Below are positions 1 to 33,368 of a DNA stretch of 33,368 bases, in pieces. The stretch is from positions 1 to 33,368 of the forward strand of contig CALQHT020000033.1 in assembly GCA_943330455.2 (NCBI GenBank). The letters run 5' to 3'. The notes beneath the pieces are model-generated. The model did not search any database. It was not told the DNA's origin and was given only the letters and a program-made list of their open reading frames with translations. This stretch comes from Nitrosovibrio sp. Nv4 (GTDB lineage Bacteria; Pseudomonadota; Alphaproteobacteria; Acetobacterales; Acetobacteraceae). The position numbers were made by a program, and so were the translations under genes. Position 1 is the stretch's first letter; every line of letters begins with the position of its first letter.

Positions 1-208
1 CCAAGAGGCCATCCTTGACAGCCGCCATCCCCGGCGTCCTTGGATCGTCAGGCCGGGACGGAGAAACGGCGCCCAACCGAACAGAGAAACACTTGAGGAA
101 GACCGGATTGGGTCGTTACCACCCACTCCAAACAGCGAGGAGGCGAATCCGAGATCCCGCTCGGCAAACCAATTGGCCGCGGAATTCATTTTTTGGAGGA
201 CGTTCGCT
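1..208. other. Leading non-coding stretch before the phosphoesterase gene
   Basis: No convincing gene is seen here. The stretch holds the 5' flank of the phosphoesterase gene, including a good ribosome binding site (GGAGGA at about 195-200) nine bases before the ATG at 209. The short open frame that crosses the region has no recognisable composition or family. Anything cut off by the left edge of the window cannot be judged. Confidence 0.5.
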
Positions 209-1084
209 ATGAAGCTAGCCGTCGCTTCCTGTACCAAACTCCAAGACACCAACCCACAACCAGTTTGGCGCGATATTCAAACCGAAAAACCGGACGCTCT
301 ACTCCTACTCGGCGACAATGTGTATTTGGATCATAACAACCACGATGAGCCGGTCGCACTTACCGCCGAGCTTCAGGCGCTATACCAAGCGCAATTCGCG
401 GAACCTAACTTTGCAGCCTTGCTGGCTGATATGCGGTCCCGCGATTGCCCCATAATCGCGATCTACGACGACCATGACTTTCTTGGCAATAACAGGTACG
501 GTGGCGACTATGGCCCCGCGCTGCGCCGGGCGGCCCGCAACGCCTTTATCCAAGCCTTCTCTCCACCCCTGACCGGAAACGACGTCTTCCACATCCACCA
601 TCTGGGTCTCGTCGATCTCGTCGTCCTTGACGAACGTTTCTATCGTCAGTCCCCTGCCGTGTCCGCGTCTGATCGGGATGCGATTCTTGGTCACGAGCAA
701 TGGGTATGGCTGGAACAAATTGTCCAAACGTCTGCCGCACCATACCTCGTCATCGCATCGAGTACGACTCTTCACACTTTCGGAGACGAAAGCTGGGAGC
801 AGTATCCCACGGCATTCAGGCGTCTCGTTGCCCTATTGAGTGGCCGAAAAGGCGCTCTAGTCGCTTCTGGCGACGTGCATCGCAACGCAGTCTATGACGA
901 TAGTGGGGTCATAGAAATAGTTACCTCCGCTGTTGCCCGAAAGGGCCTTGTCTTCGGGACCCAGCGACAGAACTACGGCCTTCTGACTTTCGATAGTGCC
1001 AAGGTTCGCATCGATCTTCGTAGTCGGAAAGTAGGTTGGCGCTTCGATTTCGATATCCCGCTCAACCGCTGGACCCTGCCCTGA
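209..1084 (+). CDS. PhoD-like metallophosphoesterase
   Basis: The 291-residue protein has the metal-site motifs of the PhoD-like branch of calcineurin-type phosphoesterases: GDN at residues 35-37 followed by VYLD, YDDHD at 86-90 followed by FLGNN, and GDVH at 221-224. The family hydrolyses phosphomono- or phosphodiesters with a dinuclear metal centre; the substrate cannot be read from the sequence. The ATG at 209 is chosen because GGAGGA lies nine bases upstream; an in-frame upstream start at 173 lacks such a site. There is no signal peptide, so a cytoplasmic location is likely, unlike classical secreted PhoD, and the protein is shorter than classical PhoD. The gene looks poorer in G+C and less biased in codon use than its neighbours, which suggests horizontal acquisition. 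The DUF1353 gene follows after 25 bp or less and may be co-transcribed. Confidence 0.85.
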   Translation: MKLAVASCTKLQDTNPQPVWRDIQTEKPDALLLLGDNVYLDHNNHDEPVALTAELQALYQAQFAEPNFAALLADMRSRDCPIIAIYDDHDFLGNNRYGGDYGPALRRAARNAFIQAFSPPLTGNDVFHIHHLGLVDLVVLDERFYRQSPAVSASDRDAILGHEQWVWLEQIVQTSAAPYLVIASSTTLHTFGDESWEQYPTAFRRLVALLSGRKGALVASGDVHRNAVYDDSGVIEIVTSAVARKGLVFGTQRQNYGLLTFDSAKVRIDLRSRKVGWRFDFDIPLNRWTLP

Positions 1085-1109
1085 CCCTCTTTCCGCGAAA
1101 GTGAAAGCC

Positions 1110-1559
1110 ATGCTGCCCTTACTTCTCCGGCCGATCGACCGGCCCGATACCAATAAGTTGGAAGACGCCTATGAGGTAGCGGCCGATGTCGAAACGCACA
1201 CCAACAACACGCGCATGGTTGTCCCAAAATTCTTCCAGTATGACGGTGCAAGTATCCCATCTTCGGCTTGGCAACTGATCGGAACACCGTTCCACCCGCG
1301 TCTGATGGTCGCATCGGTTTTCCATGATTGGCTCTATCACACACACCAGATCACCCGCGCTGCAGCGGATGATCTGTTCGAGCACCTGCTGAAAGCAAGT
1401 GGGGTGGGCTCGGTCAAAGCCGGCCTCATGAAGGCGGCCGTCGCGGTCTTCGGGGAACACTATTGGAACAACGACCCTGAAGATGTTGCATATATCAGGC
1501 GCTCGTCCGACCGGATCCGCCAGGATGGACGCAATCCCGCCGATTACGGTATCCCCTGA
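1110..1559 (+). CDS. DUF1353 family protein
   Basis: A protein of about 149 residues. It matches DUF1353 by the segment YDGASIPSSAW, then a G-PFHPRLM segment, then FHDWLYHT and an R-AADDLFEHLL stretch, which is the order of conserved blocks I know for this family. The function is unknown; family members are common in phage genomes and in islands. The start is ambiguous: a GTG at 1101 would add three residues, while the ATG at 1110 gives MLPLLLRP. No strong ribosome binding site separates them. It closely follows the PhoD-like phosphoesterase gene, so the two may form one unit. An inverted repeat (ctccgccgt / acggcggag, 1612-1620 and 1636-1644) lies about 50 bp downstream and might act as a weak terminator. 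Confidence 0.75.
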   Translation: MLPLLLRPIDRPDTNKLEDAYEVAADVETHTNNTRMVVPKFFQYDGASIPSSAWQLIGTPFHPRLMVASVFHDWLYHTHQITRAAADDLFEHLLKASGVGSVKAGLMKAAVAVFGEHYWNNDPEDVAYIRRSSDRIRQDGRNPADYGIP

Positions 1560-1824
1560 CGCAATCCGCAGCCGGTGGCATTAAGCATGGCGAGCGATTG
1601 GGCCCAAAATGCTCCGCCGTCAGTCACGTCCGTCAACGGCGGAGTGCACGGCAGCATCCGCCCCTTCATGGCCCATCCACTCCACCGGATTCTGACACGG
1701 GTCCTGGGCCCGGCAGCTTGATGCCAGGCCAGACAATGCGCCATATCCTGCCGCAATAGCGATCTGCCCCAGGCCCAAGCGGTCAGGCCGGCAGCGCAAC
1801 GCAGGACGAAGGACTCGCACGCAT
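1560..1824. other. Intergenic region with a 9-bp-arm inverted repeat
   Basis: No gene is seen. A 9-bp perfect inverted repeat at 1612-1620 / 1636-1644 with a 15-base loop is present without a T-tract. The 3' end carries the ribosome binding site of the monooxygenase gene (AAGGA near 1809-1813). The promoter of that gene is presumably here, but I cannot identify clear -35/-10 boxes. Confidence 0.4.
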
Positions 1825-3483
1825 ATGGCCGACGTGACCACGGATACCGCCCGCCCAGCCTCCGGTGACAGCCAGGAACTCGACGCCCTGGTCATCGGCG
1901 CCGGTTTCGGCGGCATGTACCAACTCCTCTGTCTCCGCGATCGGCTCGGCCTCTCCGTCAAAGCCCTGGAAGCCGGCGGTGGCGTCGGCGGCACCTGGTA
2001 CTGGAACCGCTATCCCGGCGCCCGCTGCGACACCGAAAGCCACGCCTACTGGTACACCTTCGCTCCCGAACTGATGCGCGAGTGGGAATGGTCGGAGCGC
2101 TATCCCGGCCAGGCCGAGATCATGCGCTACCTGAACTTCGTGGCCGACCGGTTCGACCTGAAGCGCGACATCCAGTTCAACACCCGCGTGACCTCCGCCC
2201 ATTACAACGAGGCCACGAACCGTTGGCTCGTCTGCACCGAAAACGGCGAGACCTACACCGTCAAATTCCTGGTCACCGCCGTCGGCTGCCTGTCCACCGC
2301 CAATGTGCCCAACATTCCTGGCCTGGCCGACTTCAAGGGCGATTGGTACCACACCGGCGAATGGCCGCATGAAGGCGTCGATTTCTCCGGCAAGCGGGTC
2401 GGGCTGATCGGCACCGGCTCCACCGGCATTCAGGCCGCGCCGGTGATCGCCGAGACCGCCAAGCACCTGACCGTGTTCCAACGCACCGCCAACTACAGCG
2501 TGCCGGCTCGGAACGCGCCGCTGACCGATGAATTCAAGCGCTACATCAAGGACAACGCCGCCGAAATCCGCACTGCTACCCACGAAACCGCAAACGGCCA
2601 CCAGTTCAAAATCGAAGACCGCCTGGCCCTGCAAACCCCGGCCGAGGAACGGGAGAAGATCTACCAAGCCGCCTGGGAACGCGGCGGCCTGCAATTCCGC
2701 GCCGCCTTCCACGACATGATGAGCAGCAAGGAAGCCAACGACACCGCGGCCGAGTTCATCAAGAACAAGATCCGCCAGATCGTGAAGGACCCGAAGACGG
2801 CGGCGATCCTGTCCGACATCGACCACCCCTACGCCGCCAAGCGCCCGCCGATCGACAGCGACTATTTTGAGACGTTCAATCGCGACAACGTCACCCTGGT
2901 CGACGTGAAGGCCGCTCCGATCCAGGCCATCACCCAAACCGGCCTGCGCACGACAGAGGGTGAATACGAGCTCGACATCATCGTCTTCGCCACCGGCTTC
3001 GACGCCATGACCGGTCCGATGTTGCGCATGGACATCCGCGGCACCAACGGAACGCCGTTGTCCGAGGTCTGGGCTGCCGGCCCGGTGACCTATCTGGGAC
3101 TGCAGGTCGGCGGCTTCCCCAATCTGTTCACCGTCACCGGCCCCGGCAGCCCGTCCGTGCTGTGCAACATGCCGGTGGCGATCGAGCAGCATGCCGAATG
3201 GATCTCCGACTGCATCGCCCATATGCGCACCAACGGCATCGACCGCATCGAGCCTCGCCCCGAGGCCGTGACCAACTGGGTGCAACAGGTCAACGAGGCC
3301 GCCGCCGCCACTCTGCTGCCGATGGCCACGCATTCCTGGTATCTGGGCGCCAACGTGCCGGGCAAACCGCGCGTGTTCATGCCCTATGCCGGCGGCATGG
3401 CGCGCTATCGCGGGATCTGCGCCGATGTCGCGGCCCATGGCTATGAAGGGTTCGTGTTGTCGCCGGCGAAGGTTCCGGCCTGA
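1825..3483 (+). CDS. Baeyer-Villiger-type flavin-containing monooxygenase
   Basis: A 552-residue class B flavoprotein monooxygenase. The FAD-binding Rossmann motif GAGFGG is at residues 25-30, followed by GGVGGTWYWNRYPGARCD, a block typical of cyclohexanone/phenylacetone monooxygenases. The Baeyer-Villiger fingerprint F-x-G-x-x-x-H-x-x-x-W-P is intact at 170-181 (FKGDWYHTGEWP). The NADPH-binding GTGSTG is at 196-201, and an FATGFD motif lies towards the C-terminal part. The length is normal for the family. Such enzymes insert one oxygen atom from O2 into ketones to give esters or lactones, or oxidise heteroatoms; the substrate is not predictable. The ATG at 1825 has AAGGA upstream. The cupin and hydrolase genes downstream would suit a catabolic role, but the 237-bp gap with a palindrome argues against a tight operon. 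Confidence 0.92.
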   Translation: MADVTTDTARPASGDSQELDALVIGAGFGGMYQLLCLRDRLGLSVKALEAGGGVGGTWYWNRYPGARCDTESHAYWYTFAPELMREWEWSERYPGQAEIMRYLNFVADRFDLKRDIQFNTRVTSAHYNEATNRWLVCTENGETYTVKFLVTAVGCLSTANVPNIPGLADFKGDWYHTGEWPHEGVDFSGKRVGLIGTGSTGIQAAPVIAETAKHLTVFQRTANYSVPARNAPLTDEFKRYIKDNAAEIRTATHETANGHQFKIEDRLALQTPAEEREKIYQAAWERGGLQFRAAFHDMMSSKEANDTAAEFIKNKIRQIVKDPKTAAILSDIDHPYAAKRPPIDSDYFETFNRDNVTLVDVKAAPIQAITQTGLRTTEGEYELDIIVFATGFDAMTGPMLRMDIRGTNGTPLSEVWAAGPVTYLGLQVGGFPNLFTVTGPGSPSVLCNMPVAIEQHAEWISDCIAHMRTNGIDRIEPRPEAVTNWVQQVNEAAAATLLPMATHSWYLGANVPGKPRVFMPYAGGMARYRGICADVAAHGYEGFVLSPAKVPA

Positions 3484-3530
3484 TAACAACCGTCGAAACA
3501 ATGGCCGATGCGCCGCGCCCCTCGGCCCCC

Positions 3531-3612
3531 TCGTCATTGCCGGACTTGATCCGGCGACCCGCGCTTCGACGGCGGGGGCGGGTTACCGGGTCAAGCTCGG
3601 CAATGACGGTAA
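3531..3612. repeat. Palindromic intergenic repeat, 'cgtcattgccgg' family, copy 1
   Basis: The left arm begins cgtcattgccggacttgatc and the right arm ends gggtcaagctcggcaatgacg. The arms pair across a G+C-rich centre. The same family recurs at 6814-6897, 16054-16132 and 29051-29150, with a relative at 21652-21769. It sits between the monooxygenase stop (3483) and the bicupin start (3721). Transcripts could form a stable hairpin here and act as a terminator or mRNA stabiliser. Confidence 0.8.
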
Positions 3613-3720
3613 GGTGACGCCGACGGGTCATTGCTTCGGCCGATTGGTCTGACCTTCGCGACCCACAACCTCCATCGGACCCGGTGACCTGACCGGGTCC
3701 TACCGCCCAGGAATCCAAGC

Positions 3721-4554
3721 ATGACCCGCATCGTCCGCTTCCGAGACCTGGAACCGACCTGGACCACGAAACAGGCCAAGGAACCGGGCACCATGCGCTG
3801 GCTGGTGACCTGGGTCGGTGGGCCGAAGGACCATATCAACACCAACCCCGCGGTCGCCGTCGAAAGCACCGAATGTGCCATCGGCATGATGTATCTGCCG
3901 GTTGGCCAGCGTCAGGCCGGCAAGCACGTCCATGGCGTGACGGAAATCTACGTCATCCTGCAAGGGGAACTCGAAGGGTTCGACGCCTCCGGCCACCCGC
4001 ATCGCGCCGGCCCGCTCGACTGCACCTATATCCCCGCCGGCTGCCCGCATGGCGTGCGCAATTGCGGGACCGAGGACGTGATCCTGTTCTGGGTGCATGA
4101 TGGGATCGAGCGCAACGACGCCGCGGTCTACTACCCCGACGACCATGTGTTCGTGGACCCGCCGGCAATCCAGCTCGTGCGCTTCGCGGATCTGGAGCCG
4201 GGCTGGTCCGACCCGGGCGCGCGCGTGCCCGGCACGATGCGCTGGTCGGTAAACTGGGTCGGCGGATTAGCGGGGTCCGTGAACCATAATCCCGGCGCCG
4301 CGGTGGCCAACAGCAAGATCGCGATCGGCATGACCACGCTGGAGCCAGGCCACACCCAGCCGGCCGAGGCGTTGGCGGTCGCTCGCCTGTACTTGGTCGC
4401 CAACGGGCAGGCGATCACCGATATCGGCGCCGGGAACGAAGTTCTGGGGCAGCTCGACGGCCTGCATCTTCCCCCCGGCGAGCGCACCGCGCTGCGCAAC
4501 AACGGGCCGGAGACGCTGCGCCTGCTGTGGATCGACGCGCCTCCATCGCGGTGA
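3721..4554 (+). CDS. Bicupin protein with a degenerate second cupin domain
   Basis: The 277-residue protein consists of two cupin halves. Each starts with a similar block: VRFRDLEPTW...PGTMRWLVTWVGG in the first half and VRFADLEPGW...PGTMRWSVNWVGG in the second, which shows an internal duplication. The first half keeps the metal ligands of the cupin motif (KHVHGVTE, then PHGVRN). In the second half the corresponding region reads GHTQPAEALAVARLYLV, and the late histidine is replaced (ERTALRN), so this half probably binds no metal. Cupins of this size include dioxygenases, isomerases and sugar-binding proteins; no specific reaction can be assigned. A ribosome binding site (AGGAA near 3709) precedes the ATG. 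The next gene, another cupin, starts 37 bp downstream, so co-transcription is likely. Confidence 0.85.
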   Translation: MTRIVRFRDLEPTWTTKQAKEPGTMRWLVTWVGGPKDHINTNPAVAVESTECAIGMMYLPVGQRQAGKHVHGVTEIYVILQGELEGFDASGHPHRAGPLDCTYIPAGCPHGVRNCGTEDVILFWVHDGIERNDAAVYYPDDHVFVDPPAIQLVRFADLEPGWSDPGARVPGTMRWSVNWVGGLAGSVNHNPGAAVANSKIAIGMTTLEPGHTQPAEALAVARLYLVANGQAITDIGAGNEVLGQLDGLHLPPGERTALRNNGPETLRLLWIDAPPSR

Positions 4555-4591
4555 CAGGATCGCGGTTCGGCAACCAGAAAAGGCCACGGCC

Positions 4592-4966
4592 ATGTCCCAG
4601 CCCCCGCAAGCCAAAGTCATCCGCCTGGCCGACGTCGAGCAAAAGTCGCTGGGCCGAGCGGCCACCCGCCAACATCTGACGGGGGATGATGGGAATCCGG
4701 TCTTGACGGGCATCCAGACCAGCGAGCCGGGGTATGCCACCAAGCTCCACTCGCATCCTTACGTCGAATGCCTGTTTGTCCTGGAAGGCAGCATGGAAGC
4801 CTGGCTGCAAGGCGAGGAAGCCACCCCACATCGGCTCGGCCCCGGGGACATGATCGTGCTGCCGCCCAATACGCCGCACGTCTTCCGCAACTGCGGCGAT
4901 ACGCCCCTGCGCCATCTGGGCATCCATGCATCCCCGACCCGGATCGTGCACAACGTGGGCGAGTGA
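4592..4966 (+). CDS. Single-domain cupin protein
   Basis: A 124-residue protein with a complete cupin fold signature: motif 1 is LHSHPYVECLFVLEG (H-x-H and E ligands) and motif 2 is PGDMIVLPPNTPHVFRN (late histidine). It therefore probably binds a divalent metal, unlike the second half of the bicupin just upstream. The function is not predictable beyond a small beta-barrel enzyme or binding protein. The 37-bp spacing to the upstream bicupin suggests one transcript. A 351-bp repeat-containing gap follows. Confidence 0.85.
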   Translation: MSQPPQAKVIRLADVEQKSLGRAATRQHLTGDDGNPVLTGIQTSEPGYATKLHSHPYVECLFVLEGSMEAWLQGEEATPHRLGPGDMIVLPPNTPHVFRNCGDTPLRHLGIHASPTRIVHNVGE

Positions 4967-5097
4967 GGCCGGCGGTTCGGGTGGAGATTGACGCCGTGGC
5001 CGCGAAAGCGGACGCAACACAGATCATCCGTTCGAATGCCCGAATTGGTGAAAACTCTGCCGCTCCCGTTGTGGATAGTGCATTCACACATCTGGGC

Positions 5098-5222
5098 GGA
5101 GGGAGAAAATTCTCCCCCTCCCCTTGCGGGAGGGTGTTGGGAGGAGGGGCGGTCGCGCAGGAATATTGCGTGAAACCCCTCCCCCCGCCCCCTCCCGCAA
5201 GCGGAGGGGGATAATTTTCTCC
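5098..5222. repeat. Palindromic repeat, 'ctccccttgcgggaggg' family, copy 1
   Basis: The outer arms ggagaaaattctcc and ggataattttctcc flank G/C-rich arms (ccctccccttgcgggaggg and cctcccgcaagcggaggg), giving an imperfect stem of about 45 bp around a loop near 5150-5175. Related elements lie at 7923-8080 and 33141-33242. It fills most of the 351-bp gap (4967-5317) between the cupin and the Tat-exported amidohydrolase; apart from it I see only the ribosome binding site of the next gene. Confidence 0.8.
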
Positions 5223-5317
5223 ATCGGAGCCTGTCTCCCAGGAAACATCCACCCTAACCCACCAACACCCGAGCTCGGCCGCCACCTCCGAATGCTCCGC
5301 CGACACAGGAGACAGAA

Positions 5318-6775
5318 ATGGCCCGCAAGACGCCCGCCACGCCGCCGCCCTCTGCGATCTGCCAGTGCTGCGACCCAGCGCTCGGGGCCTTCACCCGGCG
5401 CGCCAATGCCGGTCTCTCGCGGCGCGGATTTGTCGCGGAAATCGTTGCCGCCGCCGGGCTGGGCATCGCCGCCCGGTCGGCTCCGGTCCTGGCGCAGTCT
5501 GCCCAGCCGCCGGCGACCCTGTTCGAGAATGTCCGCATCTTCGACGGCGCCTCCGACCGACTGAGCGGACCGTCGCACGTGCTGGTGACCAGCGCGACGA
5601 TCACCCGGATCGCGGACGGTCCCACCGCGGACGCAGCCACGGCGGACCGGGCGACGTTGCGGATTCAGGGCGGCGGCCGGACCCTGATGCCGGGCCTGAT
5701 CGACGCCCACACCCACATCATGTTCGAGACGGTGCCGCAGGCCGCGCTGCTGATGGCCGATATCGGCTTCGTGAATGTCGCGGCGGTAAAAGCGGCCAAT
5801 GACACGCTGATGCGCGGCTTCACCAGCATCCGCGACCTCGGCGGCCCGGTCTTCGGCCTGAAACGAGGCATCGACAGCGGCCTCGTTCCCGGGCCTCGCA
5901 TCTGGCCCTCGGGCGCCTTCATCTCCCAGACCGGCGGTCATGGCGACTTCCGCCTGCCCACCGAACTGCCCGCCCGTCCGGGCGATTTCTCCTACAGCGA
6001 ACGCATCGGCGCCGCCGTGATCGCGGATGACGCGGCCATCGTGCGTATGCGGGCGCGGGAGCAACTCGCGCTTGGCGCCTCGCAGATCAAGCTGATGGCC
6101 GGTGGTGGCGTGACGTCCAGCTTCGATCCGTTGGACGTCACCCAATACACGGTACCCGAGCTTCGCGCCGGCGTGGAGGCAGCCGAAAACTGGGGCACCT
6201 ACGCCACGGTGCACGCCTACACCCCACGCGCGGTCCGCCAGGCGATCGAGGCCGGAGTCCGCTGCATCGATCACGGCCAGTTGCTGGACGACCCGACCGT
6301 CGCCCTGATGGCCGAGAAAGGCATCTGGTGGAGCCTGCAACCGTTCCTCGACGACGGGAAATCCGCCTATGCGGAGGGCTCTCCCAACCGGATCAAGCAG
6401 TTGGAGATGTTCAGCGGCACCGACACGGCCTACCAACTGGCGCGCAAGCATGGCGTACGGACGGCGTGGGGCACCGACACGCTGTTCGACCCGGCAGCGG
6501 CGGCAGCCAAGGGCTTCCAACTCAGCAAGATGGTCCGCTGGTACAAGCCGGCCGAGGTGCTGAAAATGGCAACCTCGGACAATGCCAGCCTGCTGGCATT
6601 GTCCGGTGCCCGCAGCCCCTATCCCGGCAAATTGGGGGTCGTGCAAGAAGGGGCGCTGGCCGATCTGCTGCTGGTGGACGGCGATCCGCTGACCAATATC
6701 CGGCTGCTGGAGACCCCGGAGACGCATTTCCGCGTGATCATGCAGAACGGCCACATCCACAAGAACACGCTGTAA
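5318..6775 (+). CDS. Tat-exported metal-dependent amidohydrolase
   Basis: A 485-residue member of the amidohydrolase superfamily (imidazolonepropionase/prolidase-like branch). A twin-arginine signal is visible: SRRGF at residues 34-38, then a hydrophobic stretch, ending APVLAQ at about 60, so the folded metalloenzyme is probably exported to the periplasm. Metal ligands are HTH at 131-133 (GLIDAHTHIMFE), a candidate carboxylated lysine K258 (QIKLMAGGG), H299, H319 and D387 (WGTDTLF). The family hydrolyses cyclic amides, dipeptides or similar C-N bonds; the substrate is unknown. The N-terminal region before the Tat motif is long and contains a C-Q-C-C cluster, which is unusual. AGGAGA lies just upstream of the ATG at 5318. 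Confidence 0.9.
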   Translation: MARKTPATPPPSAICQCCDPALGAFTRRANAGLSRRGFVAEIVAAAGLGIAARSAPVLAQSAQPPATLFENVRIFDGASDRLSGPSHVLVTSATITRIADGPTADAATADRATLRIQGGGRTLMPGLIDAHTHIMFETVPQAALLMADIGFVNVAAVKAANDTLMRGFTSIRDLGGPVFGLKRGIDSGLVPGPRIWPSGAFISQTGGHGDFRLPTELPARPGDFSYSERIGAAVIADDAAIVRMRAREQLALGASQIKLMAGGGVTSSFDPLDVTQYTVPELRAGVEAAENWGTYATVHAYTPRAVRQAIEAGVRCIDHGQLLDDPTVALMAEKGIWWSLQPFLDDGKSAYAEGSPNRIKQLEMFSGTDTAYQLARKHGVRTAWGTDTLFDPAAAAAKGFQLSKMVRWYKPAEVLKMATSDNASLLALSGARSPYPGKLGVVQEGALADLLLVDGDPLTNIRLLETPETHFRVIMQNGHIHKNTL

Positions 6776-6927
6776 TACCAATGGTTCTAACCATTGACCG
6801 ATATCGTCCCCATACCGTCATTGCCGGACTTGATCCCGCAACCCGCCCCCCGCCGTTGAAGCGTGGGTTGCCGGGACAAGCCCGGCAGTGACGGTAAGAG
6901 GGACGTTACATCGGTCAATAGTTAGGG
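6776..6927. repeat. Nested palindromic repeat (inner 'cgtcattgccgg' copy 2 plus outer arms)
   Basis: The inner part (about 6814-6897) is a copy of the cgtcattgccgg family. It is enclosed by a second inverted pair: aaccattgaccgat near 6790 and atcggtcaatagtt near 6910, which are reverse complements with one mismatch. The left outer end begins taataccaatggtt, a motif also found near 26461 and 33285 in other orientations. The element fills the gap between two convergent hydrolase genes and may serve as a bidirectional terminator. Confidence 0.75.
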
Positions 6928-6979
6928 CGGTTTGCATAACCAGAGCCGGCCGTCGTCCGGATCCAGCCGTTGCCCCCGG

Positions 6980-7822
6980 TCAGGTCTTCGGCGAATCCCA
7001 GCCGTAGATCCGCTGCAACGTCTCCCCCATCAGCGCGGCGCGATCGGTATCGGACAGGCGGTCGGTGACGCGAAACGCCTCCACTCCCTGGCGGAAGGTC
7101 AACATCTCGACCGCGCGGGTCCAATCCGTGCCCCACATGCAGCGGCCGAAGCCGAACGCGTCGAAGATACGAGCCAGTGGGTCCCAGATGTCCTTGTAGG
7201 GAAACGGCTCGTGCGACAGCGTGCCGGCGCCGGAAATCTTCACCACGATGTTGTCGTGCGCCGCCAGGGCCAGCAGTTTCGGCAGATCGGCCCAGGGTTG
7301 CGCCGGCACCGGCGGGTGGTGCGGCTGTTGCAGCCCCAGATGGTCGATCACCAGCCTGGTATTGGGGTTGCGAGCGGCGAGGGCTCCCGCCTGCTCCAAC
7401 CGCCCGGTGCACATCAGGTTGATCGGCAGGCCAAGCCGCCCCGCCGTGGCGAGCACGTGGTTGAGGCCCGGATCACCCGGATCGCTCGCCGCGCTGTCGC
7501 GCATCATCAAGCGGATGGCGACGGTGCCGGGAGTCGAGGCCCAATCGGCGATCGTCTCGGCCACGGCGGGATCGGTGGGATCGACCGGCTTGATCAAACG
7601 GAACCGGGTCGGATGCGCCGCATACACCGACTGGGCGTAGCTGGCATCGTAGCGGTACATGGTGAACGCCGAGACGAGCAGCGCACCATCCACCCCGACA
7701 TCGTCCATGGCGGCGACCATGTCGTCACCGGTGACCTCGGGCGGCCCGGTCAGGACCGCGGCCCAGGGACGGCCTGGGTGGTTGCGCTCATAGGCGTGAA
7801 CCTGGGCGTCCAATATCGGCAT
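6980..7822 (-). CDS. Amidohydrolase 2 family TIM-barrel hydrolase
   Basis: The 280-residue protein starts MPILDAQVHAYERNHPGRPW, the N-terminal signature of Amidohydro_2 (PF04909-type) enzymes, here with Q-x-H where many members have H-x-H. Later landmarks are VIDHLGLQ and MWGTDWTR, the latter carrying the conserved catalytic aspartate. The family contains lactonases, decarboxylases (ACMSD-type) and dicarboxylate lactone hydrolases; the exact reaction is not predictable. It is transcribed from its own start, with the ribosome binding region GAGGGAGAAACATA just before the ATG. A strong palindrome separates it from the MaoC-like gene upstream, so the two may still share a transcript. Confidence 0.87.
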   Translation of the reverse strand: MPILDAQVHAYERNHPGRPWAAVLTGPPEVTGDDMVAAMDDVGVDGALLVSAFTMYRYDASYAQSVYAAHPTRFRLIKPVDPTDPAVAETIADWASTPGTVAIRLMMRDSAASDPGDPGLNHVLATAGRLGLPINLMCTGRLEQAGALAARNPNTRLVIDHLGLQQPHHPPVPAQPWADLPKLLALAAHDNIVVKISGAGTLSHEPFPYKDIWDPLARIFDAFGFGRCMWGTDWTRAVEMLTFRQGVEAFRVTDRLSDTDRAALMGETLQRIYGWDSPKT

Positions 7823-7922
7823 TATGTTTCTCCCTCGATACGGATCGTTGTCCGGCGGTGCGTGGTCGGCCCGGTTCTTGGGTCCGGTTCGGTTCGGCTC
7901 CTGGGTGGTCGTCTGCGTCGTT

Positions 7923-8088
7923 CGGAGAAAAATCTCCCCCTCCCCTTGCGGGCTTGGGCCGCGAAGCGGACCAAGGCTGGGGGGAGGGGCAAGAACCCCA
8001 CTGTCGGCGCTTGCGTAACCCCTCCCCCCCAGCCTTGGTCCGCTTCGCGGCCCAAGCCCGCAAGGGGAGGGGGGAGAGTCTTTTCCGC
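7923..8088. repeat. Palindromic repeat with a stem of about 56 bp, 'ctccccttgcggg' family, copy 2
   Basis: The left arm at 7934-7989 and the right arm at about 8019-8076 are reverse complements along their whole length except for one-base differences in C/G runs. Both contain cttgggccgcgaagcggacc or its complement, itself a smaller palindrome. The loop is about 29 bases. The element lies in the 299-bp gap between the MaoC-like gene and the Amidohydro_2 gene, both on the minus strand; nothing else is recognised in that gap. Confidence 0.85.
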
Positions 8089-8121
8089 CGCGCAGCAGAT
8101 ACCTTCTTGGCTGCGGTGGGG

Positions 8122-8925
8122 CTACGCCGCCTCGGCCAACTGGCGCGGGCGGTAGATCGCGATATGCGTCACCCGCGCGATCGGAGACGCATTATTGGCC
8201 AGCACCAGGGCATCGATCTCGACCCATTTATGGCCCTTGTGCTCGTAATTCTTGGTCACGCGAGCCCGCACACCGAGCGTGTCACCGACGCGAGCCAACC
8301 CATGATACTGCACGGTGCTACCCATATGCATCCAGGCCGGCAGGATGACATTGTGCGACAAGGCCCAGTTGCAGCAGCGCAGGATCGTGCCGGAATGCAC
8401 GATACCTTCGGCCAAGTACAACGGGTCGGTTTCCCGCGTGTCGGCGATATCCTGGGCCTGGAACTCAGCCGATACGGTCAGTGGGTTCATCCCCAGCCAG
8501 TCGCCGACCGCCAAGGATTTCTCGTCGGCCGCCACGCGGTTGGCACGCGCCTCGACCGCCTTGAAATCGGCCACAGACGGCATTTTCGGCGTTGAGTCGG
8601 GCATACCGGCGCGCCCGGTGGCGCTGATTACCCCGTCGCTGGTGACCTGCAATTCCATGCCATTGGCATCTTCGATGGCGGTGATTTCGGCGATCTCGCC
8701 CTCATAGACCGGCTTGCCGAACCGAGCCTCGCCCGTCCCGCGCTCCAGCCACGCCCGCCCCCAGCGCTGCACCGGCATGTGGGACATGTAGGCATAGACA
8801 TGCACGCCGCCGACCAGCCCGCCCTTGAAGCCGAACTTCTTGGCGGTGGCGTCGTCGTGGATCTTGTTCTCGGACGCCTTGGCCGTGTTGTAGGCCGAGA
8901 CGTGATAGGCAGGCAGTGCGGTCAT
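8122..8925 (-). CDS. MaoC-like double-hotdog hydratase
   Basis: A 267-residue protein that appears to contain two hotdog units. The N-terminal half has H-DDATAKKFGFKGGLVGGVHVYAYM, which resembles the hydratase-2 motif of MaoC-like enoyl-CoA hydratases (D, G and H residues). The C-terminal half (GIVHSGTILRCCNW, then HMGSTVQYHGLARVGDTL) looks like the second hotdog repeat. The likely role is hydration or dehydration of an acyl-CoA or related thioester. The ATG at 8925 is preferred because GGGAAGAAAACC directly precedes it; an upstream in-frame start at 8964 lacks a site. It lies alone between repeats, so its pathway is not fixed by context. Confidence 0.8.
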   Translation of the reverse strand: MTALPAYHVSAYNTAKASENKIHDDATAKKFGFKGGLVGGVHVYAYMSHMPVQRWGRAWLERGTGEARFGKPVYEGEIAEITAIEDANGMELQVTSDGVISATGRAGMPDSTPKMPSVADFKAVEARANRVAADEKSLAVGDWLGMNPLTVSAEFQAQDIADTRETDPLYLAEGIVHSGTILRCCNWALSHNVILPAWMHMGSTVQYHGLARVGDTLGVRARVTKNYEHKGHKWVEIDALVLANNASPIARVTHIAIYRPRQLAEAA

Positions 8926-9095
8926 GGTTTTCTTCCCATTGTTACGATGGACGAAATCTCCCAACCGTCACGCGAATCTCCATGGAGGAGGTCCTGCCAC
9001 GATGCTCCATGGAACATCCCGGCGTGGCCATGACGGCAACAAACAGCGGCACCCCATCGTGGCCTGAACGCGGGCTGACGGGGAGCCCTGGCGCC

Positions 9096-9482
9096 TCAGG
9101 GGCGCTGAATCAGCTCGATCAGGTAGCCGTCGGGGTCCTTCACGAAGGCGATGATGGTGGTGCCGAATTTCACCGGGCCGGCTTCGCGGGTGATGGTCGC
9201 GCCCGCCGCGCGCAAGGTTTCGCAGGTGCCGGCGACGTCGGGCACGCCGATCGCCAGATGGCCGAAGGCGGTGCCGGGCTCGTATTTCTCGACGCCGTAA
9301 TTGTAGGTCAGCTCGATGGCGGTGTTGCTCGACTCATCGCCGTAGCCCACGAACGCCAGGGTGTATTTGCCGTCCGGCACGTCGCGGCGGCGCAGCTCCT
9401 GCATGCCGAAGCCCTTGGTGTAGAAGTCGATGCTGCGCTGCAGGTCGCCGACCCGCAACATGGTGTGGAGAAACTGGCCCAT
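9096..9482 (-). CDS. gloA: Lactoylglutathione lyase (glyoxalase I)
   Basis: A 128-residue glyoxalase I, which isomerises the hemithioacetal of methylglyoxal and glutathione to S-lactoylglutathione in the cytosol. The four metal ligands are all present: H6 (FLHTMLRV), E57 (AIELTYNYG), H75 (FGHLAIGV) and E123 (YLIELIQ). Each is one position later than in the E. coli enzyme (H5, E56, H74, E122, from memory). The short length matches the Ni/Co-dependent bacterial class. The start at 9482 lies only four bases after the end of lpxI at 9487, so it is almost certainly translated from an lpxI-gloA transcript. Confidence 0.93.
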
Positions 9483-9486
9483 AGCG

Positions 9487-10326
9487 TTAACTCCGTTGGT
9501 TGATCGTATCCTGGTCGAGGCCCAGCAGGAACAGCCCCGCCTGGTCCGCCGCCTCGATGGCAGCCTCGCGTTCCGCCAGGATGGTGCCTCCCGCCTCGAA
9601 CGCAACCCCCCGCAGGCCGGCGGCGGCGGCGTGGCGCATGGTATCCGGCCCGATCGTGGGCAAATCCGCCCGCCGATCCTGCCCGGGTTTGACCAGTTTC
9701 ACCAGCACACCCCCCGGCCCAGGACGAGCCAGGGACCCGCATCGTGCGATCATGGCGTCGGTCCCTTCCACGGCCTCCACCGCCAGCACCAAGCCTTGCT
9801 GCACGACGCAGCCCTGCCCGACATCCACCGCGCCCAAGGCCCGCGCCACGTCGATCCCGCGCTGGATATCGGCCATCGCCATGGCGTCCGGCGCGACCCG
9901 GGTCAGAGTGCCGACCGGTCCCAGCGCCTCGGTCATGATGTCCTGCGCGCCGACGACCTGGAATCCCGCGTCCCCCAGCACCTTCACCACCGCCGCCAGC
10001 AGCCCGTCATCGCCCGCAAACGCCGCGCGCCCGATCCGGCCAATCAGCTTGGCGCCTTCCTGGTCCGGGCGGAGGTCGAAGATAGAGGGACGACGGACCG
10101 TGCCGATCAGCACCAGGTCCTGGCAGCCATGAGCGTGCAACGCGGCCAGGATGCGACCGGCCGCGCCCATGCGGATGATCTCATGCGGCCAGGGCGCGAG
10201 GCTGCGTTTGTCCACGAACCCGTCCAGCCCGACGATGAACACGCCTCGCCCCGCCGCCGCGGCCGCCGCCGCGACACGGGTCGGCAATGCGCCACCGCCC
10301 GCCAGAATACCCAGAGTTCGTGACAT
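9487..10326 (-). CDS. lpxI: UDP-2,3-diacylglucosamine pyrophosphatase LpxI
   Basis: A 279-residue protein of the LpxI (formerly DUF1009) family, which cleaves UDP-2,3-diacylglucosamine to lipid X in lipid A synthesis in many alphaproteobacteria that lack LpxH. The start [15 protein letters not shown] and the segments [27 protein letters not shown] and a C-terminal [15 protein letters not shown] are the landmarks of the family. The ATG at 10326 gives MSRTLG; an in-frame ATG seven residues upstream-coded (10344) is possible. It is usually found next to lpxA/lpxB, but here it is paired with gloA and no other lpx gene is in the window. The promoter should lie in the gap that also contains a large hairpin array. 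Confidence 0.9.
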
Positions 10327-10455
10327 TCGCCCTGCTTCCGTCATGGTCGAGGCCACCCCGACCATTGTTCCGCCCGTGTCGGTTCGAGGTCCGCACGTCC
10401 TGCGGGACAGTTGTGCCGCAGGTGGTGGTCGGGTCAAGTCCGGGTGTTCCGGCGG

Positions 10456-10716
10456 GCGGCGAAGGAAAGGTAGCCTCGGGGCTCTGCCCCAAACCCCGCG
10501 AGGGCTTCGCCCTTCGAACCCACCAGGGGCACGGCCCCTGGACCGCGATCCACTGGGTCAGGGACAAAAGGGGGCCAACACGGACGCTGAAACGCCATGG
10601 TAGGCCCCTTTTTGTCCTTGACCCAATAATCGGCATCCAAGGCCCAGCCTTGGTGGGGGTCGAGGGGGCAAAGCCCCTCGCGGGGATTGGGGCGGAGCCC
10701 CAAGGCTTTCTCTCCA
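10456..10716. repeat. Hairpin-array palindromic element, copy A1
   Basis: A roughly 260-bp element between the divergent lpxI and enolase-superfamily genes. In order it shows three short hairpins (ggggctctgcccc; agggcttcgccct; ccaggggcacggcccctgg), a long central stem (10554-10576 with 10603-10625; 23 positions, two of them G-T wobble pairs), then three more hairpins (aaggcccagcctt; gaggggg...cccctc; ggggcggagcccc). The ends (agcct and aggct) also pair. It is nearly identical to the reverse complement of 20262-20522. The differences I noted are mainly in loops or keep pairing, which suggests selection on the folded form. The remaining parts of the 469-bp gap (10327-10795) hold only the flanking 5' regions. 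Confidence 0.85.
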
Positions 10717-10795
10717 CCACGTCGCACCGCGATGTGACCGTTACAGCGCGCCAACCCGGCGCTATGCTATCCGCTCCAACGGGAGGGAACCACCG

Positions 10796-11893
10796 ATGAA
10801 AATCACCAGCTTCGAAGCCACCACCTTGAACATTCCCGAAGACGACCCCCTGGCGAACATGCCGGAGGAAGAAGGCCGCACCCGCCCGGTCGTCATCCTG
10901 CGCCTGCGCACCGATAACGGCATCGAGGGCATCGGCCTGACCTTCTACGGCGGCAAGATGACCGGCAGCCTGCGCAAGGCGGTCGATGAACTCGCGGAAC
11001 TGACCATCGGGGAAGACCCGATGCGGATCGAGCATATCACCCGCAAACTGCGCCTCGCCGCCGGGGATTCCGCCGGTCCGGGCGGGATTTTCATGCTGGC
11101 GATCTCGGCGATCGACATCGCGCTGTGGGACATCAAGGGCAAGGCGCTGGATCAGCCGCTGTGGAAGCTGCTGGGCGGACACCGGGATCGGGTGCCGACC
11201 TATGCGTCCGGCTCGCTCCGTCGCGGTCTGACCGACAACCAGGCCCAGCGCGCGGCGCAGATTCTGGTGCAGAAGGGCTTCACAGAGATGAAGACCCAGA
11301 TGGCCCTGCCCGGCAATCCGACCGTCGCCGAGGAAGTCCGCCGCGTCCGCGTGGTCCGCGAAGCCATCGGGCCGGACATCAAGCTGATGTGCGACATCAA
11401 CCAGCGTTGGCGGCCCGAGCAGGCCATCGATATCGGCAGCCGCATCGCCGATGTGGGCCTGTTCTGGTTGGAGGACGTGACCGCGCATGACGACTATGCC
11501 GGTCTGGCGCGGGTTACGGCAGCTCTGTCCACCCCGATCGCCGGCGGCGAGTATGTCTGGGGCATCGTGCCGTTCCGCCACATGATCGAGGCTCGGTCCG
11601 TCGACATCGTCATGGTCGATATTGTCCGCGTCGGCGGCGTCACCCAATGGATGAAGGTCGCCGGCATGGCGGAGGCGTTCAACCTGCCGATCGTCAGCCA
11701 CGTGATGCCCGAAATCCTGGTCCATGTCGTCGCCGCCGCCCCGAACGGCCTGACGGTCGAATACATGCCGTGGATGCTGGCCCTGTATGAGGAAACCCCG
11801 GCCATCGAGAACGGCATGCTGGTGCTGCCGAACAAGCCGGGCCTTGGCCTGAAATTCGACGAAAAGGCCGTCGCGGCGTTCCGCGCGGGGTAG
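10796..11893 (+). CDS. Mandelate racemase / muconate lactonizing enzyme family protein
   Basis: A 365-residue enolase-superfamily enzyme. The metal ligands are D200 (LMCDIN), E226 (WLEDV) and E252 (AGGEYVWG). A D-H dyad typical of the mandelate racemase subgroup is present (D275 in MVDIVRVGG and H302 in SHVMPE). The other catalytic element, normally K-x-K, reads K166-T-Q168, so the second lysine is glutamine. The enzyme probably abstracts a proton alpha to a carboxylate, as in acid-sugar dehydratases or racemases; the substrate is unknown. GGGAGGG about 10 bases upstream supports the ATG. The stop codon lies within an imperfect 26-bp tandem duplication (11879-11904 and 11905-11930). Confidence 0.88.
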   Translation: MKITSFEATTLNIPEDDPLANMPEEEGRTRPVVILRLRTDNGIEGIGLTFYGGKMTGSLRKAVDELAELTIGEDPMRIEHITRKLRLAAGDSAGPGGIFMLAISAIDIALWDIKGKALDQPLWKLLGGHRDRVPTYASGSLRRGLTDNQAQRAAQILVQKGFTEMKTQMALPGNPTVAEEVRRVRVVREAIGPDIKLMCDINQRWRPEQAIDIGSRIADVGLFWLEDVTAHDDYAGLARVTAALSTPIAGGEYVWGIVPFRHMIEARSVDIVMVDIVRVGGVTQWMKVAGMAEAFNLPIVSHVMPEILVHVVAAAPNGLTVEYMPWMLALYEETPAIENGMLVLPNKPGLGLKFDEKAVAAFRAG

Positions 11894-11930
11894 ATGGATC
11901 GGCCTTCCGCGCGGGGTGAACGGATCGGCG
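11879..11930. repeat. 26-bp imperfect tandem duplication across the stop codon
   Basis: Two adjacent 26-bp units, each starting ttccgcgcggggt and ending ggatcggc plus one base, cover the last codons and stop of the enolase-superfamily gene and the bases just after. They differ at four or five positions. A slipped-strand duplication is the simplest explanation; the second copy is untranslated. Confidence 0.75.
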
Positions 11931-11936
11931 TATGCC

Positions 11937-12029
11937 GGTCGTGTCTCGGTTTGAGCGGCTCTGCTCTCCGTCCAATCGGCAGCCCGGTAGGAAGGCCGTG
12001 CTGCCCTCTGCTCAACCTGAGACACGACC
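11937..12029. terminator. Large stem-loop between the enolase-superfamily gene and the toxin-antitoxin pair
   Basis: Arms 11937-11956 (starts ggtcgtgtctcgg) and 12010-12029 (ends gagacacgacc) are reverse complements at 18 of 20 positions. A smaller inverted pair, ggcagc (11978-11983) and gctgcc (12000-12005), is nested in the loop. It may terminate the upstream transcript, insulate the toxin-antitoxin promoter or be a structured RNA. There is no T-tract, so classic intrinsic termination is doubtful. Confidence 0.5.
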
Positions 12030-12050
12030 CGCTTGACGCAAAGACCGCAG

Positions 12051-12080
12051 CTTGCTATCGATATCAATATTGATAGCAAG
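12051..12080. promoter_or_regulatory. Palindromic operator of the toxin-antitoxin operon
   Basis: The 9-bp arms cttgctatc (12051-12059) and gatagcaag (12072-12080) flank an A/T-rich centre, and the 14-mer tatcaatattgata inside is a perfect palindrome. This is the only strongly A/T-rich palindrome near, and it lies 24 bp before the antitoxin ATG. Ribbon-helix-helix antitoxins typically bind such sites and repress their own operon, so this is the probable autoregulatory operator, overlapping the promoter. The role is inferred from position and symmetry. Confidence 0.7.
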
Positions 12081-12104
12081 CGACGATGCCGCGAAGGATT
12101 TGAC

Positions 12105-12371
12105 ATGACGACCGAACAGGTGCTGCTCCGCCTGCCCGACGATTTGGTGCGGCGGTTTAAGCGTGCCGTGCCAACGCGGGAGCGCAGCGCGTTCGTGCGA
12201 CACTTGCTGGAAGCCGCGTTGCCGCCGGAAGATGGCGACCACGACCCATTGTATCTGGCCGCCCTAGCGGTGGAGCGCGACACCGCGCTGACCGAGGAGA
12301 TGGAGGTCTGGGAGACGGCCACACTGACCGACGGCCTGACCGTCGAGGACCCCCCCAAGCGGCCCAAGTAA
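12105..12371 (+). CDS. Ribbon-helix-helix antitoxin (MazE-like)
   Basis: An 88-residue protein. The N-terminal segment EQVLLRLPDDLVRRFKRAVP, followed by RSAFVRHLLEAAL, has the strand-helix-helix pattern of ribbon-helix-helix DNA-binding antitoxins. The acidic C-terminal half (EEMEVWETATL...) would bind and neutralise the toxin. The start at 12105 is preferred over an in-frame start at 12033, because the longer form would translate through the palindromic operator at 12051-12080. The toxin GTG follows the stop codon with no gap, the usual antitoxin-first arrangement, so the two are translationally coupled. Confidence 0.85.
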   Translation: MTTEQVLLRLPDDLVRRFKRAVPTRERSAFVRHLLEAALPPEDGDHDPLYLAALAVERDTALTEEMEVWETATLTDGLTVEDPPKRPK

Positions 12372-12728
12372 GTGGCACGCCCACCCGACGGGCCTGCATC
12401 GGCCGGACCGCTGCGTGGGTCGATCTGGTGGGTTGACCTCGATCCGACACGAGGGGCAGAGATTCGCAAGACCCGTCCGGCCCTTGTTCTGAGTGCTGAT
12501 GCCCTGAACCGCGTCCGGCGGACGGTGGTTATTGTGCCGCTATCCACAGGACCGGAGCCGCGACCGCCCATCGTGGTTGCGGTGCCGTCGGCGGGTGTGG
12601 GGTCTGTGGCGGTATGCGACCAGGTACGAGCGGTGGATCGTACGCGACTGACCCGGATGGTCGGGACCCTGTCCACCGAGGATCTGCGGGCGGTTGAAAC
12701 CGGCGTGAGGTCAGTGCTGGCGCTCTAG
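12372..12728 (+). CDS. MazF/PemK-family endoribonuclease toxin
   Basis: A 118-residue protein with the MazF/PemK core: RGSIWWVDLDPTRGAEIRKT, then RPALVLSAD, VVIVPLST, and a C-terminal VCDQVRAVDRTRL. MazF-type toxins cut mRNA at short sequence motifs and cause growth arrest when the antitoxin is degraded. Translation appears to begin at a GTG directly after the antitoxin TAA; no ATG lies upstream of the conserved core. The first 14 residues are Pro/Gly/Ala-rich and may be an extension not seen in other members. Confidence 0.9.
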   Translation: MARPPDGPASAGPLRGSIWWVDLDPTRGAEIRKTRPALVLSADALNRVRRTVVIVPLSTGPEPRPPIVVAVPSAGVGSVAVCDQVRAVDRTRLTRMVGTLSTEDLRAVETGVRSVLAL

Positions 12729-12842
12729 CCGGGGGCCACGAGGTTGCTCCGCTCGGCCTCACCCGGATGATGGCGCCAGTTGCGGTCATGCGGTGGGCAG
12801 CGCCATGTCGCACATGGGTCGGATGCGTTGGAGTATGACCGC

Positions 12843-13625
12843 CTATTCAAACCCCGGCCGCGGCACAGTGCTCATCAAGGTCCGCCCGAACCCGCCGTCC
12901 ACGCAGATGTCCTCCCCGTTCACATAACCGGCCCGCTCGCTGGCCAGATAGATCACGACCTCGGCGATATCGTCCGGAGTCGCCACCCGCCGCAACGGGA
13001 TCGCGTTTGCGCGCTTCTCGGCCACGCCGGGGGCCAAATAGAACGCCTCGCTCATGGGCGTGCGGACCAGGCCGGGGCTAACCACGTTGCTGCGCACACC
13101 TTGCGGCCCCCATTCCAGCGCGATCTGCTGGGACAGCATCACCACGCCCGCCTTGCTGACCGAGTAGGCGCCGCTCGCCGCCTGGGGAAAGCGTGACGCG
13201 ATCGAGGCGATATGCACGATCGCCCCCTTACCGCGCGCCAGCATCCCCTGCCCGAAAGCCTGCGCGCACAGGAAATATCCGGTCAGGTTGACCGACATCA
13301 GCCGGTTCCATTCCTCCAGGCTGAGACTGGCGAGCGGCCCGGGGCGCAGAATGCCGGCATTGTTGACCAGGATGTCCACCGGCCCGGCCTGCGTGGCCGC
13401 GGCACGCACGCTGGCCTCATCGGCGATGTCGCAGGCGATCGCCCGCGCTTCCACGCCGACATCCCGCAACGCCGCCAACGTCTTGTCGCAGCCGGCCATG
13501 TCGCGATCCAGCAGGACCGGCGTCACGCCCAGCTTTGCCAGACCCACGGCCACCGCGCGCCCGATACCGCCGCCACCGCCCGTGATCGCCGCTGTCTTGC
13601 CGGAAAGGCCGAGCCAATCTGTCAT
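12843..13625 (-). CDS. SDR family oxidoreductase
   Basis: A 260-residue classical short-chain dehydrogenase/reductase. The cofactor loop is TGGGGGIG (15-22), with D40 at the end of beta-2 pointing to NAD rather than NADP. NNAG is at 88-91, the catalytic serine is probably S141, and Y154-x-x-x-K158 (YSVSK) is intact. The C-terminal GYVNGEDICVDGG block is typical. The ATG at 13625 is preceded by AAGGACC; a much longer in-frame upstream frame exists but has no SDR sequence. It converts an alcohol to a ketone or the reverse; the substrate is unknown. It is convergent with the toxin gene. Confidence 0.92.
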   Translation of the reverse strand: MTDWLGLSGKTAAITGGGGGIGRAVAVGLAKLGVTPVLLDRDMAGCDKTLAALRDVGVEARAIACDIADEASVRAAATQAGPVDILVNNAGILRPGPLASLSLEEWNRLMSVNLTGYFLCAQAFGQGMLARGKGAIVHIASIASRFPQAASGAYSVSKAGVVMLSQQIALEWGPQGVRSNVVSPGLVRTPMSEAFYLAPGVAEKRANAIPLRRVATPDDIAEVVIYLASERAGYVNGEDICVDGGFGRTLMSTVPRPGFE

Positions 13626-14083
13626 GAAGAAGGTCCTTGGATGATGTGGGGAAACCGGGCGAGCACCCGACCGGGATCGACAATGCGGCCCACCACCATG
13701 CCGACGCCCCACCCCGCCGACGGTGCCGCCATAACGCCCCCAGCGGGGGTTAGGCAACTCAGATCGCGCACTCAACCACGCCGCTTCCAGCGGCATTGCA
13801 ACCGGTCTGCCGAATCGGAACGTGCCGCGGTCAGCGGCACCCCCCCGGCGTTCATACCATCGTGGTCGTACCCGCAATGCGCAAAATGGCGCCGAGGGCG
13901 CAGCGGTCCCTGCATACGGCCGCCCGCATGCTCAAACGACCCGCCGGCGCACCGAATCATCGCCGGCGTCAATACTTTGTTAACCATTGGCGGCGTAACC
14001 CTGCGCCTGTCGTGCGGCGGATCCGACGCCGCAACGCAGCCCACCCCCCGCACCTACCCCACCGGGCCATTTGGGATCGCACC
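13626..14083. other. 458-bp divergent gap without recognised genes
   Basis: This lies between the divergent SDR and diguanylate cyclase genes and should hold both promoters. I see no repeat of the three main families here and no frame with convincing coding character. A relatively A/T-rich segment (caatactttgttaaccatt, 13971-13989) about 95 bp before the cyclase ATG is a plausible promoter area, but I cannot assign boxes. Confidence 0.4.
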
Positions 14084-15142
14084 ATGCCGCCTGCCCCGCT
14101 GCCTTGGAACGAGGCCCATCGCCTGGAGGCGCTCCGGTCCTATGAAATCCTGGACACCGCCTGCGAGGCAAACTTCGACAGCATCGCGCGTCTTGCCGCC
14201 TGGCTGACCGCCTGCCCGATCTCCCTCGTTTCCCTCGTCGACCAGGATCGTCAGTGGTTCAAGGCGCGCCACGGCCTGAACATAACGCAAACAACCCGCG
14301 ACCAGGCGTTTTGCGCGCACGCGATCCTCGACCCGTCGCGGCCGCTGGTCGTCCCCGACGCGACCCAGGACGCGCGATTCGCCGACAGCGAGCTCGTGAC
14401 CGGGCAACCCGATATTCGGTTCTACGCGGGGATCCCGCTGGTCAGCCCGGATGGATTGCCGCTGGGCACGCTATGCGTCATCGACCACACGCCCAGGCAG
14501 TTGGCACCCGACGTGCTCAACGCGCTGACCGTGCTGGCGCAATCCGTGACGACCAATCTCGAACTGCACCGATCCATGCGCCAGATGCAACGCATCGCAT
14601 TGACCGACGGCCTGACCGGCCTGCCGAACCGACGCGCCTTCATGGAGGCTTTGGGTCAGGGCATCGCTCGCCAGCGCCGCGACAGCCAGCCGTTTTCCGT
14701 CCTCTATCTGGACCTGGACGGTTTCAAGCAGATCAACGACCGACACGGGCATGCGACCGGCGATCGGGTCCTGGCGGAGGTTGCCAGTGTCTTGCGGGCG
14801 TCCGTGCGCCGCACGGATACCGCCGCGCGGATCGGCGGTGATGAGTTCGCGGTCGTGTTGGTGGGCGGGGATGGCGCCGAGGCATCCCTGGTCGGAGAGC
14901 GCCTCCGCGCCAGGCTGGAGCAACGCATGGCCGCCAATAAATGGGCGGTCACGGCCTCGGTCGGCGCGATCAGCTTCCTGACGCCGCCCAACAGTGAGGA
15001 AGCGGCCCTGGCGTTGGCGGACGATCTTTTGTACCACGCCAAGGCCCTGGGGAAGAACCGCGTGCTATCCAGCGACTTCCCGACCGCCGGCAGTTTGATC
15101 ACGCGCCGGGAGATCGAGGCGACGCCCGCTATCATCCCATAG
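14084..15142 (+). CDS. GAF-domain diguanylate cyclase (GGDEF)
   Basis: A 352-residue cytoplasmic protein. Residues about 25-160 form a GAF sensor of the kind often found before GGDEF domains (SLVSLVDQDRQWFKAR, FCAHAIL, RFYAGIPLVSPDG, GTLCVID). Residues about 165-335 are a GGDEF domain starting DGLTGLPNRRAF. The active-site GGDEF (251-255) is intact, so it should make cyclic di-GMP from two GTP. The inhibitory I-site R-x-x-D is present (RRTD, 242-245, five residues before GGDEF), predicting product inhibition. No EAL domain or membrane segment is seen. The ATG at 14084 is chosen because the conserved PLPWNEAHRLEAL start follows it; the longer upstream frame looks non-coding. It is convergent with the luciferase-like gene, with a 34-bp gap. 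Confidence 0.92.
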   Translation: MPPAPLPWNEAHRLEALRSYEILDTACEANFDSIARLAAWLTACPISLVSLVDQDRQWFKARHGLNITQTTRDQAFCAHAILDPSRPLVVPDATQDARFADSELVTGQPDIRFYAGIPLVSPDGLPLGTLCVIDHTPRQLAPDVLNALTVLAQSVTTNLELHRSMRQMQRIALTDGLTGLPNRRAFMEALGQGIARQRRDSQPFSVLYLDLDGFKQINDRHGHATGDRVLAEVASVLRASVRRTDTAARIGGDEFAVVLVGGDGAEASLVGERLRARLEQRMAANKWAVTASVGAISFLTPPNSEEAALALADDLLYHAKALGKNRVLSSDFPTAGSLITRREIEATPAIIP

Positions 15143-15176
15143 GCGCCCAGGCGGGCTCCCCCTGGGCCGAGACCGT

Positions 15177-15995
15177 CTATCCGACCAGCGCGCCGGCCCC
15201 TTCGATGACCGCGTCCCAGTCATCCACGTTGCGATCCTGCGGCGCGATCAGCAGATGCTCCACCCCGATGGCGGCGTAGCTGTCCACCAACGCCCGCAGG
15301 ACGCCGCGGTCCGTGCCGTCCCACTGCACCCGCATCGACACCGTGAAGTCCTTGCTCGGCCGGCCCGCCCGCAGCCGATCGATCAGCGGGGCGGCCTCGG
15401 CCGGCGTGTGACCGCTGCCATGCCAGCCGTCGCCGATGCGGATGGTGCGCTTGATGGCGGCATCGGAACTGCCGCCGAACCATAGCGGGATTGGACTGAC
15501 GGGCATCGGCGTCATGGTCATCCCCTCGATCACCGACGGGATATAGCGGCTCTTGAACGTCACCGGGTCTTCCGACCAGACGGCGCGCATCATCGCCAGG
15601 CCTTCGTCCAACCGCCGCCCGCGCTCCTTGAACGGCACGCCCAGGGCCGCGAATTCTGGCTCCAGCCAGCCGGAGCCAGCGCCCAGGATCAGCCGCCCCT
15701 CGGAGAAATTATGCAGAGTCGCCAATTCCTTGGCCAAGGGCAGCGGGTGGCGCATCGGCAGCACCAGAACCGAGGTTCCCAGCTTAACCCGCTTGGTAAC
15801 GGCGGCGGCCCAGGTCAGGCTGAGCACCGGATCGAAGAACAGCGGGGATCGGGGGAATTTGTCACGCGGAACGATGATGTGCTCGCTGACCCAGACGTCT
15901 TCCAGACCCAGGGCCTCGGCCCGTTCCGCGTGACGCCGGACCAGGGCCGGGGTCGCCTGATCGCCCGCATGAGGCAAATGGATGCCGTATTTCAT
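15177..15995 (-). CDS. LLM-class (luciferase-like) flavin/F420-dependent oxidoreductase
   Basis: A 272-residue TIM-barrel protein of the bacterial luciferase superfamily. The N-terminus MKYGIHLPHAGDQ, then LEDVWVSEHIIVP, and VKLGTSVLVLPMRHPLPLAKELATLHNFSEGR (split here as LGTSVLVLPMRHP and LAKELATLHNFSEGR), plus IPLWFGGSSDAA, match the TIGR03619-like F420-dependent group. Members use F420 or FMN; alphaproteobacterial members are more often FMN-linked, so the cofactor is uncertain. The substrate is unknown. AAGGACA precedes the ATG at 15995. Confidence 0.88.
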   Translation of the reverse strand: MKYGIHLPHAGDQATPALVRRHAERAEALGLEDVWVSEHIIVPRDKFPRSPLFFDPVLSLTWAAAVTKRVKLGTSVLVLPMRHPLPLAKELATLHNFSEGRLILGAGSGWLEPEFAALGVPFKERGRRLDEGLAMMRAVWSEDPVTFKSRYIPSVIEGMTMTPMPVSPIPLWFGGSSDAAIKRTIRIGDGWHGSGHTPAEAAPLIDRLRAGRPSKDFTVSMRVQWDGTDRGVLRALVDSYAAIGVEHLLIAPQDRNVDDWDAVIEGAGALVG

Positions 15996-16053
15996 GGTCT
16001 TGTCCTTTGCATCGGCATGATCGGTGGACAGATTGGCAGACAGCCTGCCCTTG

Positions 16054-16132
16054 CCGTCATTGCCGGGCTTGACCCGGCAACCCGCTCCCTACCGTCGAAG
16101 CGTAGGTTGCCGGGTCAAGCCCGGCAATGACG
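16054..16132. repeat. Palindromic repeat, 'cgtcattgccgg' family, copy 3
   Basis: Left arm cgtcattgccgggcttgacc and right arm gggtcaagcccggcaatgac are perfectly complementary over 20 bases or more, with ggcaacccgct/aggttgccgg continuing the symmetry around a loop near 16085-16105. It lies in the 285-bp gap between the GlcG-like and LLM genes, both on the minus strand. The rest of the gap (16133-16280) shows nothing I recognise. Confidence 0.85.
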
Positions 16133-16280
16133 AGGGGGGCTAGGCATGGGTCACTGTGTCAGCAAATCGGTATGACGGGCAGAACAAGTTTTGCCGGCAA
16201 AGTGTCGTGCGGCGTCGTGGACCGGCCCCAAGGGGCGGACCAAAAGGCGGGCCAGGGTCGGCGCCGCCGCGACACGTCGT

Positions 16281-16709
16281 TCAGGTCGGGTCGGCGGTCA
16301 GACCTGCCGCGGCGATTCCGGCCAGGGCGGCGGCCTCGTCATTGTCCGACGTATCGCCGGTCACGCCGACCGCGCCAATGAAGCCTCCATCGCCCTTGAT
16401 CAGCACGCCACCCGCCACCGGGATCAGCGAGCCGCCCACGGCATGGGTCACGGCGGCGACGAAATGCGGGCGTTCCTCGGCGCGCTTGCCCAGAGTGCGG
16501 GAACCGACGCCCATCGCCAGCGCGCCATGCGCCTTGCCGATCGCGATGTCGGACCGCCGCAGGGAGGTGCCGTCCTCCGCCGCATAGGCTTTCAGCACGC
16601 CGCGCGCATCCAGCACGACCACCCCCATCGGGGCGAATTTGTTGGCACGGGCGTGTGCCAGGGCGGCGGTGACGATGGTCTGAGCCTGGGCAAGTGTCAG
16701 TGCGGCCAT
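16281..16709 (-). CDS. GlcG/HbpS family protein
   Basis: A 142-residue protein of the GlcG/HbpS family (PF03928). Evidence is LTLAQAQTIVTAALAHAR, then PMGVVVLDARG, a central IAIGKAHGAL and the glycine-rich VAGGVLIKGDGGFIGAVGVTG block. Family members include a heme-binding sensor accessory protein (HbpS) and GlcG of glycolate operons; many are of unknown function. AAAGGAAG precedes the ATG. The acyl-CoA-dehydrogenase-fold monooxygenase gene ends 40 bp upstream on the same strand, so the two probably form an operon. Confidence 0.88.
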   Translation of the reverse strand: MAALTLAQAQTIVTAALAHARANKFAPMGVVVLDARGVLKAYAAEDGTSLRRSDIAIGKAHGALAMGVGSRTLGKRAEERPHFVAAVTHAVGGSLIPVAGGVLIKGDGGFIGAVGVTGDTSDNDEAAALAGIAAAGLTADPT

Positions 16710-16749
16710 AAGAGAGCTTCCTTTGTCGATTGGATCGTGTGGGGACCGC

Positions 16750-17931
16750 CTACAGGAACGTGCCGTCGGGATCGCCGTTGAACATCACCCGGCCGACCGC
16801 CTCGAAATGCGAGTCGCGGGACTGGATCTGCTGGGACAGGGTGTGAATGTCGCGGAATCGCCGCTCGAACGGGGTGCCGGGGAAGATGGCCGAAGTGCCG
16901 GCGGCCTTGAAGACGTAGTCCACCACTTCGACCGAGACCTTGATCGCCTGTGCGCATCCCAGCCGCACCCGCGCCCTGTCGGCGGGTCCGATCGGATCGA
17001 TGTCATCCGCGTGATCCCACACATCCTTTAGGATTTCGACCAGATAGGCGCGGGCCGAACCGAGATTGGCTTCCCGGTGCGCCACATCGGACTGCACCGA
17101 AGGGCTGTCGGCCAGACGAGGCAGGCCCCGCGGCACTTTCTCGCCGGCCAGTTCGATGAAGGCGTCCAGCATGGCGCGGGCGATCCCGAAGGCCACGCCG
17201 GCAACGCCCACCGCATACAGGCCTTGCATCGGGAACGCATAGAGCGGGCCGGGGTCGCGGCGCAGGCTGGGGTCTTCTCTTGTGCCGGTGTATGCCTCGG
17301 CGACGAACAGGTCGGACAGGGAATAGCCCTCCGACGCGGTGCCGCGCATGCCGATCGGGTTCCAGTTGGCGATCAGGCTGGCCTTTGCCTTGGGGAACAG
17401 CAGGGACCGCACGGTCGGGCGGCCGAACCGGTTCAGGCGGAGCGATCCGTCCGGCTCGATGACCTGGCAATGCGCGCCCATCCAGGTGGCCTGGCGGCAG
17501 CCGCTGGCGAAATTCCATTCGCCGCTGACCCGGTAGCCGCCTGGCACCGCGGTGGCGCGATACTGGTTGGGCGGGCCCCAGGCGATGATGGCGCGCGGGT
17601 CGGAATAGATTTCCCGCGCGGTTTCCAGCGGGATGAACGGCGCGATCAGGGCCGAACTGTTGGCGACGAACAGGTTCCAGCCGACGGAGCCGTCATGGCG
17701 GGCGATTTCCTCGATCGCGCGGAGATAGACCCAGGGCTCGATCTGGTCGCCGCCGACCGAGAGCGGCAACAACATGCGCGCCATGCGGGCTTCGTGGATC
17801 TGGGACAGGAGGGGCTCGGGGATCCGCTGGGTCTGCTCGATCTCGTTGGCCGCCGCGGCGATGGCCGAGCCTAGGTCGCGAGCCCGGGCTATGGGGCCCA
17901 GCACTGGGGAAGGCGCGCTGAGGTGGTTCAT
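16750..17931 (-). CDS. Acyl-CoA-dehydrogenase-fold flavin-dependent monooxygenase
   Basis: A 393-residue protein with the acyl-CoA dehydrogenase fold: helical N-terminal domain (IPEPLLSQIHEARMARMLLP), a middle beta domain (GGYRVSGEWNFASGCRQATW, then NWNPIGMRGTASEGYSL) and a C-terminal helical domain. The pattern fits the group D monooxygenases (HpaB-like oxygenase components, DszC-like) better than true acyl-CoA dehydrogenases. Such enzymes use reduced flavin from a partner reductase to hydroxylate aromatics or heteroatoms. No reductase gene is adjacent. It is divergent from pgeF, with a hairpin-array element between the two. The downstream GlcG-like gene is probably co-transcribed. Confidence 0.85.
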   Translation of the reverse strand: MNHLSAPSPVLGPIARARDLGSAIAAAANEIEQTQRIPEPLLSQIHEARMARMLLPLSVGGDQIEPWVYLRAIEEIARHDGSVGWNLFVANSSALIAPFIPLETAREIYSDPRAIIAWGPPNQYRATAVPGGYRVSGEWNFASGCRQATWMGAHCQVIEPDGSLRLNRFGRPTVRSLLFPKAKASLIANWNPIGMRGTASEGYSLSDLFVAEAYTGTREDPSLRRDPGPLYAFPMQGLYAVGVAGVAFGIARAMLDAFIELAGEKVPRGLPRLADSPSVQSDVAHREANLGSARAYLVEILKDVWDHADDIDPIGPADRARVRLGCAQAIKVSVEVVDYVFKAAGTSAIFPGTPFERRFRDIHTLSQQIQSRDSHFEAVGRVMFNGDPDGTFL

Positions 17932-17985
17932 TTGGCGGTCCGTGGTCTGTCTGGGCAGGATTAGCGGCGTAGGATTGGGGTGTTG

Positions 17986-18267
17986 TCAATTGGGTGCGGG
18001 AAAGGGCGGGGCTTCCGCCCCGGACCCCGACCGGGGCTTTGCCCCTGGACCCCACCAAGGGCGACGGCCCTTGGAACCGGAACATTGTTGCCTTGAGGGA
18101 TGGGGCCCTACACCGACCTCTGACCGTCCGTGTAGGGCCCCATCCCTCAAGGCAACAAACGAATCGCATTCCAAAGGCCGTCGCCTTTGGCGGGTCGCAA
18201 GGGGCCATGCGGGCAGAGCCCTGGCGGGGTCCGGGGCGGAGCCCCGCCCTTCCCCGCACCCAATTGA
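17986..18267. repeat. Hairpin-array palindromic element, variant B
   Basis: A 282-bp element whose outermost 27-base arms (17986-18012 and 18241-18267) are complementary with one mismatch. Inside, hairpins such as ggcggggcttccgcccc, ccggggctttgcccctgg and caagggcgacggcccttgg precede a perfect 29-bp central stem (18085-18113 with 18130-18158, loop 16 bases). Matching hairpins follow (ccaaaggccgtcgcctttgg; ggggcggagcccc). The plan equals that of the elements at 10456-10716 and 20262-20522, but the core stem is a different sequence. It lies between two divergent genes. Confidence 0.88.
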
Positions 18268-18325
18268 CCAATCTCCCCAAACCCCGGCACATCCTCCCGC
18301 ACCTCTGTCCGGAGTCCCTGCCATC

Positions 18326-19111
18326 ATGGCGCCTCCCCGATTCCCGACCATGATCGACCCGCTGCGTTCCCCCGCCATCGGCTTGCCGCACGGCTTCTTC
18401 ACTCGCCAAGGCGGCGTGTCCGGCGGCGCGTTTGCCAGCCTGAACTGCAGCCTGTCCGGCCTCGACGATCGCGACCATGTGCTGGAAAACCGCGCCCGCG
18501 CCGCCCGCGCCCTGGATGCCGATCCGGCCCGGATGGTCGGGCTGACCCAGGTGCACGGCGCCGTCGCGGTGACCGTAACCGAGCCATGGCCACCCGGCGC
18601 CGGCCCGCGCGCGGACGCGATGGTAACCGACCGTCCTGGACTCGCGCTGGGGATCGTAACCGCCGACTGTGCCCCGGTTCTGTTCGCCCATGCGGCCTCC
18701 GGCATCGTCGGCGCGGCCCATGCCGGCTGGCGCGGCGCCCTGGCCGGCGTGATCGAGGCCACAATCGCCGCCATGGCAGCCCTGGGGGCCGATCGCGCCG
18801 GAATCGCGGCCTCGGTGGGACCCTGTATCGCCGCCCCGTCCTATGAGGTCGCCGCCGATCTGCGCGATGCGTTCCTGGCGCATGACCCGGAAAACCAACG
18901 ATTTTTCGGCGACGGCCAGCGGGAGGCACGCTGGCAGTTCGATCTCGCGGGCTATTGTGCCATGCGCTTGCGGACGGCCGGCGTGGGCCAGGTCGACGTG
19001 ATCGGGGCCGATACGCTCACCGAGGAAGACCGCTTCTTCAGCCATCGCCGCCGCACCCTGGCCGGCGGCGGACCGATCGGACACCAGATTTCGGTGATCG
19101 TCGCCCGCTAG
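18326..19111 (+). CDS. pgeF: Peptidoglycan editing factor PgeF (YfiH/laccase-domain protein)
   Basis: A 261-residue protein of the YfiH/DUF152 family. The three metal-binding residues appear in their usual contexts: H77 (LTQVHGA), C115 (TADCAPVLF) and H132 (AHAGWRG). The N-terminal HGFFTRQGGVSGGAFASLN and C-terminal FFSHRR blocks are also diagnostic. In E. coli the protein removes L-Ser misincorporated at position 1 of the peptidoglycan stem; homologues were earlier called polyphenol oxidases. The start at 18326 is preferred (GGAG at 18311); an in-frame ATG at 18350 is possible. A lipoprotein gene follows after 196 bp on the same strand. Confidence 0.93.
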   Translation: MAPPRFPTMIDPLRSPAIGLPHGFFTRQGGVSGGAFASLNCSLSGLDDRDHVLENRARAARALDADPARMVGLTQVHGAVAVTVTEPWPPGAGPRADAMVTDRPGLALGIVTADCAPVLFAHAASGIVGAAHAGWRGALAGVIEATIAAMAALGADRAGIAASVGPCIAAPSYEVAADLRDAFLAHDPENQRFFGDGQREARWQFDLAGYCAMRLRTAGVGQVDVIGADTLTEEDRFFSHRRRTLAGGGPIGHQISVIVAR

Positions 19112-19208
19112 AGCGGTTTCACCCCGACTGGAAACGAAAAACCGCTATGGCTCGTTGTCTGATCGCATGATTCACACGCTGTGATGTTCCGCTCAGCATG
19201 ATCATGCT
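19112..19208. repeat. Hairpin and 14-bp perfect palindrome downstream of pgeF
   Basis: Arms agcggttt (19112-19119) and aaaccgct (19139-19146) form a stem directly after the pgeF stop codon. A separate perfect palindrome, agcatgatcatgct, lies at 19195-19208. The combination resembles REP-like intergenic repeats widespread in alphaproteobacteria. It may mark the 3' end of the pgeF transcript. The rest of the gap up to 19307 shows nothing else. Confidence 0.65.
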
Positions 19209-19307
19209 CCAGTCCCAGCCGGTCGGCCTGGCCGTGACCGGCTCGACAGAACCGCATCGCGCTGCCCCCCCTGGCGGCAGCGGCGCCTATCTGCTTGAAG
19301 TGCCACC

Positions 19308-20243
19308 ATGTTCCGACGTTTGATCCCCTGCCTGATGTTTCCCCTGCTGGTGCTGAGCGCCTGTGGCGATCTGCCCGAACCATTCCTCGGCAATCCCGGC
19401 GCAAATGCTCGCCGTCTGGCACGTCCGCTCTCGCCCATGCTGGCGGTGCCGTTTCCCGGCAATGCCATGCTCAGCGACCCGGCCGGGCGCGCGCTGGCGG
19501 AGGATCTGGCGACCGCCCTGCAGAACGCGGACGTTCCGGCCCTGGCGCGGGAGCCACGCACCAATGACTGGCGGCTGATCACCAGCGCCGAACAACGGGG
19601 CCGGACGGTGGTACCGATCTATGTGGTGCAGAACCCGGAAGGGGCCGAACAGGGCACCACCGAGGGCAGCCCCGTGCCGACCGAGGCTTGGGCGGCCTCC
19701 GACAGTGCCACCCTGAACGCGGTTGCCGCCGAAGCCGCGAACAAGGTCGCCGACCTGCTGACCAGTATCCGCGTGGCCCGCGACAAGGCGGACCCCAACA
19801 GCCTCTATAATCGTGTGCCCAAGGTCATGGTGGCCGAGGTGACCGGGGCCCCGGGCGACGGCAATGCCTCCCTGACCCGGCAGATGCGGGCGAAACTGGC
19901 GGCCTATGGGCCGTTGATCCAAACCTCGCAGTCGGGCGCCGATTTCGTCGTGAAGGGCAAGGTCGTCGTTGTGTCCATACCCAACCGGCAGCAGCGGATC
20001 GAGATCCAATGGTACGTGACCACCGCCAGCGGCGACGAACGCGGCCGGGTGATCCAGTTGAACGAGATCCCCGCCGGCACGCTCGACCGGTTCTGGGGGG
20101 ACGTCGCGGTGGTCGTCGCGGCGGAGGCCTCGGCCGGGATCAACGACGTGCTGAACCGCCAATCCGGTCGGGAACCGCCACGCGGCGAAGCGGTGCCGGT
20201 TCAGCTCGACCCGGCCCAAGGGTCCGCCGCCGCTCGAAACTGA
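19308..20243 (+). CDS. Outer-membrane lipoprotein of unknown function
   Basis: A 311-residue protein with a lipoprotein signal: MFRRLIPCLMFPLLVLSAC, with the lipidated cysteine at position 19 in an LSAC lipobox. Glycine at +2 gives no inner-membrane retention signal, so outer-membrane anchoring is likely. The mature part has no motif I can name. It contains a predicted alternating helix/strand pattern with AEDLATALQNADVPAL, then VPKVMVAEVTGAPGDGN, and VKGKVVVVSIPNRQQRIEIQW. It follows pgeF on the same strand, though with a 196-bp gap carrying a hairpin. A cell-envelope role is likely from the lipobox; anything more specific would be a guess. Confidence 0.85.
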   Translation: MFRRLIPCLMFPLLVLSACGDLPEPFLGNPGANARRLARPLSPMLAVPFPGNAMLSDPAGRALAEDLATALQNADVPALAREPRTNDWRLITSAEQRGRTVVPIYVVQNPEGAEQGTTEGSPVPTEAWAASDSATLNAVAAEAANKVADLLTSIRVARDKADPNSLYNRVPKVMVAEVTGAPGDGNASLTRQMRAKLAAYGPLIQTSQSGADFVVKGKVVVVSIPNRQQRIEIQWYVTTASGDERGRVIQLNEIPAGTLDRFWGDVAVVVAAEASAGINDVLNRQSGREPPRGEAVPVQLDPAQGSAAARN

Positions 20244-20261
20244 TGCCGGCCGGGGTGATCA

Positions 20262-20522
20262 GGGGGGGGGAGAAAGCCTCGGGGCTCCGCCCCGGACCCC
20301 GCGAGGGGCTTTGCCCCCTCGACCCCCACCAAGGCTGGGCCTTGGATGCCGATTATTGGGTCAGGGACAAAAGGGGGCCTACCATGGCGTGGCAACGTCC
20401 GTGTTGGCCCCCTTTTGTCCCTGACCCCATGGATCGCGGTCCAGGGGCCGCGCCCCTGGTGGGTTCGAAGGGCAAAGCCCTCGCGGGGTTTGGGGCGGAG
20501 CCCCGAGGCTTTCTCTCCGCCC
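20262..20522. repeat. Hairpin-array palindromic element, copy A2 (inverted relative to A1)
   Basis: Near-identical to the reverse complement of 10456-10716. The central stem gggtcagggacaaaaggggg+cc (20358-20379) pairs perfectly with 20406-20427, whereas copy A1 has two wobble positions. The flanking hairpins (ggggctccgcccc; gaggggctttgccccctc; aaggctgggcctt; ccaggggccgcgcccctgg; agggcaaagccct; ggggcggagcccc) match those of A1 in reverse order. It fills the gap between the convergent lipoprotein and dehydrogenase genes and could act as a bidirectional terminator. Confidence 0.88.
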
Positions 20523-20550
20523 CCCGGCCGCTCCCGTCAGGTTATCGCCG

Positions 20551-21438
20551 TCAGGTGCGGACTTCCTCGTTCAGCGCCGTCTCATAGACCCGGATCACCG
20601 ACGACGAATCCGACGTGCCCAGTCCCATGCCGCGCGCCATGCGCATCAGGTTCATGACCTGCGGGGCGACCATGCCGGGCACGCCCAGCTCGTCCGCCAT
20701 TTCCAGGGCCAGGCGCAGGTCCTTGTGCGCCAGGTCCAAAGCGAAGGTCGGCGCGAAATCGCCCTTGAACGCCTTGTTCGACATGTTGCCGTAGCCGTTC
20801 GACATGCCGCTGGCATTGCGGATCACCGCGTCCAGCTTCTTCAAGTCGATGCCGGACCGCTTGCCCATCATCAGGGCCTCCGCCGCCGCCGCCGCGTTGC
20901 AGAACGCCAGCATGTTGTTGATCAGCTTGGCGGTGGAGCCCATGCCGATATCGCCGACATGCACGACCTCTCCGCTGAACGACCGCAGCAGCGGCAGTTG
21001 CTGCTCGTAGACCGCGGTCTCACCGCCCACCATGATGACGATGGTGCCATCCGTGGCGCGCGAGGTGCCGCCGGACACCGGCGCTTCCAGCATCTGGATG
21101 CCCTTGGCCGCCATGCCCGCCGCGACCCGCTTGGCGGTGGCCGGGGAGTTGGTGGACAGATCGACGAACACCGTGCCGGGCTTCGCGTTCTCCGCGATGC
21201 CGTCCTTGCCGAGGGTCACTTCCTCGACCACGCGGGGGATCGGCAGGGAGGTGATGACCACGTCGCACCGTGCCGCCACATCGGCCACCGAGGTCGCGGA
21301 GGACGCGCCGAGATCGGTGCAGGCCTTCACCGCGTCAGGGCTGAGGTCGAACACGATGACCTCATGGTTGGTGTTGCGGATGATGTTGCGGCACATGGGG
21401 CCGCCCATGTTGCCCACGCCGATGAACCCGACTTTCAT
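20551..21438 (-). CDS. NAD(P)-dependent beta-hydroxyacid dehydrogenase (3-hydroxyisobutyrate dehydrogenase family)
   Basis: A 295-residue protein with the full family signature: GVGNMG at residues 7-12 after the start MKVGFI, the substrate loop APVSGG at 119-124, and the catalytic lysine K171 in STAKLINNML with N175. The family oxidises 3-hydroxyisobutyrate, tartronate semialdehyde (in the reducing direction) or similar beta-hydroxyacids. The residue after the first strand (D31 in VFDLSP) suggests NAD preference. The exact substrate cannot be told from context. GGGAGAAGATGGT precedes the ATG at 21438. It is convergent with the lipoprotein gene. Confidence 0.9.
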   Translation of the reverse strand: MKVGFIGVGNMGGPMCRNIIRNTNHEVIVFDLSPDAVKACTDLGASSATSVADVAARCDVVITSLPIPRVVEEVTLGKDGIAENAKPGTVFVDLSTNSPATAKRVAAGMAAKGIQMLEAPVSGGTSRATDGTIVIMVGGETAVYEQQLPLLRSFSGEVVHVGDIGMGSTAKLINNMLAFCNAAAAAEALMMGKRSGIDLKKLDAVIRNASGMSNGYGNMSNKAFKGDFAPTFALDLAHKDLRLALEMADELGVPGMVAPQVMNLMRMARGMGLGTSDSSSVIRVYETALNEEVRT

Positions 21439-21526
21439 ACCATCTTCTCCCGTTCAGGCGCCGAACCGTCCGGCGCGATGACGCCAGGATGGCGGAAAGC
21501 GAGACGGAAGTCAGGAGGCGAAGAAC

Positions 21527-21597
21527 CCAAGGCTGGGCCCCGGATAACCTTTACTGATCGCGGTCCAGGGGCCGACGCCCCTGGTGGCCTCGCTACC
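21527..21597. repeat. Decayed fragment of a hairpin-array element
   Basis: The segment holds cccaaggctgggcccc, then gatcgcggtccaggggcc followed by gacgcccctggtgg. These match two separated modules of the element at 20262-20522, with the central stem missing. It looks like a remnant after deletion. It lies upstream of the dehydrogenase start. Confidence 0.65.
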
Positions 21598-21651
21598 GCA
21601 TTCACACATATCGTGATGGGAGGCCGATTTTCTCGGTGCAGGGGCCAATCC

Positions 21652-21769
21652 TCACCGTCATGGACAGGCTTGACCCGGCCACCCGCCCCGAGTTTTGACC
21701 AACCATTGCAAACACAGGTGTTTCCGCCATTGCGTGGGTGTCCGGGTCAAGCCCGGCCATGACGGTGAG
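21652..21769. repeat. Palindromic repeat related to the 'cgtcattgccgg' family, with an enlarged loop
   Basis: Arms tcaccgtcatggacaggctt... and ...aagcccggccatgacggtga are complementary over about 33 bases with a few mismatches. The loop contains a separate sequence including aaccattgc and a small cacaggtg inverted motif, longer than in the other copies. The gap 21439-21810 otherwise holds only the decayed fragment described separately. Confidence 0.75.
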
Positions 21770-21810
21770 GGCAAAGTTGACGCCCAAGAGCCCCACAGAC
21801 CGAACCCAAC

Positions 21811-23022
21811 CTACTTGCCAATCCCCATCCCCGGTACGCCGATGCCCAGGCAGAACACGTTTTGCCGCTTCTCGCGATAGACGCAGGCCTCGCCGCCACC
21901 GATATCGGCGCGGAATCCGGCCCGGAAGATCCCGTCCCCATCGGGATTGCGAGCGGTGACGTTGCCGCCCTCGGACTGCTCGCTCTTGCCCATGGTGGCG
22001 ACGGCGGATCCCGCGGCGTTATAGGCGGCGATCATCCGGTCCTTGCCGACCAGGCTGGCGCCGACCTTGCCGTCGGTCGTAAACGCCTGGACCACCCCGG
22101 ACCCGTCGGCCTCGGCACCCAACGCCGCGCTGTTGGTGCCCTTGCCGGTGCCGACGAAGACCAATCCGGCCCCACCGGCGGCGGGATTGGAGCCGGCGCC
22201 GGCGACCACTTTTCCGGCATCGTCATACAGCCGCAGGGCGACGCCTCGGCCGGGCACGGTGCCGATCACCGCCGCCGGCTTGCCGTCCTTGGCCAGTTTC
22301 AGGCCGAACAGCTCCTGTCCGACCCCCATTTCGACCGCCTGCCCGCGGGAGGAAAGCCCGATCGTCGGGGTATCGCCCGCACTGGCCTCGACCCGGGTGC
22401 CGCCGCTGCCGTTCTCCAACATCAGGCGCCCACCCGTATCCACCATCAGGGCTGCTACCTTGCCCGCGGCCGAGTTGACGGTCAGCGCCGCATGTCCCTG
22501 ATCCTGATGCGTGAACACAAGCCGGCTGCCCCCGGAGGCTCCCAGGGTCAGATTCCCTCGCTCATCGACCCGCATCAGCACCTGGCCGGACGCGCCCAGC
22601 ACCTGGAAGGGGGCCCGCACGGCGCTCCGATCCGCTTCCAGCTTGGCCACGCGGGCTTCCAGCGCCGCGATCCGGGCGTCGTCGGCCGGCCGGGCCCCAC
22701 CCCCCGGTTGCTGCCGCCCCGCCTTCAGATCGGCCACATCCTTCTGCAGGGCCTTGACGTCGTCCTGCAGCGCCTTGGTATTGCGGTCCGATTCGATCAT
22801 CCAGTCCCGAATCCGGTCCATCGTCATCATAAGCGCTTTCTCAAGGATCATGGTCGGGGTGACCGGCGCCTCTCCGGAGCACGGGAAGCCGCCAATGATG
22901 CAGACGAAATCGCGCAGGGCGCCCGGGGTGTCGAATTTCGGCGGCAACTCCGCCGCTCGCAGCGGCCAGACGACCATGCCGGCCAGCAGGGCCATCGTGC
23001 AGCGGAGTGCGAAACGCGTCAT
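21811..23022 (-). CDS. Exported coiled-coil / beta-repeat protein
   Basis: A 403-residue protein I do not recognise. It has a signal peptide (residues 1-23, ending LRAAEL), an N-terminal segment with C41 and C48, and a coiled-coil region in two parts (about 75-101, KALQDDVKALQKDVADLK, and about 113-134) joined by a Gly/Pro linker. From about 140 to 400 runs a series of short beta-rich, glycine-rich repeats (for example GASGQVLMRVDERGNLTLGA). C380 and C391 lie near the C-terminus. This stalk-plus-beta-body plan resembles trimeric fibres or adhesins, but that is inference from pattern only. It begins 26 bp after the von Willebrand A gene, with AAGGA before the ATG, so the two form an operon. 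Longer upstream in-frame sequence overlaps that gene in another frame and is not coding. Confidence 0.8.
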   Translation of the reverse strand: MTRFALRCTMALLAGMVVWPLRAAELPPKFDTPGALRDFVCIIGGFPCSGEAPVTPTMILEKALMMTMDRIRDWMIESDRNTKALQDDVKALQKDVADLKAGRQQPGGGARPADDARIAALEARVAKLEADRSAVRAPFQVLGASGQVLMRVDERGNLTLGASGGSRLVFTHQDQGHAALTVNSAAGKVAALMVDTGGRLMLENGSGGTRVEASAGDTPTIGLSSRGQAVEMGVGQELFGLKLAKDGKPAAVIGTVPGRGVALRLYDDAGKVVAGAGSNPAAGGAGLVFVGTGKGTNSAALGAEADGSGVVQAFTTDGKVGASLVGKDRMIAAYNAAGSAVATMGKSEQSEGGNVTARNPDGDGIFRAGFRADIGGGEACVYREKRQNVFCLGIGVPGMGIGK

Positions 23023-23048
23023 GGCGATGTCCTTGCTCGTTGAGGTGT

Positions 23049-25616
23049 TCAGCGGAGTTCCAGGGCGACGGACGCAGCCTGACCCGCCGCGATAACGGCG
23101 TCCTGGGTGGCCTTGCGACCGGTTTCGTCCTCGGCCGTCACCCGATAGCGCCCGGCCGGGACGACCCGAGTGATCTCCGCGCGGGTCCCGGCGGCAAACA
23201 AGGCGGGTTCCACCTGGGTGCCATCCGGCGTCAGGCCGAAGACCGTCACCAGCACATTGTCCGGCGGCGCCCCAGCCAGGGGGGAGGCTTTCACCGTCAT
23301 CCGCCCACCTCCCAGATCGATCCGCTGGGTCGATGCGGCGCCCGAGGTCACGGTGACGCGCTTGCTGGCGCGGGCAGCACCGGAGACCAGGGTCACCTCC
23401 CAGTCCCCCGGCGCGAGAGTCACGGTCGGACGCGCCTCGGCGTGCTCGGACAGGGCAGCAGCAGAGGTCGCGTCCCCTTGCAGGCGAACCGGTGTCACCG
23501 TCCATTGCGCATCCCGCCAGTCGTCGAACAGTGGCGTACCCGGGGCCAGGGCGGCTTCGAGCGTCAGTTTTCCGGGTGCGAAAGCGGCGACATCGACTCG
23601 CAATACGGTGTCCGTCCCGGGCGGGACGATGATCGTCCGGCGCAGGCGCGTGCCGCCGGAGACCAGCACGACCTCCCACTCGCCCGGCAACAGGGTGACA
23701 ACCGGGCGGGCGGCGGCCATGTCGGTCAGGGCAGGACCGGCGGTCAGGCCCCCCAGCAGGCGGATCGGCGCCACGGTCCAGGTCGCATCGCGCCAGTTGT
23801 CGAACAGCAGCGCCCCCGGGGCGGGCGCTGCTTCCAGGGTCAGTTTCCCGGCCGGCAGCAGGATGCGCAGGATCGTCGTGGCGCCGTCCCGCACCGTGCC
23901 TTCGGCGGAGAGGTGCGCGCCGCCGACCAGAAGGGTCGCGGTGTAGGTGCCGGCTGGGGTCAGGAGGGTCGGGCGGGCAACCGCGTCCACCGAGCGGGAG
24001 TCCGCGCCAGAACCGGGACCGGCTGAACCGGGGTTGGCTGAACCGAGACGGCCAGAACCGGGACCGCCCGGATTGGGACCGCCCGGATTGGGACCGCCCG
24101 GATTGGAGCCACCCGGTTTGGGACCGCCCGGGTTGGGACCGCCCGGATTGGAGCCACCCGGGTTGGGGCCACCCGGGTTGGGGGTCAGCCGCCAGGACAA
24201 CTCCGTGCCCCCGGCAATCGGGTCGGCCTTGTCGTCCGCGGCGGCTTCCAGGGTGATCCGGCCCAGCTGCAGGCTCAGCTCCAGGCGCGTACCGGTGCCG
24301 GGGGCGATCCTTGTCTCGGCCTGGGCGGTATGGCCACCGGTGGCGACGCCGATCCGATATCGGCCCGGGGCCAGCGCCAGAGTCGGCGTGGTTCCCGTCG
24401 GCGGTTCAGCCAGGGCCCGCTGTCCATCCAGCGGCGTGAAGCTCCAGGTCAGAGGCTGGTTCAGATCGGCATCGGCCAGACGCAGGCCCTGCCCGGCGAT
24501 CAGCGACAGATCCAGCCGACCCAGGTCGATGCGCACGGGGATTGCGGCACTCGGGGGATCGCCGACCGCCACGGTCTGGCTGGACGAGGTGTTGGCGCCG
24601 GTCAGTTCCACCCGGTAGCGACCGCGGGGCAACACCACGGCGATGCCCTCCCCGCCGCCCTGGTAGACAGGATCGGCCACGCCCTCGGCCAGAATCCGCC
24701 AGGACAGCGGTACCCCAACCAAGGTATCGGTGCCCGCGGCGACCGCGACGAAGGACACCGGAACAGGTCCCGGAGGCGGCTCTGGCGCGCGCACCGGTTC
24801 CGGCAGAGGCGCGGGGGCGGCTTGCGGCGGAGGCGACGGTTCGACCGGGCGAGGCCGGCTGGTTCCAGCCGTCCCGGCCAGCGCCGTCAGAGCCGAGGAC
24901 AGTCCGGCGGCATCCGCGGCGGAGGCCATCTGCCCGCCTCCCTGTTCGGCGATACAGGACAGCGCCTTGGTTTCCTCGGGCTTCAGGCCGAACCCGACGA
25001 CATGGACGACCAGCCTGGCATTGGCGGCGCGCAGATCGTGGGCGACCGCGCAGGGGTCCTCGTTGCAGGTTTCCAACCCATCGCTGACCAGGAAGATCGT
25101 GCCGCCGGCCGCGGGCAGCAGGCCGGCGGCATGGCGCAGAGACGCCGACAGGGGCGTGCGTCCGCGGGCACGCAGTTCCGCCAGGCGACGCTTGGTGGTC
25201 GCCAGATCGATGACGCCGAGCGGGATGATGGTTTCGATATCGCGGCAGTCGGATTCGCGCCGATGCCCGTAGGCCACCAGGGCCAGGCGTGCGTCCGGCT
25301 TCCAGCCCGCCACCTGTTCCAGCACCACCCGGCGCGCGGCATCCAGCCGGGTTTCATTGCCGATTCGCGCGGCCATGCTGCCGGAGGCGTCGATGATCAT
25401 CACCGAGGCCCCGGGCGGCTGGTTCGGTCCTTGGGGTGGGACCGGCGGCGGAACCTGTGGCGGAACCCTGGGCAGGATTTGGGCGGATGCCGGCCAGGAC
25501 GCCACGGACAGAGCCGCGAAGATCAGGCAAAGGCCGATCCGGATGGCGCGCGACACTGGCCGAGATCCGGTCCTGGATCGATGCGGGTCGGCTGCGACCG
25601 GGTTGGTGTGCCACAT
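23049..25616 (-). CDS. Large exported von Willebrand A domain protein with repeated beta modules
   Basis: An 855-residue protein. Residues about 22-46 are a signal peptide (ending SWPASAQ), followed by a proline-rich stretch (VPPQVPPPVPPQGP). A vWA domain (about 70-248) has a complete MIDAS: DASGS 76-80, T154 and D179. After a Pro-rich linker comes a series of beta-sandwich-like modules that resemble PEGA/carboxypeptidase-regulatory-like repeats. They are interrupted at about 480-525 by a collagen-like linker of NPGGP/NPGGS units. Two modules near the C-terminus (starting GKLTLEAAPAPG and GKLTLEAALAPG, each about 90 residues) are clear duplicates. The ATG at 25616 has GGGAGCG upstream; the longer frame runs into the divergent gene. 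Metal-dependent protein binding outside the cytoplasm is likely, but the partner is unknown. The coiled-coil gene downstream is the obvious candidate. Confidence 0.88.
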   Translation of the reverse strand: MWHTNPVAADPHRSRTGSRPVSRAIRIGLCLIFAALSVASWPASAQILPRVPPQVPPPVPPQGPNQPPGASVMIIDASGSMAARIGNETRLDAARRVVLEQVAGWKPDARLALVAYGHRRESDCRDIETIIPLGVIDLATTKRRLAELRARGRTPLSASLRHAAGLLPAAGGTIFLVSDGLETCNEDPCAVAHDLRAANARLVVHVVGFGLKPEETKALSCIAEQGGGQMASAADAAGLSSALTALAGTAGTSRPRPVEPSPPPQAAPAPLPEPVRAPEPPPGPVPVSFVAVAAGTDTLVGVPLSWRILAEGVADPVYQGGGEGIAVVLPRGRYRVELTGANTSSSQTVAVGDPPSAAIPVRIDLGRLDLSLIAGQGLRLADADLNQPLTWSFTPLDGQRALAEPPTGTTPTLALAPGRYRIGVATGGHTAQAETRIAPGTGTRLELSLQLGRITLEAAADDKADPIAGGTELSWRLTPNPGGPNPGGSNPGGPNPGGPKPGGSNPGGPNPGGPNPGGPGSGRLGSANPGSAGPGSGADSRSVDAVARPTLLTPAGTYTATLLVGGAHLSAEGTVRDGATTILRILLPAGKLTLEAAPAPGALLFDNWRDATWTVAPIRLLGGLTAGPALTDMAAARPVVTLLPGEWEVVLVSGGTRLRRTIIVPPGTDTVLRVDVAAFAPGKLTLEAALAPGTPLFDDWRDAQWTVTPVRLQGDATSAAALSEHAEARPTVTLAPGDWEVTLVSGAARASKRVTVTSGAASTQRIDLGGGRMTVKASPLAGAPPDNVLVTVFGLTPDGTQVEPALFAAGTRAEITRVVPAGRYRVTAEDETGRKATQDAVIAAGQAASVALELR
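24050..24180. repeat. 15-bp tandem repeats encoding Pro-Gly-Gly linkers
   Basis: About eight or nine units of a 15-bp sequence (such as ccgcccggattggga) encode repeats of N-P-G-G-P/S, with K in one place, inside the von Willebrand A gene. Alternation of ggattgg and ggttggg subunits shows higher-order duplication. The number of units may vary between strains through slippage without changing the frame. Confidence 0.85.
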
Positions 25617-25758
25617 CTGGTTACGCTCCCGCCGATCGACCGGTGGGCACCATCGCAGCGCGCGGAACGTGCCGCAACCTTTGAGATCGACACGATGGCG
25701 GCTTGTTTGCCACCGGCTCCCAGGTGATTGTCGCCGCAGGACGAGGAGAGGCGAGGCG
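25617..25758. promoter_or_regulatory. Shared divergent promoter region of the exported-protein genes
   Basis: This 142-bp gap separates the divergently transcribed von Willebrand A gene and the small exported-protein gene and must hold promoters for both. Ribosome binding sites are visible at each end (GGGAGCG towards the left gene, GGAGAGGCGAGGCG towards the right gene). No clear operator palindrome is seen. Confidence 0.5.
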
Positions 25759-26262
25759 ATGAAGCGGGTGGTGTGGCTGATCCTGGGGATGGCGCTTGCG
25801 CTGCCCGCGCAGGCGCAATGGGCGATGTATCCGGCTGCAACCCGCGACCAGGCGTTGGAAAAAGCGGTCGAGGAGCGGAACAAGGCCCTGGGGATGCCTC
25901 CCTCGGCGGGGCGGCAGACGATTGCCGTGACCACGGATAGTTTCGAGAAAGTGGCCGCGTTCTACGCGCCGCGCGGCAAGGAATATCTGGTGCCGCTCAT
26001 GCCGGGGCAACCGTCCAACGGATATGAACGCGAGTTGCCGACTGAGATACGGCGCAAGAACCGGTCCACCGTGGAGTTCATCGGATCCGGCATCAAGGCA
26101 AAGCAGGTGTTCATTCTGCTGGACGGCGCCGCCGACCTGTCGGAGTCCAAGGATTACGTCAGCATCTCCCGCCCCTTCATTTTCGATGCGAAGCGCGAGG
26201 CTGGGAAGATGGTGTATCAGGACATCCGCGACGTGACGGTGATCTATCGATTGCAGGAGTGA
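25759..26262 (+). CDS. Small exported protein of unknown function
   Basis: A 167-residue protein with a clear signal peptide (MKRVVWLILGMALALPAQAQ, cleavage around 20). The mature part includes AATRDQALEKAVEERNKALG, TIAVTTDSFEKVAAFYAPRGKEY (here split as TIAVTTDSFEKVAAFY and APRGKEY), and KAKQVFILLDGAADLSESKDYVS (split as KAKQVFILLDGAADLSESK and DYVS). I recognise no family. It is transcribed divergently from the von Willebrand A gene across a 142-bp shared promoter region, so joint regulation and a shared envelope role are plausible. The ATG at 25759 has a purine-rich region (GGAGAGGCGAGG) directly upstream. Confidence 0.8.
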   Translation: MKRVVWLILGMALALPAQAQWAMYPAATRDQALEKAVEERNKALGMPPSAGRQTIAVTTDSFEKVAAFYAPRGKEYLVPLMPGQPSNGYERELPTEIRRKNRSTVEFIGSGIKAKQVFILLDGAADLSESKDYVSISRPFIFDAKREAGKMVYQDIRDVTVIYRLQE

Positions 26263-26858
26263 CCTGACCCAGGCACGAAGGAAGGCCGTATAGGCAGAGA
26301 GCGGGCAATGCACCGGTCATTGGTTAGGTCGGCTGGTATAAAGCTTTGAATCGACGCTATTTATACCAACCCTCATAGACATTGACCTTCGCCCAGTCGC
26401 TGGTTGGCCCGCACTCAACCGGATTGGGGTATCAGGGGATGAGTCGAGAACCATGCGGGTTGGTATTACGCAAAATCTGTGCAACGGTTAACCGAGACGC
26501 CCCAGACGCGATGTCGCCGGGATCGGTCCTGGCGTCGAAGTGTGGTGCCGCTCATACGCCGCGTCAGGAGCGTCGCCCAATCGCTTGAGGGATATACGAG
26601 CACTACGGGAACATTGACCTCCGCTGGAACAGCACCCTAGGTGAGATTCATTCCGACTTCCTGTGAAAACCACCGGGTTCCGTTGCGGATCACGGCGGAG
26701 TCCGAGGGGTTTCGTTTCGGAGGAGCACGGTTAACCGCTTGCTCCGGCGGGCACGAAGATAAGGCAATTTCTGCCTCATGCAGGGTGGGTCTCCGACGGA
26801 GATCGGCGCCCCGGTTTTTCAGATCACGGGTCGGCCCGAGAACGCGCACCCTCGGTTA
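26263..26858. other. 596-bp gap with unrecognised, less G+C-rich sequence
   Basis: This gap between the convergent small exported-protein gene and antiporter subunit D3 is less G+C-rich than its surroundings. It contains an inverted pair ggtataaa/tttatacc at about 26335-26368, a ttggtattac motif near 26461, and two copies of acattgacct(c/t)cgc (near 26378 and 26610). Short open frames exist but none looks coding. It may be the remains of a mobile element or of a decayed gene; I could not identify its source. Confidence 0.4.
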
Positions 26859-28535
26859 TCACAAATACGAAATGACCAGATAGGCCGCGAGCATCGCCGC
26901 CGTCCAGAACGCCATGCTTCCGGTGGGCCAGGTGCGCGCCAGCACCCCCTCGATCCCGTGATGGCGCCGCACCAGGCGAGCCAGCATGCGCCCCAGCCGT
27001 TCCGCCAGATGCTCGATCACCGCCCAGACTCTGTCGATGCCCCGGCCCAGATGGCGGACGGTTCGGCCGCGCCAGAACCAGTCCACGTCCAGGGTGATCG
27101 TCAGGGTCCGTTGCAGCCAGCCCAGCATCAGGAAGAACGCCAGACCCGAGAACAGCAGCAACTGCAACTGGAAGATCACATGGTTCGCGGTATAGGGCAC
27201 ATAGGTCACCGGATAGGGCAGCAGCGCGTAAAGCGGCTCGGGCCACACACCCAGCCCGATGCACAGGGCCGCGAAGAAGATCATCGCCGCCCGCATGTTC
27301 CAGGGCGGATCGGGCGGCCGCAGACCGCTATCCTTCTGGAAGAACACGAACCACGGGAACTTGATCCCGGCATGCAGGAACACGCCCGCGGACGCCGCCG
27401 CCAGCAGGAACCACACCCAGGGCAGATGCGCCCCGGCCGCGCCGTCGGATATCATTGACTTCGACACGAACCCGGAGGTCAGCGGAAACGCCGAGATCGA
27501 CAGCGCCCCGACAATGCCGCAGATCGTGGTGATCGGCATGGAGCGGAACAATCCGCCGACATCGGTGCAATTGCGCTTGCCGGTCAGGAACAGCACCGAT
27601 CCCGCCGCCATCAGCAACAATGCCTTGTAGACGATATGTGCGAAGGCATGCGCGGCGACGCCATTCAGCGCCATTTCGGTGCCGATGCCGATCCCGGTCA
27701 CCATGAACCCCACCTGGTTGACGATGGAGTAGGCCAGGATGCGGCGGACATCATTCTCCAGGATGGCATAGACGATGCCGTAGAACACCATGAACAGGCC
27801 GATCGGGATCAGCACTTCGGCGCCGGGAAAGCCGCGTATGAGGACGTAGACGGCGGTCTTGGTGGTGAAGGCGGACAGAAACACCATCCCGGACCAGGAA
27901 CTTTCCGGATAGGCGTCGGCGACCCAGACCGACAGCGGCGGCGCGCCGGCATTGATCAGGAATCCGGCCAGGATGAGCCAGCGGGCGGGGGTGTCGAGAG
28001 TCATCGCGCCGAACGTGGTGGAGCCGGTGGCCGCGACCTCTCCGGCGATGCCGGCCATCAGCAGCGCGCCCCCGAACAGGTGGATGACGGCATAGCGCAG
28101 ACCGGCGCCGCGCGCGGCCTCCCCACCGCAGAACACGATCAGGGTGGAGGCCAGCGCCATCAGCTCCCAGAACGCGAACACCGTGATCAGGTCGCCGGCG
28201 AACACCACGCCGATGGCACCGCCCGCGTAACAGAGCGCGGCGGAAAGCTCGGTGACCCGCGTCTGGTTCAAGGCGAACAGCCCGCCGCCGAAGCTCATGA
28301 TCGCGAAGACGGTGGCAAACAGGCGCGACAGCGCATCGGCCCGCACCAGCACCAGGGACTGGTCGAGGAAGGACGCTCGCAGCACGATCCCATCCGGGAG
28401 GGTCCAGATCGCCGCAAGCGCCAGGAGCGGCAAGCCGAGCAGGGTGGCCTGGCGCAACCGCAAGGGCAGCAGCGGCAGGACGAGCCCGCCCAGGATCAGC
28501 CACAGGCCGGGCGGGATAGCGGTGTTAACGGTCAT
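26859..28535 (-). CDS. Na+/H+ antiporter subunit D-type membrane protein (D3)
   Basis: A 558-residue multi-spanning protein of the NuoL/M/N-MrpA/D family (Proton_antipo_M). The TM5 glutamate is present (VFAFWELMALAS) and the TM8 lysine is present (FTTKTAVYVLIR). The usual TM7 lysine five residues before the PL-x-W motif is asparagine (LINAGAPPLSVWVADAYP), unlike in the two other D paralogues of this cluster. A C-terminal extension of roughly 100 residues (DVDWFWRGRTVRHLGRG...) carries a soluble basic helix and a final membrane segment. The start overlaps the upstream 2-TM gene by 11 bp, so translation is coupled. It probably works in a multi-subunit Mrp-like antiporter in the inner membrane. 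Confidence 0.88.
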   Translation of the reverse strand: MTVNTAIPPGLWLILGGLVLPLLPLRLRQATLLGLPLLALAAIWTLPDGIVLRASFLDQSLVLVRADALSRLFATVFAIMSFGGGLFALNQTRVTELSAALCYAGGAIGVVFAGDLITVFAFWELMALASTLIVFCGGEAARGAGLRYAVIHLFGGALLMAGIAGEVAATGSTTFGAMTLDTPARWLILAGFLINAGAPPLSVWVADAYPESSWSGMVFLSAFTTKTAVYVLIRGFPGAEVLIPIGLFMVFYGIVYAILENDVRRILAYSIVNQVGFMVTGIGIGTEMALNGVAAHAFAHIVYKALLLMAAGSVLFLTGKRNCTDVGGLFRSMPITTICGIVGALSISAFPLTSGFVSKSMISDGAAGAHLPWVWFLLAAASAGVFLHAGIKFPWFVFFQKDSGLRPPDPPWNMRAAMIFFAALCIGLGVWPEPLYALLPYPVTYVPYTANHVIFQLQLLLFSGLAFFLMLGWLQRTLTITLDVDWFWRGRTVRHLGRGIDRVWAVIEHLAERLGRMLARLVRRHHGIEGVLARTWPTGSMAFWTAAMLAAYLVISYL

Positions 28536-28764
28536 AGTAACGATCGGGCCGCTTCAAGACGGCGCCCAGGGCTTTGGCAAACAGGACCAGGGCCACGCAA
28601 CTTGCGAAGCCGAACCAGGCGCCGAAGCCGAATGTGCCGTCGATCCCGAAATAGGAGTGGTGCACGACCAAGGCGTCCAGCAGCACGGTCGATGCCAGAA
28701 CAGCGATGAACAGGATCCACAGAAGCGTGATGGTGCTGCGCCGCACGAGCCAGTGGTCATCCAT
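28525..28764 (-). CDS. Small two-TM protein of the antiporter cluster
   Basis: A 79-residue protein with two membrane segments (TITLLWILFIAVLASTVLL and WFGFASCVALVLFAKALGAV) and a conserved-looking centre (VVHHSYFGIDGTFGFGAW) and tail (LKRPDRYYDR). I recall similar small proteins before the third D-type subunit in related alphaproteobacterial Mrp-like clusters; no function is established. AAAGGAG lies just before the ATG at 28764. Its end overlaps the start of D3 by 11 bp, so the two are translationally coupled. It is the first gene after a 593-bp repeat-rich gap and may have its own promoter. Confidence 0.82.
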   Translation of the reverse strand: MDDHWLVRRSTITLLWILFIAVLASTVLLDALVVHHSYFGIDGTFGFGAWFGFASCVALVLFAKALGAVLKRPDRYYDR

Positions 28765-28905
28765 CTCGGGGCTCCTTTCTGGGATGGGGACAACGATGGG
28801 TCGTGGTACTTGTGTCGGCCAGGCGGGCAGACAGGCTGTCCAAGCCATGGAATGATCGGCGACGCTCCACGATAACCGCTCCATCTGGCGGGTCGCCCGC
28901 GCCCA

Positions 28906-28994
28906 CCGTCATGGTGGGCGCGGGCACACCATCCACGAATTTGCCGCGATCGACACCGCAAGTCGTGGATGGCGGGTCCGCACCCGCCATGACG
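28906..28994. repeat. Palindromic repeat, 'ccgtcatggtgggcgcggg' type
   Basis: Arms ccgtcatggtgggcgcggg...ccatccacga and tcgtggatgg...cccgccatgacg are complementary with few mismatches around a loop near 28940-28960. It differs in sequence from the neighbouring cgtcattgccgg family but has the same general plan. Confidence 0.75.
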
Positions 28995-29050
28995 TGGCGA
29001 GACAAGTGCCCAACACCAAATGGAGCCGTTATGATTGCGCGTCGCCGTGG

Positions 29051-29150
29051 CGTCCCCTCACCGTCATTGCCGGACTTGATCCGGCAACCCGCCCCCAGCC
29101 GATGAAGCGTGGGTTGCCGGGTCAAGCCCGGCAATGACGATGAGGGGACG
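29051..29150. repeat. Palindromic repeat, 'cgtcattgccgg' family, copy 4
   Basis: Arms 29051-29073 and 29128-29150 match as reverse complements at 22 of 23 positions, including an outer part (cgtcccctca / tgaggggacg) beyond the family core. It lies between subunit D2 and the 2-TM gene. Confidence 0.85.
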
Positions 29151-29192
29151 CGAGCGGTCAACGGGCAGATCCGTCAATATTAGCCGCTCGCA

Positions 29193-29250
29193 CGACATCC
29201 GTCATGACCGAATGCACGACATCCGTCATGACCGAATACGCGATATCCGT
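29193..29250. repeat. 24-bp tandem repeat, about 2.4 copies
   Basis: Units starting cgacatccgtcatgaccgaa begin at 29193 and 29217, and a diverging third unit starts at 29241. They run directly into a different 27-bp array. This is a minisatellite-like arrangement in an intergenic region. Confidence 0.85.
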
Positions 29251-29366
29251 CACGACAACACCCCACGTGACCGCGGTCACGACAACACCCCACGTGACCG
29301 CGGTCACGACAACACCCCACGTGACCGCGGTCACGACAACACCCCGCGTGACCGCGATCACGACCC
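29251..29366. repeat. 27-bp tandem repeat, about 4.3 copies, each with a 14-bp perfect palindrome
   Basis: Units start cacgacaacaccccacgtga at 29251, 29278, 29305 and 29332, with a partial unit at 29359. Junctions contain the perfect palindrome gtgaccgcggtcac three times; a fourth, diverged copy spans the D2 stop region (gtgaccgcgatcac). The array ends at the stop codon of subunit D2. It could form a series of hairpins or bind a dimeric protein repeatedly. Confidence 0.88.
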
Positions 29367-30836
29367 ACCCACCATCAGTTTCGCCAACGCCAGCGGCAGG
29401 CCCGGAACGAAAAACAGACCCAATGTCACCGACGCCGTCACGACCAGGCTCAACACAATCGGCCAGGGCGCTTCGCCGCCGTGTCCCCTCACCGCACCAT
29501 GCCCCGCGCCATCGGCATCCGGCAGAAAGAAAGCCCGATACAGGATCGGCAGGAAATACCCCGCATTCAGCATGGTGCTGACCACGATGACACCGACCGC
29601 CAGCCAGTTCGCGGTCTGCATCGCCCCGCTCAGGATGAACCATTTGCCCAGAAACCCGGCCGTCGGCGGCAGGCCGATCATCCCCAGCGCGCCGATCGCG
29701 AAGGCGCCCATGGTCCAGGGCATGCGCCGGCCGATGCCGTTCAGTTCGCTGATCTCGGTCAGGTGATGCGCGGTGTAGATCGACCCGGCGGCGAAGAACA
29801 AGGTGATCTTGCTGACGGCGTGCCCAGCGATATGCACCGCCGCCCCCACCAGCGAAATCGGCGCCAGGATCGCCACGCCCAGCACGATATAGGCAAGCTG
29901 AGACACGGTGGAATAGGCCAGCATCCGCTTCAGATTGTCCTGCCGCAATGCGACCAGGGAGGCAACGATCACCGTCCCGCCGGCGACCCAGGTCATCCAG
30001 CCGGACTGGCCGGCGGCGGCTAGGGTCTCGATGCCGAAGATCATGACGGCGATCTTCACCAGGCAGAAGACGCCGGTCTTGACCACCGCCACCGCGTGCA
30101 GCAACGCACTGACCGGGGTCGGCGCCACCATCGCCGCCGGCAGCCAGAAATGCAGCGGCATCAGCGCGGCCTTGCCGACGCCGAACAGGATCATCAGCAC
30201 CAGCAGGCTCAACATGGCGGGGCTGGCCTTACCGGCCAGGATGCCGCCTGGCGTAAAATCCAACGTGCCGGCCAGCACCCAGATGCCGATGATCGCGGGC
30301 AGGAACAACACCAAGGAGGAGCCGAGCAGCATCAGCAGATAGACGCGCCCGCCGCGCAAGGCGGCGGCGTCGCGCTTGTGGGTCACCAGCGGGTAGGTAA
30401 CGACCGTCAGCAGTTCATAGAACAAGAACAAGGTGAACAGGTTGGCTGCGAAGGCCGCGCCGATCGTGCTGCCAATGGCCAACGCGAAGAACACCGCGTA
30501 GCCGCCCTGCCTGGGTTCTCGATTGGCGCGCATGTAGCCGATCGAATAGACCGATGTCACCAGCCACAGGACGGAGGCGACCAGGGCGAACAGCAATCCC
30601 AACGGCTCCAGCGCGAACGCCACCGCCAGTCCGGGGGCGACCTGGGCCAGACGCAGGGCAGGACGCGCGCCCGCCAGGACTGGGTCGGCCAGGCACAGCA
30701 CGGCCAGGCACAGCAGGCTGGCGGTGAGCAGGGTCGCGGTCTCCCGCGGATTGGGGAACCGAGCCAACACCGCGATGACGCCGGCACCGGCGAACGGCAG
30801 AACCAGGGCGGTGGTCAACAGTTCGGTGGCGGTCAT
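29358..30836 (-). CDS. Proton-conducting antiporter subunit, MrpD/NuoM-like (D2)
   Basis: A 492-residue polytopic membrane protein of the NuoL/M/N-MrpD family. The landmarks are the TM5 glutamate in FLFYELLTVVTYPLVTH, the TM7 lysine in GVGKAALMPLHFWLPAA, the TM8 lysine in AVVKTGVFCLVKI, and HAVSKITLFFAAGS further on. It retains the PLHxW motif and is the most NuoM-like of the three D paralogues. The ATG overlaps the stop codon of D1 by 4 bp (ATGA), so coupling is tight. Its last codons and stop run into a 27-bp tandem array with palindromic units. Confidence 0.9.
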   Translation of the reverse strand: MTATELLTTALVLPFAGAGVIAVLARFPNPRETATLLTASLLCLAVLCLADPVLAGARPALRLAQVAPGLAVAFALEPLGLLFALVASVLWLVTSVYSIGYMRANREPRQGGYAVFFALAIGSTIGAAFAANLFTLFLFYELLTVVTYPLVTHKRDAAALRGGRVYLLMLLGSSLVLFLPAIIGIWVLAGTLDFTPGGILAGKASPAMLSLLVLMILFGVGKAALMPLHFWLPAAMVAPTPVSALLHAVAVVKTGVFCLVKIAVMIFGIETLAAAGQSGWMTWVAGGTVIVASLVALRQDNLKRMLAYSTVSQLAYIVLGVAILAPISLVGAAVHIAGHAVSKITLFFAAGSIYTAHHLTEISELNGIGRRMPWTMGAFAIGALGMIGLPPTAGFLGKWFILSGAMQTANWLAVGVIVVSTMLNAGYFLPILYRAFFLPDADGAGHGAVRGHGGEAPWPIVLSLVVTASVTLGLFFVPGLPLALAKLMVGGS

Positions 30837-32329
30837 GGCGCGGCCCCACCCACCAGACCGTCAGCAATCCGGCTGGCGATGCCGGCGGTCCAGGACGTGT
30901 CTAGCCCGAACCAGATCGTCGCCCCCGCCAAGGCCAGCAACGGCAGCAGCATCGACAGCGGTGGATCGTTGACCCCCGCCAAAGCCAGGGCGGTCGGGCG
31001 GAACCACGCAACCTCCAGCACATGCCCGATATAGGCCATGGTCAGCAGCGAGCTGGACGCGATGACGAAGGCCAGCCACGGCGCGCCATCCTTCAGGGCG
31101 CCGATGACCAGATACCATTTCGAGATGAACCCGACCGTCCCCGGCGCACCGATCAGCCCCAGCCCGGCGATGGTGAAGGCCGCCATGGTCAACGGCATAC
31201 GGCGGCCGATCCCGGCAAGCTCGGTCAGGCTGGCGGTGCCGGTGCGGCAGACGATGCAGCCCACCGCCATGAACAGCCCGGCCTTGGTGATCGCGTGGTT
31301 CACCAGATGCACGATCCCGCCGGTCAGCGCCGCCTGGTTGGCAATGCCGATCCCCATCGTGATGTAGCCGATCTGCGCCAGTGACGAGTAGGCAAGCATC
31401 CGCTTCAGATCCAACCGGAACACCGCGATCAGCGACGCCACGTAGATCGCGATCAGCGACAATCCGATGATCATCTCCGCCACCGGTGACACCGCGAAGC
31501 CCACCGACGGTCCGACGATCGAGAACAGCAGCCGGATCAGCAGATAGATCGCGACCTTGGTCGCCGTCGCCGCCAGAAAGATCGTCACGACCGAGGGTGC
31601 AAAGGCATAGGCGGCCGGCAGCCAGGCGCTCAACGGGAACAGCGCCAGTTTCAAGCTGATTCCCACCACCAGGAAGGCCAGTCCGGTGACGACCGTGCGC
31701 GGCTGCACCGCGGCGGCATCCCCCAGCCTGCCGGCGAGATCCATCATGTTGAGCGTGCCGGTCGCGAGGTAAAGCAGCCCGATCCCAATCACGTAGAACG
31801 TGGCGCCGATCGTCCCCATGATCAGATACTGGAACGCAGCCAGCAGCGCCCGACGGTCGCGGCCGAGGGCAATCAGGACATAGGTGGAGAGGGAGGAAAT
31901 CTCCATGAACACAAAGGCGTTGAACGCATCACCGGTGACGACCATGCCCAGCAACCCAGTCAGGCACAGCAGATACATGCAGTAGAACCAAGCGTGTCGG
32001 TCCGGCTCCAGTTCCCGGCGAACGCTCCGCCACGCAAAGGGCATGATCAGGGCGCCGACGACGGAGACCAGGACCAGGACAAAACCGTTCAGCGCGTCGA
32101 CGCGATACTCGATCCCCCAGGGCGGTTCCCAGCCGCCGATATGATAGGAGACCGGGCCGGTGCTCAGCACCTGGGCCAGCAGCACGATTGCCATCGCCGG
32201 CAGAGCCCAATTAACAATCAGGGACAGGGCGAACGCCACGGTGCCATTGCGCAGGAAGCCGGCGAACACCGCCGCCAGCAGCGGGACGACGACCAGCAGG
32301 ACGGGCAGATGCGCCAGGGGATCGATCAC
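30833..32329 (-). CDS. mrpD: Na+/H+ antiporter subunit D (MrpD, D1)
   Basis: A 498-residue polytopic protein. The TM5 glutamate (NAFVFMEISSLSTYVLIALG), the TM7 lysine (GISLKLALFPLSAWLPAAY), the TM8 lysine (ATATKVAIYLLIR) and HAITKAGLFMAVG match MrpD. The start is a GTG at 32329, chosen because it overlaps the MrpC stop codon by 4 bp (GTGA) and gives the normal N-terminus VIDPLAHLPVLLVVVPLL; the longer open frame upstream is the MrpC gene read in another frame. D1 ends in a 4-bp overlap with D2. In Mrp systems this subunit forms part of the ion-translocating membrane arm. Confidence 0.92.
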   Translation of the reverse strand: MIDPLAHLPVLLVVVPLLAAVFAGFLRNGTVAFALSLIVNWALPAMAIVLLAQVLSTGPVSYHIGGWEPPWGIEYRVDALNGFVLVLVSVVGALIMPFAWRSVRRELEPDRHAWFYCMYLLCLTGLLGMVVTGDAFNAFVFMEISSLSTYVLIALGRDRRALLAAFQYLIMGTIGATFYVIGIGLLYLATGTLNMMDLAGRLGDAAAVQPRTVVTGLAFLVVGISLKLALFPLSAWLPAAYAFAPSVVTIFLAATATKVAIYLLIRLLFSIVGPSVGFAVSPVAEMIIGLSLIAIYVASLIAVFRLDLKRMLAYSSLAQIGYITMGIGIANQAALTGGIVHLVNHAITKAGLFMAVGCIVCRTGTASLTELAGIGRRMPLTMAAFTIAGLGLIGAPGTVGFISKWYLVIGALKDGAPWLAFVIASSSLLTMAYIGHVLEVAWFRPTALALAGVNDPPLSMLLPLLALAGATIWFGLDTSWTAGIASRIADGLVGGAAP

Positions 32330-32682
32330 GCGTCGGGGTCCTTGCCGACGATTTCGTCTTCCTCGATGGTGCCGTAGGCCTCGTTGATGCGCACGACCAG
32401 CGCCAAGCCCAGCGCCAGGGTGGCGACGCCCACGACGATGGCGGTCAGGATCAGCACATGCGGCAACGGGTTGCTGTAGACCGTGAAGGCTGGATCGAGG
32501 ATCGGGGCGGTGCCGCCGATGATCTTCGCGGGCTCCAGATAGACCAGGTAGACGGATGTCTGGAAGATACCGAGACCGACCAGCTTCTTGATCATGTTGC
32601 CGCGGGCGATGACGATGTAGAGGCCGGCCATCATCAGGAAGATGGTGATCAGATAGTTGTAGTGATCCAGGAACCGTCCCAT
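32326..32682 (-). CDS. mrpC: Na+/H+ antiporter subunit C (MrpC, NuoK-like)
   Basis: A 118-residue, three-TM protein of the NuoK/MrpC family. It has an N-terminal membrane segment (YLITIFLMMAGLYIVIARG), then NMIKKLVGLGIFQTSVYLVYL, and a third segment with PLPHVLILTAIVVGVAT. A short charged tail (INEAYGTIEEDEIVGKDPDA) follows. The ATG at 32682 overlaps the MrpB stop codon by one base (TGATG); a GTG directly before it could add one residue. Such overlaps at both ends indicate an operon with coupled translation. Confidence 0.92.
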   Translation of the reverse strand: MGRFLDHYNYLITIFLMMAGLYIVIARGNMIKKLVGLGIFQTSVYLVYLEPAKIIGGTAPILDPAFTVYSNPLPHVLILTAIVVGVATLALGLALVVRINEAYGTIEEDEIVGKDPDA

Positions 32683-33095
32683 CACCGGCCTCGTTCCGCG
32701 AAGGCATAGAACAGGGAGGTCATGGTGCCGAAGACGGTGACCACGACGCCGACCTCGACCAGGAAGATCCCCAGTTCGTGCCCGTGGACCGGGTCATGCG
32801 CCAGGACCGAGTAGTCCAGGAAGTTCTTCCCCAGCAAAAGTCCGGCGATGCCGGTGCCGACATAGATCAGGACGCCCAGCGGGACCAACCGCTCCATGAC
32901 CGTGCGAGGTGCGACGGATTGGGCGATGCGCATGCCGAAGGTCAGGGCGATCAGGACCACGGCGGCGGCGGCGATGACCCCTGCTTGGAACCCGCCTCCC
33001 GGGCCGTACTCGCCATGGAACTGCACATAGAGCGCGAACAGCAGGATGAAGGGCAGGATCAGCTTGGTGCCAATCCGCAGGATCAGGTCCGACAT
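32682..33095 (-). CDS. mrpB: Na+/H+ antiporter subunit B (MrpB/MnhB domain)
   Basis: A 137-residue protein of the MnhB family with four membrane segments. The landmarks are the start MSDLILRIGTKLILPFILLF, YVQFHGEYGPGGGFQAGVI, then GTGIAGLLLGKNFLDY and ELGIFLVEVGVVVTVFGTM. It is the first antiporter gene visible in the window. Genes for subunits E, F and G (and the A-type C-terminal domain) would be expected upstream, beyond the right edge, but 273 bp of non-coding sequence with a palindrome lie between. Confidence 0.92.
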   Translation of the reverse strand: MSDLILRIGTKLILPFILLFALYVQFHGEYGPGGGFQAGVIAAAAVVLIALTFGMRIAQSVAPRTVMERLVPLGVLIYVGTGIAGLLLGKNFLDYSVLAHDPVHGHELGIFLVEVGVVVTVFGTMTSLFYAFAERGR

Positions 33096-33368
33096 GGTCA
33101 GATGGCGCCTGGCGGGTCGCGGCGTTCACGGGCCTTTGCGGAGATGAACCTTCTCCCCCTCCCCTTGCGGGAGGGGGCGGGGGGAGGGGTAGGGTCACAC
33201 GGACATTGGGTAGCAGCCCTCCCCCCCCCCTCACGCAAGGGGCTACGGCTGTCGCACAAATGCGGAACGATATTCTTGCGTATTACCAATGGGATGACCG
33301 GAAGACCTAGCCCTGTTGCGCAACGCCTCCCAGCAGATCGGTCCGAATCCCACCTCCCTCCGGAAGAC
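33096..33368. other. Right-end non-coding stretch upstream of mrpB
   Basis: A palindromic element occupies about 33141-33242. The motif gtattaccaatgggatgaccg follows at about 33283-33303. No gene is supported up to the window edge. Either the mrpB promoter is here, or the operon continues from further right with an inserted repeat. Confidence 0.5.
33141..33242. repeat. Palindromic repeat, 'ctccccttgcgggaggg' family, copy 3
   Basis: Left arm ctccccctccccttgcggga followed by gggggcggggggagggg; right arm ccctcccccccccctcacgcaagggg. Part of the right arm has decayed compared with the copies at 5098-5222 and 7923-8088. It lies just upstream of mrpB. Confidence 0.75.

Follow-up and report, generated by a model that had tools for sequence, protein, structure and literature searches.

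A many-copy family of non-coding palindromes in Nitrosovibrio sp. Nv4 whose arms are probably homogenised and inverted as DNA

ERIC elements are patchily distributed between species. In one published definition, MITEs are non-coding, 70-300 bp long and bounded by inverted termini, and occur in many copies adjoining coding sequences; the same source gives REPs as 20-40 bp long and names RAYT transposases as the presumed mobilisers of the GTAG REPs (PMC3733652). Template switching is described as homogenising the arms of inverted repeats and inverting their spacers (PMC8604942) and as making compensatory changes (PMC8794818). In this study, we analysed a window of 33,368 nt (the whole stretch of DNA under study, positions 1 to 33,368 of contig CALQHT020000033.1) from Nitrosovibrio sp. 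Nv4, the host genome (G000), and followed the hairpin repeats found there through that genome and its relatives. A search of open-licence PMC papers returned nothing recognisably about this hairpin-repeat family.

The repeat search identified two inverted arms, 10464-10731 and 20251-20518, which are 268 nt long, 91% complementary and 9519 nt apart (copies 1 and 2). The original prediction had placed a pair of near-identical inverted elements here; the pair is real, and the predicted coordinates were good to about 15 nt. Copies 1 and 3 are flanked by divergent genes, and copy 2 has convergent genes on either side (19308-20243, plus strand; 20551-21438, minus strand). The outer end module that bounds the separate 189-nt hairpin is also found at the ends of longer forms of the element at other places in the host genome (Table 1).

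Table 1. Palindromic features in the window
Feature	Position	Strand	Basis or remark
Copy 1, palindromic core, arm A first, loop orientation F	10464-10710	+	Repeat search, fold, family alignment
Copy 1, variable central stem, left half	10554-10576	+	Read from sequence
Copy 1, apical region, ACACGGACG...CGCCATGGT type	10577-10602	+	Family alignment
Copy 1, central stem, right half	10603-10625	+	Read from sequence
Copy 2, core, inverted relative to copy 1	20272-20518	-	Repeat search, fold, family alignment
Copy 2, central stem, first half	20406-20429	-	
Copy 2, central stem, second half	20357-20379	-	
Copy 3, diverged subfamily, same plan	17985-18268	+	Located between copies 1 and 2
Copy 3, outer arms	17985-18027 / 18226-18268	+	
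Copy 3, central stem	18085-18117 / 18126-18158	+	
Different 189-nt hairpin	28858-29046		Bounded by outer end module GGCGACGCGCAACAATAAC...

Minimum-energy folds of 291 nt each gave -203.4 kcal/mol for copy 1 and -233.6 kcal/mol for copy 2 (z -12.5 and -14.1), and none of 200 shuffles folded as well for either copy. Small hairpins are present in both arms, as described beforehand, but the best fold is a single long imperfect hairpin spanning the whole element. The plan common to the family is an imperfect palindrome of about 250 nt, with arms composed of smaller palindromes, a central stem that varies but pairs well, and an apical region that varies less. Extra palindromy was seen outside two elements, L005 and L006.

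The family is large. With 3 mismatches or fewer allowed, a 29-nt motif of the arm occurs at 82 sites in the host genome, 41 per strand, and a reversed control motif at none; because five pairs of these sites each fall in one element, the genome carries about 77 elements. In a DNA search, all 40 candidates scored, from 211 first-look candidates, matched the family (window copy 100%, others 86-94% identity). The 40 matches and 82 motif sites rule out a recent two-copy duplication, the one-off event that the original prediction had named as its alternative. The 62 copies placed in the host genome have 62 distinct cores; they were located through the arm A motif, a procedure blind to any copy having B arms on both sides. 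The alignment holds 56 of them, six of unusual length having been left out. Twenty elements fetched from genomes of related species (G007, G014, G042 and G040; one, L274, is truncated where its contig stops) have the same plan with unrelated, paired central stems.

Covariation is standard evidence for functional structure. In the central stem, 86 alignment cells showed changes on both sides of a pair, against a shuffled mean of 26.3, although these are not independent events because some copies share stem variants; none of 500 shuffles reached 86, and slid controls gave at most 13. The excess of pair-preserving change that had been suspected from two copies is thus genuine and family-wide in this stem. 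Transversion-type and transition-type exchanges contributed 42 and 44 of the two-sided changes, and outer-arm variants were mostly uncoupled between the two sides. In 30 of the 56 copies the variable stem, 11-12 bp, is perfectly paired, whereas random pairing of halves produced a mean of 3.7 and a maximum of 12 in 2000 trials. In the comparison of orthologous copies, the 14 paired-change cells were outnumbered by 19 in which one side is unpaired. Where several copies have the same stem (e.g., TTGGGGAAGCAT in three), ectopic gene conversion, together with homologous recombination among copies, could be responsible; these would have spread stem variants from a few original paired changes, themselves old and incidental. 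Two contigs of the sister species (G017) that join flanks belonging to different host copies are also consistent with this. However, the perfect stems comprise 16 different sequences, 10 of them found in one copy each, and together with the paired changes between orthologs they suggest that paired changes arise locally too; we regard conversion and recombination as an unlikely main explanation.

The same data bear on the possibility that one strand of the element is functional, as a structured non-coding RNA or as a 3' element of mRNAs. The strong fold, the central-stem covariation and a recurring apical sequence are what such an RNA would display, as is an excess of G-U over A-C mismatches in the five apical pairs (27:4). 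That excess can be put down to loop flips, which bring G-U, and no strand-specific wobble was apparent overall: single mismatches on the strand examined comprised 156 G-U and 154 A-C. The balance is uneven by region, at 66:91 in the outer arms and 28:27 in the central stem (53 copies; three arm-swapped copies were omitted from the regional tallies only). Both orientations are seen for the loop and for the arms, tandem settings have the element in the same orientation as the genes in 8 cases and opposite in 16, and Rfam gave no match anywhere in the window at gathering thresholds. Such an RNA is therefore very improbable. Selection on an RNA fold, as originally put forward with a "perhaps" from wobble pairs and loop differences, is not borne out by the even G-U and A-C counts, the similar numbers of transversions and transitions, the uncoupled outer arms and the variable orientation. 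The data thus give no support to a role as RNA, although the central stem may be selected to form a strong hairpin, in DNA or RNA.

Orientation is variable. Among the 56 aligned copies the loop, relative to the arms, lies in orientation F in 34 and R in 21 (one undecided), and arm A stands on both outer sides in 7 of 63 host elements, 9 of the 63 being not fully typed. At five of six sites common to the host and the sister species, where the flanks align, the arms or loop are inverted, as read by eye: the whole element at L067, the arms at L006 and L091, the loop at L026, and the loop with the outer hairpin at L107. L027 is unchanged. Both assemblies are fragmented (470 contigs in the host, about 520 in the sister species, the latter very likely a MAG), and repeat misassembly could mimic some inversions and joined flanks. 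A site-specific recombinase that inverts the arms or the loop, in the manner of phase-variable invertons, would also generate the mixed loop orientations and the arms inverted at shared sites. The inversion boundaries vary, however (loop only, arms only, outer hairpin), and are ill-suited to one fixed crossover site, which makes a recombinase the most remote of the explanations considered. An association of the element with synteny breakpoints was also considered, but gene order was too shuffled to be informative; among the matches listed, the flanks of L046 and L091 lie on separate contigs or far apart in other genomes of the genus.

We find it probable that the family consists of dispersed non-coding palindromes resembling MITEs and ERIC, and that their arms undergo homogenisation and inversion as DNA, probably via template switching. 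Arm homogenisation is seen in the covariation, the elements with two A arms and the perfect stems; spacer inversion is likewise observed, with assembly error possible. During replication the nascent strand would fold back and copy one arm from the other, and this fold-back copying would leave the arms homogenised and the spacer flipped. Pairing could then persist without selection on RNA, because template switching would homogenise the arms. A further step, that the covariation is mainly mutational, each copy repeatedly rewriting one arm from the other and flipping its loop so that stems drift yet stay well paired across copies and species, is put forward tentatively.

The family resembles MITEs in being short, non-coding, intergenic and of many copies, with inverted termini and empty orthologous sites. 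The empty-site search in the sister species started from 38 of the 62 copies, whose flanks gave 19 matches, of which 11 were not counted (one-sided, at contig ends or paralogous). All eight two-flank sites are element-free, seven holding 43-174 nt and one 605 nt of other DNA; gain and loss are not polarised in this comparison, and occupied sites are under-counted because contigs tend to end at elements. At the site orthologous to copy 3 in the relative G014, the aligned genes are 190 nt apart, compared with 445 nt in the host, with no family match. The copy 2 junction is short in five relatives and longer in seven, with a family match in none of the 12 fetched. No consistent target-site duplication was detected in the flanks of elements with two outer ends or at the eight element-free sites, the flanks being too diverged to place the boundary. 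The 40 outer-end matches in the host include no inverted pair 0.5-10 kb apart that might mark an autonomous partner, in assemblies that break at repeats, and the nine matches across the genus include no pair sharing a contig. These searches gave no support to an IS-derived MITE with a surviving parent. The Y1/RAYT transposase (PF01797) is absent from the host, G014 and the sister species, on which grounds a RAYT-driven REPIN was rejected; it is present in 5 of 33 genomes of the genus, including the copy-rich G007. Spread may have occurred by a transposase or by recombination.

All 62 placed copies fall outside predicted genes, apart from overlaps of at most 38 nt between an element edge and the predicted end of a gene in a few cases. 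The settings are 22 convergent, 24 tandem, 11 divergent and 5 with one flank only. Convergent settings are enriched (22 of 57 copies versus 72 of 486 gene pairs, Fisher p 5e-5; p 0.001 against the share of intergenic length), and the median distance is 22 nt to a gene 3' end (n = 69) and 79 nt to a 5' end (n = 50). This placement would fit a hairpin selected as a bidirectional terminator or insulator at gene ends, with compensatory changes kept by selection on the fold. The family consensus ends with a CTTTCTTTCC-like tract, and a simple scan called one terminator-like site in each of copies 1 and 2, but the same scan gave 0.7 and 0.5 sites on average in shuffles. TTTT was found at 2 of 123 element ends, divergent genes flank 11 of 57 copies, the mismatches carry no overall G-U excess, and the element is missing at many orthologous sites. 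Selection as a terminator is thus doubtful. If the family is instead a palindrome remodelled by template switching, insertion near gene 3' ends would be tolerated, and the elements may serve as transcription boundaries.

With about 77 copies in one genome, orthologs in a sister species and G-U mismatches about as common as A-C, the family lends itself to asking, in a natural setting, how much covariation can come from template switching by itself. It also provides small inversions and perhaps rearrangements between its copies. For those looking for non-coding RNA in GC-rich genomes it is a caution: the two halves of an element appear to be rewritten from one another and inverted at the level of DNA, so a well-paired element is not necessarily a functional RNA.

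Among known systems, the family shares MITE features with ERIC/IRU, RUP, NEMIS and YPAL, a likeness judged by these features. It differs from ERIC-type MITEs in that the arms are built of palindromes, the apical loop flips, and the central stem differs by copy and species yet stays paired. REP, BIME and REPIN sequences are likewise extragenic palindromes abundant in one genome; REPs, however, are 20-40 bp long and the elements described here about 250 nt, and the Y1/RAYT transposase is absent from the three genomes named above. Intrinsic bidirectional terminators also place a GC-rich stem between convergent genes, whereas the elements described here have no TTTT at 121 of 123 ends, are far longer and occur between divergent genes as well. 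In arm homogenisation and spacer inversion the family resembles template-switch (quasipalindrome) mutation as described in PMC8604942. That is a process, not an element family; here both of its signatures recur in a many-copy bacterial repeat.

The original prediction of two inverted elements in the window was correct: copies 1 and 2, about 250 nt each, are complementary at 91% across 268 nt in a repeat search. Each folds as a single long imperfect hairpin (z-scores -12.5 and -14.1). Since the arms hold small self-complementary hairpins, the small-hairpin array and the long hairpin are alternative folds of one sequence. No match in the window was found in Rfam at gathering thresholds. The repeat search also revealed a diverged third copy and several other repeats. 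In carrying a CGTC tag and in being arranged head to head, the ~97-nt repeat resembles the CGTC-tagged REP dimers described for alphaproteobacteria (PMC3733652).

Repeats located in the window
Feature	Position	Context
Copy 1	10464-10710 (+)	
Copy 2	20272-20518 (-)	between convergent genes
Copy 3, diverged	17985-18268	between copies 1 and 2
~97-nt repeat, CGTCATTGCCGG...CCGGCAATGACG	3532-3615, 6805-6901, 16044-16140, 21650-21771, 29051-29147	intergenic, five places
CCCCCTCCCCTTGCGGGAGGGG-type repeat	5105-5225, 7927-8095, 33146-33190	
54-nt inverted pair (96%) of the CCCCCTCCCCTTGCGGGAGGGG-type repeat	7936-8073	
27-bp direct tandem repeat ACGTGACCGCGGTCACGACAACACCCC	29238-29372	between predicted genes
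15-bp repeats coding NPGGP-rich linker	24015-24194	inside predicted gene 23049-25400 (-)
Hairpin bounded by GGCGACGCGCAACAATAAC end module	28858-29046	unrelated to the family

The elements are a family and not an isolated pair. A DNA search of the host genome, which spans 6.48 Mb in 470 contigs, gave 211 first-look candidates; 40 of them were scored, and every one matched. A 29-nt arm motif occurs at 82 sites, 41 per strand, and the reversed motif at none; five site pairs each lie within one element, giving about 77 elements. The window variant was matched in 11 of 23 other genus members searched (18 to 183 first-look candidates) and had no match in the other 12. One weak match (E 4e-4) came from G036, a genome of a different family within the class. 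In elements from four relatives (G007, G014, G042, and G040), the framework of the plan recurs with a similar apical region, around central stems that differ in sequence and still pair.

Genes were called with our own simple codon-usage gene caller. None of the 62 copies placed in the host genome, all with distinct cores, lies inside a predicted gene; a few predicted genes run up to 38 nt into the edge of an element. The copies lie between convergent (22), tandem (24), and divergent (11) gene pairs, or have one flank only (5). Convergent placement exceeds both the background of 72/486 gene pairs (p 5e-5) and an intergenic-length background (p 0.001), the background including the elements themselves. 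The median distance is 22 nt to a gene 3' end and 79 nt to a 5' end. Placed in this way, the element may incidentally act as a terminator or insulator, but a TTTT run is present at only 2 of 123 element ends.

An excess of pair-preserving changes, as had been anticipated, was found in the central stem: across 56 aligned copies, 86 cells changed on both sides, compared with 26.3 after shuffling (0/500 shuffles as high); slid controls never exceeded 13. The variable stem (11-12 bp) is perfect in 30 of the 56 copies, with 16 different sequences, 10 of them single-copy; random pairing of stem halves gave a mean of 3.7 perfect stems (maximum 12). The excess is smaller for the whole element (115 cells vs. 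53.4 shuffled), because variants in the outer arms are mostly uncoupled. In six orthologous copies shared with the sister species G017, two-sided changes affect 14 stem cells and an unpaired side is seen in 19; arm matching is therefore frequent and incomplete.

Selection on the folded form, perhaps as RNA, had been proposed for such changes. One selected RNA strand would predict more G-U than A-C mismatches. Over all 56 copies, G-U and A-C mismatches number 156 and 154. With three arm-swapped copies excluded, the counts are 66 vs. 91 for the outer arms, 17 vs. 17 for the middle and 28 vs. 27 for the central stem; the five apical pairs have 27 vs. 4, and flipped-loop copies add G-U at one of these pairs. 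Two-sided central-stem changes are of transition type in 44 cases and transversion type in 42 (one a U-G pair) by our tally. The loop is not fixed relative to the arms (F 34, R 21, one undecided). With no overall G-U excess and both loop orientations present, an RNA role is unlikely, and selection on the fold is not required by these data. Outer hairpins of the same type on both sides, seen in 7 of 63 elements (nine not fully typed), are visible arm homogenisation.

G017, whose aligned stretches are 84-94% identical to the host, carries the element at shared sites. Read by eye, arms and/or loop are inverted between aligned flanks in five of six comparisons, including L091, whose two flanks come from different G017 contigs; L027 is unchanged, and a seventh site, L114, was left uncounted, its contig ending with only half of the element. 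At two G017 loci, L208 (C245) and L206 (C185), an element joins flanks of different host copies (L046 with L078, and L091 with L025), which may reflect recombination between copies or MAG misassembly. It has been reported that template switching between inverted repeats homogenises arms and inverts the spacer (PMC8604942), and that it produces compensatory changes in RNA genes (PMC8794818). We prefer template switching because these signatures co-occur in the family; in the host, one arm would be copied from the other through fold-back at replication forks.

Flanks of 38 further host copies gave 19 matches in G017, eight with both flanks. Contigs that stop at an element escape this count, which is therefore no measure of how many sites are occupied. 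In seven of the eight, 43-174 nt stand in the element's place; in the remaining one, other DNA of 605 nt does. At copy 2, the convergent junction measures 362-406 nt in the host and 70-189 nt between aligned genes in G003, G045, G009, G010, and G011, and is longer in seven other relatives; BLAST found no family member in any of these 12 junctions or in the copy-3 junction of G014. Within the long copy-2 junction of G041 (L236, G041:C162), the stretch at about 2400-2700 folds strongly (-213 kcal/mol in 300 nt) and has no family match by BLAST.

In some copies the element continues into an additional inverted end module, GGCGACGCGCAACAATAAC..., and this module is also found at the ends of unrelated hairpins. 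The module looks like the terminal repeat of a mobile element; among matches in the host and genus, none of its ends lay at transposase-gene spacing. At two host loci, L005 and L006, palindromy runs past the module into apparently unique flanks, at L005 reaching the TGA of each convergent gene. The family is MITE/ERIC-like and built of nested palindromes, and its DNA-level arm matching and flipping are unusually clear.
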